Shown piece by piece: positions 1 to 55,479 of a stretch of 55,479 nt of DNA (position 1 is the first letter of the stretch; every line of letters starts with the position of its first letter). Below the pieces are notes generated by a model. That model did no database searches. It had not been told where the DNA came from and saw only the letters and a program-made list of their open reading frames with translations. The position numbers and the translations under genes were made by a program. Source of the stretch: Lachnospiraceae bacterium (GTDB lineage Bacteria > Bacillota > Clostridia > Lachnospirales > Lachnospiraceae); NCBI GenBank assembly GCA_017619295.1, contig JAFZSQ010000049.1:1-55479 (forward strand), in the 5' to 3' direction.

Positions 1-212
1 AAAGCTTTAAGCTCGTATCCGTTAGCTTCTGAGAACACTGACTCCATGTCCTTAACGTTAGCTTCACGGTAACCTGACTCTGAAGGGGGATTGTTAACTA
101 CACCAACTGTAATCTTTCCACCACTTTTGCCGCCCCCGGGACTGCATGCGCAAACTGAAAGCGCCATAACGAGTACCAATGCTAATGCTACTAATTTAGA
201 AAACCTTCTCAT
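1..212 (-). CDS. Sugar ABC transporter substrate-binding lipoprotein (partial)
   Basis: Only the first 70 codons lie in the window; the gene runs off the left edge. The start ATG at 212 follows a strong AAAGGAGGAG ribosome site. The protein opens with a charged, hydrophobic signal peptide ending in a lipobox-like LSVCAC (Cys21 or Cys23), then a Gly/Ser/Lys linker and a short strand (KITVGVVNNPP) typical of sugar-binding periplasmic proteins. It would be a lipoprotein that captures a sugar outside the cell for an ABC importer, whose other genes would lie beyond the edge. It sits just downstream of, and on the same strand as, a sugar-sensing two-component system that probably controls it. The family call rests on little sequence. 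Confidence 0.7.
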   Translation of the reverse strand, partial: MRRFSKLVALALVLVMALSVCACSPGGGKSGGKITVGVVNNPPSESGYREANVKDMESVFSEANGYELKA

Positions 213-380
213 ATAAAAGCTCCTCCTTTTAATCTTTGGTCACTATTGACCGCTTACAGATAACATGTTACAGAGTTTGCTTTTATCAGTAAATCGATAT
301 TCATTTTGACAAGGTTCAAAATTATATCGACTTTCATGAGAAGGTTAAGAATTATTTTATTCAGGTTAATAATTTTTTTA
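213..380 (-). promoter_or_regulatory. Intergenic control region of the sugar ABC operon
   Basis: This gap separates the response regulator from the downstream binding-protein gene. On the minus strand it carries a palindrome GGTCA-ATAG-TGACC close to the ribosome site and a second one, TAACATGTTA, further upstream. A weak TTTACT-N17-TAACAT promoter can be placed here. Such elements are expected if the neighbouring YesN-type regulator activates the transporter operon, but no binding site is proven. Confidence 0.35.
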
Positions 381-1625
381 TCAGGAATTCTGTGCCCTGT
401 ATTCCGAGGGTGTCATTCCCACATTTTTCTTGAAAATATAGCTGAAGTAATGAGCGTCGTTGTAGCCCACATCAAAGGCAATCTGGGAACTTCTCTTATC
501 TGTGGTTCTAAGAAGCTCCTTGGCCTTGTTAAGCCTTAAGGAAATAAGATACTCCGTGAAGGTCTGTCCGTTTTGCTGAGAGAATACTGTGGAAAAACGG
601 CTGTTGCTCATATTTACCGCCTTGGCCACATCCTGAAGCATGAGGTTTGAGTCCGTGAAGTTTTTGGACATGTAAAGCTTTGCCTCACTTATGACGGCAG
701 AGGACTTCTTATCTGAAGGCGCGTCACCCATTTCACGGGTACCAAAGATAAGAGCTTTTGCATCCTCTTTTTCCACAAGAATATGTCTTATATGTCTTGC
801 AGCTTTAAAGCTCTTAAAGATGTCACCGGGTTTTTCAACAATGTCACCGATTCCGATTCTTATGGTCTCGCATCCTGCACGCTCTAACTCCTGAGCAAGA
901 GATGTGGCGGTGGCATAAACTCTCTCCTCTGCATCGGCCACGGTGTCCCCCAGAACCAGAATTCTGGATCCGGTTCTGCTTTTGGTGGCAAAGATGCTTC
1001 CGGAGCTACTGAGAGCCAGGTCTTCCGATACAGGCTGACCCTTATCCACGGATGAAAAGGCGGCGTCAATAACAACGTAATAAGGCGCATGAACGGAATA
1101 GCCCATGGTTCTTAACTGCTCAAGGGCACTAACGGCGTCCTCTTCCATGGCATCCTCCGAGAATAGAGATCCAAGCAGTTTTTCCCTTAAAAATCTGGTG
1201 TCGCTTTCTGTGCGGGCTCTTAAGCTTTCCGCATGCTCTCTGGTTCTTCTTTCTTCCTTAAGAAGGCCGCTTACCTTATCAAGGGCCTGTCTTAAATCCT
1301 CGGCGTTTATGGGCTTTAGAAGATACTCTCTTACCCCAAGCTGAATGCACTGACGAGCGTATTCGAACTCATCATAACCACTGAGAACGATGATGCCAAT
1401 CCAGGGCAGCTGGCTCCTTAAAAGCCTGCAAAGCTCGATCCCATCCATAAAGGGCATCTTTATATCTGTAATAACTATGTCAGGGTTGGTGTCTCTTATC
1501 ATTGGGATTGCCATCTCGCCGTCGGGAGCTTCCCCCACCAAAGTGTATGGGCTGTCATCCCAGGGGAAGGACTCTCTTATGCCTTCTCTCACAACAATCT
1601 CATCATCAACCAGAAATACTTTCAT
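381..1625 (-). CDS. YesN-type response regulator (receiver + AraC HTH)
   Basis: A 414-residue response regulator. Residues 1-120 form a receiver domain with the acidic pair at D7/D8, the phosphoacceptor D54 in the motif VITDIKMP, and the conserved Lys in LLKP. A divergent middle region follows. Residues 310-414 are an AraC-type double helix-turn-helix ending in the typical FKKNVGMTPSEYR. On phosphorylation by the adjacent kinase it should bind DNA and switch on sugar-uptake genes; the ABC binding protein directly downstream is the obvious target. The start overlaps the end of the kinase gene by 20 bases, so the two are probably translationally coupled. The substrate is unknown. Confidence 0.9.
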   Translation of the reverse strand: MKVFLVDDEIVVREGIRESFPWDDSPYTLVGEAPDGEMAIPMIRDTNPDIVITDIKMPFMDGIELCRLLRSQLPWIGIIVLSGYDEFEYARQCIQLGVREYLLKPINAEDLRQALDKVSGLLKEERRTREHAESLRARTESDTRFLREKLLGSLFSEDAMEEDAVSALEQLRTMGYSVHAPYYVVIDAAFSSVDKGQPVSEDLALSSSGSIFATKSRTGSRILVLGDTVADAEERVYATATSLAQELERAGCETIRIGIGDIVEKPGDIFKSFKAARHIRHILVEKEDAKALIFGTREMGDAPSDKKSSAVISEAKLYMSKNFTDSNLMLQDVAKAVNMSNSRFSTVFSQQNGQTFTEYLISLRLNKAKELLRTTDKRSSQIAFDVGYNDAHYFSYIFKKNVGMTPSEYRAQNS

Positions 1626-3072
1626 GTTCCAAAATCCCTTCTCTTGTACGACTGGGCACCTTAAAGCTTACCTCTGTGCCGTTTCCGTCGCTTGTAATAA
1701 CTAAACCGTCAACCTGGTTATAGTAAAGTCTGATTCGAAGGTTGACGTTAACGAGGCCGAATCCTCCGGAGTGCTCGCTTACGGAAGGCTGTCCCTTCTT
1801 CATGCGCTCCCTCAAACTCTCAATTTGTTCTTCCGTCATGCCCTGGCCCGTATCCTTAACCGAGAAACAGATCATATCGTCCTCAAGTCTCGCACTGACC
1901 TTTATGGTTCCGCCCCCGCGCTTACTCTTTATTCCGTGGTAAAGAGCATTCTCAACCAAAGGCTGCAAAAGAAGCTTTAATATATAGTAGTGACCGATTT
2001 CGTCAGGGATATCAATCTCATAGCGCATGATATCTCTGTATCTGGTCTGCTGAATTCTCAAGTATCCTTCAATGTGCTTCTTTTCCTGACTAAGTGGAAT
2101 CCAGTCCGCACCTGAAGATAAGCTTATGCGGAAGAAATCGCTAAGAGCACTTGTTAAGGCAATAACCTCATCCTTTTCCCCTGCTTCCGCCTTCCAGACA
2201 ATGGCATCCAACGTGTTATACAAAAAATGCGGGTTAATCTGGGCCTGCAGGGTTCTAAGTTCTGCCTTTCTAAGGTTTCTCTCATCCTGAAGGCTCTTCT
2301 TCATCATGGTTTCAAGACGGTCCGCCATGGTGTTAACCTGAATGGTCAGGTTACGAAGCTCCGTAACCTCAGTGGCAGGGATTCTGGCTTCCAATGCACC
2401 TTCCGCCAGTCTCTCAGAAACCTGCTCCAGACTTTCTATGGGCTGTCTTACGAAGTTTGCCGTCTTCTTCATTGAACGGTTTCTTATAATAAGGGAGAGA
2501 ACTACGATAATACACTCCGCAAGAGCTGTCATGAAAATAATGGGTCTTAAAGTCAGACTCATTCGGCCTGTAGATGCAATCTCACCGGCCACGTATTCGT
2601 TTAGCATACTGTCAACCAGTTTGGAAACGTCCCTTATCTCGTTAAGGATTTCCTCGTTCTCAACTACAGGAACCTCTGCTTCTATGTTGTCCCTTATCAT
2701 GTCAACATAGTTTTCCAGAGTCTTCATGGTTCGTCCGGCAATAACCAGGGAGAGGCTGTTTTCCTGGCCCGTATCTGCCGTTACCATCTCTATGGTATCT
2801 TCCACGCTGTGAATGGTGGAGTAAATTCCGCTTTCTCTTATGGTGTCTCGGCCGCTTACAATGTTCCAGACGCTGCCGGGAATCTCCTCGGTTACCACAT
2901 TTTTAAGGCTTGCAATGGTTTCCATTCTGGCTATGGCATTATTATATTTTGCGGCATAAACAAGCATAAGAACAAGGCTGATGAAAATGGGAATAACCAA
3001 AAGAAACACCAGCTTGTGGGACATGTCGTTAATCTGTCCGATTATGCTTTTTTCCTTTTTGACTTTCTCCAT
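1606..3072 (-). CDS. YesM/LytS-type sensor histidine kinase
   Basis: A 488-residue membrane kinase. Transmembrane segments at about 20-40 and 177-196 enclose a roughly 135-residue external sensor region. A HAMP-like linker follows, then the His_kinase domain with the phospho-acceptor H282 in QINPHFLYNTLDA, and a HATPase domain with LLLQPLVENALYHG and the glycine box GGFGLVNV. It starts three bases after the stop of the upstream binding-protein gene and has a GAGGAT ribosome site. The external domain is small and probably senses sugar through the separate binding protein, as in the clostridial XylFII-LytS-YesN xylose system. The ligand here is unknown. Confidence 0.9.
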   Translation of the reverse strand: MEKVKKEKSIIGQINDMSHKLVFLLVIPIFISLVLMLVYAAKYNNAIARMETIASLKNVVTEEIPGSVWNIVSGRDTIRESGIYSTIHSVEDTIEMVTADTGQENSLSLVIAGRTMKTLENYVDMIRDNIEAEVPVVENEEILNEIRDVSKLVDSMLNEYVAGEIASTGRMSLTLRPIIFMTALAECIIVVLSLIIRNRSMKKTANFVRQPIESLEQVSERLAEGALEARIPATEVTELRNLTIQVNTMADRLETMMKKSLQDERNLRKAELRTLQAQINPHFLYNTLDAIVWKAEAGEKDEVIALTSALSDFFRISLSSGADWIPLSQEKKHIEGYLRIQQTRYRDIMRYEIDIPDEIGHYYILKLLLQPLVENALYHGIKSKRGGGTIKVSARLEDDMICFSVKDTGQGMTEEQIESLRERMKKGQPSVSEHSGGFGLVNVNLRIRLYYNQVDGLVITSDGNGTEVSFKVPSRTREGILEHESISG

Positions 3073-3075
3073 AGC

Positions 3076-4062
3076 TTAGTATCCTCTGGGAGCAAGTCCT
3101 GAAAGATCCATCTCATCGGAAAAATACTGTTCCTCAGGATGAATCACCTTCTCCACTTCCTCTCCCGCTTTAAGCTTTATGGCAGTCTCCATGAGCTTAT
3201 CGCCAAGCATGGGGGTACACTCAACCACGCAGTTAATCTTGCCCTCTTTAAGTACATCAATGGCATCCTGTCCGCCATCGATGGAAATGATAATCATATC
3301 CTGTCCAGGAGAAAATCCTGCTTTTTCTATCTCAGGAAGAGCACCTAAAGTCATTTCGTCGTTGTGACTGTACACCACATCTATCTCATCGCCATAAGTT
3401 TCAATCAGGTACTTCATGCACTCTCTACCGCGGCTTATTAAGAAATCGCCGTTGATGCTCTCGAGAACCACCATTCTCTCGTCGTCTTTGATGGTGTCCA
3501 TGAAGCCCGCCTGTCTCTGTCGCATGGGAGTGGAATCCTCGGTTCCGGTAATCTCAACAATGTTTACCTTATCAAGTCCTAAACTGTCCGCTTTACGAAT
3601 AAGGTACTCCGCCGCCATAACTCCTTCATTATAAAAATCCGCGCCAATAAGGCAGGCTGTAAGGCCTTCCTTTTCAGTGCTGATATCTCTGTCAACCAAT
3701 ATTACGGGAATTCCGGCTTCCTTAGCCTCTGAAAGAACGTTATCCCAACCTTCCTCTACAATAGGGGAAAAAGCGATAACATCTACCTGATAGGCGATAA
3801 AACGCCTGATGGCATCGATCTGGTTCTCCTGCTTCTGGTTTGCATTCTCAAGCATGAGGCTGATTCCGCACTCTTCGGCCTTCTTCTCGATGTCCCTGGT
3901 GTTTCCCATTCTCCAGGCACTCTCCGATCCAACCTGGCTGAATCCAAGAAGTAATGCCGGCTCGGTCTGGACCTCTTCGGTTGCCTGACAGCCCACGAGA
4001 AGCAAAAGAATTGTAATAAGACATAAACAGGCCACGGTGTGCCTGCGTATTTTATGAAACAT
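3076..4062 (-). CDS. Sugar-sensing periplasmic-binding lipoprotein (LacI/ribose-binding fold)
   Basis: A 328-residue type I periplasmic-binding protein. I chose the ATG at 4062 because it gives a compact signal peptide with lipobox LLVGC (Cys25); the frame stays open 25 codons further upstream without a signal sequence. The mature part has the two-lobe sugar-binding pattern (LLGFSQVG near the start, VDVIAFSPIVEEGW, IPVILVDRD, VVYSHNDEMTLGA, IIISIDGG). There are no permease genes next to it. Its position as first gene of an operon with a YesM kinase and YesN regulator suggests a sensory role, presenting a bound sugar to the kinase, rather than transport. Confidence 0.85.
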   Translation of the reverse strand: MFHKIRRHTVACLCLITILLLLVGCQATEEVQTEPALLLGFSQVGSESAWRMGNTRDIEKKAEECGISLMLENANQKQENQIDAIRRFIAYQVDVIAFSPIVEEGWDNVLSEAKEAGIPVILVDRDISTEKEGLTACLIGADFYNEGVMAAEYLIRKADSLGLDKVNIVEITGTEDSTPMRQRQAGFMDTIKDDERMVVLESINGDFLISRGRECMKYLIETYGDEIDVVYSHNDEMTLGALPEIEKAGFSPGQDMIIISIDGGQDAIDVLKEGKINCVVECTPMLGDKLMETAIKLKAGEEVEKVIHPEEQYFSDEMDLSGLAPRGY

Positions 4063-4107
4063 AACTGTAACCCCCAAGTTAATTTCATCACATATGTATA
4101 TATTACT

Positions 4108-4141
4108 AAAAAAAAAGGTCTTGAACAAGAAGTTCAAGACC
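4108..4141 (-). terminator. Intrinsic terminator after tRNA-Pro
   Basis: On the minus strand a perfect 10-bp stem, GGTCTTGAAC/GTTCAAGACC with a five-base loop (4117-4141), runs straight into nine T residues. It sits just downstream of the tRNA-Pro gene and upstream of the sugar-sensing operon, separating the two transcripts. Confidence 0.9.
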
Positions 4142-4147
4142 TTGTCG

Positions 4148-4222
4148 TCGGAGTGGCGGGATTCGAACTCGCGACCTCCGCCTCCCTAAGACGGCGCTCT
4201 AACCAAGCTGAGCCACACCCCG
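4148..4222 (-). tRNA. tRNA-Pro (anticodon AGG)
   Basis: A cloverleaf can be folded by eye. The acceptor stem is CGGGGTG/CACTCCG with one G-U pair, the D stem GCTC/GAGC, and the anticodon stem CCGTC/GGCGG around loop TTAGGGA, giving anticodon AGG for proline codons. The T arm GCGAG-TTCGAAT-CCCGC contains an A52-C62 mismatch. CCA is not encoded; the bases after the discriminator A read CGA. A34 would have to be deaminated to inosine to read several codons. Promoter and terminator flank it closely. Confidence 0.88.
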
Positions 4223-4235
4223 TGACGCGAGATTT

Positions 4236-4264
4236 ATTATATAATAGACCTCGCTTTAAATCAA
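4236..4264 (-). promoter_or_regulatory. Promoter of tRNA-Pro
   Basis: Minus-strand TTGATT (4264-4259), a 17-base spacer and a perfect TATAAT (4241-4236), ending 13 bases before the tRNA. Confidence 0.8.
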
Positions 4265-4308
4265 GTACTTTTTTTAAATTTTTCCTTTTTTCTAAAAAAT
4301 GTTACAAG

Positions 4309-5760
4309 TTAGCCCTTTTCTTTAAGCACAGCGCACAAAAACTCCCACATTCTCTTTGTGGAGGCAATGTCCAAATGCTCCTCTGTGGTATGGATGTTAA
4401 GCATGTTAGGGCCAATGGATACGCAGTCGAAATCATCAATCTTTGATGAGATAACGCCACACTCAAGGCCGGCGTGAATAACTTCAACCTTAACGTCGTG
4501 ACCGAATACTTCCTTATATATACGAACCATCTTATCTCTCAAAGGTGATTCTTTTCTGTACTGCCATCCGGGATACTCGCCTCTTACGGTAACGCTTCCG
4601 CCTGAAGCCTCCGTAATTGCTGATAATCTTGTAAGAAGATTGTCCTTGGCGCTTCCCACAGAGCTTCGAACCGAGAACTCAGGGCAAAGACAATCCTCCA
4701 GTTTAAGAATACCCATGTTAAGGGAAGTCTCCGGAAGACCCTTAAACTCAGCGCTGTAACTGATTACGCCATTAGGCATTATATTCATATAGGAAAGTGC
4801 GGTTCTAAGGCTCTCCCTTCCCACACTTCTTTCATATTCCATGTCGCCGGAAATGATTCCGCAGGTAACGGTAACATCGGGATCCTTGTCACCAAGCTCA
4901 TTTCTTATTTCTTCGCCAAAAGCAGCAACTATCTCCTCCATCTTCTCTATATCAGAAGACTTAATGAGGACGTTTGCAACGGTTTCTCTGGGAATGGCAT
5001 TGTCCGCAAGACCACCCTCAAGTTTGCATAAGGAGATTTCACAGGTTTTTACCAGCTTATAAAGAAGACGGCCCATAATTACGTTGGAGTTTCCGTGCTC
5101 CTTGTTAATCTCCTCGCCTGAGTGTCCTCCCACAAGGCCGCCCACAACGATCATGTAAGGCACACCCTTATTGTGGCTCCAGATAACGGGGATGCGGCAG
5201 TCAATTCTCGCACCGCCGGCGCAGCTTACGCAAAAAGCATCCTCACTCTCAGAATCGATATTAATCATTCTGCGGGCCTTAAGAGGTGAGCAATCAAGAG
5301 CCTTGGCTCCGTCCATTCCCACTTCCTCGTTAACCGTGATAACAACTTCAAGGGCGGGATGAGGAATGTCATCCGAATCAAGAACTGCCAGGCAATAGGC
5401 AACCGCTATTCCGTCGTCTCCGCCAAGGCTTGTTCCCTCGGCAAAAACGTAATTATCGTCATGTGTAACTCTTAAGCCGTCTTTCTCAAGGTCGATGTCA
5501 CAATCGGGCTTCTTAACCGCCACCATATCCATGTGGCCCTGCAAAATCACAGGTTCTTCCTTCTCGTAACCCGGTGTTGCTTCCTTAAAAATAATAACGT
5601 TCTTTGCTTCGTCCTGTATAACCTTCAAGCCCCTCTCGCTTGCGAAACCCACCAGGTAATCACTTATCTTGTCAATATTAAAGGAACCGTGAGGGATGCT
5701 GCAGAGCTTCTCGAAGAACTCAAATACCTTCTTAGGTTCCAAATCCGAAATCTTTCCCAT
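4309..5760 (-). CDS. pepD: Aminoacyl-histidine dipeptidase (Xaa-His dipeptidase, M20C)
   Basis: A 483-residue cytosolic metallopeptidase of family M20C that cleaves dipeptides such as Xaa-His. Zinc-ligand motifs are visible: GHMDMV near residue 77, GGDDGIAVAY near 115, NEEVGMDGA near 145, and HAGLECGV towards the C-terminus. The central lid (dimerisation) domain begins with GGLVGGHSGEEI. Length matches the family. The start has an AAAGGA ribosome site and is divergent from the glutamine amidotransferase gene. It is monocistronic, with a tRNA gene with its own promoter downstream. Its role is probably turnover of peptide-derived amino acids. Confidence 0.92.
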   Translation of the reverse strand: MGKISDLEPKKVFEFFEKLCSIPHGSFNIDKISDYLVGFASERGLKVIQDEAKNVIIFKEATPGYEKEEPVILQGHMDMVAVKKPDCDIDLEKDGLRVTHDDNYVFAEGTSLGGDDGIAVAYCLAVLDSDDIPHPALEVVITVNEEVGMDGAKALDCSPLKARRMINIDSESEDAFCVSCAGGARIDCRIPVIWSHNKGVPYMIVVGGLVGGHSGEEINKEHGNSNVIMGRLLYKLVKTCEISLCKLEGGLADNAIPRETVANVLIKSSDIEKMEEIVAAFGEEIRNELGDKDPDVTVTCGIISGDMEYERSVGRESLRTALSYMNIMPNGVISYSAEFKGLPETSLNMGILKLEDCLCPEFSVRSSVGSAKDNLLTRLSAITEASGGSVTVRGEYPGWQYRKESPLRDKMVRIYKEVFGHDVKVEVIHAGLECGVISSKIDDFDCVSIGPNMLNIHTTEEHLDIASTKRMWEFLCAVLKEKG

Positions 5761-5829
5761 AACAATCCTTTCCGTAAAACTTTATTTCGAGTTATTTCAC
5801 TCAATTTAGAATTATAGCATTTTCTTTTC

Positions 5830-5858
5830 TTGATTTCCATAGGGGCGGGTGCTACGAT
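5830..5858 (+). promoter_or_regulatory. Promoter of the amidotransferase gene (possibly leaderless)
   Basis: TTGATT (5830-5835), a 17-base spacer and TACGAT (5853-5858). The start codon begins at 5865, seven bases after the -10 box, which is where transcription itself would be expected to begin. No convincing ribosome site lies between them. Confidence 0.55.
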
Positions 5859-5864
5859 AAACCC

Positions 5865-6605
5865 ATGTGTGAATTATTTGGATTAAACGGAACAATAGAA
5901 TTAAACCTGACCCCCTGCCTTAAGGAGTTTTTCTCTCACTCCACGGAGCACCCCGACGGCTGGGGCATATTTAATATAGATAAGGACGAGATTATCAAGG
6001 AACCCCTCCCCGCTTATGAGAGCTCTTTGGTAAAAACGCTTATCTCCTCCCCTTATAAGGCCGTGAATATGTTCGCTCACATAAGACAGGCCACAAAGGG
6101 CAGCATGATCTATGAAAATGCCCACCCTTTTAGAAAGACTGACGCTAAAGGAAGGGTTTGGACCTTCATGCATAACGGCACCGTCTTTGATTTTCCAAGG
6201 CTTGATGATTATAAGGAAGCTCAGCTTGGAAGCACCGACAGCGAGCGCATTTTGTGGTATTTGACCGATGCAGTCAATGACGTGCCTGACGAGAACCTTC
6301 CGGAAGTCCTGGCAGACACAATAAGGGACATGACACCTAATAATAAGCTTAATCTCATGTTTTATGACGGAAATAACACATATGTGCATACTAACATGAA
6401 ATCAACCCTTTATTATGCCACTGTCAAGAGAAGTGACAACACTGCCACCCTCTTCTCCACCGCCCCCTTAAAGGCTCTTTACAAACTTGACGACATCGTC
6501 GTCACCGAGGACTGGACTCCCCTTCCCCTATCAAAGCTAATGGTCTACAAGAACGGCCAAAGGATATTCGAAGCAAATAAAAAAGGCGCCATCTACACCG
6601 AATAG
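5865..6605 (+). CDS. Class II glutamine amidotransferase (YafJ-like)
   Basis: A 246-residue protein of the Ntn-type class II glutamine amidotransferase family. The start is fixed by chemistry: Cys2 in MCELFG becomes the N-terminal nucleophile once Met1 is removed. Family motifs follow: HPDGWGIF near residue 32, the oxyanion-region FAHIRQATKG near 66, and FMHNGTV near 103. The domain is stand-alone with no synthetase partner, as in the YafJ/GAT-II group, so the acceptor of the ammonia or the true substrate is unknown. The gene is divergent from pepD. Its 3' end overlaps a hairpin shared with the convergent rplT operon. The promoter position suggests a leaderless message. Confidence 0.88.
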   Translation: MCELFGLNGTIELNLTPCLKEFFSHSTEHPDGWGIFNIDKDEIIKEPLPAYESSLVKTLISSPYKAVNMFAHIRQATKGSMIYENAHPFRKTDAKGRVWTFMHNGTVFDFPRLDDYKEAQLGSTDSERILWYLTDAVNDVPDENLPEVLADTIRDMTPNNKLNLMFYDGNNTYVHTNMKSTLYYATVKRSDNTATLFSTAPLKALYKLDDIVVTEDWTPLPLSKLMVYKNGQRIFEANKKGAIYTE

Positions 6606-6624
6606 GTGCAGTGGCGCTTTTTTT
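6586..6624. terminator. Bidirectional terminator between amidotransferase and rplT
   Basis: An imperfect stem from GCGCCA to TGGCGC (6586-6617) with a CACC/GGTG inner stem is followed by seven T on the + strand and preceded by A-rich sequence for the minus strand. It includes the stop codon of the amidotransferase gene and can serve both converging transcripts. Confidence 0.8.
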
Positions 6625-6629
6625 CATCA

Positions 6630-6986
6630 TTAAGCGATTTTGCTCTTAGCAAGCTCTGCCAATGTCTTGAATCCATCAGCATCGTTTACTGCCATCTCGG
6701 CAAGCATCTTTCTGTTCATATCAACACCTGCAAGCTTAAGACCATACATGAACTTGCTGTATGAAAGTCCGTTGATTCTTGCTGCTGCATTGATACGTGC
6801 GATCCAAAGCTGTCTGAACTGACGCTTTCTTTCCTTACGGCCTGCATAGCTGGATGTAAGAGCTCTCATTACAGACTGCTTAGCAACTCTGTACTGTTTG
6901 GAGCGAGCTCCTCTGAATCCCTTTGCAAGCTTTAATACTCTATTGTGTTTCTTTTTAGCGTTTAATCCGCCTTTAATACGTGCCAT
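6630..6986 (-). CDS. rplT: 50S ribosomal protein L20
   Basis: A 118-residue basic protein matching L20 end to end ([18 protein letters not shown] at the start, [11 protein letters not shown] in the middle, family length 117-119). It binds 23S rRNA early in large-subunit assembly and in Firmicutes also represses its own operon by binding the mRNA leader. It is the last gene of infC-rpmI-rplT and has an AAGGAGG ribosome site. Confidence 0.98.
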
Positions 6987-7024
6987 GTTTATTCCTCCTT
7001 AATCCAAAATCGTAAAACCCTATC

Positions 7025-7222
7025 TTAGAGATAAGGTAAAATCTTCTTCATGTTCTTAACGTTGGTAGCGTCTGTCATAGCAGGCTTTCTCAAGTTACGT
7101 TTTGTCTTTGTTGTCTTCTTGGTAAGGATATGGCTCTTATAAGCTTTGTTTCTCTTTAACTTTCCATTTCCTGTTAATTTAAAACGCTTTGCAGCTGAAC
7201 TGCTGGTTTTCATCTTGGGCAT
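7025..7222 (-). CDS. rpmI: 50S ribosomal protein L35
   Basis: A 65-residue, strongly basic protein with the L35 signature ([20 protein letters not shown], then [21 protein letters not shown]). Length is standard. It lies between infC and rplT, as in nearly all bacteria, with an AGGAGG ribosome site ahead of its ATG. Confidence 0.97.
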
Positions 7223-7277
7223 AACATATTCCTCCTGTACTGAACTAAATCTATTTTAACTGTATATTGAGAACAAT

Positions 7278-7784
7278 CTATCTCTTCTCAGTTAAAAACA
7301 TTGTCATTGCTCTTCCTTCAACCTTGGGAGCCTTATCTACTACTGCGATATCTGAAAGACCCTCGGCGAAGTCATCCAAAATGTGCTTGGAGTTGTTCAT
7401 GTGAGCCATCTCACGGCCTCTGAAACGAAGAGTGATCTTAACCTTGTCACCCTTTGTAAGGAACTTCCTTGCAGCATTCATCTTGGTATTCAAATCGTTG
7501 GTATCGATGTTGGGAGACAAACGAATCTCCTTAACCTCAGTTGTGTGCTGTTTCTTCTTTGCTTCTTTCTCACGACGAAGCTGTTCATACTTGTACTTAC
7601 CGTAGTCAACAATCTTAACTACAGGCGGCTTAGCTGTGGGAGCAATCATTACAAGATCAAGCTCTGCATCATCTGCAAGCTTCTGAGCTTCCTTACCGGA
7701 CATGATTCCGAGCTGCTCTCCGTCTGCGCCTACAACACGCACTTCCTTTTCACGAATCTGTTCGTTAATTAATGTTTCGCTAAT
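7278..7784 (-). CDS. infC: Translation initiation factor IF-3 (AUU start)
   Basis: A 168-residue IF-3 with N-domain (INEQIREKEVRVVGADGEQLG), basic linker and C-domain (KITLRFRGREMAHM). IF-3 binds the 30S subunit and rejects non-canonical start codons. Homology begins at ISETLINEQIR, and exactly there sits an ATT codon (7784-7782) eight bases after a GGAGG site; the frame upstream runs through a terminator hairpin and has no ribosome site. I therefore call an AUU start, the family's known self-regulating start codon, rather than the upstream ATG at 7835. Confidence 0.9.
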   Translation of the reverse strand: MSETLINEQIREKEVRVVGADGEQLGIMSGKEAQKLADDAELDLVMIAPTAKPPVVKIVDYGKYKYEQLRREKEAKKKQHTTEVKEIRLSPNIDTNDLNTKMNAARKFLTKGDKVKITLRFRGREMAHMNNSKHILDDFAEGLSDIAVVDKAPKVEGRAMTMFLTEKR

Positions 7785-7948
7785 TGTCGTACCCTCCAAA
7801 ATTGAATAAAAAAAAGTGGATAGCAAATTATCCACCGAACAAAAAATAAACCCGAAATTTCACGAGATATCTTCATTGTAAACGCTTACAAGCCCTGTTG
7901 CCGTAAGGTGAGAGTGGATACTCTGCTTTGTTTTCACGCTTCACACGC
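7785..7948 (-). promoter_or_regulatory. Attenuator leader of infC-rpmI-rplT (L20-leader type)
   Basis: The 5' leader carries a terminator hairpin, GTGGATA-N6-TATCCAC followed by eight T (7835-7808), between the transcription start and infC. An upstream TATCCAC (7920-7914) is complementary to the 5' arm of that terminator, so it can form an antiterminator instead. In Bacillus, L20 protein binds this operon's leader and favours termination; the same architecture is visible here. That L20 is the ligand is inferred from family knowledge. Confidence 0.75.
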
Positions 7949-7954
7949 TAGAAT

Positions 7955-7983
7955 AGAATAACACTTCAAATCGTCATTGTCAA
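7955..7983 (-). promoter_or_regulatory. Promoter of infC operon
   Basis: Minus-strand TTGACA (7983-7978), a 17-base spacer and TATTCT (7960-7955), a near-consensus housekeeping promoter placed about 165 bases before the infC start. Confidence 0.85.
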
Positions 7984-8109
7984 CATTATTTTAGAAAAAG
8001 AATTAAGAAAATCCTACGTTTTTCATACTTTTACTTTTGAAACGAATTTGTTATACTGTTGCATGACGGCAATGCACCAAATGTTACACATATAAAGAGG
8101 AAACAATTG

Positions 8110-9186
8110 ATGAGTGATATATCAAGCGTCGTTGTCATTATACCATCCCTTAACCCGGATGAAAAGTTAAACATGGTTGTAGACGGAGCCATCAATGAAG
8201 GCTTCACCCACCTTGTTTTGGTCAATGACGGCAGCGACGAAAATCATGTGGCCCGTTTCGAGGAGGCAGCAAAGCATCCTGAGGTCACAGTACTTACCCA
8301 TGAGGTTAACAAAGGTAAAGGCCGTGCCTTAAAGACAGCCTTTGAATATATACTGGAAAACCTTCCCGATATGGCAGGCGCCATCACCGTTGACGGTGAC
8401 AACCAGCATACCCCGAAGGATATGGCAAACTGTTCCAGACGCCTTATAGCCGAGAAAGACAAGATGGTTCTCGGTTGCAGAGATTTCAACGATCCTTCCG
8501 TTCCCTTTAAGAGTAAGAACGGAAATAAGATAACAAGATTCGTATTTAAGCATTTATGCGGAATGGAAATCACGGATACCCAGACCGGTCTTCGTGCTTT
8601 TCCCATGTCCTTCCTTCCGACTCTCATAGAGACCAAAGGTGACAGGTTCGAATATGAGACCCAGATGTTTTTTGCACTGGACAGAGCAGGACTTAAGTGG
8701 GTTGAGGAAACCATTGAGACAGTTTATATAGAAGAAAATGCTTCAAGTCACTTCCATCCCTTCAGGGATTCCTTTAAGATTTACCGCATTATCTTCAAGA
8801 ACATATTCAGGTTTTTCTTAAGTTCCATGTCGGCTTTTGCCATTGACTACGGAATTTTTAATTTCCTTAATATAATGCTTACAGCTTCGATGCCAAAGAG
8901 TACTAAGCTCTTCATTGCAACCTTCGTTGCAAGAACGGTATCTTCCTTATATAACTACACGGTAAACAGAAAGCTCGTCTTTAAGTCAAAAACCAAGAAG
9001 CGCCGCTCAATGCTTCGCTACTACATTCTGGCAGTTTGTCAGGTGAGCATTTCCTACGGACTGGTATTCTTACTTAGCACAGTGTTTGATGCCGGCACCG
9101 GACTTGAGGCTGTCCTCAAGCTTATCGTGGACATTCTTCTGTTCCTTTTCAGTTTCAGGATTCAGCAGGAATGGGTATTTAAATAA
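8110..9186 (+). CDS. Glycosyltransferase family 2 fused to a GtrA-like membrane domain
   Basis: A 358-residue fusion. Residues 1-215 are a GT-A glycosyltransferase of the dolichol-phosphate-mannose synthase type (VVVIIPSLNP, DGDNQHTP metal-binding DxD region, DTQTGLRAFP). Residues 230-355 are a GtrA/DPMS domain with about four membrane segments (FFLSSMSAFAIDYGIFNF ... FRIQQEWVF). Such proteins make polyprenyl-phosphate sugars or flip them for envelope glycans. I chose the ATG at 8110 (AGAGG nine bases upstream) because the GT2 motif begins there. It is first of three codirectional genes with envelope features. The sugar is unknown. Confidence 0.85.
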   Translation: MSDISSVVVIIPSLNPDEKLNMVVDGAINEGFTHLVLVNDGSDENHVARFEEAAKHPEVTVLTHEVNKGKGRALKTAFEYILENLPDMAGAITVDGDNQHTPKDMANCSRRLIAEKDKMVLGCRDFNDPSVPFKSKNGNKITRFVFKHLCGMEITDTQTGLRAFPMSFLPTLIETKGDRFEYETQMFFALDRAGLKWVEETIETVYIEENASSHFHPFRDSFKIYRIIFKNIFRFFLSSMSAFAIDYGIFNFLNIMLTASMPKSTKLFIATFVARTVSSLYNYTVNRKLVFKSKTKKRRSMLRYYILAVCQVSISYGLVFLLSTVFDAGTGLEAVLKLIVDILLFLFSFRIQQEWVFK

Positions 9187-9219
9187 GAATTAAATGTAAT
9201 CAGTGAGGTAAATATATCA

Positions 9220-10287
9220 ATGAAAGCCGGAAAAGTAATTGGAAGAATCTTCCTTGTACTGGGAAGTTTTATTGTCGTTACTGCGTTAGGTGCACATCTT
9301 ACACTCTACACCATCTGTAATGGCCCCAGCGAAAGTGCCAAGCAGATGTTCGTAACCACAATGCTTGAGACAGGAGCTCTTAAGTTTTTAGCCAAATGGT
9401 ATTTCTCCGAGGAGGAGATTGAGCAGTACACCCAGTCAAACGGAATGATTCATAATGATGCCGAGGTTAACACCGATTTGATCGTTATTTCGGATGACCC
9501 CGAGGCATCTGATACCGAGGAGGAATTCGACGAGAACGGTATCAGAATCGATGAGATTACCGGACGTACATTCTTTGCAAAGATGATGGTTATCAAGGAT
9601 CCTTCAAGAGTTACTTCAACAACCATCTATCCCTGGTCCGATTTAAACCACAGCAAAGACGGCAAGACTCTTGAAGAGCTTGTTACAGAAGGTGATTACC
9701 TTGCCGGAATCAACGGTGGTGAATACGAATCCTCAGGAAACTGGGGCGGACGTCCCAAGGGCGTTGTTGTATGCCAGGGCGAAATTCAGTTTAACCAGCC
9801 TGAAAACGGCGATGTGCTTGTTGGTTTTTCCAAGGAGCACAAGCTTGTTATAAAAGATATCTCAAACTTCTCTCCCGAGAATGCACAGAAGGTTGTAGAA
9901 GAAAACGAGATTATGGATGCTGTTTGCTTCAAGGATTTGAACGGAACAGACAACAACCACTTTACTAAGCTTATTGTCAACGGAGAAGCAACTCAGATTA
10001 CAGGTTCAGGTTCAGGTGCGAACCCCAGAACCGCCATCGGACAGCGTGCCGACGGTGCCGTTCTTTTCCTTGTATGTGACGGTCGAGGCGCCAGCGGACA
10101 CCTTGGTGCTACCGCAGCAGACGTTATCGGAATCATGCAGGATTATGGCGCAGTTAACGCAGCCAACTTGGACGGCGGAAGTTCTTCCTCCATGTACTAT
10201 AACGGACAGTATGAGATGACCAGTGTTACACTTTACTACTCCACCTCATCCTGGCGTCTTCCCACAGCTTTTGTGGTAACAAAGTAA
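9220..10287 (+). CDS. Membrane-anchored phosphodiester glycosidase (NAGPA-domain) family protein
   Basis: A 355-residue protein with one N-terminal membrane segment (about residues 8-29), placing the rest outside. The C-terminal 200 residues are the NAGPA/DUF2233 fold: AGINGGEYES, GVVVCQGEIQFN, NPRTAIGQRADG, FLVCDGRGASGHLG, ANLDGGSSSSMYYNG. Characterised members remove sugar-phosphate caps or act on exopolysaccharide and wall polymers. It lies 33 bases after the GT2-GtrA gene and before a membrane protein of unknown role, so it probably edits a surface glycan made by the same locus. The substrate cannot be read from sequence. Confidence 0.82.
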   Translation: MKAGKVIGRIFLVLGSFIVVTALGAHLTLYTICNGPSESAKQMFVTTMLETGALKFLAKWYFSEEEIEQYTQSNGMIHNDAEVNTDLIVISDDPEASDTEEEFDENGIRIDEITGRTFFAKMMVIKDPSRVTSTTIYPWSDLNHSKDGKTLEELVTEGDYLAGINGGEYESSGNWGGRPKGVVVCQGEIQFNQPENGDVLVGFSKEHKLVIKDISNFSPENAQKVVEENEIMDAVCFKDLNGTDNNHFTKLIVNGEATQITGSGSGANPRTAIGQRADGAVLFLVCDGRGASGHLGATAADVIGIMQDYGAVNAANLDGGSSSSMYYNGQYEMTSVTLYYSTSSWRLPTAFVVTK

Positions 10288-10307
10288 TCGGAAAGGAGCT
10301 GTGAAAG

Positions 10308-11654
10308 ATGAGAAAAGATGACGACATGGATATGATCGATTTCGATAAAGAGCCCACCTACGCCGAAAGCGGCGAGTACTACGAAGGCGAGTATTACGAG
10401 GACGGCGACGGCTACTACGAAGACGATTATTATAACGACAACGGAAACGGCGAATACTACGAAGAGGATTATTACGAAGAGAAACGCCCCGCAAGAAAGC
10501 CCCGTAAGAAGAAAAATAACTACGGCAGCTACAACGGACGCGACTACGGCTATCTCGATCCTCCGAAGAAAAAGAAATCAGTATTCTGGCCTTTGTACAT
10601 TATTTTCATATCCCTTATGATTTGCGGATGGCTTGCAGTTATTCTCTACTGTAAGAAATGCCTGGTAAAATACGAGGCATCTCAGCCCGAGAACGTAATT
10701 GCAGATATCGCAAAGGAGCTTTCAAGCGGAGAGCTTGATAACTTCGATTTTGGAAGCGGTTCACGTTTCGAGTCCGCATCCATCCTCAAGGATACATACT
10801 TTAAGAGCCTTGACGGCAAAGAGATTACCTTTGAAAAAGCAGCAGGTTCTACAGGAACCCGCCCCATTTTCAATCTCTATGCAGGTGATAAATCCATCGG
10901 AACCGTAACTTTAAAGGCAACTTCCCAGGAGCCCATGATGCTTCTTCTTACAGCGCAGACCTGGGCAATCGAAAGTGTGGCACCGAACTTTGAAACTGGT
11001 GACACCGGAGTTACCATTAAGGTTCCTTCAGATTATAAGGTTTTCGTTAACGGAATCGAGCTTTCAGACTCAGAACTTGTTGATGCAAGCGCTCAGATAG
11101 AAGATTTCGAGAACGTTGCCATTTATGTGGATGTTCCCACCATGGCAGAATACAGAGTTGACGGTCTTATGTTTGCACCTGAAGTAAAGATTACAGATGC
11201 AGAAGGTAATGAAGTAGAGAGCACACTTGATGGTTCAACCTACACAGCAGACTTTGCTTCAACAGACATGCCCGCAGACTTACAGGCTCTTGTTCTTAAG
11301 TATGCCGAAGATTATACAAACTTCTTCTCAGGCGACCTTCCCGGATGCTTTACATCCATCAATTGTCTGAGACCTATGTTTACAAGCAATTCTTACTTCT
11401 TCGCTCCTGCCGAGATTTACAGATGCGAAGATATGGGCTTCTACTCAGCTCACACCGAGCCGGTATTTGCCAACGAATCAGTTACAAACTACACTCCTGT
11501 AACAGACAGCTTCTTCTACGTAGATGTTTACTTCGAGAAGAACCTTCACCTGACACGTACAGGAGAAGACAGAGTCGACGTTACCAACCAGCGTTACTAC
11601 TACGTTCTTGAGAACGGCAACTGGGTTATCGCTGATATGAAACAAAACCTATAA
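10308..11654 (+). CDS. Single-pass membrane protein with acidic, tyrosine-rich cytoplasmic tail
   Basis: A 448-residue protein I cannot assign to a named family. Residues 1-60 are extremely rich in Glu, Asp, Tyr and Gly (repeats like EYYEGEYYEDG), followed by a basic stretch (60-90), one membrane segment (about 92-115) and a large external domain with no obvious motif. The basic stretch before the membrane segment puts the acidic tail in the cytoplasm. An AAAGGAG site precedes the ATG. It ends the GT2/NAGPA operon and is separated from the converging regulator gene by a long palindrome. A structural or regulatory role in envelope glycan assembly is possible. Confidence 0.7.
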   Translation: MRKDDDMDMIDFDKEPTYAESGEYYEGEYYEDGDGYYEDDYYNDNGNGEYYEEDYYEEKRPARKPRKKKNNYGSYNGRDYGYLDPPKKKKSVFWPLYIIFISLMICGWLAVILYCKKCLVKYEASQPENVIADIAKELSSGELDNFDFGSGSRFESASILKDTYFKSLDGKEITFEKAAGSTGTRPIFNLYAGDKSIGTVTLKATSQEPMMLLLTAQTWAIESVAPNFETGDTGVTIKVPSDYKVFVNGIELSDSELVDASAQIEDFENVAIYVDVPTMAEYRVDGLMFAPEVKITDAEGNEVESTLDGSTYTADFASTDMPADLQALVLKYAEDYTNFFSGDLPGCFTSINCLRPMFTSNSYFFAPAEIYRCEDMGFYSAHTEPVFANESVTNYTPVTDSFFYVDVYFEKNLHLTRTGEDRVDVTNQRYYYVLENGNWVIADMKQNL

Positions 11655-11736
11655 AATAGGTGCAAATGGGGACAGACCCCGATTGCACGTTCCAACGGAA
11701 TGTGCAGTCGGGGCCTGTCCCCATTTGCACCTATTT
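11654..11736. repeat. REP-like palindrome, copy 1
   Basis: An 83-bp near-perfect palindrome with a 22-bp perfect outer stem starting AAATAGGTGCAAATGGGGAC and an inner stem CCCCGA-T-TGCAC. It lies between two converging genes and would form a strong hairpin in both transcripts. Two relatives occur at 15585 and 43751, sharing AGGTGCA...GGGGACAG at both ends. Confidence 0.85.
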
Positions 11737-12480
11737 CTGCTTATTTCTATATTCGTTCGCGGAGCACCCTGCCCACTTCTTAAACACCCTTGAGAAGTGC
11801 GCCATATCTATAAAGCCCACCATCTCTGCTATATCGCTTACTCGAAGTGTGGGATCCATCAGAAGCTCCTCCGCCTTCTTCACCCGAATTCTGTTAAGAG
11901 CATCAGAAAAACCAATCCCCTCATACTTGTTAAGAAGCTTACTTAAATGCCACTGGCTTACAAAGCATTTCTCCGCCACATCCACCAGACGAAGCTTCTC
12001 CTTATAATTCTTCTCCATGTAATTTAAGGCCCTGGTAACAACGTAGCTTGAAGCAGCTGCATCAGTTTCCTCATCACCCTCATTTGAAGGTACATTGGGC
12101 TTAATCAAATCAAGCTTTGCTGTCATTCCGCCTATGGCTTCAATCAGCTCTTCCATCTTGGAAGGCTTTAAAAGAAACCTTGAAGCACCTAGTCTTATGG
12201 CCCTTTGGGCGTATTCAAAGTCACGATAACCCGTAAGAATCGTCACCTGAAGATTGGGGAACTCGGATCTTATTCCGGCAATCATGGTCAAGCCGTCCAT
12301 TTCCCCCATACAGATGTCTGTAAAAAGGATGTCGGGAGAAAGCTCTCTTATAAGCTCCATGCCCTCTTCGCCGCTTCCTGCGGTGCCTACGACCTCGCAG
12401 TTATACTTTGCCCAGTCGATTCCCTTGGACAAGCCTTCAACAATTATATGTTCATCATCTACAATCAAAACCTTATACAT
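11731..12480 (-). CDS. YesN-type response regulator (receiver + AraC HTH)
   Basis: A 249-residue regulator, shorter than the 414-residue one near the left edge because it lacks the middle domain. The receiver domain has D8/D9, phosphoacceptor D55 in ILFTDICM and the Lys in LLKPSK; residues 145-249 are an AraC helix-turn-helix pair (CFVSQWHLSKLLNKY, VGFIDMAHFSRVFKKW). Its ATG follows the stop of the binding-protein gene directly, so the two are coupled. It probably controls carbohydrate genes in response to the kinase two genes upstream; the GH94/phosphoglucomutase pair upstream is a plausible but unproven target. Confidence 0.9.
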   Translation of the reverse strand: MYKVLIVDDEHIIVEGLSKGIDWAKYNCEVVGTAGSGEEGMELIRELSPDILFTDICMGEMDGLTMIAGIRSEFPNLQVTILTGYRDFEYAQRAIRLGASRFLLKPSKMEELIEAIGGMTAKLDLIKPNVPSNEGDEETDAAASSYVVTRALNYMEKNYKEKLRLVDVAEKCFVSQWHLSKLLNKYEGIGFSDALNRIRVKKAEELLMDPTLRVSDIAEMVGFIDMAHFSRVFKKWAGCSANEYRNKQK

Positions 12481-13794
12481 CTAATTTTTCCTCTTCTCAC
12501 TCTCAATGAATTTGTCAAGAACCCGTTTTACCGGGGTTTTCCCCGAAACAATATCCTGTATCGAATCCATTAAAGGGGAACGAACGGTGGCATCCACCTT
12601 ATCCTGTACCGCAGGAACAAGCCCCGTCTTCTTCTCAAGCAAGCTCGCCGCCGACTTCTGGATTGTGGAATAAGTTGTATCCATGTACTGGGCCTTTCCC
12701 TTTAAGGAAGTGGCTCCCAGTGTTATTGTAGCAAAACTTTCTATAATAGAGTTCTGGGTCATGTACTCAACGAATCTGACCACAGCATCTCTCTTATCAA
12801 GGTCATCCCAGGCCTTCCTTGAAATGTACCAGCCCGAGGAGAAACCTCCTATCATATCCGTATTCTTTCTTGCGGCGGTACCGGGAACGAAGGTCACGCC
12901 ATAGTTTGTAGCCTTACTGGATTTCTCCGCCAGGATTGTGGGAATCATCCAGGATCCGCTTATACAGAAAGCCGCCTCGTTGTTAAGGAATCTGTTAAAG
13001 CTTGTGGCGTCATCGCAAAACAGCGCATCAGGTGAGAAATACCCATCCTGATAAACGTCCCTAAACTGGGTAAGTCCCGCTTCCCAGGCATTGTAAGCGT
13101 CATCACCGATCTTTTGGGGCAGTTCACCCTGACTTCCGTTAACGGAATTGTTGTAAACGAAGTACTCAAAAAGATAGTGAGGCTCACTTGCAATAGATGC
13201 GCTTATGGGAATATATCCCGCCTGTTTAATCTTCTCACAGATGTCCATGAACTCGTCCCAGGTGGTATTCTCGTCGGGAACCTCCACCCCTGCGGCTTCA
13301 CACACATCGAAATTCACGTACATAGCTTCCCAGTAGCCATAGGTGGGAACGCTGTAGATTTTACCATCATGGTCAGAAACCTGGAAGGCCTCATCCTGTA
13401 TATTATTGGCAAAATCAGGATAAATCTCCCTTATCTCATCAAGGGAAACAACCTTGCCTGCCTTAATAAGGGCATCCGCATCATTTCCCGTGAAGAAGTA
13501 CATGGCGTCAGGCTCATCACCTACCTGGAAATCCGCAATTATCCTTTGCTTGAAGGCCTCGTCCGCAGTCTCCGAGGAGTCCACAATCTCAACCCCCGTG
13601 GATTTGGAAAAAGCAGAAACGAACTTCTGGTAGTTCTGGGACGCAATATTCCTTCCGGACCAGGTTGTGGTAACGTTTAATGTGACTTTTTTGGCCACTG
13701 GACCCTGCTTCTTTGCCGGCTCCATAAACTGGCATCCGCAAAGAAGTGTTACCATCGCTATTAAACTAATTATCGCTATCAGTTTCCTTTTCAT
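12481..13794 (-). CDS. Extracellular solute-binding lipoprotein, family 1 (carbohydrate)
   Basis: A 437-residue lipoprotein with signal peptide and lipobox TLLCGC (Cys21). The mature part is a family 1 solute-binding protein typical of oligosaccharide ABC importers (LNVTTTWSGR, DFQVGDEPDAMYFF, GKIYSVPTYGYWEAMYVN, TWDEFMDICEKIK, AFCISGSWMIPTIL). No permease genes are nearby. It overlaps the kinase gene by 29 bases and abuts the regulator gene, so it is embedded within a two-component system. This argues for a sensory role, or for use of a shared importer encoded elsewhere. Confidence 0.88.
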   Translation of the reverse strand: MKRKLIAIISLIAMVTLLCGCQFMEPAKKQGPVAKKVTLNVTTTWSGRNIASQNYQKFVSAFSKSTGVEIVDSSETADEAFKQRIIADFQVGDEPDAMYFFTGNDADALIKAGKVVSLDEIREIYPDFANNIQDEAFQVSDHDGKIYSVPTYGYWEAMYVNFDVCEAAGVEVPDENTTWDEFMDICEKIKQAGYIPISASIASEPHYLFEYFVYNNSVNGSQGELPQKIGDDAYNAWEAGLTQFRDVYQDGYFSPDALFCDDATSFNRFLNNEAAFCISGSWMIPTILAEKSSKATNYGVTFVPGTAARKNTDMIGGFSSGWYISRKAWDDLDKRDAVVRFVEYMTQNSIIESFATITLGATSLKGKAQYMDTTYSTIQKSAASLLEKKTGLVPAVQDKVDATVRSPLMDSIQDIVSGKTPVKRVLDKFIESEKRKN

Positions 13795-15565
13795 ATCTGG
13801 GTTCCTCAGTGAAATCAGTCGACAGAACTATGGAGCTGACTGTGTTTCCTTCGTCGTTGCTGTAAATTGAAAGTCCGTATTCCTCGCCGTAAATAATCTT
13901 GATTCGGCGGTTTACGTTTCTGATGCCGAGGCTTACGCTCTTTTCCTTATCTTCGTCAACCTCTTCGCCTAAAAGATAATCTATCTTCTCTCTGTCCTCA
14001 TCGGACATCTTGCCGTTATTGATTACGTCTATATAGAGCTTATTATCAACTCTGTAGACCTTAAGCTCAACCACGCCCTGATTCCTTTTATCCATACCGT
14101 GCTCAACGGCATTCTCGATTATGGGCTGAATAATGAGCTTGGGAACCTCCAGAGAAAGAAGTGAGTGGTCAATTTCCTGTTTAATCTGAAGCCTTGTGCC
14201 GAATCTTTGCTTGATTATGTGAAGGTACGCATCCACATAGCTCAATTCCTCGGACAAAGCAATCATCCTCTGCTTACGCCTGTTCATGGTGGCATTTAGC
14301 ATGACGGATAAAGCCTCAATCATGCTGCTGACCTTAATGTTGCCGTTCATACGGCTCTCCCAGTTGATAATCTCCAGAGTGTTGTTTAGGAAGTGGGGAT
14401 TAATCTGGCTTTGAAGGGCCATAATCTGGGCATCCTTAAGTTCCAGTTCCTCAAGGTAAATGGTCTCGAACTGGTGCTTTAACTCAGCGGACATGGCGTT
14501 GAAGGAATTCTCAAGACTTGCAAACTCCAATCCTCCGCCGGTTCCGGAAATCTGGTGTCCGTAATTACCCTGAGTAATCTCTCTCGCTCCTGCCTCAATG
14601 GTACGAACAGGCTTCGTAACATTGGACCTTAAGAATATGAAGAGCATTCCAAAGAGAACTATCATCATAGCCACCATGGAAAACTCCAGGGTCCTTACCA
14701 CCGACATCTCGTCGAAAATGGCGGTCTTTGCGAGTTTGACGAGGAGGCTGATTTTTTCATTATCAAGTTTTATATTCTTGTAAACATAGTAGTTGTCGCC
14801 GGTCTTAAAGTACACCGCATTCTCATAGCAAACGCTTCCGTACACAGCGGGGAAATTCCTGATTTCGGAGTTGCCCAAAGACCCGTCAAAAACTATGGGG
14901 GTTCCGTCAATATAAACCCTGTAACCGATGGCGCCCCAGATGCTGTTTAAGGACTCGAAAAGCACATCCTCATCAAGCTCAAACACCAGAACTCCATAGG
15001 TATCGAATTTCTGATCCACCATGTTTCGTACCATGAAGACTCGGTTGCTGCTCAAGATCAAATGGGCACCGGTATCGAACTCCGCCGCCTGTTTAAGCAC
15101 ATCTTCCGCGTATTTGCCGGAAAAATCACTTACATCTAACCTGGTGAGAGGGTGAGAATTGGAATATGTGTAGTAAACGTTATCGGGGTCGTCAAGAAAC
15201 ACAAGAAAAACATCCTTAATTGAAGGATTGTTCTTGTAGTTGGTATCCAAATATGACTTAACAGAATTGTAAAGCTCAGAACGGCTGTTGTTTAACTTAT
15301 ACTTCTTATAAGCGTCCTCAATAACCGTAGAATAGGACGCGTTCTTAGAGGCCGTGGAAACGTCGTCAAGCTGAATCAGACATATTTCCATTGCCTTATC
15401 GGATGTTGTCACGATGGTATTCTCAATCTGAGAATTCAGACGTCTGGTTACCATCAAAACCATCACCGCCATAAAAACAAGCAGTGGAATCAGCCAGCAG
15501 AAAACCACCATCATGGACATACTGTATATTAACTTTCTGTTTCTTTTCTTGAAGGGGTTTTTCAT
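13766..15565 (-). CDS. YesM-type sensor histidine kinase with large external sensor
   Basis: A 599-residue kinase. Membrane segments at about residues 15-40 and 285-310 bracket a 245-residue external sensor of dCache-like appearance. A HAMP region follows, then His_kinase with INPHFLNNTLEIINW carrying the phospho-acceptor His, and a HATPase domain with LIIQPIIENAVEHGM and a SLGIRNVNRRIK glycine-box region. The start at 15565 gives MKNPFKKR followed by a membrane segment; the open frame upstream runs through a repeat and is rejected. The ribosome site is weak. The 3' end overlaps the solute-binding-protein gene. Confidence 0.88.
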   Translation of the reverse strand: MKNPFKKRNRKLIYSMSMMVVFCWLIPLLVFMAVMVLMVTRRLNSQIENTIVTTSDKAMEICLIQLDDVSTASKNASYSTVIEDAYKKYKLNNSRSELYNSVKSYLDTNYKNNPSIKDVFLVFLDDPDNVYYTYSNSHPLTRLDVSDFSGKYAEDVLKQAAEFDTGAHLILSSNRVFMVRNMVDQKFDTYGVLVFELDEDVLFESLNSIWGAIGYRVYIDGTPIVFDGSLGNSEIRNFPAVYGSVCYENAVYFKTGDNYYVYKNIKLDNEKISLLVKLAKTAIFDEMSVVRTLEFSMVAMMIVLFGMLFIFLRSNVTKPVRTIEAGAREITQGNYGHQISGTGGGLEFASLENSFNAMSAELKHQFETIYLEELELKDAQIMALQSQINPHFLNNTLEIINWESRMNGNIKVSSMIEALSVMLNATMNRRKQRMIALSEELSYVDAYLHIIKQRFGTRLQIKQEIDHSLLSLEVPKLIIQPIIENAVEHGMDKRNQGVVELKVYRVDNKLYIDVINNGKMSDEDREKIDYLLGEEVDEDKEKSVSLGIRNVNRRIKIIYGEEYGLSIYSNDEGNTVSSIVLSTDFTEEPRYEKETDSDN

Positions 15566-15584
15566 ACCTATTATTGTACACCAA

Positions 15585-15653
15585 AGGTGCAATCGGGGAC
15601 AGTCCCACCTTGCACGTGAAATGTGCAGGGCGGGACTGTCCCCTTTTGCACCT
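15585..15653. repeat. REP-like palindrome, copy 2
   Basis: A 69-bp palindrome, AGGTGCAATCGGGGACAGTC paired with its near-complement at the other end (two mismatches in 22), with an internal TGCAC...GTGCA stem. It lies six bases past the stop of the phosphoglucomutase gene and just before the kinase gene, so it probably separates the two transcripts. Confidence 0.85.
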
Positions 15654-15659
15654 GGCATC

Positions 15660-17075
15660 TTATTTCAAATTCAAATATTCCTCAAACAACTCAGACACTG
15701 TAGCTGCTTCCTTTGCAGAGCCCATCTCGCAGAAGATTCGAAGCAAAGGCTCCGTTCCTGAGAATCTGGCTACTACCCAGCCACCGTTTCTGAAGTATAC
15801 CTTGCATCCGTCAAGGTATGAAACATGGTCGATAATGTAAGGAAGTTCGGGAAGTTTCTTGTCCTCCATGAGAGTCTTGAAGATCTCTGCCTTCTTCTCT
15901 GCGCTGAACTTGTAACTTCTCTCCTCCATGAATATCTGTCCGCATTCCTTCTCGATATCTCTGTAGATTTCCGAGATATTCTTTCCGGTTACGGCAATCA
16001 TCTCAACAAGAAGAGCTGCGGCGTAAACACCGTCCTTACCCTTGATGTGGCCTCTTACTGTAAGTCCGCCTGAAGACTCTCCGCCGATAACTGCGTCAAC
16101 CTCGTTCATCTTGGCTGAAATGTGCTTAAAGCCTACGGGAACCTCGTAACACTTCTCGCCGAACTTCTCAGCCACCTTGTCAAGCATGTGGGTTGTAGCA
16201 ATGTTTCTTACTACGGGACCCTTCCATCCTTTAAATTTCACAAGGTAGTAATAAAGCAAAACGAGAATATCATTGGGGTGAAGGAATCTTCCCGTATCGT
16301 CGATAACGCCGATTCTGTCGGCATCTCCATCTGTGGCCAGTCCGATGTTACTCTCCGTGTCCAAAACCTTATTCTGAAGGTCACGAAGAGTATCGGCGCT
16401 GGGTGCCGGAAGCTTACGTCCGAACAATGTATCATGGTTATCGTGAATCTTGATAACCTCACAGCGGCTCGTGTAAAGAATTGTCGAAAGTGAAGTCTCT
16501 GAGACGCCGTATAGAGGATCAATACAAACCTTTAAATTAGCATCTTTGATAGCCTGCACATTAATACTGTTCAAAATATTGTCAAGGTACTCATTAAGAG
16601 GATAAATCTCCGTAATAAGACCTTTCTCTTTGCCCTCGGCATATTCCATCTCTTCCACTTCGGAAGGGTCTGTATCGGCAATATAGCCCTCAATTTCCGC
16701 GGTCTGATATTCGTCCGCGTCTCTTCCGCCGGCGGTGAACACCTTGATACCGTTGTAAAGAGAAGGGTTATGGCTTGCGGTTATCATCATACCGTAAGGG
16801 AATTCATGCTTCATTGTGTAGAACATGATAAGCGGTGTCGGTGATGATTTGTTAACAAGATAGGATTTGATTCCCGCCTTGGCAAAAACCATTGAGCACC
16901 ACTGCATGGCCTCTTTTGAAAGGAATCGTCTGTCGTATCCGATGACAATGCCCTTGTCTGCCACGCCTTCCTGCTTCATCTTTTTCACCATTGCTGTGGC
17001 GAGAAGCTGAATGTTGCTCTTAATAAATTCGTCTCCGATGACGGCTCTCCAGCCGCCTGTTCCAAATTTAACCAT
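15660..17075 (-). CDS. Phosphoglucomutase/phosphomannomutase family protein
   Basis: A 471-residue alpha-D-phosphohexomutase interconverting sugar 1- and 6-phosphates in the cytosol. All four family signatures are present: phosphoserine loop TASHNPSLYNG (S101), metal loop DGDADR, sugar-binding GGESSGG and phosphate-binding RFSGTEPLLRIF. It starts 12 bases after the stop of the GH94 phosphorylase gene with a GGAAAGGG site, so the pair is one operon. The pairing makes sense: GH94 releases a hexose 1-phosphate, and the mutase feeds it to glycolysis as the 6-phosphate. Confidence 0.92.
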   Translation of the reverse strand: MVKFGTGGWRAVIGDEFIKSNIQLLATAMVKKMKQEGVADKGIVIGYDRRFLSKEAMQWCSMVFAKAGIKSYLVNKSSPTPLIMFYTMKHEFPYGMMITASHNPSLYNGIKVFTAGGRDADEYQTAEIEGYIADTDPSEVEEMEYAEGKEKGLITEIYPLNEYLDNILNSINVQAIKDANLKVCIDPLYGVSETSLSTILYTSRCEVIKIHDNHDTLFGRKLPAPSADTLRDLQNKVLDTESNIGLATDGDADRIGVIDDTGRFLHPNDILVLLYYYLVKFKGWKGPVVRNIATTHMLDKVAEKFGEKCYEVPVGFKHISAKMNEVDAVIGGESSGGLTVRGHIKGKDGVYAAALLVEMIAVTGKNISEIYRDIEKECGQIFMEERSYKFSAEKKAEIFKTLMEDKKLPELPYIIDHVSYLDGCKVYFRNGGWVVARFSGTEPLLRIFCEMGSAKEAATVSELFEEYLNLK

Positions 17076-17087
17076 TCTTACCCTTTC

Positions 17088-19475
17088 CTAGCCCATTACA
17101 ACCTTTACAGTGTTATGGCTATTCTTAGCCTGAGGCAAAATCTTATCTACTTTCTCTCCGTTTAAGTATACTTCCTTGACACCCTTCATTACTCCGTTAG
17201 GATTTGTAACTTCTATGTCAAAATCAGCATCTCTCCAAACTCTCTTTACGGAGAATTCCTTCCAATCTGAAGGAATACAAGGGTCGATCTGAAGGCTGTC
17301 AAGCTGAGGCTTGATACCAAGCATCCACTCTGTAGCTGAGAAATATGACCATCCGCCTGAACCTGTCATGAAAGGATGATGTGCGCGACCGTATGTGGAG
17401 TGGTCTACACCTGAGATAAACTGGCAGTATGAATAAGGCTCAGCCTGTCTTATCTCTATCTTATCATTCTGATAGTAAGGGCAAAGGGAATTGTAGTATT
17501 CCATAGCCTTATCGCCTCTTCCTATCTTACACTCAGCAGCCCAAACCCAGGGATTGGGATGTGAGAAGATTGAACCGTTCTCTTTGAGACCGGGATAAAC
17601 TCTTGTGATGAATCCGATATCTGAATCGGGAATTGTATATGAAGGAGCATTAAGCATGATTCCCCAAGGTGTTGCAAGGTGCTTATGAACACTGTCAAGA
17701 GCCTTAACAGCCTTCTCGCCTTCTGAAGCACCTGAAAGAACTGCCCATGCGTTGGATTCAAGATGAATCTTGCCTTCCTTATCGGTCTTGGTACCGATCT
17801 TCTTGCCGTTCTTAGTAATTCCTCTGATGTACCAGTCGCCGTCCCAGAGAACATCGTCACAAACCTTCTTAACCTTCTCGGCAATCTTGGTGTATTTCTC
17901 AACATCGGCATCTCTCTTAAGGAATCTTGCCAGATCAAGGAAGTTATCAAGTGCCCAGTAGTGGAGGAATGAAACCATTGCGGATTCTCCTCCGCCAAGG
18001 TTAAGACAGTCGTTCCAGTCAGCTCTTAATCCCTTACAGATACCTGTTGCACCAACCTGCTCGGTTGAGAAATCAAGAATCTTTGTAAGGTGCTCATAAA
18101 CTGTTCCTCTTCCGCCGTCACAGTAGCTGATTTCTTTATCGATGAAATCGTATTCACCTGTCTCACGAACATAGTGAACAACACTTGTTACAAGCCATAA
18201 AGCATCGTCTGCGCAGGCATGCTTTAGGCTGTGTACTCTGTCGGATTTCGCAGTGGGAATAACTGTAGGTGAGTCAAACTCTTCCTCGTCATTTCCTTCC
18301 TCAAACCAAGCGGGATCGAAAAGATGAAGTCCGTAACCTGTGGTGGTAAGGCCTCTCATAAGCTCTACAAGACGCTGTTTACACTTAGCAGGGTTGGAAT
18401 GAGGTATTGTCATAGCATCCTGTGCTGTATCTCTGTAACCAAGTCCTGTTCTTCCGCCGACCTCGATAAAGGAAGCGAATCTTGAGAACATAACATTGAT
18501 TTCGGACTGGTAAAGAGTCCATGTGTTAATAAGAGTGTTCATGCCCTCATTTGGAGTCTTAATCTGGAGTTTGCTACATTTATTCTCCCAGAATGCTTTA
18601 AGGTCTGCATAAGCCTGATCAACGGCTTTAAGGTCCATGTATTTAGCTCTGATTCTTGCACCCTCTTTACGATTGCCTTCACCAAGCATAAATACGAATC
18701 TTACCTTCTCACCGGGCTTTAAGGTAAATGCCTTGGTGAGAGTACCGCAGTGGTTGTTTCCTTTCTCGTAGGAACCGGAGCACTTGCCGTTAATGACTGC
18801 AATGGGGTTATCCTCTGTGTGGTATAAACCGATGAAGGAATCTCTTAAGCAGTCAAAACCGTCGGGATCGAAATTCGCGGTAAAGAACTGGTATCCGTCA
18901 GGTTCATAGAAAAGATCATGCTCTATAATGCCGTTCTCATATGAAGAACCGGCACAATATAAACTCATCTGGAAATTCTGATTGTCGATATTTATTGAGT
19001 GATAAGAAAACTCACAATAGGAGAAAACATCCAAGGTTCTTGTCTTGTCAGTCTTGTTCTCAAGTGTGACATCCCAAAGCTCAACCGCCTCACCGAGAGG
19101 GATTGTAAGTCTCTGGCTTGCTTTGATTCCCTTGTAATCGCACTCGTATACCGTATAGCTCATTCCGTGACGGCATGTGTACTTGGCCTCATCCAGGCTC
19201 TTGCCAACAGGCTGCCAGGAAATGGTCCAGTAATCTCCGTCTTCCTTATCTCTTAAGTATACATAGTGACCGGGGCGATCCATGGGGATTGCATTGCCGC
19301 GGAACCTTGTTATTCTGTGAAATTCGGGGCTCTTATAGAACATATAGCCGCCGGCTGTATGATTGACTACTGCGCAGGTATCCTCAACACCGAGATAGTT
19401 GGTCCAGGATGTGGGCAAGTCAACTCTGTCAATCACGTATTCTCGCATTTCATTATCGAAATGTCCGTATTGCAT
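17088..19475 (-). CDS. GH94 disaccharide phosphorylase (cellobiose/chitobiose-type)
   Basis: A 795-residue, cytosolic GH94 enzyme. It has no signal peptide. The N-terminal beta-sandwich opens YGHFDNEMREYVIDR ... NYLGVEDTCAVVNHTAGGY, and the catalytic barrel carries GLGYRDTAQDAM and the acid catalyst in RADWNDCLNLGGGESA (about residue 490). It would split an imported beta-linked disaccharide with phosphate into hexose 1-phosphate and free sugar. From memory of the family, FDNEMREYVI, RPGHYVYLRD and WNDCLNLGGGESAMV look closer to N,N'-diacetylchitobiose phosphorylase than to clostridial cellobiose phosphorylase, so the substrate should be left open. It shares an operon with phosphoglucomutase. 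Confidence 0.88.
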   Translation of the reverse strand: MQYGHFDNEMREYVIDRVDLPTSWTNYLGVEDTCAVVNHTAGGYMFYKSPEFHRITRFRGNAIPMDRPGHYVYLRDKEDGDYWTISWQPVGKSLDEAKYTCRHGMSYTVYECDYKGIKASQRLTIPLGEAVELWDVTLENKTDKTRTLDVFSYCEFSYHSINIDNQNFQMSLYCAGSSYENGIIEHDLFYEPDGYQFFTANFDPDGFDCLRDSFIGLYHTEDNPIAVINGKCSGSYEKGNNHCGTLTKAFTLKPGEKVRFVFMLGEGNRKEGARIRAKYMDLKAVDQAYADLKAFWENKCSKLQIKTPNEGMNTLINTWTLYQSEINVMFSRFASFIEVGGRTGLGYRDTAQDAMTIPHSNPAKCKQRLVELMRGLTTTGYGLHLFDPAWFEEGNDEEEFDSPTVIPTAKSDRVHSLKHACADDALWLVTSVVHYVRETGEYDFIDKEISYCDGGRGTVYEHLTKILDFSTEQVGATGICKGLRADWNDCLNLGGGESAMVSFLHYWALDNFLDLARFLKRDADVEKYTKIAEKVKKVCDDVLWDGDWYIRGITKNGKKIGTKTDKEGKIHLESNAWAVLSGASEGEKAVKALDSVHKHLATPWGIMLNAPSYTIPDSDIGFITRVYPGLKENGSIFSHPNPWVWAAECKIGRGDKAMEYYNSLCPYYQNDKIEIRQAEPYSYCQFISGVDHSTYGRAHHPFMTGSGGWSYFSATEWMLGIKPQLDSLQIDPCIPSDWKEFSVKRVWRDADFDIEVTNPNGVMKGVKEVYLNGEKVDKILPQAKNSHNTVKVVMG

Positions 19476-19530
19476 ATTCGTCTCCTCCTCTTAGGCACAA
19501 TTAAAGTTATAAAACCTTACTCTAAGTAAA

Positions 19531-19543
19531 ATTATATGTACCG
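19531..19543 (-). promoter_or_regulatory. Likely promoter of the GH94 operon (activator-dependent?)
   Basis: A perfect TATAAT (19536-19531) lies 55 bases before the GH94 start, but the -35 position (TACGAA) is poor. A small inverted repeat TTACT-N3-AGTAA overlaps the expected transcription start. A weak -35 would fit control by an activator such as the AraC-type regulator downstream; this is inference. Confidence 0.4.
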
Positions 19544-19605
19544 CCGAGGAGAATTCGTATTGCTATTTATGTCATTTTTTGAAAAATCTTGGCGTCTTTT
19601 GCATT

Positions 19606-20910
19606 TTAATACGTCCAATCTCTCGCCGCATGGACTACAAATCTTCTTCCCGTGGAGCCGTTACAGGTGGATAAAGTGATGATGCCCTGACTGTATTCAG
19701 GCTTAACATCGCTCTGCACCACAGACCTCTTCACCATCTTTTCGAACACGGGCTCAAACTCTTCTATTGTCTGGTAAAAAATATTATATATCTCATCAGC
19801 CGCATCCACGTTGTAGTATGAGAAGATATCGTACTTCATAACCTTATCAAGGGTATAGATATATACGCTTGGATGCTCCTTAAGATAATCCTCTTCCTGC
19901 TCATACTTATGAAGACCGCCAAACATTGTTCCCACTCTCATGTTGTGGCCGTAAAGAATCTGATATATCTCACTGAAGTTGATGTTACTGTAGGCCGTAA
20001 GGAAAATGGCTCCCGAGCTGTTAACCTCTCCATTGTATGCGTGGCTTAAGTAGAACTCATCATCCTCTCCCTGCATTATGGGATAGTTAATCTTGGTTCC
20101 GGGAATCGTAATGAATCCGATGAGGTCAGGGTAGGTCTCATGAAGCTTGTTAAGTCTCTTATGAATAACCTCGTCCCTGAACTTAGGATCAACGCTTTCA
20201 TCTTCTATCTCAATGGTCTCATTTGTGGTTTCATCAAGAGTTACCATCTCTTCAAAGTCATCATAGATAACATTTGCTCTGTGATAACTTAAATAACCGT
20301 ATGTTAAGTAAATAAGGGCACCCACCACAAGAAGACTTCCGCCTATAATCAAAAGGTTGTCCCCTGATTTGGCCTTCTTCTTTGATTCCTTAATCTCTTC
20401 AGTTCCTGCCGAATCCTTTGAAGCATTGTCCTTGGCAAGGATTGCAGCTCCAAGCCAAAGAAGTATACATATAAGAATAACGCTGAAGGCTGAAAGCAGG
20501 CCTCTTGTTGTTCCCACGTAATCAGACACCTTGGCAAGATAAGGCACATAGAATACGACCTTTCCCACAAGCTGTCCAAACAATACGGGATTGGGATCCT
20601 CAGTATTATTGGCATCACCCTTTGTAACAAACTTATCACCCTCAATACCAATAACCCTATGGGTTACGGACTCTTCACCACGTCCTGTTCTATAGGTGAT
20701 AACGTCATCAATCTTTACGCTTGATGCCTCTACACTCTTTACATACACTACGCCCCCAACGTTGTACTGGGGGGACATACTTTCTGTCATGATTCCGTAT
20801 AGCTTAATGCCAAATAACTTCGGCACCGTCAGCGGAACCAGAGTAAGGATTATTAAGACTATTACTATAGTCGCTATTGTACTGATTAGTTTAGAGATTG
20901 TTTTCTTCAT
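19606..20910 (-). CDS. Chimeric signal peptidase I (SipW-type)-class B sortase
   Basis: A 434-residue fusion of two extracytoplasmic enzymes. Residues 1-135 are a SipW/ER-type signal peptidase: membrane anchor 10-30, catalytic S44 in TESMSPQY, H84 in VTHRVIGIEG replacing the usual lysine, and TKGDANNTEDPNP. Membrane segments at about 138-159 and 186-207 flank a charged internal loop. Residues 235-434 are a class B sortase with H322 (LYGHNM), C416 (LSTCNGS) and R423 (GRRFVVHAA). The topology puts both active sites outside. It has its own promoter and leader, and lies next to TasA-like genes with SipW-type signals. The ribosome site is weak. It probably processes and anchors those surface proteins. 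Confidence 0.9.
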   Translation of the reverse strand: MKKTISKLISTIATIVIVLIILTLVPLTVPKLFGIKLYGIMTESMSPQYNVGGVVYVKSVEASSVKIDDVITYRTGRGEESVTHRVIGIEGDKFVTKGDANNTEDPNPVLFGQLVGKVVFYVPYLAKVSDYVGTTRGLLSAFSVILICILLWLGAAILAKDNASKDSAGTEEIKESKKKAKSGDNLLIIGGSLLVVGALIYLTYGYLSYHRANVIYDDFEEMVTLDETTNETIEIEDESVDPKFRDEVIHKRLNKLHETYPDLIGFITIPGTKINYPIMQGEDDEFYLSHAYNGEVNSSGAIFLTAYSNINFSEIYQILYGHNMRVGTMFGGLHKYEQEEDYLKEHPSVYIYTLDKVMKYDIFSYYNVDAADEIYNIFYQTIEEFEPVFEKMVKRSVVQSDVKPEYSQGIITLSTCNGSTGRRFVVHAARDWTY

Positions 20911-20954
20911 GTGTTTGACTTTATCTGATTATAATGTTAATATTCTCTTGTAAA

Positions 20955-21089
20955 GGCGCTACCGATAGACGGTCAGTCCGATTACAAAATTATTTGGTTA
21001 AAAATAACCGCTCACAAATCTTCCCAGGATCTAATGGCGGTTATTTTTATTGTCGAACTCTAACCGCCTACCGTAATTGGTAGCACCCT
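20955..21089 (-). promoter_or_regulatory. Structured 5' leader with terminator/antiterminator choice
   Basis: On the minus strand three segments compete: A, GGCGGTTA (21068-21061); B, AAAAATAACCGC(C) (21048-21036); C, GCGGTTATTTTT (21011-21000). B pairs with C over 12 bp to give a terminator-like hairpin, or with A over 8 bp to prevent it. The ends also pair: GGTGCTACC (21087-21079) with GGTAGCGCC (20963-20955). The element starts at the predicted transcription start of the chimeric enzyme gene. I do not recognise it as a known riboswitch class. It could also be a small palindromic insertion serving as a terminator. Confidence 0.6.
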
Positions 21090-21095
21090 GCTATT

Positions 21096-21124
21096 ATTAT
21101 ATGGTGTGAACAAACGTTCGTCAA
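21096..21124 (-). promoter_or_regulatory. Promoter of the signal peptidase-sortase gene
   Basis: Minus-strand TTGACG (21124-21119), a 17-base spacer and TATAAT (21101-21096). The predicted transcript begins at the first base of the structured leader. A second, weaker TATAAT occurs at 20933-20928, closer to the gene, with a poorly spaced TTTACA. Confidence 0.8.
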
Positions 21125-21156
21125 TGAATTTGTAGTATAAAATGCAAAATATGCAA

Positions 21157-21187
21157 AAACGGCTCGAGTTTCCTCGAGCCATTTTTG
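21157..21187 (-). terminator. Terminator of the vWA/TasA-like operon
   Basis: A stem GGCTCGAG-TTTC-like loop-CTCGAGCC followed by ATTTTTG lies about 35 bases past the last TasA-like gene. The flanking A and T runs would let it work on either strand. Confidence 0.85.
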
Positions 21188-21222
21188 TATGTTTGTTTAA
21201 ACTTGATTAGTTATTAATCAAC

Positions 21223-21825
21223 TTAACCGTGAATATCAGCAGTAGAAGCCTTAGCAACGTACTCTTCTGCTCCAGCCTCACCTAAGTTAGCGAATGCTTC
21301 AACAGCTGTTTCGCCTGTGTTCTTAGCCTGGATAGCTTCAGCATAAACGTTGATTTCAAAAGCAGCGTCTGCGTAAGCATTTCCCCAAGTTGCAGGAATC
21401 TTAACTTCCTCAAATAACTTAGCTTCTTCCTCAGCTGTCATCTTAGCATTGTGATAGTAGTATCCATCTACATATGTCCAAACTTCTGTATCGATGTCAT
21501 CAAGAAGAGCTGCCTTGTCTGCATCGGTAAGTGCAAAGCCTGTGAACTCAACCTTAACTCTTACGAAACAATCCTCGCTGTCACCAGCAACGCGAACTGT
21601 AGGATCCTTCTCAAGGGTATCACCGGGAACGATGTTCTTGAATTCAAGACCTTCTGCGGTCTCGTCACCGTTCTGAGTCTCAAAAAGCTCGATATCAACA
21701 TGTCCCATTGTTACTTTATTGGAAACGTCTGTCTTATCTGTGAAGTATGCAAGAGTTGCTCCAACTCCAACTGCACCTACAAGACAAAGAGCAACCAACA
21801 TTGTGATTAAACTTTTCTTGTTCAT
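21223..21825 (-). CDS. SipW-dependent TasA/camelysin-like surface protein C
   Basis: A 200-residue exported protein. The signal peptide LITMLVALCLVGAVGVGATL ends ATLAYFTDKT, the pattern cut by SipW-type peptidases in TasA, TapA and camelysin. The mature part has the family's beta-rich layout (VTMGHVDIELFE, NIVPGDTLEKDPTVRVAG, DCFVRVKVEFTG, the YYHNAKMTAEEEAKLF region). TasA relatives polymerise into extracellular fibres or bind to them. It is the last gene of the operon, 29 bases after a near-twin. An AAGGAG site precedes the ATG. Whether it forms fibres is inference. Confidence 0.85.
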   Translation of the reverse strand: MNKKSLITMLVALCLVGAVGVGATLAYFTDKTDVSNKVTMGHVDIELFETQNGDETAEGLEFKNIVPGDTLEKDPTVRVAGDSEDCFVRVKVEFTGFALTDADKAALLDDIDTEVWTYVDGYYYHNAKMTAEEEAKLFEEVKIPATWGNAYADAAFEINVYAEAIQAKNTGETAVEAFANLGEAGAEEYVAKASTADIHG

Positions 21826-21854
21826 AACTTAATCTCCTTACTTAAAGCAACCTA

Positions 21855-22421
21855 TTACTGCTGTGCTGCTGTCCAAGCTTCTGCTACTGAAGCAAATCCA
21901 GCCTTCTGAACTGCATAAGCTGAAATAGCGATATCAGTAAATGTTGTGTTCTCATTCTCCTCGTTAACAATATTTGTGTTAACAGTAAAGCTCTTGAAAA
22001 GTGTAAATGCTGTGTCTGCTTCGCTCTTAGGAACTACTCTGTAGTATACGTCTGCTACGCCATCTAAAGCTGCCCATCCACCATTTTCATTAAGAGTGTA
22101 GTTATTAAGCTGAAGTTTGTCACCGTTTGCATTTACAAGCTTAACGAAAAGATAGCACTCCTCTGAATCAGCTTTAACTGTAACAACGGGCTCCTTTGAA
22201 TATGTCTGGCCGGGAATAACCTTCTCATATGAGAAACCAGTCTGTCCTTCTGCTAACTCAACACCATCTTTAAACTCAGTGAGGTCGATCTTAACCTTAC
22301 CAACTGTGAATGTGTTGGTAACTGTGCCTGTCTTATCTGATAAGTAAGCAAGTGTTGCACCAACGCCAACTGCAGCAACTAATACAAGTGCTACTAACAT
22401 TGTGATTAAACTTTTTTTCAT
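21855..22421 (-). CDS. SipW-dependent TasA/camelysin-like surface protein B
   Basis: A 188-residue exported protein. The ATG at 22421 follows AAAGGAG and gives a clean signal peptide (MKKSLITMLVALVLVAAVGV...ATLAYLSDKT); the frame upstream is open but overlaps the signal peptidase gene and is rejected. The mature part follows the TasA layout (FTVGKVKIDLTEFKDG, KVIPGQTYSKEPVVTVKADS, CYLFVKLVN). Its signal peptide is nearly identical to that of the next gene while the mature parts have diverged, which points to duplication. It sits directly after the SipW gene, its likely processing enzyme. Confidence 0.87.
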   Translation of the reverse strand: MKKSLITMLVALVLVAAVGVGATLAYLSDKTGTVTNTFTVGKVKIDLTEFKDGVELAEGQTGFSYEKVIPGQTYSKEPVVTVKADSEECYLFVKLVNANGDKLQLNNYTLNENGGWAALDGVADVYYRVVPKSEADTAFTLFKSFTVNTNIVNEENENTTFTDIAISAYAVQKAGFASVAEAWTAAQQ

Positions 22422-22515
22422 TTTAAGCATTCTCCTTTTGTGTTTTCCTTTGTGTTTTGGTACTTTTTTATCATAAAACCACTCGGTCACATGGTGGTCA
22501 TATGCGTTAAATAAG

Positions 22516-23028
22516 TTACTCTTCTTTTGTCCCCTTCTTATCCACTTCTTTTGACAGTACATTCGGCAAGAATGTAAGAAGAATCAGGATAAACAAGAGT
22601 CCACATACACAAGCGATTCCTATGGGTGTTTTGATGTAGATTACTACATATCCCGCATATGGAAGTTTGCTCATTGCATGTCCTACAACTTTTTCGTAAG
22701 GAACAGGATTGCTGTCCTCAACATTATTGGCATCACCCTTTGTTGTGAGCTGTTTTTTGTTCTTGTCGTTCTTAACAACTCTGTGAGTTACCATTGTGTC
22801 GCCTTCAAGCTGATAGGTGACAATCTGTCCCGGTGTAATGGTCGCGGGATCAACTTCCTCTGTGATTACTATTGAACCAACAGGTATCTCAGGTTCCATA
22901 CTTCCTGATAAAACCGCAAAGGTCTTCATTCCAAGAATCCTGGGAACTATCAGGTACAATGCCAATGCAGCTAGGGCAATAATAATCAGGATGTTGATAA
23001 TGCTACAGATTTTTTTGAAAGCTTTCAT
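22516..23028 (-). CDS. sipW: SipW-type signal peptidase I
   Basis: A 170-residue membrane peptidase. An N-terminal membrane segment (about 10-30) leads to the catalytic S43 in LSGSMEPEIPVG. H82 in VTHRVV takes the place of the lysine found in ordinary bacterial type I peptidases, and TKGDANNVEDSNPVP follows. A second membrane segment lies at about 131-152. This is the SipW/archaeal/ER group that removes signal peptides from TasA-like proteins. It lies between TasA-like genes A and B in the same operon with an AAGGAG site. It is related to, but distinct from, the peptidase half of the sortase chimera downstream. Confidence 0.93.
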   Translation of the reverse strand: MKAFKKICSIINILIIIALAALALYLIVPRILGMKTFAVLSGSMEPEIPVGSIVITEEVDPATITPGQIVTYQLEGDTMVTHRVVKNDKNKKQLTTKGDANNVEDSNPVPYEKVVGHAMSKLPYAGYVVIYIKTPIGIACVCGLLFILILLTFLPNVLSKEVDKKGTKEE

Positions 23029-23050
23029 GATTTTTTACTCCTTGGTATCT

Positions 23051-23611
23051 TTAGTTGGTAGTTGTATTACCATTATATGCGTTCCAAACATCCTGGTAAA
23101 CACTTACCCCCTCAAGGTCAGCCACAATGGCTTCCTGATACACAATTACGTCAAAATCTTTGAAATCTACTGTCGCTTTCGCCTGTCCATTACTGTAGTC
23201 AACCCAGCCTGCAGGAATTGTCACCTTTGTGAAAATCGGTGAGGTTAATCCCTGAGGAGCAACCTTTTCGGTGTAGTAGTAATATCCGTCACCACCATCA
23301 ACCCAATTGGCTCCGAGTTCGTTAACTGCTATATTTTCACCTGCAGGTGTGATGTTGATTCGTGCTCTTATGTAGCAATCGTTTTTGCCAACATTCTTAA
23401 CTTGAGGATCCTTATTGATAACTGTAGCTGTTTCAAAATCGAAATGTTCCTCAGTTATCTCTGTCTCGACACTACCTACTACAAATGTGTTCTTAACCTC
23501 GTTAGTTCTGCTTGTTAAAAACGCATATGTGCCAAAAACGGATACTCCCAAAACTGCTATAAAGGAAGCTACTATGATGGCGGTTCTTTTAAAACTTCTT
23601 TTCTTTTCCAT
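23051..23611 (-). CDS. SipW-dependent TasA/camelysin-like surface protein A
   Basis: A 186-residue exported protein with the signal AIIVASFIAVLGVSVFGTYA followed by FLTSRTNEVKNTFVVGSVETEI, matching the SipW-substrate pattern. Further TasA-like features are INKDPQVKNVGKNDCYIRARINI, where a proline-or-asparagine-led strand precedes a conserved Cys-Tyr, and VDFKDFDVIVYQEAIVA near the end. It lies 15 bases after the giant vWA gene and 23 before sipW, with an AAGGAGG site. Its mature sequence is well separated from B and C, so it may have another position in the fibre, for example at its tip or base. Confidence 0.86.
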   Translation of the reverse strand: MEKKRSFKRTAIIVASFIAVLGVSVFGTYAFLTSRTNEVKNTFVVGSVETEITEEHFDFETATVINKDPQVKNVGKNDCYIRARINITPAGENIAVNELGANWVDGGDGYYYYTEKVAPQGLTSPIFTKVTIPAGWVDYSNGQAKATVDFKDFDVIVYQEAIVADLEGVSVYQDVWNAYNGNTTTN

Positions 23612-23625
23612 TGTCTACCGCCTCC

Positions 23626-26600
23626 TTATTCACCGTGACGCTCATCGCTGTCACTGGTCTTCACTTTCTTTAATTCTATTGTTCCGTCTTCTTTCTTTTT
23701 AACGGAGTTAACTACCAAATCCTTGTCTGCAAAGTTCTTCTGGCTTACAGCCTTGTTTGTGAAGTAGCAGGAAGTATTCTGTGGATTATCTTTGTTAATT
23801 ACTATGTTTTGATAACCCTGAGCATCTATCTGCTGCCAGCCCTTTGCTTCAAGTTCTCTTACTGTGTACTTACCGGCACCAAGGTGGTTGAATGTTACCG
23901 ACTTCTGAGTGCTGCTGTAATCATTAAACGTAAGAGCCTTGGTCTGTACAACCTTGCCGCTTTCATCAAGTAACTCGTATGTGAAGATTGGCTGTCCGTC
24001 ATATGTAAGCTTTGCAGCATCCTGAATGTTATCAATAAACTTTGTTACAGTAATCTTGCCATCTACAATTTTTATGGTGTACTTACCGGTTACCGAGAAC
24101 TCCTGAAGTTTATTAGCAGGTGAATTAGCGCTTGATGACGGTGTGTATGTTACCTTGCCGTAGAAAGGAGTTTCCTTAGTGGGTTTAAGTGCTAGCAAAT
24201 CATCTAATGTAATAGGATGTTCGCAAGCTTCATCGGTAAACCACTCAACATCTGACTTAGTTACAAAGACGAACATATCGTCAGCATAAGCATCTTTTGC
24301 AAGAGCATTCTTAACTTCTTCAAGTCTTCCTTCAACACCAAGCACAGTGCTTACAGCTTCACCAAGGAAGATGGTATTCTCTGCATCTCCTGCTTCAGCA
24401 ATACAGTTGACATCTACATAAGGTGTTTCCTGAGAGAACTCCTTAGGATCTTCCTCACCATCGGGATCTTCAACTGTAACGATGAAATCTACGTTTGTAG
24501 GAACACCATTACCACCTGCAAACTCATCCTTAGCTTTCAGGTAGATTGTCTTGGATACTCCAAAGTTACCATCGGCTTTCTCTGTTGATGAAAGTCCAGT
24601 CCATGTAATCGTCTGAAGTCCGTTCTTCTCACCTACAACACCACCATCAAATGTATCTCCAGTTCTAAGGGGATTTCCATTTTCATCAATCAGTATGAAG
24701 TAATTTGAAACCTCATCATAGAATGTAATGTTGTCTAAAGCGATAGGCTCTGTTTCTTCACTACCGGGTGTTGAAATAGTATCATATATATGATCGAAGT
24801 TTGTAGCTATTGAACTTGCGCCATCACCTGAATAAACATGTGATGTATCTGTTGCTACACTGTTCAAAAGATCAGGGTGTATACTTCCCATTCCAACTGA
24901 GAAGATTTCAACGCCTCTGTCCTTGAGCTTTTTCGCATTTGCGGTGGCCTGTCTATCGTGTTCTGCAACCCTTTCATCTTCATTATGTCCGGGATAAGCA
25001 GAAGTACTGGTGCTGCCAATATATGTATCTCCATCAGTAAAGAAAACTACGTAAGTCTTTTCGTATTTCTTATCTTTCTGGGGAAGAATCTGGCTTTCAA
25101 TAATCTTCAAGCCTTCGTTGGCACGCGTTCCGCTTCCTGTTGTCGGTAATGAAACGCTTCTCAAAACATCCGCACGCTTCGCTTCTGTATCAATCTTAGT
25201 AAGCGGAACATTTATGCTTGCAGTTCTCTGGAATGAAACAACCGCCACTTCGGATTCAAGAGGTAATCCCTGGATAAAGCTCTTGGTCTGATTCTGAAGT
25301 TTAGTTAAAGGCCAATCTTTCTCAGGCTTTTTACTATCCCTCATGGATGAACTTGCATCCAGGAGGAATACTACCTTAACAGGGGTCTTAATTGTTGTTA
25401 CATGCTCGCCTTCCTTGGTTACCTTATTGAAGGTTTCCGCGCCAAGTTCAACTTTGTATGTTCTGTCTGTCCAGCTCTTTATCTCGCCGTCTTTCCAGGT
25501 TGCAGTCTTTGAAGTCGTAACCTGCAAATCGTAACCTTTAACGATAACCTGGTACACACCTTCTTTTACCGCTTCGCGCTTATGATTCTCAAGTTCCCTA
25601 TCCATGTAGTAATAGGTGCCATCCTGAGTCATGGCAGATCCGACCTGAGACTGAGCGCTTGTTCCGGATGTTTTAGGAACAGCTTCGACAACAAAGTAAT
25701 ATTTTGTGTCTTCCGTAGGAGCTTTCTTCTTTAATTCCTCAAGAGAAATCTCTTTTTTATGTAGCTCATCCTCGTAGAATGTGATTGTTACATCGGCATA
25801 TTCCGAATCTTTAGCTGTTGTAAATCTGGGATCCTTAGGCTCTTCGCCCTCTTCTACTTCTGTTTCGTCATGGGTCCAAACTTCAGCTAAATGCTTTTCA
25901 AGGTACTCTTCAAGAGTCTTGCCACGTTTAATTATATCTATCTGGCTATTAGCATCCACAACACCCTTAACGTTTACTTTTGCTGTTGATGCGCTTAAGG
26001 TTCCTACACCACCTGCTGAAAGAGTCACATCAGATGCAAGTGAAACAACAAAACTTGAACCTGCGTTAGTGTTAACTACGTTACCACCCACAAACTCATC
26101 TTTGGCAACAACATAAACGCTCTTTGTGAATTCTGAGTTGGTACTAATCTCTATGTCTGACCATGTTATTTTCTGAAGTCCTGTCGTAGGATCCGTAGTG
26201 ATGGTTGCTCCATCAAATGAATCTACAGGATTTCCTTCTCTATCTGTAATAACAAAATCTTCTGATATAGTATCCTCAAATGTTCCTCTAACTCCTGTGC
26301 CTATTGAAGAACCAATGGTTCTGAAGGCCTCTACTATATCGCTCATATTTCCTGACTGATAGCAGTGATTAGCATCTGTAGCAATCAAGCCAAGCAAATC
26401 GCCCGTAGACTGACCAAGTCCAACAGCATAAATAGATACACCCTGTTCTTTTAAATAGTCGGCCTTTGTTTTGCAGGCATTTACTTCAACTGAGCTGTCA
26501 TTATTTGTTTTTGACACTTCACCATCGGCAAAGAACACAAGGTGGCAATTTGCATTTAATCCACCCTTCATGGCTTCAAAAGCTGTCTGTACTTTCTCTA

Positions 26601-28650
26601 ATCCTGACAGGGGATGTGTAGCAGTAGAATGTTTACCAATACAGTTCTTAAGTCCATCCTTAACTGCTGTTCTATCATTGTTTGAATTAATTTTCGTTTG
26701 CGAAACAACAACCGCATCAGAGATACCGTTATCATTAAACTTGATAACTTCTATCGTAGTTCCTTCATCCAACTGATCAACAAGTTCGGACGCAGCTATG
26801 ATAAACATATCGGAACGTGTTGTATATGCGCTCGAACCGGTGAACTCTTGTGTTTTCCCAGAACCATTTGCTGTGACCTTTAGTGCGTTATTACCCTTTA
26901 AATCATTAATGGCCTTTTGATACCACTTGCCATCTTTCCAGAAAATATACATACTTCCGGAATCCTGAGGAATATTCTTATATGTATCAGTGCTGTATGT
27001 ATCATTATCGTTCTTCTTCTGGCCTATAGGTAAATAGCTTCTTGCGTTGCTGGCAACCTTAAACTCATCTGTATACTTGCTACTAGCCTGTGTAAAATAA
27101 ATTCTATCTGTATGTTTGTTCATCTCAGAGATACTGATTTGAGCATCGTTGTAAATCATACTTCCCGATGTATCAGCAAGAATGACAACTTTTGCTTTAG
27201 ACTTTCCAATATACTGAGAATTCACATATGCAGATAAATCAATTCTGTATAATCTCTTCTCCCAATCTTCAAGTGTTGCAGTCTTTGTTGCAGACTGAAG
27301 TGAACATACTACAGATGCCTCTCTATCATTAGTTATATAACAGCCCTCAATGTTATTCTCACTGGCAATAAAGCTTTCAATGCCAAAATCTGACTCTGAG
27401 AATTGATCATTATCATATACATACACTGTATTATTACCATCATACATGTACGGAATTATATACCATCTGTTGTTGGGGACTGAGTATCCACTCGGTGCTT
27501 CAGTCTCCTCGAGTACATAGCAATACCAATAGGATGAATAGTCTCCGCTAGACTCTTCAATTTCGAAGATGGCCTTACCATTTTCGCTCCTAACAGTACC
27601 GTTATAACTTGAATCCAACTCCATGTCATTAAGGTTGCTAGGATAATAATGATATTTTCTGTATCTTGATATTGTAAACTGAGCACCACTCAAAACAGTG
27701 TTGGTATTAGCTGAATCTACAACTGTCCATTTGGCAGTTACTCTATCACTTCTGTTTACAGAAATTACATAAACAGAGAAATGCGTTGTCTCCATTTCAA
27801 TAACATCTGTTGTCTGATTAGTCTCTTCATCAGTAACAGTTACAACCTCAGAAGACATCTCTTCCTTAATAGTTGTAAGGTTATCATCAACGTGGTAAAC
27901 AGTAACAGTCTCACCGGCTGCTTCATCAGGGATGATCATGTCGCCTTCGAATGATACTTTTACGGACTCACGGTTAAGAGGCTGAACATCTTCCTCTTCT
28001 CCGTCTTCATTCTTTATCTTAAGAGTAATATCAAAAGCTTTGTATGTCTTAACGATTGTCTGGGTTTCTTCTGCTGCATCCTCAACCAGTTCTTCAACCT
28101 TAACGGGATCTACTTCAACAGCAGATACATATGTACCCTCAACAAAAGCGTCCTTTAATCCACTTACAGTGATGGTCACGTCATCAACGGTAACAGGAGC
28201 AAGGGTTACTGTATCTTCTTCCTCTTCCTTAAGTTCTTCAGCTTCCTTAGCTGCTAAGGCTTCCTCGTCTAACTCAGCTTCTTCGTCGAGTTCCTCATCT
28301 TCTTCATCGGTCTCGGCATCTTCAACTGTACCTGCAAGAGGTGTTTCGCCTTCTCCGATTTCTGTGAGTTCTGTCTCCTCAGTAGAAGCTTCTGTTTTTT
28401 CCTCGGACTCAGTAGGCTCAGTTGTAGTGGGAGTCTCTGTAGTCGCAGGAGTCTCAGGCTCGCTTTCCTTATTTTCGTCGTCAGCAGGTGTGACATCTTC
28501 CCATAAGGATGACGCCTCTTCTCCTTCCGCCTCTTTTATAACCTGGGTGCTGCCCTCCAAGTCAGATGCGACTGTGGGAAGAACATCTCCAGCAAGGAAT
28601 ACAACGGCTAAGAGCGTTGCCAGAATCCTTTTTACCATACGTGACTTCAT
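23626..28650 (-). CDS. Giant surface protein with two von Willebrand A domains
   Basis: A 1674-residue exported protein. After a signal peptide (about 1-29) comes a 110-residue Glu/Thr/Ser/Pro-rich stalk, a beta-rich region, and a SpaA/Cna-B-like domain near 300-430. The first vWA domain has the metal-site motif DTSGSM near residue 491, and a second has DASSSM near 1097. A final SpaA-like domain (FTYELLDESGK ... GAGKYTVRELEAKGW) ends it. It has no LPxTG signal and no C-terminal membrane segment, so it must be held by partners. Tip adhesins of pili share this domain mix. First gene of the TasA-like operon, with an AAGGAGG site. Confidence 0.88.
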   Translation of the reverse strand: MKSRMVKRILATLLAVVFLAGDVLPTVASDLEGSTQVIKEAEGEEASSLWEDVTPADDENKESEPETPATTETPTTTEPTESEEKTEASTEETELTEIGEGETPLAGTVEDAETDEEDEELDEEAELDEEALAAKEAEELKEEEEDTVTLAPVTVDDVTITVSGLKDAFVEGTYVSAVEVDPVKVEELVEDAAEETQTIVKTYKAFDITLKIKNEDGEEEDVQPLNRESVKVSFEGDMIIPDEAAGETVTVYHVDDNLTTIKEEMSSEVVTVTDEETNQTTDVIEMETTHFSVYVISVNRSDRVTAKWTVVDSANTNTVLSGAQFTISRYRKYHYYPSNLNDMELDSSYNGTVRSENGKAIFEIEESSGDYSSYWYCYVLEETEAPSGYSVPNNRWYIIPYMYDGNNTVYVYDNDQFSESDFGIESFIASENNIEGCYITNDREASVVCSLQSATKTATLEDWEKRLYRIDLSAYVNSQYIGKSKAKVVILADTSGSMIYNDAQISISEMNKHTDRIYFTQASSKYTDEFKVASNARSYLPIGQKKNDNDTYSTDTYKNIPQDSGSMYIFWKDGKWYQKAINDLKGNNALKVTANGSGKTQEFTGSSAYTTRSDMFIIAASELVDQLDEGTTIEVIKFNDNGISDAVVVSQTKINSNNDRTAVKDGLKNCIGKHSTATHPLSGLEKVQTAFEAMKGGLNANCHLVFFADGEVSKTNNDSSVEVNACKTKADYLKEQGVSIYAVGLGQSTGDLLGLIATDANHCYQSGNMSDIVEAFRTIGSSIGTGVRGTFEDTISEDFVITDREGNPVDSFDGATITTDPTTGLQKITWSDIEISTNSEFTKSVYVVAKDEFVGGNVVNTNAGSSFVVSLASDVTLSAGGVGTLSASTAKVNVKGVVDANSQIDIIKRGKTLEEYLEKHLAEVWTHDETEVEEGEEPKDPRFTTAKDSEYADVTITFYEDELHKKEISLEELKKKAPTEDTKYYFVVEAVPKTSGTSAQSQVGSAMTQDGTYYYMDRELENHKREAVKEGVYQVIVKGYDLQVTTSKTATWKDGEIKSWTDRTYKVELGAETFNKVTKEGEHVTTIKTPVKVVFLLDASSSMRDSKKPEKDWPLTKLQNQTKSFIQGLPLESEVAVVSFQRTASINVPLTKIDTEAKRADVLRSVSLPTTGSGTRANEGLKIIESQILPQKDKKYEKTYVVFFTDGDTYIGSTSTSAYPGHNEDERVAEHDRQATANAKKLKDRGVEIFSVGMGSIHPDLLNSVATDTSHVYSGDGASSIATNFDHIYDTISTPGSEETEPIALDNITFYDEVSNYFILIDENGNPLRTGDTFDGGVVGEKNGLQTITWTGLSSTEKADGNFGVSKTIYLKAKDEFAGGNGVPTNVDFIVTVEDPDGEEDPKEFSQETPYVDVNCIAEAGDAENTIFLGEAVSTVLGVEGRLEEVKNALAKDAYADDMFVFVTKSDVEWFTDEACEHPITLDDLLALKPTKETPFYGKVTYTPSSSANSPANKLQEFSVTGKYTIKIVDGKITVTKFIDNIQDAAKLTYDGQPIFTYELLDESGKVVQTKALTFNDYSSTQKSVTFNHLGAGKYTVRELEAKGWQQIDAQGYQNIVINKDNPQNTSCYFTNKAVSQKNFADKDLVVNSVKKKEDGTIELKKVKTSDSDERHGE

Positions 28651-28663
28651 CTATTTCCTCCTT

Positions 28664-28680
28664 AATTCCCTTAGGGAATT
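28664..28680 (-). promoter_or_regulatory. Hairpin just upstream of the vWA gene ribosome site
   Basis: The palindrome AATTCCC-N3-GGGAATT lies in the mRNA leader immediately before the AAGGAGG site. A hairpin here could stabilise the message or tune translation. No function is proven. Confidence 0.4.
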
Positions 28681-28720
28681 TCATTACAAAAAAACAGTAT
28701 TATACACAATCCCAAGCAAA

Positions 28721-28754
28721 ACTATACCAAGTCAAAGTCACACACGAGTCACAC
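28721..28754 (-). promoter_or_regulatory. Promoter and direct-repeat operator of the vWA/TasA-like operon
   Basis: Minus-strand GTGTGAC-ACGA-complement spacer-GTGTGAC: two identical heptamers with an 11-bp period (28754-28748 and 28743-28737), then 10 bases and TATAGT (28726-28721). No -35 box exists. The same arrangement precedes the second surface operon at 34319-34352. SARP-family activators bind heptamer direct repeats with 11-bp period just upstream of the -10 box, and a SARP-like regulator is encoded between the two sites. A second TATAAT-like box lies nearer the gene (about 28703-28698). Confidence 0.72.
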
Positions 28755-28787
28755 AAAAAAAATTGGCCTGAAAAATCAGACCAATTT
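28755..28787 (-). terminator. Terminator downstream of the Rpn fragment
   Basis: Stem AAATTGGTCTGA/TCAGGCCAATTT with one G-U pair (28787-28760), followed by eight T on the minus strand. It ends directly at the operator repeats of the vWA operon. Confidence 0.85.
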
Positions 28788-28798
28788 CAATATTCTTT

Positions 28799-29362
28799 CT
28801 AATTTGATTCAAGTTCTCTAATTCGTTTTCGTAAAGCTTCATTCTCAGCCTTCAAATCATCTATCTGATCTTGATAATACCCATGGAAGCTTGCTTGAGA
28901 ACGATTGTAATCTTCGCGAGCTTCACATTGCATGCGTATGCGTTCTTCAGCCGATATTTCCTTGACTTCCGTTGCTATTGTCTTGAAGATTGGTTCCTTC
29001 TCTGCCAGCATTCTCAATTCCTCCCATGTTTTCGATCTGAATAGTTCAGCCCATGAATCTAATTCATTGGCCTTGTCTTCATCAGTAGCCAAGTCTATCC
29101 GATTCAAGTCTAACACAGAGAGCTTGATTTTGTCACTATAGACTCGGTTATTCCGCGTGTTCATAACCATATAATCAGCGTAAAATTCCGGTGCATCTTC
29201 AAATAGTGTGAAGTTTAAGATACCAATTTGGTGAACAGGCAAAACCTTGTCATACCGCTCCCCTTTTTCAAGCCTGTCAAAAGTTCTGCATAGATACGAC
29301 AGTGAGCGTTCTACCCAATATGATATGTTTATAGGAACGACCGCATACAATAGACTTTCCAA
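28799..29362 (-). pseudogene. 5'-truncated Rpn-family recombination-promoting nuclease
   Basis: An open frame of about 187 codons matching only the C-terminal two thirds of Rpn/PD-(D/E)XK transposase-like nucleases (SYWVERSLSYLCRTFDRLEKGERY, VHQIGILNFTLFEDAPEFY, KLSVLDLNRIDLATDEDK). It ends in a charged coiled coil (DDLKAENEALRKRIRELES). Intact members are near 300 residues; the N-terminal part with the metal-binding catalytic residues is missing and no good start or ribosome site is visible. I read it as a dead remnant, stranded between the regulator operon and the vWA operon, possibly marking past rearrangement. Confidence 0.75.
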
Positions 29363-29431
29363 AGATTTTATAAAGCTTTTATTTCTTGTTTAGAATTGCA
29401 TCATCTGCAAACCAGGCTTTTCCTTAGGCAT

Positions 29432-29457
29432 AAAAAATGCGGCATTGCTGCCGCATT
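29432..29457 (-). terminator. Terminator of the regulator operon
   Basis: Stem AATGCGGCA-GCAA-like loop-TGCCGCATT with a T run on the minus strand, 9 bases past the stop of the 141-residue protein gene. Confidence 0.9.
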
Positions 29458-29465
29458 TACACTCA

Positions 29466-29891
29466 TTATATTAAATTGTCAATGGTCTCCATCAACTCCA
29501 GATCTCCGTTGAAAGGAGTGCCACCATCCATGCCCGGCAACAGGACAACTCCCTGCCAGGTGGTGTTGCATCGGCTGGTCACAATTATGTCAAAAGTGGC
29601 CTTTTTGCCCATTTTATCAAGGATTTCTTCAGGAGCGACAACGCCTTCAGGGATGCCCCTGTACTCGTTTGTCTTCTCCGGTTTCTTCTCGAAACTTCTC
29701 TTGTCCTGGAAGGACTGGGGATAGCCCACTTCATCAAACATAGTATCCAGAATCAGGAATGACTCTGCACCCACAAAATTGATAGGCTCCTTTGTCAGGG
29801 GGGTATAAATAGTCCCGGACAAGCCGTCTTTGATTCCGTCAATGCACAATCTGAATGCATTTGCGGGATAATTAGTATTATTTATCTCCAT
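29466..29891 (-). CDS. Hypothetical protein in the surface-system regulator operon
   Basis: A 141-residue soluble protein I do not recognise. It has no signal peptide or membrane segment. The composition is ordinary, with a central charged stretch (FQDKRSFEKKPEKTNEYRG) and a C-terminal part rich in Thr and Gly. It lies 19 bases after the SARP-like regulator and before a terminator, so it is cotranscribed with it. It might be a partner or modulator of that regulator; nothing in the sequence proves this. Confidence 0.65.
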   Translation of the reverse strand: MEINNTNYPANAFRLCIDGIKDGLSGTIYTPLTKEPINFVGAESFLILDTMFDEVGYPQSFQDKRSFEKKPEKTNEYRGIPEGVVAPEEILDKMGKKATFDIIVTSRCNTTWQGVVLLPGMDGGTPFNGDLELMETIDNLI

Positions 29892-29910
29892 CTCAATTCT
29901 TACCTGTTTG

Positions 29911-31128
29911 CTATCTCACGAGAACAGAAGGAGTGCTCTCCACCTGCTCCATCTGAGACTTTACAATAACCTTCTTACTTCTTTGTAACGATTTGAAATC
30001 GTTGATTACGCGCTTTGCGACTGCCTTTGTTGCCTCATAGGTGCAGCTGGGCAAAAGCACGATAAACTGAGTATCGCTGTATCTTGCAGCAATATCTCCG
30101 ACCCTTAATGTTCTCTTTAATGCCTTCTCAAGCTGACCCATGGCCTGCTTAATAAGGAATCTTGTCATGTGCTCGTTGGAATTATCGACCTCTTCCCCAA
30201 GCTCAGCAGTTAATAATAACACGTGTTCTGCTTCGGCTACTCGGGTCATCTTTCTGGCTTCAACACGGTAAATTTCCCTGAAAACAGGGTATCCGCAGAG
30301 ATAGACGCCCTCCACATCTTCCTCTTCAGCCATATCGTCATAGATGTTCTCGATGTTCTCTACAACGGCGCCTTTATTCATCTTCAGAAGTTCTTTTTCA
30401 ACCTCTGCAAGTTTCTTTGTTCCTCTGACTCCCAAGGCATCCTGTAATACCTTCTTGGCATTCTCAAAATTCTTGAGGGCCAGTTCATTCTTCTGCTGCC
30501 CTATTAAGGATTTGATAAGATCGCAGTAAATCTGCTCATCCACATCGTCAAATCTTAAAGCATGGGTACAGATATTCTCAACATCCGCGAATCTCTCAGC
30601 CTTCAGATACAAAGCGGCCAGTCTCTTCACGGCGGTCAAATACATGGAGTGATAATATGTGGCGGAAGTTACCATCCAATGCTTATCCGCACAATTCTCC
30701 AGAAATTCGCCTCTATACATTTCCAAAGCTTCCTCAAATCCGCGGGTTGCTTCATCCGCGTCCTTTGAAGCCTTGGCTCTCTTTACATTCTTCTCGAATT
30801 CTTCAATATCAAGTTCAGTCTCTAACTGGGGATTCCAACTGTACGAACCGGAACCGGTCACAACGAAGGTAGCATCTCCAAAGTTCTTCTTCATTACTGC
30901 TCGAAGCCTGTACATTAAATTCTTCAGGGCTCCTGCGGGATTCTCTGTTTCATCATCCTGCCAGAGGGCGCCGAATAATTCCTGTACGGTAACGGGATGC
31001 TCCCTGTGAATAACCAAATAGGTTATCAGCTTCTTAAGCATGTCTGAACGAAGTCCATCATCGTCAAGGCATACACCCGAGTCGGTATCAATAATCGTAA
31101 AACTGCCTAATGCACAAATCTTAATCAT
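29911..31128 (-). CDS. SARP/BTAD-like regulator with degenerate GGDEF domain
   Basis: A 405-residue cytosolic regulator. Residues 1-100 are an OmpR-type winged helix (LRSDMLKKLITYLVIHREHP, VQELFGALWQDDE, LKNLMYRLRAVMKKNFG). Residues 105-250 are a BTAD helical-repeat domain (LETELDIEEFEKNV, EALEMYRGEFLENC, LIGQQKNELALKNFE). Residues 270-385 look like a GGDEF fold (GDIAARYSDTQFIVLLPSCT), but the signature reads SDTQF (351-355), so cyclase activity is unlikely. Such regulators activate promoters through direct heptamer repeats. It lies between two surface-protein operons that both carry such repeats. It follows an XRE regulator gene by 45 bases and has an AAAGGG site. Confidence 0.85.
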   Translation of the reverse strand: MIKICALGSFTIIDTDSGVCLDDDGLRSDMLKKLITYLVIHREHPVTVQELFGALWQDDETENPAGALKNLMYRLRAVMKKNFGDATFVVTGSGSYSWNPQLETELDIEEFEKNVKRAKASKDADEATRGFEEALEMYRGEFLENCADKHWMVTSATYYHSMYLTAVKRLAALYLKAERFADVENICTHALRFDDVDEQIYCDLIKSLIGQQKNELALKNFENAKKVLQDALGVRGTKKLAEVEKELLKMNKGAVVENIENIYDDMAEEEDVEGVYLCGYPVFREIYRVEARKMTRVAEAEHVLLLTAELGEEVDNSNEHMTRFLIKQAMGQLEKALKRTLRVGDIAARYSDTQFIVLLPSCTYEATKAVAKRVINDFKSLQRSKKVIVKSQMEQVESTPSVLVR

Positions 31129-31173
31129 ATTCTACCCTTTACATCATAAGATGTACTATCCACACACGATACA

Positions 31174-31677
31174 TTATTTTATCTTACTTAAAAGATTCTT
31201 GTCAATCTTTCCCTCGGCTATAGTTTTGTCTACCCAAAGCTGTAAGCCGTCCACCGATGTGGCAATTTTGCGGAGTTCCTCCTTGATTGCAACGAAATCT
31301 TTTATTTCGTCCTCGGATATCTCTCCGTCAACAGTAATCTCTATAAGTCTTTCCTTTTCCTTGTTTACGCTATTAAGGCCCGCAAGCATTTCTAGCACAA
31401 TCTGTGACAGGCCCTTCACTTCAAGAACAGGCATGTTCTTCTGGCCTATGGGACACTCGTGTGTGCAGTAATAATTACAAAGTTCAGGGGATTTGTAAGC
31501 AGATGCCATGGCAAGAATTTCGTCAGGATGAGGAGTTGTCTTCTCACTTTCAATCTTTTCTATTCTATCTGAAGAAACGTATCCCATCTCCTCAGCAGCC
31601 TTGTCCCTGGTGTAATCCATGGCTTCTCTGGCTAACTGATATACGTTTTTGTTCTCTTTAATTGATTTCTTTCCCAT
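31174..31677 (-). CDS. XRE-type helix-turn-helix regulator with Cys cluster
   Basis: A 167-residue protein. The first 65 residues form a Cro/C1-type helix-turn-helix (YQLAREAMDYTRDKAAEEMG, RIEKIESEKTTPHPDEILAMA). A Cys/His cluster follows (ELCNYYCTHECPIG), which may bind metal or sense redox state, then a helical C-terminal region. It starts after a CCGGAGG site and leads an operon with the SARP-like regulator. It might control that regulator or respond to the cell's redox state. Confidence 0.8.
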   Translation of the reverse strand: MGKKSIKENKNVYQLAREAMDYTRDKAAEEMGYVSSDRIEKIESEKTTPHPDEILAMASAYKSPELCNYYCTHECPIGQKNMPVLEVKGLSQIVLEMLAGLNSVNKEKERLIEITVDGEISEDEIKDFVAIKEELRKIATSVDGLQLWVDKTIAEGKIDKNLLSKIK

Positions 31678-31746
31678 TTTGCCCTCCGGACTGATATTAA
31701 TTATCCTACCATAGCAAATAGCAATAGTAAAGTGAACCCGTTAAGC

Positions 31747-31774
31747 AAAAAAAGTCGAGCCCTAAGGCTCGACT
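31747..31774 (-). terminator. Terminator of the second surface operon
   Basis: Stem AGTCGAGCC/GGCTCGACT with a four-base loop (31774-31753), followed by seven T on the minus strand, just past the stop of the last gene of the operon. Confidence 0.92.
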
Positions 31775-31787
31775 TAATCTTCAATTT

Positions 31788-32813
31788 CTACTCTTCCCCG
31801 TCTGATTCAGATTTTCTGGGATTCTTCTTTGTGTATACATAGAAGCCAACTGCGATAGCCGCAATCAATGCTCCTGTAAGAATCAGGTAAGGAAGATTGG
31901 TTGTCTGAGAGAGGTTTGCATCAAGGGGAGTTTCAGGTTCCTCGATGTTTGTTGTTGCCTCCTCGGGACTCTCAGGAATTCCTGCAGCAAGTGCTGTCTG
32001 TCCTTCGTCGATGGTTGTCAACTCAGCAGGTGCTTCAGCTGCTGCGGCAGGTGCTACTGCTGCGGGTGCGGCTCCACCGCCACCGCCTGCAGGCGCTGCT
32101 GCTCCGGGAACAGTCACTGACTCAACAGTTGTTACTGTGCCACCATCCGTGAGGAGTGTGCTCTCGGAAGTAACGGCGTATCTGTCCTGAAGGACGTATT
32201 CGAAAATAAGAATATTGTTATCAGGATCTGCATCAAGTACAAGGTTTCTTGTTACCTCTCCCTGGAGAACATAGAAGGCTCCTGCGCTTACGGGAATATT
32301 GGCAAGAGCGGTAAATGAAAGCTCGTCTCCTACGTTACCTCTGTTGAAAACAGGGGGATAAACGCTTGTCTCTGTTCCCTTAATAAGGAACTTAACCTGA
32401 TACTCTATTCCATCTATAAGTCTACCGAACTGAGGAACATAGTCCGCATTCTTTGTAACGGCTCCTTCTACTGTCTCATTCCACTGCTGACGATAGTAGT
32501 AATCATCCTTTGCCTCAATACCAAGAGGTGCTGTAATCTGCGCGCCAGGCTTAACCACAAGCTTGATAGCTTTATGGGTTGTGGTCTCAGCAGAAATAAC
32601 GCCCTCCTGCTTTCCATAAATTGCTACGACATCGTCGATATCTGTAAATGAACCAACGTTTCCGGGATGGAAGGTAACTGTATATGTCTTGCCTGTGTAT
32701 ACGTCTTCACTTTCAAGATCAGTTGCCTGTACTGTCATACCGGCTACCATTGTGAATGCCAAAGCTGTGGCAACCGTAACGGAAATTCTGGTTAAAAGTC
32801 TTTTAATTCTCAT
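31788..32813 (-). CDS. Exported, C-terminally anchored surface protein F (Ala/Pro/Gly linker)
   Basis: A 341-residue surface protein. It has a signal peptide (about 1-30), two beta-rich modules (KTYTVTFHPGNVGSFTDIDD ... and GIEYQVKFLIKGTETSVYPPV ...), and an Ala/Pro/Gly/Glu linker at about 225-300 suited to spanning the wall. A C-terminal membrane segment (LILTGALIAAIAVGFYVY) and basic tail (TKKNPRKS) follow. No canonical LPxTG motif is present; the nearest is NLPYLILTG inside the membrane segment. The start overlaps the end of the previous gene by 11 bases. It is last of three genes behind the second repeat-type promoter. Confidence 0.78.
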   Translation of the reverse strand: MRIKRLLTRISVTVATALAFTMVAGMTVQATDLESEDVYTGKTYTVTFHPGNVGSFTDIDDVVAIYGKQEGVISAETTTHKAIKLVVKPGAQITAPLGIEAKDDYYYRQQWNETVEGAVTKNADYVPQFGRLIDGIEYQVKFLIKGTETSVYPPVFNRGNVGDELSFTALANIPVSAGAFYVLQGEVTRNLVLDADPDNNILIFEYVLQDRYAVTSESTLLTDGGTVTTVESVTVPGAAAPAGGGGGAAPAAVAPAAAAEAPAELTTIDEGQTALAAGIPESPEEATTNIEEPETPLDANLSQTTNLPYLILTGALIAAIAVGFYVYTKKNPRKSESDGEE

Positions 32814-33546
32814 TGTTTCCGGCCGCCTTTCTTCTTAATCCCATAATAACCATTACCGCACCGGCAAGAATCACAACTGCTCCTGCCCACCAGATGAATG
32901 TATCACCGGTCTGAGCCGCAAGTGCAACCTTCTGATCAAAGATCTTAAGGTATTTGGTCTCGCCTGACTTGGTTACTACTTTATATACGGTATAAGGACC
33001 TGTAGGATCTTCATATCCTGCACTGAAAGCAAAATCAATCTGACCAAGGGCTGCAGCGTATCCTGCTTTGTCAACGCCCTCTCCGTCAAGGCCTATTGTA
33101 AGGACCACATCTGTTGAAGTTCCTTTTGCAAGAGTTCCGATAAGAATCTTGTCATTAAGGCTTGCGTTAATGTCCTTAAGTCCTTCTGTGCTTCCTGTTC
33201 CGGCTGCTGTATAACCACCGGCTGCAGAATCATAGATAACAGTGCTGCCTGCAGTAAGCTTAACGTTGTAGCCTGCTCCGGAACCACCATTGGATTCCTC
33301 TAAGGCTTTAACAACATCAGTGCTCATGTAGAAATCAGCAGTGTTGTTATTGTCATTCTTAACTTGGATGGTAAGTGACTTGGTCTCACCGGGAGCCATT
33401 CCATTGAATGTGCTTCCTACGGAACTGGGTGTGTTAAGTTTTCCGTCCGCTCCAAATGTTACTGTAGAGTCTGCTGCTTTTACCGGCATAACACATGTTA
33501 TGGCAAGTAATACTGCAGCTCCTAAAATGCATATTTGCTTTTTCAT
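32803..33546 (-). CDS. Exported surface protein E with sorting-signal-like C-terminus
   Basis: A 247-residue protein. The ATG at 33546 is chosen over one four codons upstream because GAGGACC lies at the right distance. After a signal peptide ending in MPVKA|AD, the mature part resembles camelysin/TasA proteins in one stretch (NGMAPGETKSLTIQVKNDNN, TADFYMSTDVVKALEES). The C-terminus reads LAAQTGDTFIWW, then a membrane segment and GLRRKAAGNNEN: the layout of a sortase signal with QTGD in place of LPxTG. It is the best candidate here for anchoring by the sortase half of the chimera. Second gene of the operon. Confidence 0.8.
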   Translation of the reverse strand: MKKQICILGAAVLLAITCVMPVKAADSTVTFGADGKLNTPSSVGSTFNGMAPGETKSLTIQVKNDNNNTADFYMSTDVVKALEESNGGSGAGYNVKLTAGSTVIYDSAAGGYTAAGTGSTEGLKDINASLNDKILIGTLAKGTSTDVVLTIGLDGEGVDKAGYAAALGQIDFAFSAGYEDPTGPYTVYKVVTKSGETKYLKIFDQKVALAAQTGDTFIWWAGAVVILAGAVMVIMGLRRKAAGNNEN

Positions 33547-33585
33547 ATAGGTCCTCATTTCTGTCTGTGTTTTAGAAATGTTTGT

Positions 33586-34257
33586 TTACTCTTCAATGTT
33601 TGTAATGATACCTGTTTCTTCATCTATAACAGGGTATGCACCCCACTCAGCAAACATAGCCTGAGTTGAAATCTTAGAATCCGCAGTTGCCTGAACGGCA
33701 CATACTGTAATGTTTACATTAATAGTCTTGTCTGTGTAGGAGTTATCCATATCAGCGTCAAAAGAAATCTTGTTGATGAAAGATGAATCTGTGTAAGCAC
33801 CGGGAGCAAGCTTCTTGGTGTAGTACAGAATAATCTGCTCATCATCTGCAGTCTGAATGAACCAGTCGTTGATAACCTGGCCAACCTTAGATGCGTTAAG
33901 CTCATTGTCACCGATGTACAGTCTAACTTTGCCTGCATCAAGTTCATCCTTAAATGCGCCGTCCCACTGCTTATCAATAATTACTCTTGTGTAAATATCG
34001 TAAGCCTGAGCCTCAAGAGCGTTCTGAACAACATACTCTTTAAGATTTACTTCCTGACCGGGCATTGCTGCTTCGGGGATGGTCTCTGTGTTGTCATCTC
34101 CGGGTGCTGCCGCCAAAGCAACCTGCATATCATTCAATGTAATTGTTGCCTCACCGGGATTTTCTGACTCGGTATTAAAGCTTGCAAATGTTGTTCCGAT
34201 TGCTGCTGCAAGTACCAAAGCTGCTGCAATTACTGCGAGAACTATCTTCTTTTTCAC
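33586..34257 (-). CDS. SipW-dependent camelysin (CalY)/TasA-like protein D
   Basis: A 223-residue exported protein. I chose the GTG at 34257 (GGAG seven bases upstream); the frame is open to a TTG at 34296 with no ribosome site. The signal peptide IVLAVIAAALVLAAAIGTTF ends FASFNTESENPG as in camelysin. TasA-like strands follow: ITLNDMQVALAAAPGDD, MPGQEVNLKEYVVQNALEAQ, DIYTRVIIDKQW, and LYYTKKLAPGAY. First gene of the second surface operon, behind the same repeat-type promoter as the vWA operon. Its signal should be cut by one of the two SipW-type peptidases. Confidence 0.83.
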   Translation of the reverse strand: MKKKIVLAVIAAALVLAAAIGTTFASFNTESENPGEATITLNDMQVALAAAPGDDNTETIPEAAMPGQEVNLKEYVVQNALEAQAYDIYTRVIIDKQWDGAFKDELDAGKVRLYIGDNELNASKVGQVINDWFIQTADDEQIILYYTKKLAPGAYTDSSFINKISFDADMDNSYTDKTINVNITVCAVQATADSKISTQAMFAEWGAYPVIDEETGIITNIEE

Positions 34258-34318
34258 GCCTTTTCTCCAATCTATGTGCTGTGTATGTTCACACAATTTC
34301 TACATCATAACTGTCATC

Positions 34319-34352
34319 ATTATATGTATTGTTTGTCACACGGCAGTCACAC
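34319..34352 (-). promoter_or_regulatory. Promoter and direct-repeat operator of the second surface operon
   Basis: Minus-strand GTGTGAC (34352-34346), four bases, GTGTGAC (34341-34335), ten bases, TATAAT (34324-34319). Transcription would start about 55 bases before the GTG start. No -35 box is present. Heptamer, period and distance to the -10 box match the promoter at 28721-28754 exactly, while the spacer bases differ, which argues for a real protein-binding site. Confidence 0.75.
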
Positions 34353-34380
34353 GGCTAAAAAAAATATAAAGCAATAAAAA

Positions 34381-34402
34381 AAACTCGGTGTTACCCGAGT
34401 TT
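34381..34402 (-). terminator. Terminator of the rsmF operon
   Basis: Stem AAACTCGG/CCGAGTTT around a short loop, followed on the minus strand by a run of T. The rsmF stop codon lies inside the stem. Confidence 0.88.
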
Positions 34403-35728
34403 CTTTCTGAGTCCTTTTGGATAATGATTTTTTACCGTTCCGCCTCCGGCTTTTCCCCAGCCAAGGCTCATACCGTTTACACACACTATGCCCCAGCCCT
34501 TAAGATTAGGGTCACAGTTTACCGTGAGACCTTCTATATAAGATGAAGCTTCATTGATATCGGTATCAAAAAATCTAACCGCATCTTCCGTAGCCATGGC
34601 AAGAGCAAAAGCATGCTCCGGCTCAAACCTGTTCTTTTTAAAGCTTCCGAGAGCCAGACCCGGTCTTAGGACCTTAAGGCCCGAAAGCGACGGGCAATCC
34701 TCCGGCAAAAGATACAGCATATCCTTGTATGCGCAGAAGTTTCCTTCCTTTATCCTCTTATATAAATGAGAAGTGTTCTTTACAGTGTCTTCCATAAATT
34801 CGTTGAAACTTGTTGAATCAAGTTTTAACTTCTGCAAGGTGCCTCTTTCGTAGCCACCCTTCGGAACAGAAGTAACTGCAGCCCCTTCCTTCTCAAAAAC
34901 TGCCATAAAATGGCCTTCTCCCTCCACCTTATGGGGAAGCATTCTCTCTGAGGATATAAGCTTCGTATCCTCATATTCCTTCACAAACCACTCTGCGTTC
35001 CCTTCGTTCTCCCCGTACTCAAAGGTGCAGGTGGAGTAAACCAGCCTTCCGCCGGGGCAAAGCATTCTGTGCGCCGCGTCAAGAATCTGCCTCTGCCTTT
35101 CAATGCAGGTTTCCACATTGGTAACGCTCCACTCATCTATCGCCTCAGGATGTTTTCTGAACATTCCCTCTCCCGAGCAGGGCGCATCCACAAGTATCCT
35201 TTGGAAAAACCCTTCAAACCTCTCAGCTAATGCATCAGGCATCTCACTTACAGTAAGTGCATTAATGATTCCCATTCTCTCCATGTTCTCTGAGAGAATC
35301 TTGGCTCTTGAGGGGATTGGCTCATTTGAAATAAGAATGCCTTCTCCCTTAAGAAGCGCACCTATCTGAGTGGACTTTCCTCCGGGAGCGGCGCAAAGAT
35401 CAAGCACATGCATGCCGGGCTTCACATCAAGTAAGGTCACGGGCTTCATGGCGCTGGCTTCCTGAATGTAATAAGCTCCGGCCTCATGAAAGGGGTGCTT
35501 GCCCGGTGCATCCTCTTCCTCATAATAGAAGCCCTGTTCACACCAGGGAATATCTGTTAAGGAAAAAGGAAGTTCCGCCTTCGAAACTTCCTTATCATTC
35601 ACCTTTTTGAGCGAATTAATTCTAAGGGAGCGGCGGGCTTTCGCATCATAGGAACCATAAAAGGCCTCCCAGTCCTCTCCAAAGAATTCCTTCATTCTTT
35701 CTATGTAATCAATAGGTAAATTGTTCAT
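34391..35728 (-). CDS. rsmF: RsmF-like rRNA (cytosine-C5) methyltransferase
   Basis: A 445-residue SAM-dependent m5C methyltransferase of the NOL1/NOP2/Sun group. The SAM site is LDLCAAPGGKSTQIG; catalytic cysteines are in DAPCSGEGMFRK and YSTCTFEYGEN. The C-terminal 150 residues hold the RsmF-type extension and a PUA-like end (GWGIVCVNGMSLGWGKA). It would modify rRNA in the small subunit; the exact position is not certain. The start at 35728 has an AAAGGA site. It overlaps or follows the aldose epimerase gene closely and ends in a terminator. Confidence 0.88.
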   Translation of the reverse strand: MNNLPIDYIERMKEFFGEDWEAFYGSYDAKARRSLRINSLKKVNDKEVSKAELPFSLTDIPWCEQGFYYEEEDAPGKHPFHEAGAYYIQEASAMKPVTLLDVKPGMHVLDLCAAPGGKSTQIGALLKGEGILISNEPIPSRAKILSENMERMGIINALTVSEMPDALAERFEGFFQRILVDAPCSGEGMFRKHPEAIDEWSVTNVETCIERQRQILDAAHRMLCPGGRLVYSTCTFEYGENEGNAEWFVKEYEDTKLISSERMLPHKVEGEGHFMAVFEKEGAAVTSVPKGGYERGTLQKLKLDSTSFNEFMEDTVKNTSHLYKRIKEGNFCAYKDMLYLLPEDCPSLSGLKVLRPGLALGSFKKNRFEPEHAFALAMATEDAVRFFDTDINEASSYIEGLTVNCDPNLKGWGIVCVNGMSLGWGKAGGGTVKNHYPKGLRKKLG

Positions 35729-35741
35729 TCCTAATCCTTTA

Positions 35742-36620
35742 TCAGATCTCAATCAAATAGGATGTGTTAAACTCCTCATCCTTTTCAAGTCGGTTCACGA
35801 AATCCCTGTTCTGAAGAACGCCATCGGAGCCTAATCTGTCACATCTTCCAAGCCAGGGTTCGATGCAAACATACGGGGTTCCGGGCTCAAAGCAAGACCA
35901 GATACCGTAAACCGGTGCATCCATTGTCATGGTGACGTAGGGTTTTCTGTCAGCTCCTGCAAGGGAAACCTTGTTAATTCCCTGATTCTCCATGACCAGC
36001 GCATCTCCGTCGAAGAGATTGTCGCTTATGGGAAGGTATCCATCCTTTAATTCAAAAACCGTATAAACCTCATTTACGAGGCCCTGCTCCAAATCTACTC
36101 CACGGCTTACAATCTCGTCTTTATCATGGAACAAAACGAAGCAGTCTCTTCTTCTCTCTCCCTCATTGATAGGACAAACGAATCCGGGGTGAGCTCCAAG
36201 CATAAAATACATCTCATCTCCCGTCTCATTCTTCACTTTGAAGTCTGCTTTTACGCTTCTTCCGGATATGCTAAAAGTTATATCAAGATTAAACTTAAAA
36301 GGGTATACCTTTAAGGTCTCTTCTGTATCCTTAAGGGTGAAAGTCGCTGATTCTTTCGTGCAACCGCTGACACTGAACACTGAGTCGCTGGCGAATCCGT
36401 GAGGTGTCATCTGATAGGTCTTTCCCCTGTAGCTGTATTCCTTGTTTATACAGCGTCCAACGAAGGGAAACAGTACAGGTGAGCACTTGCCCCAAAACTT
36501 AGGGTCCGCACACCACATGTATTCCTTGCCGGTCTTCTTATCCACCAGGGAAACCATCTGAGCCCCCAGCTCATCGATTTCTACGCTGATTTCATCGTTT
36601 TCAAGTTTAATTCTTGCCAT
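35742..36620 (-). CDS. Aldose 1-epimerase family protein (LacX-like)
   Basis: A 292-residue galactose-mutarotase-fold protein. Family features include ISVEIDELGAQMVSLVDKK, YMWCADPKFWGKCSPVLFPF, MTPHGFA, MLGAHPGF and IWSCFEPGTPYVCIEPWLG. It would interconvert alpha and beta anomers of a hexose in the cytosol; the LacX subgroup's exact substrate is not established. No signal peptide. It precedes rsmF on the same strand and has a GGGGA site. Neighbours give no pathway clue. Confidence 0.85.
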   Translation of the reverse strand: MARIKLENDEISVEIDELGAQMVSLVDKKTGKEYMWCADPKFWGKCSPVLFPFVGRCINKEYSYRGKTYQMTPHGFASDSVFSVSGCTKESATFTLKDTEETLKVYPFKFNLDITFSISGRSVKADFKVKNETGDEMYFMLGAHPGFVCPINEGERRRDCFVLFHDKDEIVSRGVDLEQGLVNEVYTVFELKDGYLPISDNLFDGDALVMENQGINKVSLAGADRKPYVTMTMDAPVYGIWSCFEPGTPYVCIEPWLGRCDRLGSDGVLQNRDFVNRLEKDEEFNTSYLIEI

Positions 36621-36637
36621 TTGTAATTCCCCGTTCT

Positions 36638-37108
36638 TTATTTATTTATTACTCCGTAGAGCAATGCTCCGATCTTATAGCACATATATCCGACTATTAC
36701 TCCCAGAGTATTAAGAATCAAATCGTCCACGTCAAAGGCTCCCACGCCCAATACCAGCTGCAAAGTCTCTACAGCCATGGAAACCAGGAATCCTATGGCG
36801 GTCATAAGGAGAACATTGTGCTTCTTTTTCCAGGCAAAAGGAAGAAGGAAGCCCAAAGGCGCTAAAATAAACAGGTTGCCAAAAAGATTGGCAAAGCTGT
36901 TCAGTGAATAACGATATCTGATATACATATTTATGGTCTTAAAGGGGATAAAATTGGCTCTTGAAAGTCCATAGGTTACTATGCTCTTATCCCATAACCT
37001 TAAGATGTGGTAAAACTCTGAAAGGGGATATCTGAATACCAGTATTCTTGCGGCAATAATCAGATATATCCAGAACAGAATATAGAAAACTTTATTCCTT
37101 GTGTTCAT
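36638..37108 (-). CDS. VanZ-like membrane protein
   Basis: A 156-residue membrane protein with four predicted segments and the VanZ pattern (FIPFKTINMYIRY, LFGNLFILAPLGFLLP, ETLQLVLGVGAFDVDDLILNTLG). VanZ relatives can give low-level teicoplanin resistance, but the general role is unknown. Its start overlaps the end of the AI-2E transporter-like gene by 17 bases, so they are likely cotranscribed. Confidence 0.85.
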   Translation of the reverse strand: MNTRNKVFYILFWIYLIIAARILVFRYPLSEFYHILRLWDKSIVTYGLSRANFIPFKTINMYIRYRYSLNSFANLFGNLFILAPLGFLLPFAWKKKHNVLLMTAIGFLVSMAVETLQLVLGVGAFDVDDLILNTLGVIVGYMCYKIGALLYGVINK

Positions 37109-38267
37109 GATCGGTCCTATCTATATCGGCCATATCTTCATCAGTAAGGCGTCTGAAATTATTGATTCCGTTAATCAGAATCTTGGCGCTGTTTATGGTT
37201 GTATCAAAGATTCCCTCCTGATACATTGTGTAAACCACGATTCCAACGGGAATTGCAAGGAGCATTCCCGGCACGCCGTCTATCTGGAATCCTACAAATA
37301 AAAGAATAACTGTAACAAATGTGGGTAATCCCACCGAGTCTCCTACTACCTTGGGCTGAATGAGCTGTCTGAAAAGCTGGCTCACACCCCAAAGAACCAG
37401 AAGGCCTATGGCCATCTTGTAATCGTTTCTCACGAAGGAGACGATACTCCAGGGAACCAGAGCCGTACCTGTACCAAGAATGGGCAAAAGGTCAAGGATT
37501 GCAATGCCCAGAGCAATAATCCAGACATAGTCAACTCTCAGTATTACCAGCCCTGCGGCTATAATAAGGAAAACCCAGAATTCTATGATAAGCTGCGCCT
37601 TAATGTAACCTCCGATTGATCTGGAGAGGCTTCTTTTTACCATGTTGTATCTTATATTGATTGCCTTAGGCATGTTCTTGTCGAACCATTCTGCCAATAT
37701 CTTCTTGTCTGCAACAAAGAAGTAAGATGAAATAAGGCAAAAGATTATTCCGATTATCACAGCGGGCAGCTGCTTCGCAAAGTTTCCGATGGCCGTGATT
37801 GTGGGAGATGTTGCTGTTGATACGATTTCCGAGAACAGCTCATCCATGTAGGAACTGATATTAACAGGGTTAAGTTTCGAACGAACGGGGAAGTTCTTAA
37901 ATACCTTTGAGAACCAGTTTCCCGCTTCGGTCACGTCTCCCTCAAGTCTGGTCCAGAGATTGGGGAATTCTTCCACAAATCCCATACCCTGCTCAATGAG
38001 AATGGAGATGATGAAGTACAAAAACAATACCACTATTGCAATAACCGCCACGATTACGAAAACCGTTCCGGCTTTTCTCCTTATTCTCAGTTTCTCCTCA
38101 AAGAATTTGACTATAGGTGAGGCTATTGCACCAATCAATGCACCTATGACAAAGGGAAGGAAAAACACAAGAATCTTCGGCAGTGCGAATATTACCAGAA
38201 GTAACATCAACAGTGCCAATATCAAATTCAATGATACCTTCAAGTATTTCTTGAATGAATCGCTCAT
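37092..38267 (-). CDS. AI-2E family transporter-like membrane protein
   Basis: A 391-residue polytopic protein of the PerM/YtvI/AI-2E exporter family with about eight membrane segments. Its signature region is ILDLLPILGTGTALVPWSIV, followed by QPKVVGDSVGLPTFVTVILL and an amphipathic C-terminal tail. Members move small molecules or ions (for example Na+/H+ or autoinducer-2); the substrate here is unknown. Its ATG overlaps the stop codon of engB (TAATG), which makes an engB-ytvI-vanZ transcript likely. Confidence 0.87.
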   Translation of the reverse strand: MSDSFKKYLKVSLNLILALLMLLLVIFALPKILVFFLPFVIGALIGAIASPIVKFFEEKLRIRRKAGTVFVIVAVIAIVVLFLYFIISILIEQGMGFVEEFPNLWTRLEGDVTEAGNWFSKVFKNFPVRSKLNPVNISSYMDELFSEIVSTATSPTITAIGNFAKQLPAVIIGIIFCLISSYFFVADKKILAEWFDKNMPKAINIRYNMVKRSLSRSIGGYIKAQLIIEFWVFLIIAAGLVILRVDYVWIIALGIAILDLLPILGTGTALVPWSIVSFVRNDYKMAIGLLVLWGVSQLFRQLIQPKVVGDSVGLPTFVTVILLFVGFQIDGVPGMLLAIPVGIVVYTMYQEGIFDTTINSAKILINGINNFRRLTDEDMADIDRTDHEHKE

Positions 38268-38857
38268 TATTGCTCCTCAATTAATGAATCTATAATCTCA
38301 TATATTTCATCTCTGCCCTGTTTAGATGTGGCAGAGAAGGGGATAACCATAGTTCCGGGGACAACCTTTAAGCCTTCCTTCACAGCCTTAACCTGCTTTG
38401 CAAGCTGGCTTCTGTTAATCTTGTCGGCTTTGGTGGCTATTACAATGGGTTCAAAGCCCTGCTTAAGTATCCACTCATACATAAGCTTATCGTTGGCTGA
38501 GGGGTCGTGTCTTATATCGATAAGAAGAAAGACGCGCCTTAGCTGCTTTGATTTGTGAAGATAATTCTCGATCATCTTGCCCCACTTTGCCTTCACTTCC
38601 TCGTTGGCCTTGGCATAGCCGTAGCCCGGAAGGTCCACAAAATAAATGGCATCATTCACGTTATAGAAATTTATGGTCTGGGTTTTACCGGGCTGGGATG
38701 ATGTTCTTGCAAGGGATTTGCGGTTCATAAGAGCATTTATAAGGGATGACTTGCCCACGTTACTCTTACCTGCAAAAGCTATCTCCGGCAGTACATTATC
38801 CGGCAGCGTACTGGTTATTCCACAGACTGTTTCTAAGCTGACATTTTTAATAACCAT
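38267..38857 (-). CDS. engB: Ribosome-biogenesis GTPase YsxC/EngB
   Basis: A 196-residue GTPase with all G motifs visible: G1 GKSNVGKSSLIN, G2 region SQPGKTQTINFY, G3 DLPGYGYAK, G4 ATKADK, G5 FSATSKQG. It assists late assembly of the 50S subunit. Length is typical. It follows clpX, separated by a terminator, and has its own promoter. A GAGGAT site precedes the ATG. Confidence 0.95.
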   Translation of the reverse strand: MVIKNVSLETVCGITSTLPDNVLPEIAFAGKSNVGKSSLINALMNRKSLARTSSQPGKTQTINFYNVNDAIYFVDLPGYGYAKANEEVKAKWGKMIENYLHKSKQLRRVFLLIDIRHDPSANDKLMYEWILKQGFEPIVIATKADKINRSQLAKQVKAVKEGLKVVPGTMVIPFSATSKQGRDEIYEIIDSLIEEQ

Positions 38858-38885
38858 CGTTATGTTATCCTCATTCTTCCCATGA

Positions 38886-38915
38886 ATTATAACACTAATA
38901 AGGAATAGGTGACAA
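38886..38915 (-). promoter_or_regulatory. Promoter of the engB operon
   Basis: Minus-strand TTGTCA (38915-38910), an 18-base spacer and TATAAT (38891-38886). A small GC hairpin, GGGCG-N3-CGCCC (38916-38928), lies just upstream of the -35 box. Confidence 0.65.
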
Positions 38916-38970
38916 GGGCGGAGCGCCCGTAATAAGAGTGTCTTGCGATAAATTTAAGAAGATATTAATA

Positions 38971-38997
38971 AAGGGCATCAAGTAAGATGATGCCCTT
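38971..38997 (-). terminator. Terminator after clpX
   Basis: Stem AAGGGCATCA/TGATGCCCTT with a seven-base loop, followed by a modest T/A-rich stretch on the minus strand, six bases past the clpX stop. Confidence 0.8.
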
Positions 38998-39002
38998 AAA
39001 AA

Positions 39003-40313
39003 CTATTTTCTTTCCACAACAGGTTTCTCTGTTCCGTCCACCGACGCCTTTGTGATTCTGCAGCTCACAATGGAATCATCGGAAGGAATCTCATACATTA
39101 CATCCATCATGATGTTCTCAACAATGGATCTTAAGCCTCTGGCTCCTGTCTTATGCTTAACAGCTTTCTCAGCGATGGCATCCAAAGCGTCATCGTCGAA
39201 GGTAAGCTTAACATCGTCATATTCGAAGAGCTTTGCGTACTGCTTAACAAGTGCATTCTTGGGCTCCTTAAGGATTCTTATGAGTGCATCCTTGTCCAGG
39301 CCGTCAAGAGAAACGTTTATGGGAACACGTCCGATAAACTCAGGGATAAGTCCGAACTTAACCAAATCCTGAGGTGTAACCTCCTTGAGAAGTTCAGAAA
39401 TCTCTCTTACGTTCTTGCTCTTAACCTCTGAGTCAAAACCGATTGCTCTCTTATCAAGCCTCTCCTCAACAATCTTCTCCAATCCGTCAAAAGCACCGCC
39501 ACAGATAAAGAGAATGTTTGTGGTGTCTATCTGGATAAGCTCCTGATGAGGATGCTTACGTCCGCCCTGAGGGGGAACGCTTGCCTGAGTACCTTCAATT
39601 ATCTTAAGAAGTGCCTGCTGAACACCTTCACCTGATACGTCTCTTGTGATGGATACGTTCTCGGACTTCTTGGTAATCTTGTCAATCTCGTCGATATAGA
39701 CGATTCCGACTTCAGCTCTGTCGATATCATAGTCGGCATTCTGAATGAGTTTAAGAAGAATGTTCTCAACATCTTCGCCCACATATCCGGCTTCCGTCAG
39801 TGTGGTTGCATCGGCAATAGCGAAGGGCACATTGATAATCTTGGCCAAAGTCTGGGCAAGGTAAGTCTTACCTGAACCTGTGGGACCAAGCATGATAATG
39901 TTACTCTTCTGAAGCTCAACCTCATTGTGATCGGGCTCAGGCTGCTGCTGTCTGCTATGATGATGTTTCTTGCTCTCTTCCTCTTCCTTGTTGGCCTTTA
40001 CCCTCTTGTAGTGGTTGTAGACCGCAACGGAAAGAACCTTCTTGGCTTCCTCCTGACCTATAACATACTCGTCAAGGAATGCCTTTATCTGGGCAGGCTT
40101 AAGAAGCTTAATGGTATTCTTATCCTCGGTAAAACCGTCATAAATCTCTTCAGGATTCTCATTGGGTTCTGTGTCATCCATTATCTCACGACAAATCTCT
40201 ACGCATTCATCGCAGATATAGATACCCGCAGGTCCGGAAATCATCTTCTTAACCGCTTCCTGAGGCTTACCGCAAAAAGAGCATTTAATTCTGTCGTCTT
40301 TTCTTCCGGCCAT
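39003..40313 (-). CDS. clpX: ClpX, ATPase subunit of the ClpXP protease
   Basis: A 436-residue AAA+ unfoldase. The N-terminal zinc-binding domain shows CSFCGKP and CDECVEIC. Walker A is GPTGSGKT, Walker [10 protein letters not shown], with the pore and ring-forming motifs [11 protein letters not shown] and GFDSE. A His/Gln-rich insert ([17 protein letters not shown]) lies between the zinc domain and the AAA domain. The IGF-loop, which docks onto ClpP, lies in the KRAIGFDSE region. Two bases after clpP; standard tig-clpP-clpX order. Confidence 0.97.
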
Positions 40314-40315
40314 TA

Positions 40316-40924
40316 TTACTTCTTCTCGCTATCGTTAGAGTTCTTGTGATTTGTGATAACTTTATCGATAAGGCCATAAGCCAATGCTTCTTCAGCACTC
40401 TTCCAGTTGTCACGCTCTGTATCATTGGCAATCTCTTCATAGGTCTTGCCACAGTTCTCTGCAAGCATACGGTTCATCTTCTCTTTGGTAGCAAGGATGT
40501 GCTTAGCTGCGATTTCAATCTCAGTAGCCTGACCCTGTGCACCGCCGAGAGGCTGGTGAATCATAATCTCTGCATTGGGAAGAGCCATTCTCTTACCCTT
40601 TGTTCCGCCTGCAAGAAGGAATGCGCCCATGCTGGCTGCCATTCCGATACAGATTGTTGAAACGTCACACTTGATGTAACGCATTGTATCGTAGATTGCA
40701 AGTCCTGCGGAAATGCTTCCGCCCGGGCTGTTGATATAGAAGTGAATATCCTTATCGGGATCCTCAGCTTCAAGGAATAACATCTGAGCCACAACAAGAC
40801 TTGCTGTTGTATCGTTTACTTCTTCTCCAAGAAAGATGATTCTGTCCTTAAGAAGTCTGGAATAGATATCATAAGAACGCTCACCTCTGCTGGTTTGTTC
40901 AATGACATAAGGTACTAAACTCAT
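40316..40924 (-). CDS. clpP: ClpP, proteolytic subunit of the ClpXP protease
   Basis: A 202-residue serine protease. The nucleophile lies in [13 protein letters not shown], His in [17 protein letters not shown], and Asp in [12 protein letters not shown]. Fourteen subunits form the closed degradation chamber fed by ClpX. Length is standard. The short N-terminal stretch [22 protein letters not shown] matches mature ClpP, so no long propeptide. It is between tig and clpX. Confidence 0.97.
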
Positions 40925-40948
40925 ATTGTATACCTTCTTTCGTTTGAA

Positions 40949-42400
40949 TTATTCTGCTTTCTTGGTTGTCTTCTTAGCTGCGGGCTTCTTCTCAGCCTTG
41001 GGGGCCTCTGCATCTGCCTTCTTTGTTGTTGTCTTCTTGGCAGCTGTCTTCTTCTCTGCCTTAGGCTCTTCAGCAGCCTCTTCCTTATCGGCCTTCTTAG
41101 CAGCCTTCTTAGCTTCTGCCTTAGCATTGTCAACAATGAACTCTACAGCCTTGTTGATTGCAAGGTCTTCCATAATCTGCTCTTTAGCCTTCTCGTTCTT
41201 TGAAAGAGTATCCTTGATTTCATCTACAGTCATCTGGTAAACCTCAGCCATAGACTCAAGCTCTTTCTGGTAATCTTCTTCGCTTGCTACAATCTTCTCA
41301 GCCTTAACAACTTCCTCAAGAATAAGACGAGCCTGAATCTTACGAAGTGCGTTGGGCTTAACCTGCTCTAAGAGAGCTTCCTTTGTAGCGCCTGTGAACT
41401 GCATGTACTGCTCGAATGAAAGTCCCTGAGAAGTGATTCTCTGAGCGAACTCATCAAGCATCTGTCTCTGCTGAGTCTCAAGCATAGCATCGGGAATATC
41501 CATCTCTGAATCCTCGATGATAGCTGTGATAGCAGCCTCTTCCTTAGCAGCCTTAGCTTCCTGCTCTTTCTTCTCGCCGAGTTTCTTCTTAACGTCTGCC
41601 TTGTACTCAGCAAGTGTCTCGAAATCTGAAACCTCGCTTGCGAACTCATCGTCAAGCTTAGGTAATTCTTTCTCTTTTACTTCCTTAACGGTGCACTTGA
41701 ATGTTGCTGCTTTGCCCTTAAGGTCTTCTGCATGATAATCCTCAGGGAAAGTAACGTTAACTTCCTTCTCCTCACCGATCTTAGCGCCTACAAGCTGATC
41801 CTCGAATCCGGGGATGAAGGAGTTGGAACCGATTGTAAGAGGATAGTTCTCACCCTTACCGCCTTCGAATGCTACACCGTCAACAAATCCTTCGAAATCA
41901 AGAACGATGTCATCATCCTTCTTAACGGGACGCTCAACAGAGATTGTACGAGCGTTTGCTTCACGCTCTTTCTCGATTGCTTCGTTAACCTCTGCTGCAG
42001 ATACTGCAGTGTCGGGAGCTTCTACCTTAACACCTTTGTACTTACCAAGCTTTACAGGGGGCTTAAGAGCAACCTCTGCTGAGAATACGAAGGGCTTTCC
42101 TGCCTCGAGAGTAACAACCTCGATCTTGGGAGAAGAAACGATCTCCTCACCGCACTCATCGTATGCCTTGTCGTAAGCCTCGGGAATAATCTCGTTAGCG
42201 GCATCTTCGTAGAATACTTCCTTGCCGTACATATTTTCAATCATCTTACGGGGAACTTTTCCTTTACGGAAACCGGGGATGCTGATTTTGCCTTTGTTCT
42301 TCTGATAAGCCTTCTCTACTGCCTTCTCGAAGTCCTCTGCGGATACCTCGATGATAAGCTTAGCCATGCTTTTATCTAACTTCTCTACCTTTACGCTCAT
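40949..42400 (-). CDS. tig: Trigger factor (ribosome-associated chaperone)
   Basis: A 483-residue chaperone/prolyl isomerase. The ribosome-binding tail has the GFRKGKVPRKMIENMYG signature near residue 42. The PPIase domain (DDIVLDFEGFVDGVAFEGGK) and the C-terminal arms follow. Trigger factor meets nascent chains at the ribosome exit. It is about 50 residues longer than usual because of a C-terminal Ala/Lys/Glu repeat tail (units like PKAEKKPAAKKTTKKA, about residues 425-483). An AAGGAGG site precedes the ATG. First gene of tig-clpP-clpX. Confidence 0.95.
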   Translation of the reverse strand: MSVKVEKLDKSMAKLIIEVSAEDFEKAVEKAYQKNKGKISIPGFRKGKVPRKMIENMYGKEVFYEDAANEIIPEAYDKAYDECGEEIVSSPKIEVVTLEAGKPFVFSAEVALKPPVKLGKYKGVKVEAPDTAVSAAEVNEAIEKEREANARTISVERPVKKDDDIVLDFEGFVDGVAFEGGKGENYPLTIGSNSFIPGFEDQLVGAKIGEEKEVNVTFPEDYHAEDLKGKAATFKCTVKEVKEKELPKLDDEFASEVSDFETLAEYKADVKKKLGEKKEQEAKAAKEEAAITAIIEDSEMDIPDAMLETQQRQMLDEFAQRITSQGLSFEQYMQFTGATKEALLEQVKPNALRKIQARLILEEVVKAEKIVASEEDYQKELESMAEVYQMTVDEIKDTLSKNEKAKEQIMEDLAINKAVEFIVDNAKAEAKKAAKKADKEEAAEEPKAEKKTAAKKTTTKKADAEAPKAEKKPAAKKTTKKAE

Positions 42401-42538
42401 TTATTTTCCTCCTTGCAGCGTATCATTTCTACTTTATTTATATATTATTTTAAACACACGGAAAGCCACATCCTAACGGACATGGTCGCAGTCATTGTAA
42501 GAGTATAGCATAATTCAATACTAAATTCCAGTATTTTT

Positions 42539-43087
42539 TTAGAGATAAACTATAGCTTTTCCAAGGGCTTTTGAAGCCTCTTCGCCCTTAAAAATTTCAA
42601 CCAGTTTAAGGCCCAAATCAATAGCTGTTCCAACTCCACGGCTTGTGATGAAATGACCGTCCTTAACAACGCTTTCTGTCTTGTAATTTGCGCCTATAAG
42701 TCCGCTCTCGCATCCGGGGTAGCAAGTTGCGTTTTTGCCTTTAAGGATACCAAGCTCGCCATATACGGTAGGTGCCGCGCAGATGGCTGCAAGTTTCTTG
42801 CCCTTCTTGTCAAAATCAAGGATTACCTTGGCAAGTTCCTTATGAGCCTTAAGATTCTGGGTGCCCAGTCCTCCGCCGGGAAGGAAAAGCATGTCGAATC
42901 CGTCATAGCTTAAATCCTCAAAAAGAGCGTCGGCCTTAACGGGGATGTTGTGGCTTCCGTTAACAAGTTTATCGCCCATAATGGAAACGGTGGTAACCTC
43001 AACATTTCCTCTTCTTAACAAATCGATGACTGTAAGTGCCTCAACCTCTTCAAAACCCTCTGCCAAAAAAGCTGCTACTTTTGCCAT
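42539..43087 (-). CDS. DJ-1/PfpI family protein
   Basis: A 182-residue protein of the DJ-1/ThiJ/PfpI superfamily (AAFLAEGFEEVEAL at the start, nucleophile elbow LAAICAAPTVYG, and FITSRGVGTAIDLGL at the end). Relatives act as deglycases, chaperones or oxidative-stress proteins. The start at 43087 follows AAAGGAGCAGGAG; the open frame ten codons upstream lacks a site. It stands alone between tig and the divergent CYTH gene. Confidence 0.88.
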   Translation of the reverse strand: MAKVAAFLAEGFEEVEALTVIDLLRRGNVEVTTVSIMGDKLVNGSHNIPVKADALFEDLSYDGFDMLFLPGGGLGTQNLKAHKELAKVILDFDKKGKKLAAICAAPTVYGELGILKGKNATCYPGCESGLIGANYKTESVVKDGHFITSRGVGTAIDLGLKLVEIFKGEEASKALGKAIVYL

Positions 43088-43261
43088 ATACTCCTGCTCC
43101 TTTTCGCTTAAAATCACAGTGAAAATTACTTTTCAATTATATATCAGAGAGCGCCTTCAAAACAAGGTTTCAGCAACTAAGTTTATACTTTTTTAACTTT
43201 TTTATATGGGGTAAAGATGGTATAATTGAATTGAGTTAAGGAATATACTCGGAGGTTACAA

Positions 43262-43753
43262 ATGGAAATAGAACGCAAGTTTACGGTTAAGACTATTCCC
43301 GAAGATTTATCGCAATATCCCTGCAAGCAGATTGAGCAGGCTTACCTTAATACCGACCCTGTTGTAAGGGTCAGACGAGAGGACGACAAATATACCCTTA
43401 CCTATAAGGGAAAGGGCCTTATGGCCAGAGAAGAATTCACAATGGATCTCAACAAGGAGTCCTATTATCACCTGGCTGCCAAGGCCGACGGAAATATCAT
43501 TTCCAAGAAGAGATACATTATTCCTCTTAAGAACCCCAAGTTCAGAGAAGGCGGACCTCAGCCCCCGGCTGATTACACCTTGACCATCGAGCTTGACGTG
43601 TTTGATGCTCCTTTCGATCCCCTTATTATTGCGGAGATTGAATTTGGCAGTACTGAAGCTGCCGAAGCTTTCGTTCCCCCGGAATGGTTTTACGAGGATG
43701 TCACTTATGACACCGCTTATCATAATTCAACGCTTAGTACTATGAAGTTCTAG
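43262..43753 (+). CDS. CYTH-domain (triphosphate tunnel) protein
   Basis: A 163-residue protein with the N-terminal EIERKF signature (ExExK) of CYTH/triphosphate tunnel metalloenzymes, followed by RVRREDDKYTLTYKGKGLMAREEF and ELDVFDAPFDPLIIAEIEFGS, which line the tunnel with alternating charged residues. Characterised members hydrolyse inorganic triphosphate or thiamine triphosphate; some make cAMP. The activity here is unknown. A CGGAGG site lies before the ATG and a TATAAT at 43221-43226 may be its promoter. The gene ends at a REP-like palindrome. Confidence 0.88.
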   Translation: MEIERKFTVKTIPEDLSQYPCKQIEQAYLNTDPVVRVRREDDKYTLTYKGKGLMAREEFTMDLNKESYYHLAAKADGNIISKKRYIIPLKNPKFREGGPQPPADYTLTIELDVFDAPFDPLIIAEIEFGSTEAAEAFVPPEWFYEDVTYDTAYHNSTLSTMKF

Positions 43754-43825
43754 GTGCAGAAAGGGGACAGGCCCCAAACCGCACGTTTCATGTGCGATTT
43801 GGGGCCTGTCCCCTTTTTGCACCTA
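43751..43825. repeat. REP-like palindrome, copy 3
   Basis: A 75-bp palindrome with arms of 28 bp and one mismatch, starting TAGGTGCAGAAAGGGGACAG and ending in its complement, and an inner GCACG...TGTGC loop. It overlaps the CYTH stop codon and lies between two converging genes, so it can terminate both. Confidence 0.88.
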
Positions 43826-43840
43826 TGGCGCTTCTGCGCC

Positions 43841-46159
43841 TTAGTGGTCTGCTTCCACATTCCAAATCTCTTTTGCGTACTGGGCAATTGTTCTGTCTGA
43901 TGAGAAGAAGCCGGCTTTTGCTATATTGGTAAGCATCTTCTGCTTCCATGCACGTCTGTCTTCGTAAGCCGCAAAGGTTTCATCCTTCTTGGCAATGTAC
44001 TCTTCAAGATCAAGGAGTGTCATGAACCAGTCCTTATTGATGAGCTCGTCATGAAGTCTTGTAAGGTTAACCTTGTCGCCAACCTTAAGAACCTGAGGGC
44101 TTGTGATGAAATCAACTGCTTCTTTGATGACAGGGCTCTTCTTGTAGTAATCCTTTGCCTTGTAATCAGCCTTTGCATAGTGCTTGATTACGGTGTCTGA
44201 ATCCTTACCGAATATAAAGATGTTATCGTCGCCAACAAGCTCGTGGATCTCTACGTTGGCTCCATCATCGGTTCCGAGAGTTACTGCACCGTTAAGCATG
44301 AACTTCATGTTACCGGTTCCTGAAGCTTCCTTACTTGCAAGTGAAATCTGCTCTGAAATATCGCAGGCAGGAATCAACTTTTCAGCATAGCTTACGTTGT
44401 AGTTCTCGACCATAACCACCTTCATGTAAGGGCTTACGTCGGGATCCTTTGCAACGATATCCTGAAGGCAGAGAATAAGGTGGATGATATCCTGGGCAAT
44501 TACATAAGCGGGTGCAGCCTTTCCTCCGAAAATGAAGGTCAAAGGTCTCACGGGCTTCTTGCCGCCCTTAATCTCAAGGTATTTATGAATAATGTAAAGA
44601 GCGTTCATCTGCTGACGCTTATACTCATGGAGTCTCTTGATCTGGATGTCAAAAATTGATGTGGGATCTACGTCCACTCCCTCTTTCTCCTTGAGATATG
44701 CAGCAAGCTCATTCTTTCTGTTCTGTTTGATGTGATCAAGTCTGTTAAGAACGTCGTCGTCCTCAATGTACTCAAGGAGTCTCTCAAGCTTATCCGCATC
44801 CTTCTTATAGCTTCTTCCAACAAGCTCTTCAACGCACTCTGCAAGCTCGTGGTTACAGCTCATGAGCCAGCGACGGAAGGTAATTCCGTTGGTCTTGTTG
44901 TTGAACTTGTCAGGATAAATCTTATAGAAGTGATTAAGCTCGCTGTTCTTTAAGATTTCTGTATGAATAGCTGCAACACCGTTGATTGAATATCCGTAGT
45001 GAATATCCATGTGTGCCATGTGTACTCTCTCATCCTTGTCGATGATGGCAACCTTGGAATCTTTATATTTTGCCTTAGCCTTCTTATCGAGCTCCTTGAT
45101 AATGGGAACCAGCTGGGGAACAACCTTCTCAAGGTACTTAAGAGGCCATTTCTCAAGGGCTTCCGCAAGGATTGTGTGGTTGGTGTACGCACAGGTCTTG
45201 CTTACAACCTCGATTGCCTCGTCCATGGTAAATGCCTTGTCGTTTACAAGGATTCTGATAAGCTCGGGGATAATCATTGAAGGATGGGTGTCGTTAATCT
45301 GAATAGCGGCATAGTCATACATCCTTCTGAGGTCGTACTGCTTGTCCTTAAGCTCCTTCAAAATGAGCTGTGCAGCGTTACAAACCATGAAATACTCCTG
45401 ATAGATTCTGAGGAGATTTCCTGCCTCATCGGAATCATCGGGATAAAGGAAAAGCGTAAGATTCTTCTTAATAGCTTCCTTGTCGAAGTCGATTCCCTTC
45501 TTCACAAGTGACTCGTCAAGGGTCTCAATATCGAAAAGATGAAGCTTGTTTCTTCCGTTCTCATATCCCACAACGTCGATGTCATAGAGTCTTGATTTCA
45601 CGGTAAAATCACCAAACTCTACATCAAATGTTGTCTCTGTCTTGTTAAGCCATGAGTCCTTCTCAATCCACTCGTTCTTAACAGCTGTCTGCTTGTGATC
45701 TTTGAAAGTCTGCTTGAACAAACCGAAGTGATAGTTAAGTCCGATACCGTCACCGGGAAGTCCAAGTGTTGCGATTGAATCAAGGAAACATGCCGCAAGT
45801 CTTCCAAGTCCGCCGTTACCAAGCGAAGGCTCGGGCTCCACCTCAAGAATGTCTGCAAGCTTCTTGCCCTTTGAAGCAAGAATCTCGTTTACCTTGTCAT
45901 ATATTTTAAGATTGATGAGGTTGTTTGAAAGAAGTTTACCGATAAGGAACTCGGCTGAAATATAATAAACCTTCTTTCTGCCATCGATAACAGGTGTATC
46001 TCTTAAAAGTTCCTTTGTAACGTCAAGCAAAATGTAATAAATCTGCTCATCGTTCAAATCCGCTACACCTTTACCATGCTTTTCCATTGCCATTTTCTCG
46101 ATTATGGTACCGATGTTATCCTGTACCACCTCTTTGGTCATATCAGCCATTAATGACAT
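43841..46159 (-). CDS. glgP: Glycogen/alpha-glucan phosphorylase
   Basis: A 772-residue cytosolic enzyme releasing glucose 1-phosphate from glycogen or maltodextrin. Family motifs: [60 protein letters not shown], and the pyridoxal-phosphate lysine in [20 protein letters not shown]. It is somewhat shorter than the 800-850 residues of many homologues but all core motifs are present. It follows a LacI-family regulator by 19 bases, and both should be under the palindromic operator at 47226-47249. Confidence 0.95.
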
Positions 46160-46178
46160 ATTCTTTCCTCCTCTTCTG

Positions 46179-47174
46179 CTATTTAATCAAATCCAGATAC
46201 TGAAGTTTGGTCAGGTTGTGGGAAGTGATGATTTTTCTTCCTTCCTCTCCTTGTAAAAGCCGTCCTATCTCCCTTACCGCCTCGGCGGAGTTATCTTTGA
46301 AGTGGATGCTTACAGTGTTCATTTGCTTTCCGGCGTACGCCATAAGGGCCACGCCTCCGAATCCGCAAACCGGGTGGAATACGTCTTCGTCAATGAGAGC
46401 CTTCATGGCTCCGATTGCCATGCAATCCGTGGCGCAGACTATGATGTCCACATCCCTTGCATGCTTGATGGCAATTTCCCTTGCCTTAAGTTCGGAAAAG
46501 CCTCCGCACTCAACTGTCAGTACAAAGCCCAGCTCCTTTTGAAGCTTCATCATGCCTGCCAGTCTTTCCTTTGTGACAAAAGCGTCTTCATCTCCTGTAA
46601 TGTAGAGGACCTGCTCCTTGGGACCAAGGTTTTCGGTGATGGTCTTCTTGGCTACCTCGTACTGAGCCTTGGCCTGGTCAACCCAGATGCAGGATGTGCA
46701 CTCGTTAACCATGGGGGCATCCACCATAACCATCTTAAACTCTCTGCTTTCTACCAGGGCGCTTATGACTTCGTTTTCCTTCTCAAGGCCATACACGATT
46801 ATTCCTTCAATGCTCTGCGAGTAGAAGTAATCGATGAGCTCCCTTGTGGACATATCCTCTATCATTGAAAAGAATAAAGTGATTACGTCCAGTTTCTCCT
46901 TGCTTGCCTCCTCGATGGCTCCGGCAATGTATTGCATGTCGATTTCATCGATGGCCTGTCTTCCTGTCCTTAAGTTAAGAAGAAGCGCTACTCTTCCGGA
47001 TCTTTTGGAAGAAAGGGTGGCAGCTGCGGCGTTAGGAACATAGTGAAGTTTCTTTATCGCCTTATGAACTTTTTTCTTTGTATCCTCACTGATACGGGGA
47101 TAATTCTTGAGGACCTTAGAGACTGTGGAGATTGAAACTCCTGCCTCCTTGGCCACATCCTTAATGGAAGTCAT
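46179..47174 (-). CDS. LacI-family transcriptional regulator
   Basis: A 331-residue repressor. Residues 1-60 are the LacI helix-turn-helix and hinge ([21 protein letters not shown] ... [25 protein letters not shown]). The rest is the sugar-binding two-lobe domain. I took the ATG at 47174 (AAAGGAAAG site) rather than the one nine codons upstream because the DNA-binding domain begins there. It probably senses a glucan breakdown product and controls itself and glgP through the adjacent operator. Its effector is unknown. Confidence 0.92.
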
Positions 47175-47225
47175 TTGCTTTCCTTTCCGAAAATACTGCA
47201 AAAACCTTCAAAACCCAATAAAGAA

Positions 47226-47249
47226 GGTTAGGAAAACGTTTTCCTAACC
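47226..47249. promoter_or_regulatory. Perfect 24-bp palindromic operator
   Basis: GGTTAGGAAAAC followed directly by its exact reverse complement, with the central CG typical of LacI-family sites. It lies about four bases downstream of the -10 box of the lacI-glgP promoter, over the transcription start, so binding would block initiation. It is probably the autoregulatory site of the LacI-family protein. Confidence 0.88.
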
Positions 47250-47252
47250 CTT

Positions 47253-47281
47253 AGATTACATTACTATTTTTCTTTTGTCAA
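47253..47281 (-). promoter_or_regulatory. Promoter of the lacI-glgP operon
   Basis: Minus-strand TTGACA (47281-47276), a 17-base spacer and TAATCT (47258-47253), directly ahead of the palindromic operator. Confidence 0.85.
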
Positions 47282-47306
47282 CACTTTTATTTTGTGGTTT
47301 CTTACC

Positions 47307-48329
47307 CTAGTATTTTACCACACTTACTTCCCCTGAGAAAAGGGCTTCTTCCCTGCCATCATCATATTTTACAAGGAGTCGGCAGTCATCGTCTATGCCT
47401 GTTACTTTGGCATATCCTTTGGTAAGTCTTTCGTTATCAAGATTGGATGAAATCTTCACATAACTTCCTATGAGAATTGAGTTTTCTCTGTAGCCTTCAA
47501 GATAAGGATATTTCTCAGGAAGCATATAGTCTTTGTAGAATTCGGCAATCATGGCTGCATAGAGATTGTTCTTAAGATTGGCGCCATCCCTCTTTGCAAA
47601 AAGAGCACCGGCCTTATCCTTAATATCTTCAGGGAACCCCTCATAGGGCTCGTAAAGATTAATGCCTATACCTATTATTACATCCGTAAGGCTGCCGTCC
47701 TCCAAAGAGGTAACTGCCTCGGTCAATATACCTGAAATCTTCTTTCCCTTATAATAAATGTCGTTTACCCACTTGATTCCAACATCAAGCCCAGTAACCT
47801 TTCTAATGGCTCTGGTGGTGCTTTCCGCAATCATGCAGGTAAAGTCCATGGCCTTATCAAGACCCACTTCAGGGTGGATTAAAAAGCTCATGTACATGCC
47901 TGTTCCTTCGGGGGAATAGAAGCTTCGTCCTCGCCTTCCCTTACCCTTGGTCTGGCTGTCCGCAATGATGATGGCATCCTGTCCGGGATGCTCGTTTGCA
48001 TAGGTTTTGATCAGGTCATTTGTGGAGTCAACTCTGTCATAAACCATAAGATCCACGTTCTTAAGGAAAGGCTCCACTTCCGCATCAGATAAGGCTTTCG
48101 CGATTATGACATCTCTGTCAGGCAGTGTGTTTTCCTCTATTATTCTGTAGCCCTTGTTGGTTACAGCCTCAATATTGTAGCCGTTCTTTTCAAGAGTCTT
48201 GATAGCCTTCCAGACTGCTGCTCTGGTTACAAACAATTCCTTTGCTATCTCTTCGCCCGAAGTGAAGCGGCTGCCGTTTTTTCTAAGTAAGTTAAGTACC
48301 AGTGATTTGGTTGATTTATTCTCTTCCAC
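47307..48329 (-). CDS. birA: Bifunctional biotin-protein ligase/biotin repressor BirA
   Basis: A 340-residue protein. Residues 1-65 are a winged helix (RFTSGEEIAKELFVTRAAVWKAI). The catalytic domain has DSTND, KGKGRRGRSFYSPEGTGMYM (biotinyl-AMP binding loop) and GIKWVNDIYYKGKKISGIL. It attaches biotin to carboxylases and represses biotin genes when loaded. I use the GTG at 48329 (GGAG ten bases upstream): the open frame upstream overlaps the DUF1284 gene. It forms an operon with bioY and the DUF1284 gene. Confidence 0.93.
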   Translation of the reverse strand: MEENKSTKSLVLNLLRKNGSRFTSGEEIAKELFVTRAAVWKAIKTLEKNGYNIEAVTNKGYRIIEENTLPDRDVIIAKALSDAEVEPFLKNVDLMVYDRVDSTNDLIKTYANEHPGQDAIIIADSQTKGKGRRGRSFYSPEGTGMYMSFLIHPEVGLDKAMDFTCMIAESTTRAIRKVTGLDVGIKWVNDIYYKGKKISGILTEAVTSLEDGSLTDVIIGIGINLYEPYEGFPEDIKDKAGALFAKRDGANLKNNLYAAMIAEFYKDYMLPEKYPYLEGYRENSILIGSYVKISSNLDNERLTKGYAKVTGIDDDCRLLVKYDDGREEALFSGEVSVVKY

Positions 48330-48333
48330 TTGT

Positions 48334-48741
48334 TTATTTCTCCTGCACGATTCGTTTCCTGCATGAGCTGATGGGATACCAGCTGCACCTGCTGCAGATA
48401 TCATCCATCATTTCACCGGTCATCTTTTCATCGATTTCTTTGATAATCTCCCGGTAGTGATACTCCTTCTCTTCAATTCCGAAGTACTCAACTACCCTGT
48501 CATCAAACCATTTTACCTTATCCTGAGTCTCACAGCAATCTTCCCCAAGCTTGTTGGGACATTTGCTGCAAAGTACATCTGTAGAATAGGTTATTCTGAT
48601 GAGATCATCGCCGTTTCTTAAGCGGTCAACCACCTTATTCATGTTATCCACAAACTCTTCGTTATAACCCTTGCCGCTGTAGCCCTGGGTACAAAGGAGA
48701 TGATGAGGTCTTAGTACAAGCACTTTATCTTCAGGGCCCAT
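48334..48741 (-). CDS. DUF1284 protein
   Basis: A 135-residue protein with the DUF1284 signature LRPHHLLCTQGYSGKGYN and six to eight conserved cysteines (LCSKCPNK, DCCET, ICSRCSWYPISSC) that could bind a metal or an iron-sulfur cluster. The function of the family is not known to me. Its start overlaps the stop of bioY (TAATG) and its end lies four bases before birA, placing it firmly in a biotin operon. Confidence 0.85.
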   Translation of the reverse strand: MGPEDKVLVLRPHHLLCTQGYSGKGYNEEFVDNMNKVVDRLRNGDDLIRITYSTDVLCSKCPNKLGEDCCETQDKVKWFDDRVVEYFGIEEKEYHYREIIKEIDEKMTGEMMDDICSRCSWYPISSCRKRIVQEK

Positions 48742-49325
48742 TACTTAAGAAGTCCTGCCTTTCTAAGGGCTCTCTTTATGGTTACACCCAAAATGCCCGC
48801 AAGAATAATCTTAATAATTGCAGTAGGAATAAAGGGCAGTACACATGCTGCAAAACCTGCAGACATGTTCTCCGCATTAATAGCCCCAAGGTAAACTCTC
48901 GCAAACCAAAGGGTACCTACAACGTAGTTTAAGGCCGCTCCGATTACAAGTCCTGCATAAAGACTTACATAATAAATGACTTTCTTTCCTGCCTTCTCGC
49001 CAAGTCTGTCTCCAAGTCCTGCAAACAAAGCCATAAGAGGGAAAGAAATAATGAATCCGCCGGTAGCTCCCATGATAACTCCAAATCCACCCGAGAAACC
49101 TGAGAACACAGGAAGTCCAACGGCACCAAGAATCAGGTATAAAAGGGTTGCCACGAATCCGTCAAACCATCCGAGTATTATTCCCGCCAAAGGAATAATA
49201 AGGGTCTGAAGCGTCATGGGCACTCCGCCGGGAAGAGGAATTCCCGGAAGCTGGGAAACCACACATATAATAGCCGTGAATATGGCGATGTAACAAATTC
49301 TTTGGGTCTTGCTGTTCTTTTTCAT
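48741..49325 (-). CDS. bioY: Biotin transporter BioY (S component)
   Basis: A 194-residue membrane protein with about six segments and the BioY signature (GIPLPGGVPMTLQTLIIPLAG, GWFDGFVATLLYLILGAVGLPVFSGFSGGFGVIMGATGG). It binds biotin with high affinity for an ECF transporter, whose energising genes are not here. The start has a GGAG site. It is first gene of the bioY-DUF1284-birA operon and probably is repressed by BirA, although I see no classic BirA site. Confidence 0.95.
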   Translation of the reverse strand: MKKNSKTQRICYIAIFTAIICVVSQLPGIPLPGGVPMTLQTLIIPLAGIILGWFDGFVATLLYLILGAVGLPVFSGFSGGFGVIMGATGGFIISFPLMALFAGLGDRLGEKAGKKVIYYVSLYAGLVIGAALNYVVGTLWFARVYLGAINAENMSAGFAACVLPFIPTAIIKIILAGILGVTIKRALRKAGLLK

Positions 49326-49431
49326 AATCTTACTCCATATATATTAATCTCTTTCGGAACCGAATCCTCGCCTTTAGCATAAGCTTCCGACGGTTTTATA
49401 AGCATCCGGCACCCGAAACATCACTAATATA
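49326..49431 (-). promoter_or_regulatory. Promoter -10 and structured leader of bioY
   Basis: The leader of about 95 bases can fold so that its ends pair: TTTCGG-GTG-CCGGAT (49418-49404) with ATTCGG-TT-CCGAAA (49365-49352). The promoter is TTGACA (49453-49448), a 16-base spacer and TATATT (49431-49426). I do not recognise the leader as a known riboswitch. No GTTAAC-type BirA palindrome is seen. Confidence 0.45.
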
Positions 49432-49447
49432 TCACCATTTTTGCGAT

Positions 49448-49453
49448 TGTCAA
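49448..49453 (-). promoter_or_regulatory. -35 box of the bioY promoter
   Basis: Perfect TTGACA on the minus strand, 16 bases upstream of TATATT. Confidence 0.7.
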
Positions 49454-49510
49454 CCGCCTCGACATGAAAGGTTTACAATCGAAGCTTAAATAATCTTCTC
49501 GGAGTAGATT

Positions 49511-49793
49511 TTGTGACTAAGACCGGCATTTTCACTCTCTTAGTCACCCAATTCTTGCTTCCCGCGCCCCCCCAATTTCTGGGGTCTGTGACTAAGGCGA
49601 AAAATCCTCCCTGCTTAGTCACAGGATTTCCGCATTCTCGGCCGGTCTTCCTCATCATGAAGTCTCAGAAAGCAAGAAATTGGTGACTAAGCACGGCAAG
49701 ATACCTCCCCTTAGTCACAGCACCCCGAAATCGGAGGTTTCCAAAAGCAAGTTTCCTGTGACTAAAGGCTTCAAGATTCCCGCCTTAGTCACA
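49511..49793. repeat. Hairpin-array direct repeat, left copy
   Basis: About 283 bp holding four inverted-repeat hairpins of the type GTGACTAAG-N15-19-CTTAGTCAC at 49513-49547, 49587-49623, 49683-49718 and 49757-49793. Linkers contain CCCAATTCTTGCTT and its near-complement, so larger folding is also possible. The same block, with most bases conserved, recurs 1740 bp to the right. No gene is seen here. Identity between blocks is highest in the second half, including the stretch 49640-49740. Confidence 0.9.
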
Positions 49794-49849
49794 GAACCCA
49801 CATTTCAAGGGTTATTCTTAAGGTTGAAGAATAGGGGATGAGACATCCC

Positions 49850-49988
49850 ATAATGATCCCTTCCTGCTTGTTTACATGGTATCTGCCCACATATGGCTGT
49901 CAACCCCACAGTCGTATACGGTGCTTCGCAGGGTTGACAGCCATATGTGGGCAGATATAATCGCAATCAAGCAGGAAAGGATAATTAT
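49850..49988. repeat. Long fold-back palindrome
   Basis: Two arms of about 57 bp (49850-49906 and 49931-49988) are inverted copies with roughly eight mismatches; the inner 26 bp, from ATCTGCCCACATATGG to the loop, are identical. The loop is 24 bases. It forms a long hairpin on either strand and has the appearance of a miniature fold-back element or a very strong structured site. It lies just inside the left hairpin array. Confidence 0.9.
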
Positions 49989-49994
49989 GCCATT

Positions 49995-50035
49995 TATGTG
50001 GCCCAAAAAAAGACTAAGCGACATTTTGTCTCTTA
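49995..50035. repeat. Short relative of the island hairpins
   Basis: GACTAAG-N13-CTTAGTC occurs here alone, next to the fold-back element and just past the XRE gene stop. It repeats the core of the eight array hairpins without the outer GT/AC and may be a minimal copy. Confidence 0.5.
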
Positions 50036-50048
50036 GTCCTCTCATATC

Positions 50049-50291
50049 TCATCTAATCTCTTGCTCGAGATTATCAAACTCATCTGAATCAAAAAATTCC
50101 CTTAACGAAATATCAAGTCCATCACAAAACTTTTTGATTGTAACAATTGAAACATCCTGGCGTTTTTTATCAAACATGCTATATGCCGTGGATGGAGTTA
50201 CACCTGAACGAGTGGCTAGCTCATTAATGGCTATACCACGGGTTTTACATATATGAGTGAATCTTGCTACAACAACATCCTTAACACTCAT
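50049..50291 (-). CDS. Small XRE-family DNA-binding protein
   Basis: An 80-residue protein that is almost entirely a Cro/C1 helix-turn-helix (ARFTHICKTRGIAINELA, SGVTPSTAYSMFDKKRQ, IKKFCDGLDISLREFF). It has an AGAGGAG ribosome site. It is divergent from the exported-protein gene, with a GC-rich palindrome in between that could be its operator. It lies within the region bounded by hairpin-array repeats. Confidence 0.85.
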   Translation of the reverse strand: MSVKDVVVARFTHICKTRGIAINELATRSGVTPSTAYSMFDKKRQDVSIVTIKKFCDGLDISLREFFDSDEFDNLEQEIR

Positions 50292-50330
50292 TAGGCCTCT
50301 CCTCTTATTTATATAATTTTAGAGGAGAAT

Positions 50331-50356
50331 ACGCGAGCGCGTGTACGCGCTTGCGT
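50331..50356. promoter_or_regulatory. GC-rich palindromic operator between divergent genes
   Basis: ACGCGAGCGCGT-GT-ACGCGCTTGCGT: 12-bp arms with one mismatch, standing out in an A+T-rich intergenic region. It lies 40 bases from the XRE start and 65 from the divergent gene, where it could let the XRE protein control both. Confidence 0.6.
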
Positions 50357-50420
50357 ATATTCTGAGATAGGTTTAATATTTAATTGATATACTAAATCAC
50401 ACATCTATGGAGGAATACAC

Positions 50421-51173
50421 ATGAGCAGTTTTTTTGCAATACTATGGTTAGCCGCAAACGTGACAATGGTAGTCTTTATTATTAAAACAGTTAAAGAAAA
50501 ACAACCGGAGCATAAAAAGAAGAAAAGAAAAATATGGCTAATATGCCTTGGTATCGCATTTGTTTCTTTAATTCTTGTTGGTGTTACCAATGATTCGAAA
50601 AATTCAGATAAACAAACTAGCAGCTCTTCTGACACAGAAAAGATTTCGGAAGTGAACGAAGAAACTCAAAACGTTGCAGCAGAGATAGCGGAAGAAGTGG
50701 AGAAAAATGAGGTCGAAAAGGCTGAAGTTGTGCAAGATGTTTCGGACCAAGATGCTTCTACTGTTGACGATAGTAACACAGATTCAAATGAAAATAGTTC
50801 TGACACAGACGAGGCACAAACTGTAGACAACGAAACTATGGTTAAAGTACTTATAGCCGCTACAGATGGAATATTAAAAGAGAATTTTGGTAGCGACAAT
50901 TATACTATCTCTTATGATGACAACATGGTAACAATTAACGTTTGGCAAGAAGGCGTCGCAATGGGTGCAGCAGGTGTTAAAACAGGTCTAGTGGACAGAA
51001 GCGAATGGGATACAATGGTTGATAATATGCAATATATGTCAAACTCAATCTATGACGCTTACAAACCATATGATGTCGACGTCGCTATTAATATCGTAAA
51101 CGACCAAAACAAAGAAAATACATTAGTAACATTCTTAGATGGAATAAAAGTTTACGACGCGCTTGATGAATAA
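50421..51173 (+). CDS. Membrane protein with Ser/Asp/Glu-rich linker, unknown function
   Basis: A 250-residue protein. Two membrane segments (about 3-22 and 39-56) are separated by a lysine-rich cytoplasmic loop (KEKQPEHKKKKRK). An acidic, serine-rich linker (about 60-135) leads to a 110-residue C-terminal domain (MVKVLIAATDGILKENFG ... FLDGIKVYDAL) outside the cell. I do not recognise the domain. The gene is more A+T-rich than its neighbours and lies between two copies of the hairpin array, which suggests acquisition. A GGAGG site precedes the ATG. Confidence 0.75.
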   Translation: MSSFFAILWLAANVTMVVFIIKTVKEKQPEHKKKKRKIWLICLGIAFVSLILVGVTNDSKNSDKQTSSSSDTEKISEVNEETQNVAAEIAEEVEKNEVEKAEVVQDVSDQDASTVDDSNTDSNENSSDTDEAQTVDNETMVKVLIAATDGILKENFGSDNYTISYDDNMVTINVWQEGVAMGAAGVKTGLVDRSEWDTMVDNMQYMSNSIYDAYKPYDVDVAINIVNDQNKENTLVTFLDGIKVYDALDE

Positions 51174-51197
51174 TTCCATACATGTTCTTTATACCAT

Positions 51198-51226
51198 AGC
51201 TCCTTAACTAACAATGTTAAGGAGCT
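51198..51226 (+). terminator. Terminator of the island membrane-protein gene
   Basis: A perfect 11-bp stem AGCTCCTTAAC/GTTAAGGAGCT with a seven-base loop, followed by TTATTTTAT, 24 bases past the stop codon. Confidence 0.9.
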
Positions 51227-51251
51227 TTATTTTATCTTCTCCCTTTCGGGT

Positions 51252-51533
51252 TTGTGACTAAGACCGGTATTTTCACTCTCTTAGTCACCCAATTCTTGCT
51301 TCTCGCAACCGCGAATTTTCAGAGTCTGTGACTAAGTTGAGGAATCTTCCCTGCTTAGTCACGGGATTTCCGCATTCTCGGCCGGTCTCCCTCATCATGA
51401 AGTCTCAGAAAGCAAGAAATTGGTGACTAAGCACGGCAAGATACCTCCCCTTAGTCACAGCACCCTGAAATTGGAGGTTTCCAAAAGCAAGTTTCCTGTG
51501 ACTAAAGCGGCATGATTCCGGGCCTTAGTCACA
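51252..51533. repeat. Hairpin-array direct repeat, right copy
   Basis: The second copy of the four-hairpin block, with hairpins at 51254-51288, 51327-51362, 51423-51458 and 51497-51533. It is in the same orientation as the left copy at an offset of 1740-1741 bp. Apart from the two flanking terminators, the gap between the island gene and tRNA-Leu holds only this repeat. Confidence 0.9.
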
Positions 51534-51582
51534 AATCCTGTAATTTTTGGGAATAGATGTGGTTCAGGGTCGTTATCCGCAT

Positions 51583-51619
51583 AAAAAAGCGGAGAGGTTT
51601 CATACCTCTCCGTTTTTTT
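51583..51619. terminator. Bidirectional terminator next to tRNA-Leu
   Basis: A perfect 9-bp stem CGGAGAGGT/ACCTCTCCG with a five-base loop, flanked by six A on the left and seven T on the right, so it works on both strands. On the minus strand it ends the tRNA-Leu transcript. Confidence 0.9.
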
Positions 51620-51621
51620 AG

Positions 51622-51701
51622 TGCGGATAACAGGACTTGAACCTGCACGGTCGCCCACCAGAACCTAAATCTGGCGCGTCTGCCAATTCCGCCATATCCG
51701 C
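51622..51701 (-). tRNA. tRNA-Leu (anticodon TAG)
   Basis: An 80-base cloverleaf. Acceptor stem GCGGATA/TATCCGC, anticodon stem CCAGA/TCTGG around TTTAGGT (anticodon TAG, for CUN leucine codons), a class II-like extended variable arm, and T arm GCAGG-TTCAAGT-CCTGT. CCA is not encoded. A 12-base copy of its 5' end recurs in its own leader. Confidence 0.93.
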
Positions 51702-51739
51702 ATAGAACGAACGCCATATCCGCGTTCGTAACACGGAAA

Positions 51740-51768
51740 ATTATATCGTCTGTAGCCTTTCGTGTCAA
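51740..51768 (-). promoter_or_regulatory. Promoter of tRNA-Leu
   Basis: A fully consensus minus-strand promoter: TTGACA (51768-51763), 17 bases, TATAAT (51745-51740). The -35 end overlaps the stop region of the upstream ABC ATPase gene. Confidence 0.92.
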
Positions 51769-52517
51769 GACAGCTTTCCTATAAACTCGCGTATTCTTGA
51801 GTCCTCTGAATTAAACATTTCTTCAGGGGTTCCCTGGCCCTTAATGACACCATCCTCCATGAAGATTATCCTGTCGGAAACCTCTCTTGCGAACTGCATC
51901 TCATGAGTAACGATGATCATGGTCATGTGCTTGGCTGCCAGTTCCTTGATAACCTTTAATACCTCCACCGTAAGCTCTGGATCAAGGGCTGATGTAGGCT
52001 CATCGAAGAAAAGAATGTCAGGGTTCTTAGCCAGAGCTCTTGCTATGGAAACACGCTGCTGCTGACCGCCTGACAGCTGATAGGGATAAGCATCTGCCTT
52101 ATCCTCAAGCCCCAGCTGTTTAAGAAGCTCCATGGCTCTTTCATTAGCTTCCTTTTTAGAAAGCTTATCAACCTTTATTAAGCTGTCGGTGATATTCTTT
52201 AAAACACTGTAATGAGGAAAGAGATTGAAGTTCTGGAACACAAGGCCAAAAATCCCTCGAATCTCCTTAAGCTCATTCTTGTCCGCATATGCGCTCTTTC
52301 CGTTTACATCACGAGCAGCATATCTGCCTTCGTAGATGAGGTCCCCGGACTCCATCTTCTCAAGCATAACTGCACAGCGGAGCAGAGTGGATTTGCCGGA
52401 ACCTGAAGGTCCGATTACGGAAACCACCTCACCCTTCTCAACTGAGAGGGAAATATCCTTTATAACCTCCAAATCATCGAAGGTCTTCTGCACATGGTTC
52501 ATTTCAAGTAATTTCAT
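51765..52517 (-). CDS. Polar amino-acid ABC transporter ATP-binding protein
   Basis: A 250-residue ABC ATPase of the GlnQ/HisP type: Walker A GPSGSGKST, Q-loop LVFQNFNLFPHYSVL, signature QLSGGQQQR, Walker B ILFFDEPTSALDPE and the switch His in IVTHEM. It drives amino-acid import with the adjacent permease and binding protein. It starts 11 bases after the permease with an AGGAGG site and ends the three-gene operon; no own terminator is seen between it and tRNA-Leu. Confidence 0.95.
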   Translation of the reverse strand: MKLLEMNHVQKTFDDLEVIKDISLSVEKGEVVSVIGPSGSGKSTLLRCAVMLEKMESGDLIYEGRYAARDVNGKSAYADKNELKEIRGIFGLVFQNFNLFPHYSVLKNITDSLIKVDKLSKKEANERAMELLKQLGLEDKADAYPYQLSGGQQQRVSIARALAKNPDILFFDEPTSALDPELTVEVLKVIKELAAKHMTMIIVTHEMQFAREVSDRIIFMEDGVIKGQGTPEEMFNSEDSRIREFIGKLS

Positions 52518-52528
52518 ATGCCATCCTC

Positions 52529-53179
52529 CTATCGATAATATGAAAAGGCTTTTTCAACACGCTCCATGCCCCAGGCAACAATCGCATTGAAAATGTAGTA
52601 GAAAACTCCCGCAGCCATAAGAGGCATGATGCTTGTCTGGGCAGCGGAAATCTGTTTTGCAGTGGTGAACATCTCAGCCTGTGCTATTGCAAAGGACAGA
52701 GAAGTGTCTTTTACCAAAGTGATAATTTCATTGGTTACCGAGGGAAGAATCCTCTTAATAACCTGGGGAAGAATAATGAGGAAGAAGGTCTGGGCTTTGT
52801 TGTAGCCAAGCATCTTTGCAGCCTCATACTGCCCCACTGGCATTGACTCGATTCCGGATCTGTAAATCTCAGCAAAATAAGCGGCATAGTTAATGGAGAA
52901 AGCGATGATAACCGCGATAAATCTGTAGTTCTCACCGATTCTTATGCCAAACAAAAGATTAGGCCCGAAATACACCACAAGAAGCTGAAGCATCAGGGGT
53001 GTTCCACGCATGATGGAAATATAAACTTTGGTGATGGTTCTTATAATGGGGTTCTTGGACATGCGTCCGAAGGCCACTATAAAACCTAAAGGCAACGAAA
53101 AAACCAGTGTCAGTACGAAAATCTCGACTGACACCAGTAATCCTTTGCTTAATTGAAATAGAATTGTTCCGAAACTCAT
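52529..53179 (-). CDS. Polar amino-acid ABC transporter permease
   Basis: A 216-residue permease of the HisM/GlnP family with about five membrane segments, a signature EAA loop (QYEAAKMLGYNKAQTFFLIILPQVIKRILPS region), and VKDTSLSFAIAQAEMF near the C-terminus. It should work as a homodimer because only one permease gene is present. An AAGG site precedes the ATG. The gene sits between the binding protein and the ATPase. Confidence 0.94.
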   Translation of the reverse strand: MSFGTILFQLSKGLLVSVEIFVLTLVFSLPLGFIVAFGRMSKNPIIRTITKVYISIMRGTPLMLQLLVVYFGPNLLFGIRIGENYRFIAVIIAFSINYAAYFAEIYRSGIESMPVGQYEAAKMLGYNKAQTFFLIILPQVIKRILPSVTNEIITLVKDTSLSFAIAQAEMFTTAKQISAAQTSIMPLMAAGVFYYIFNAIVAWGMERVEKAFSYYR

Positions 53180-53208
53180 ATTTTCAACCTTGGTAAAAAC
53201 CGAATAAT

Positions 53209-53982
53209 CTACTTAAGGCAAACAGCGTCTGTAAGTCCCCACTCCTCTGCGATCTTGGCAAAAGTACCATCTTTTACCATCTCCATAAGAGTTTCCTCAA
53301 CCTGGTTCTTAAGTTCGTCGTTTCCTTTAAGGAAGCCAACGCCGTACTGCTCTGTAGCAAGCTTCTCATCAAGAATAACGAATTCGCCGTCTCTTGACTC
53401 AATCTGATAGTTAGCTACACCGATATCCATTGCTACTGCATCGATAGCGCCGCCTGCGAAATCAAGGAAAGCTGTGTTGTAATCAGCATACTCGATAAGG
53501 TCTGAGAAGCTGTCACGAAGCTCTGTAGCGTCATCGTTAAGTGCAGCAAGTGCTGATGAATCTCTCTGAACACCAACCTTCTTGCCTGCAAGATCAGCGG
53601 GTGTGCTGATTCCGGAATCAGCTGCAACCACAAATACCTGGCTGTTATCTACATAGGGAACTGACCATGTGTAAGCATCTTCTCTTCCGTTGATTGTGAA
53701 TCCGTTCCAGATACAATCAATTGTGCCGGATGAAAGCTCCATGTCCTTTGAATCCCAGTCAATAGGTCTCTTAACAAGCTCCCAGCCTCTTCTCTTACAA
53801 ACCTCATCTGCAAGGGAAAGGTCGAATCCAACGTACTCGCCGTTGTCATCCATGTATCCGTAAGGGGGGAATTCTGCATCGAATCCTACTGTAAATGTTG
53901 TTCTGCTTGAATCTTTAGCTCCGCAAGCCACCATGGAAAGTGCCATGCAAGCCATGAGTAATACTGCAATAATCTTTTTCAT
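53209..53982 (-). CDS. Amino-acid-binding lipoprotein, family 3
   Basis: A 257-residue lipoprotein with lipobox LSMVAC (Cys20). The mature protein is a family 3 solute-binding protein for polar amino acids (FTVGFDAEFPPYGYMDDNGEY, VGFDLSLADEVCKRRGWEL, DCIWNGFTING, KVGVQRDSSALAAL, AIDAVAMDIGVANYQI). The FPPYGY and IWNGFTIN stretches resemble cystine- or general polar amino-acid binders, but the ligand cannot be fixed. First gene of the operon with a GGAG site and a strong promoter upstream. Confidence 0.92.
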   Translation of the reverse strand: MKKIIAVLLMACMALSMVACGAKDSSRTTFTVGFDAEFPPYGYMDDNGEYVGFDLSLADEVCKRRGWELVKRPIDWDSKDMELSSGTIDCIWNGFTINGREDAYTWSVPYVDNSQVFVVAADSGISTPADLAGKKVGVQRDSSALAALNDDATELRDSFSDLIEYADYNTAFLDFAGGAIDAVAMDIGVANYQIESRDGEFVILDEKLATEQYGVGFLKGNDELKNQVEETLMEMVKDGTFAKIAEEWGLTDAVCLK

Positions 53983-54023
53983 AATACATCGTCTCCTGAA
54001 AAATTGTTTGTGTTACGTCAGTT

Positions 54024-54052
54024 ACTTTACCATGTTATCACGCTAAAGTCAA
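54024..54052 (-). promoter_or_regulatory. Promoter of the amino-acid ABC operon
   Basis: Minus-strand TTGACT (54052-54047), a 17-base spacer and TAAAGT (54029-54024), 42 bases ahead of the binding-protein start. Confidence 0.8.
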
Positions 54053-54078
54053 CACCGAATTACAGGGAAAAATTGCAC

Positions 54079-54108
54079 AAAAAAAATCGCCGCAGTTCTC
54101 TGCGACGA
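54079..54108 (-). terminator. Former terminator of tRNA-Lys
   Basis: Stem TCGTCGCAG/CTGCGGCGA with a four-base loop, followed by eight T on the minus strand, five bases past the 3' end of the tRNA-Lys remnant. Confidence 0.88.
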
Positions 54109-54112
54109 ATCG

Positions 54113-54163
54113 TGAGCGTGCCGGGGTTCGAACCCGGGACAACTTGATTAAAAGTCAAGTGCT
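54113..54163 (-). other. 3' half of tRNA-Lys(TTT): phage attachment core
   Basis: The 3' part of a tRNA-Lys is intact: anticodon arm CTTGA-CTTTTAA-TCAAG (anticodon TTT), variable loop, T arm CCGGG-TTCGAAC-CCCGG, 3' acceptor CACGCTC and discriminator A. The 5' half (acceptor GAGCGTG and D arm) is absent; similarity ends at about 54163. Tyrosine integrases often use such tRNA 3' halves as attachment sites, leaving a repeat at one end and restoring the tRNA at the other. A phage lysin gene begins on the far side. Confidence 0.85.
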
Positions 54164-54234
54164 ATTCTGTTGTTAACTCCCGTATTTACGGGCTTTCCCG
54201 CTTTTCCTCTGACACGAAAATGACACGAATCGTT
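54164..54234. other. Prophage end next to the attachment site
   Basis: Short non-coding stretch with a palindrome CCCGTA-TT-TACGGG (54179-54192) and a direct repeat TGACACGA (two copies, 54210-54230), features common beside phage attachment sites as integrase or excision-factor contacts. No integrase gene lies in the window. Confidence 0.45.
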
Positions 54235-55479
54235 TTAGGCTAAAAGTGAGCCCCACGTCTGAGGACCTACACGCCCATCCACCTCTAAGCCGTTGTCTTT
54301 CTGATACTCTCGTACCGCCTTTTCGACGTTTGCTCCAAAGTCTCCACACGCATAACCACGGCTTGATAACAATTCGATTAGTGTTGCCACGTCCTCGCCC
54401 GCACTTCCTCGCTTTAATACCTTCTTGGTTATGGCGGGTTTAATGGGCTCGACTATTTCTAAGGTATTATCGTAAGCGATGTAAGGCAACTTACCATGCT
54501 TAACCCAAGTACGGCACTTGCCCGAATGATACCCGAGGTTGGTCACGTATGTTTCCTGTACTCCATTCGTCCATTTCGAGGTGCACTCTATAACCTTGCC
54601 GTCTCCAACATATATTCCGACGTGTCCCGACATCCAAACAAGTTCGCCCTTTGTTATGGTAGAAAAGTCCGTTGATACGTCTTTACATTCCTTAATAATT
54701 TGGCTGTCGCTTATATCGGGAACGCCGTTAGAACCATAAACCGCGCCTCCGTATACCTTATTTACGTCCGCGTCCCATCCCCAAAGGATGCCCTTTATGA
54801 GACATACGCAATCAAAGCCGAATGTGTCGGCGGTTGCCCTCAAGATTGACTCCGCATGTGCCATGTTGTAAGTGTTACTCTTACTGTATCGGTCTTTGTT
54901 GGTGTTACTCATGGGAGCACCAAAGCATCCCGATACGTAAAGGGTCTTACTCTTTAACGCCAAATACAGCCTATCGATAAATGTATCGACGTTCATTCTC
55001 GTGTCTTTTTCCGCTAGATCTTCATACAATGCGTTGCAATAGCCCACACGGGTTTTCTGCGCGTTTGCCGACATATCGGCGGGGCGTTCGTAATTAAGCA
55101 TTACAAACTTCGTCGCCTCCGCCATGTCTGTTGCTGATACAAGAACGTCATACACGCCTCTATAATTTAACTTGATTTCCCGCGCCATAAACTCTAATTG
55201 CGCTGTTAAACTTCCTATGCTATCCCCCGCCTCTTTACAATAGGCGTACAGCATAGATTTTCGACTCCAAAAAGTCCATTGAGACAACCCATAACCGCAA
55301 GCGTCGTGCGCGAACGCCTCGGGTGAATAACTCCCGTTATCAACGCTCGCTGTGTACGTCTCGTCGTTCATTCCTAATTTAGCCTCGTAAGAATCTTGCA
55401 TGTTCTTAGGGTTAAAGCGCGACTCACAAAAGATATTCGCTAAAAGCCCGAACGCTCCCGCTTCGGTGTAGCCTCTGCC
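54235..55479 (-). CDS. Phage lysin: tail-tip lysozyme + NlpC/P60-like peptidase + peptidoglycan-binding (partial)
   Basis: The frame is open to the right edge, so the N-terminus is missing; a Met at 55401 is internal, since homology (GYTEAGAFGLLANIFCESRFN) continues upstream. The visible 414 residues contain a phage tail-tip lysozyme domain (GYGLSQWTFWSRK, LTAQLEFMAREI), a cysteine-peptidase-like domain (FDCVCLIKGILWGW with Cys, GELVWMSGHVGIYVGDGK with His), and a C-terminal PG_binding_1 repeat (LKRGSAGEDVATLIELL ... DGRVGPQTWGSLLA). It would cut the host wall during phage release. It lies next to an attachment-site remnant. Confidence 0.85.
   Translation of the reverse strand, partial: GRGYTEAGAFGLLANIFCESRFNPKNMQDSYEAKLGMNDETYTASVDNGSYSPEAFAHDACGYGLSQWTFWSRKSMLYAYCKEAGDSIGSLTAQLEFMAREIKLNYRGVYDVLVSATDMAEATKFVMLNYERPADMSANAQKTRVGYCNALYEDLAEKDTRMNVDTFIDRLYLALKSKTLYVSGCFGAPMSNTNKDRYSKSNTYNMAHAESILRATADTFGFDCVCLIKGILWGWDADVNKVYGGAVYGSNGVPDISDSQIIKECKDVSTDFSTITKGELVWMSGHVGIYVGDGKVIECTSKWTNGVQETYVTNLGYHSGKCRTWVKHGKLPYIAYDNTLEIVEPIKPAITKKVLKRGSAGEDVATLIELLSSRGYACGDFGANVEKAVREYQKDNGLEVDGRVGPQTWGSLLA

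Follow-up and report, generated by a model that had tools for sequence, protein, structure and literature searches.

Little is known about the regulators that switch on surface-fiber and adhesin genes in the Lachnospiraceae. The locus described here raises the question in a concrete form: two surface-protein operons begin behind the same direct-repeat promoter. The window is the whole 55,479-nucleotide stretch of Lachnospiraceae DNA that was analyzed, and every feature of it given below lies on the minus strand. Genes for surface proteins in the window appear to be jointly switched on by a SARP-type activator that reads a repeat 5' of each promoter. SARPs have been studied mainly as activators of Streptomyces antibiotic clusters, and the typical studied member has an actinobacterial host and an antibiotic-cluster target; the SARP-like protein of this locus has a Lachnospiraceae host and surface-operon neighbors, a departure from a typical trait and not from a structural one. 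The Lachnospiraceae, a large family of anaerobes of the gut type, appear to use this promoter logic to control surface fibers and adhesins, and searches of open-license papers turned up no earlier account of it.

The initial annotation reported the composite GTGTGAC-N4-GTGTGAC-N10-TATA(A/G)T, and the motif search placed both copies where the annotation had put them and on the same strand. P1 (34319–34352; GTGTGACTGCCGTGTGACAAACAATACATATAAT) ends in TATAAT and precedes the camelysin/TasA-like operon, and P2 (28721–28754; GTGTGACTCGTGTGTGACTTTGACTTGGTATAGT) ends in TATAGT and precedes the vWA/SpaA operon. Their sequences agree with the description of an identical heptamer, 11-bp period, and distance to the -10 box with differing spacers. 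The claimed lack of a -35 box also held; at spacers of 15–19 the best TTGACA match is 3/6 for P1 and 2/6 for P2. A third site, P3 (22470–22503), reads ATATGAC-N4-ATGTGAC-N10-TATGAT; it lies past the stop of a SipW-like gene and before the TasA-like gene that follows, and its best -35 match is 3/6. An ordinary -35/-10 promoter was rejected for P1–P3 because there is no -35 box, and a sigma-70 scan of 21000–35000 listed none of the three among its 31 matches (28.3 in shuffles). A known RNA element was rejected as well, with no Rfam match above the gathering score in 19000–36000, and a plasmid collection held no near match of the locus.

Chance was rejected as the origin of the composite, with 0.00 copies expected from 100 dinucleotide shuffles of the window and two seen. 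The double heptamer occurs twice in the whole 2,754,050-base genome, both times in the window, and the reversed-pattern control gave zero. A loosened core yielded four sites genome-wide, each before a gene, against a control of zero, a result compatible with the proposed motif. The fourth site (C12:8338-8371, on another contig) precedes a 60-amino acid open reading frame. The predicted regulon is thus larger than the two operons of the initial annotation; both original sites stand, and P3 and the C12 site are added. The heptamer needed a smaller correction. Its repeat stands, and its first G is only weakly preferred across related sites, a comparison in which the search pattern itself fixed the hexamers and TAT..T and the information comes from the remaining columns. 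Among these, a pyrimidine following the first hexamer stands out most clearly.

The genes downstream of P1 and P2 lie on the same strand as the promoters, and the SARP-like gene lies between the two sites, as had been claimed. Operon 1 consists of gene A (33586–34257), which encodes a secreted TasA/camelysin-like protein with weak matches (NCBIfam TasA, 0.007; Pfam camelysin, 0.009), gene B (32803–33558), secreted-type by eye with homologues at 12/84 SARP loci, and gene C (31788–32813), secreted-type with a C-terminal membrane segment by eye and homologues at 5/84. Operon 2 starts with a 1674-amino acid vWA/SpaA surface protein (23626–28650; Pfam VWA 1e-25, SpaA 3e-07). Downstream lie a BsaA-like, SipW-dependent biofilm-matrix-type protein (23051–23611; TIGR04090 3e-08, below cut-off) and a SipW-like signal peptidase (22516–23028; TIGR02228 1.4e-34; NF046067 1.1e-27, below cut-off). 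Operon 3 encodes a TasA-like protein with a SipW-type signal (21855–22430; TIGR04088 1.1e-06, over cut-off) and a camelysin/TasA-like protein (21223–21825; Pfam Peptidase_M73 4.9e-06, over cut-off). TasA-SipW/BsaA/camelysin fiber operons are known in Bacillus and Clostridium, and SinR-type control has been described in Bacillus. The likeness is the SipW-like peptidase beside SipW-dependent TasA/BsaA-like proteins; the difference is that here they are joined by a vWA/SpaA protein and a SARP.

The SARP-like gene has two close neighbors. Upstream is an HTH_3 protein (31174–31677; Pfam) with a counterpart at 0/84 SARP loci, a neighborhood that is not conserved. Downstream is an uncharacterized protein (29466–29891) without a Pfam family match that we call the TWQG partner, a label of this analysis. 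It is a SARP neighbor at 37/84 loci (34/84 with its 60-amino acid relative, the product of the C12 gene, as the query). The SARP gene may have its own sigma-A promoter, TTGACA-N18-TAAAAT (31176–31205; 11/12, without repeats), a weak candidate given the 31 such matches in the region and 28.3 in shuffles. Intrinsic-terminator-like hairpins lie upstream of P1 (34376–34407) and at 28759–28788, where the T-run abuts P2, and a terminator-like hairpin (31752–31775) separates operon 1 from the HTH-SARP-partner genes.

The 29911–31128 product is a putative SARP-like activator with an OmpR-type winged helix, a BTAD, and a degenerate GGDEF-like C terminus. The BTAD match (PF03704, E 4.8e-21) covers residues 106–248 and the full profile directly after the winged helix, and the Trans_reg_C match (E 3.3e-05, 24.3 bits) falls just under the 26.2 cut-off. 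The DNA-binding domain aligns with those of AfsR and EmbR, which are the best solved-structure matches over this domain plus the BTAD (weak, E about 1e-3). EmbR of Mycobacterium tuberculosis (PDB 2FEZ) ranks first at E 0.00087. The BTAD and these structural matches uphold the SARP-like identity given in the initial annotation. The recognition helix reads ALKN70LMY73R74LR. PhoB/OmpR-type response regulators share the DNA-binding fold and use tandem repeats about 11 bp apart; the protein encoded here differs in having a BTAD and in giving no match to a Pfam receiver domain at E 0.001 or below. A 98% identical protein was found in a Lachnospiraceae bacterium. The C-terminal GGDEF match (Pfam, E 2.7e-06) spans 55 residues, reads RYSDTQF at the GG(D/E)EF position, and lacks the diguanylate cyclase catalytic motif. 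The initial annotation did not mention this domain.

AfsR of Streptomyces coelicolor offers one of the closest comparisons of regulator and site, drawn here from excerpts of its structural report (PMC10936776). Common to the two systems are an OmpR-type DNA-binding domain followed by a BTAD and a pair of direct repeats with an 11-bp period in the -35 place (the afs box of AfsR), and the helix positions that contact bases in AfsR have homologous positions in the protein encoded here. In the SARP targets described in these excerpts, direct repeats with a spacing of 11 or 22 bp lie a short distance upstream of the -10 box. P1 and P2 have a period of exactly 11 and 10 bp from the heptamer end to the -10 box, the arrangement expected if a SARP targets them. 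Differences include the TGTGAC half-site, Asn70/Tyr73 in place of AfsR Thr88/Ser91, the degenerate GGDEF-like domain in place of the NOD-TPR C terminus of AfsR, and the Lachnospiraceae host with predicted surface-operon targets. EmbR differs by its terminal FHA domain (PMC10936776, excerpts) and by its host and targets. For AfsR, 8 bp separate the 3' repeat and the -10 box by that report's own repeat definition, compared to 10 bp after the heptamer here. The two values would agree if residue 70 recognizes the fourth TGTGAC base in the way that T88 reads -36/-25, with the afsS -10 hexamer assumed at -12 to -7. Six AfsR residues (T63, D71, L243, E246, L247, and V249) are reported in the excerpts as contacts to beta or sigma R4. 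L243, L247, and V249 are kept in the SARP and T63, D71, and E246 are not, a 3/6 count from a weak-match alignment.

Similar sites recur at related loci. P1-type sites precede homologues of the first gene of operon 1 in L038, L039, L040, L041, and L066, and also in the same-genus locus L037. P2-type sites precede large secreted-type genes in L037, L038, L039, L040, L047, L127, and L128; homology to the vWA/SpaA gene itself is found at 2/84 loci, L038 and L160. P3-like sites, in which the first half is weak (TATGAC), precede similar genes in L037, L038, L043, L044, L121, and L066.

The geometry and its tie to SARP genes were then scored in 397 family genomes. TGTGAC repeats 5' of a -10 box fell at period 11 and spacer 10 (11/10) in 41 of 76 rows, and the next cell held 5; these rows remain from 85 after nine repeats of one G297 element were dropped, and one G078 row counted as spacer 7 also fits spacer 10. 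A SARP relative is encoded in 21/23 genomes with 11/10 TGTGAC sites compared to 96/397 overall (p 3e-12 by a Fisher test that treats genomes as independent, which they are not), and in 7/29 genomes with other TGTGAC spacings. Distant SARPs adjoin TGTAAC repeats with the same 11/10 geometry. TGTAAC repeats gave 29 of 136 rows at 11/10, overlapping duplicates included, and a SARP in 11/15 such genomes (p 6e-5, with the same assumption of independence); the TGTAAC 11/11 cell had a SARP in 5/16 genomes and no tie. A search of 39 SARP loci without a prescribed half-site also peaked at 11/10 (25 places; TGTGAC 17, TGTAAC 7, other 1), and most of what fell in cells 11/11 (14 places) and 11/9 (9) is these sites again, read with a one-base shift. 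A same-strand gene start lies -30 to 160 bp from the -10 end for 35/39 TGTGAC and 8/9 TGTAAC sites compared to 307/4000 random positions. Near-identical G001 copies were kept in the 76-row count and omitted from these last two analyses.

In a further sample, exact 11/10 sites occurred in two more family genomes, G695 and G705, each of which encodes a SARP of the ALKNLMYR type. G409, which belongs to another family, has a single 11/10 site and gave no match to a SARP. With a more sensitive profile, 5/9 other-spacing genomes in this sample match a SARP at 1e-20, with other helices, so SARP presence alone does not discriminate there. The SARP of G699 is of the FNNLIY type, which is Asn/Tyr by position, and the sole site match in that genome has spacer 14.

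The half-site class seems to go with the recognition-helix class of the SARP, judging from aligned sequences. Of the 18 SARP loci with TGTGAC sites, 16 encode Asn at residue 70 (the other two Ile and Val, never Thr), and at 6/6 loci with TGTAAC sites the residue is Thr. Genomes G078 and G102 each hold both SARP classes and both motifs. In the alignment with AfsR, N70 corresponds to T88 and R74 to R92, and AfsR T88 and R92 contact bases according to the excerpts of PMC10936776. R74 is invariant in a 20-row alignment, and the T88 position is Thr in the TGTAAC class. For another 20 Asn/Tyr and 18 Thr SARPs, the retrieved locus contains no exact site. SARPs of other residue classes stand beside TGTGAC sites at L122 and L130, and each of those genomes also has an Asn/Tyr SARP. 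The motif switch maps to one change on the tree (two with genome-level labels, which were assigned by hand, including that of L075), and an independent-pairs test had one to two pairs; the residue-70 link is thus phylogenetically clustered and beyond statistical test. The Asn/Thr to G/A correlation makes DNA recognition by SARPs directly testable.

These results bear on who reads the repeats. Another winged-helix regulator encoded elsewhere, such as an OmpR/PhoB-type response regulator, might bind them, with the SARP gene uninvolved or acting further down the same pathway. OmpR-family regulators also use direct repeats about 10–11 bp apart, and similar TGTGAC/TGTAAC repeats with spacer 11 show no tie to the SARPs of this search. 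G038 has five TGTGAC 11/10 sites, three within 160 bp of a secreted-type gene, G246 has one, and a BTAD protein is absent from both. Either another winged-helix regulator can occupy such sites or a SARP is missing from these assemblies. Both genomes encode receiver-winged-helix proteins that resemble response regulators by eye, and G038 also a 152-amino acid protein; their best full-profile matches are GGDEF proteins sharing the SARP C-terminal domain only, and the regulator behind these sites was not found. Four genomes (G183, G283, G325, and G368) likewise have TGTAAC 11/10 sites and no SARP at 1e-20. We nonetheless consider a different regulator unlikely; the 11/10 TGTGAC sites coincide with SARP genes in nearly all family genomes that have them while other spacings stay at background, the half-site class tracks the SARP helix class even within the two-class genomes, and many sites are located at SARP loci.

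A SARP could instead act as a repressor or roadblock, as the repeats overlap the promoter core and the sign of control does not follow from position alone. Two features make repression very improbable. The distance to the -10 box is fixed, as an activator that touches RNA polymerase would need, and the basal promoters of P1–P3 should be weak without a -35 box. The identical heptamers might also mark P1 and P2 as recent copies of each other or as a repeat element without regulatory meaning. Recent duplication was rejected on the differing spacers and flanks, and the same arrangement precedes genes in divergent genomes, leaving this explanation scarcely credible.

Direct activation by the SARP is the reading we prefer. 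What is observed here is the motif with its geometry and gene context, its link to SARP genes, and the correspondence between motif and SARP class, and the protein encoded at 29911–31128 is very probably a direct activator of a small surface-fiber/adhesin regulon. The initial annotation named it as the candidate regulator, a proposal that gains support from the genome tie of 11/10 sites and the match of half-site to helix. Two protomers would bind side by side on the two TGTGAC repeats, 11 bp apart. With sigma region 4 held on top of them, they would do the work of the absent -35 box, a sigma adaptation solved for AfsR (PMC10936776, excerpts), and sigma-A RNA polymerase would then start from the TATNNT box. 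Arg74 and residue 70 are predicted to reach the bases, pairing Asn70/Tyr73 with TGTGAC and Thr70 with TGTAAC. Input probably comes through the degenerate GGDEF-like domain. The motif serves as a genome-readable regulon, predicted in this genome to comprise the genes behind P1, P2, and P3 and the 60-amino acid TWQG gene on C12.

A broader proposal is offered tentatively, as a little short of an even bet: throughout the Lachnospiraceae, SARPs with a degenerate GGDEF-like sensor and a recurrent TWQG partner may be the switch for surface fibers and giant adhesins. In their code, TGTGAC would go with Asn70/Tyr73, and TGTAAC with Thr70 plus Phe73, Ser73, or His73. The operators would have changed along with the regulator, apparently twice, and regulons would be predictable from sequence alone. 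Spacer-11 repeats in genus g154 and others form a separate class; the g154 SARPs have an LRAIVF helix, and their repeats may represent another SARP code.

The two composite sites described in the initial annotation, each a repeat pair followed by a -10 box, are present exactly as claimed on the minus strand at 34352–34319 (P1) and 28754–28721 (P2), and both lack a -35 hexamer. A third site in the window, P3 (22502–22470, minus strand), likewise has no -35 hexamer; it lies past the stop of a SipW-like gene (22516) and ahead of the start (22430) of a gene carrying a SipW-type signal. A search of the whole genome (2,754,050 bases) confined the double heptamer GTGTGAC-N4-GTGTGAC to P1 and P2. The looser core TRTGAC-N5-TGTGAC-N10-TANNNT occurs at four places, P1, P2, P3, and one on another contig, compared to 0 in the control, and shuffled sequence contained no composites. 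The site on the other contig is 26 bp ahead of a 60-aa ORF with a TWQG stretch that by eye resembles the C terminus of the protein encoded directly after the SARP. Terminator-like hairpins finish directly upstream of P1 and P2, with the T-run abutting the first repeat at P2, and thus P1 and P2 look like insulated, stand-alone promoters.

All genes of the locus are on the minus strand. P1 is followed by three secreted-type proteins (34257–31788), a terminator-like hairpin, an HTH protein, and the SARP (31128–29911; BTAD, 4.8e-21), which is thus encoded between P1 and P2 as the initial annotation stated. Next come the TWQG partner (29891–29466), which matches no Pfam family over the cut-off, and a PD-(D/E)XK transposase-family gene (29362–28799) between the SARP operon and the hairpin that precedes P2. 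P2 leads into genes for a vWA/SpaA protein of 1674 aa, a BsaA-like protein, and a SipW-like peptidase (TIGR02228, 1.4e-34, a strong match). Two TasA/camelysin-like proteins follow P3, and the SipW-type signal of the 21855 gene is over the cut-off. Family matches of several of the fibre-type proteins are weak (first gene, TasA 0.007 and camelysin 0.009). A 434-aa protein (19606–20910) fuses a Peptidase_S26-like domain (3.2e-05) to a sortase (4.4e-14), and homologues, at least partial, occur at 20 of 84 SARP loci. The P1–P2 distance is 5598 bp in the window versus 4938 bp in genome G001, a difference of ~660 bp.

The significance of the geometry was assessed in 397 family genomes using TGTGAC, gap 3–8, TGTGAC, gap 6–14, TATNNT. 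The scan listed 85 rows, of which 76 were used. The cell with an 11-bp period and 10 bp to the -10 box (11/10) holds 41 of the 76, the next cell 5, and all other cells together 35. The reversed-pattern control gave 38 matches (our own count from the table), about the total of the other cells; thus, background matches are real and the excess is confined to the single 11/10 cell. The window protein, used as query at E ≤ 1e-20, finds SARP relatives in 96/397 genomes. They occur in 21 of the 23 genomes with an 11/10 TGTGAC site (p 3e-12, indicative only because the genomes are related) and in 7/29 with other spacings only, the background level. A search of 39 SARP loci with no half-site assumed again peaked at 11/10, with 25 places (TGTGAC 17, TGTAAC 7, other 1). 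In a TGTAAC scan, 29/136 rows were 11/10, with a SARP in 11/15 genomes of that cell (p 6e-5). No tie showed in the 11/11 cell, where 19 rows came from 16 genomes, 5 of them with a SARP. A same-strand gene starts -30 to 160 bp from the -10 end at 35/39 TGTGAC and 8/9 TGTAAC sites, compared to 307/4000 random positions. By eye, most of these genes encode TasA-like or giant secreted-type proteins, some encode TWQG proteins, and at L130 the gene is a SARP.

Streptomyces SARP promoters with 11-bp repeats are already known. Activation by the SARP is the reading of the sites with the most support in our analysis. The winged helix of the SARP scores under the cut-off (E 3.3e-05), its tail is GGDEF-like without the catalytic motif, and its closest solved structures are EmbR and AfsR. 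By homology to the AfsR structure, two SARP protomers would sit on the two repeats and hold sigma region 4 above them, and a -35 box would not be needed at promoters of this type. Three of the six RNAP-contact residues reported for AfsR (PMC10936776) are conserved in the window SARP. The TWQG partner, whose family also includes a gene at L076 (5399–5581), is a neighbour of the SARP at 37/84 loci (34/84 with the 60-aa form as query). In several genomes the motif also precedes TWQG-type genes, an arrangement that suggests possible feedback. The literature search, which covered open-licence papers, returned no report of SARP-type control of Lachnospiraceae fibre or adhesin operons, nor of the TGTGAC half-site and Asn/Thr correlation described below.

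Some genomes do not fit SARP activation. A BTAD protein was not found in G038, with five TGTGAC 11/10 sites, or G246, with one, and a secreted-type gene lies within 160 bp of three of the five G038 sites and of the G246 site. Four genomes with TGTAAC 11/10 sites have no SARP at 1e-20. A SARP gene missing from the assembly is possible for G246 (80% complete), but not likely for G038, which is 96% complete. When the scan was extended to 373 genomes of the order, a set that partly overlaps the family genomes above, additional 11/10 sites came up in G695, G705, and G409. The SARP matches in G695 and G705 are strong (E about 1e-144) and have the ALKNLMYR helix; in each genome the site is ~90–100 bp ahead of a gene whose start looks secreted-type. 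In G409, which belongs to a different family, no SARP matched at 1e-20. With a 20-row profile, 5/9 other-spacing genomes also match SARP, although the matches are weaker and the helices differ (LRAIVF in G610, G700, and G587, FNNLIY in G699, and another in G496); thus, SARP presence alone does not discriminate in this sample.

The half-site class was compared with the recognition helix. Asn70 was found in 18/19 SARPs of TGTGAC loci and 0/6 of TGTAAC loci, all six having Thr. After 40 further SARP loci were added, those with a SARP and an exact 11/10 site had Asn70/Tyr73 at 16/18 TGTGAC and Thr70 at 6/6 TGTAAC loci. The two exceptions have Ile (L122) and Val (L130), and both genomes also encode an Asn/Tyr SARP. 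No exact site lay within the fetched stretch for 20 Asn/Tyr and 18 Thr SARPs. On a SARP tree built with residues 70 and 73 masked, Asn/Tyr forms fall in separate groups, and the Thr/His SARP of L075 nests among Asn forms; a TGTAAC 11/10 site lies on a different contig of its genome, G078. The agreement is consistent with co-evolution, but it is no statistical proof for residue 70 because the motif changes only once on the tree, or twice with genome-level labels. The AfsR base contacts T88 and R92 (PMC10936776) align with N70 and R74 of the SARP, a correspondence that helps the residue-70 reading.

TGTAAC repeats with period 12 occur at SARP loci L139 (G049) and L161 (G004), with spacers of 10 and 11, and suggest that the period changed in some branches; the TGTAAC 12/11 cell has a SARP in 3/3 genomes. 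A second repeat class, TGTGAC/TGTAAC at period 11 and spacer 11 (G610, G700, G587, G507, G011, G395, and G012), shows no tie to the window-type SARP class and perhaps reflects another regulator or another SARP code. The degenerate GGDEF-like tail of the SARP also forms the C-terminal domain of GGDEF proteins at L182 (1498–2847), L181 (1504–2487), and L188 (1474–2871), two of which have a receiver-like start by eye. The tail is possibly a shared sensor module.
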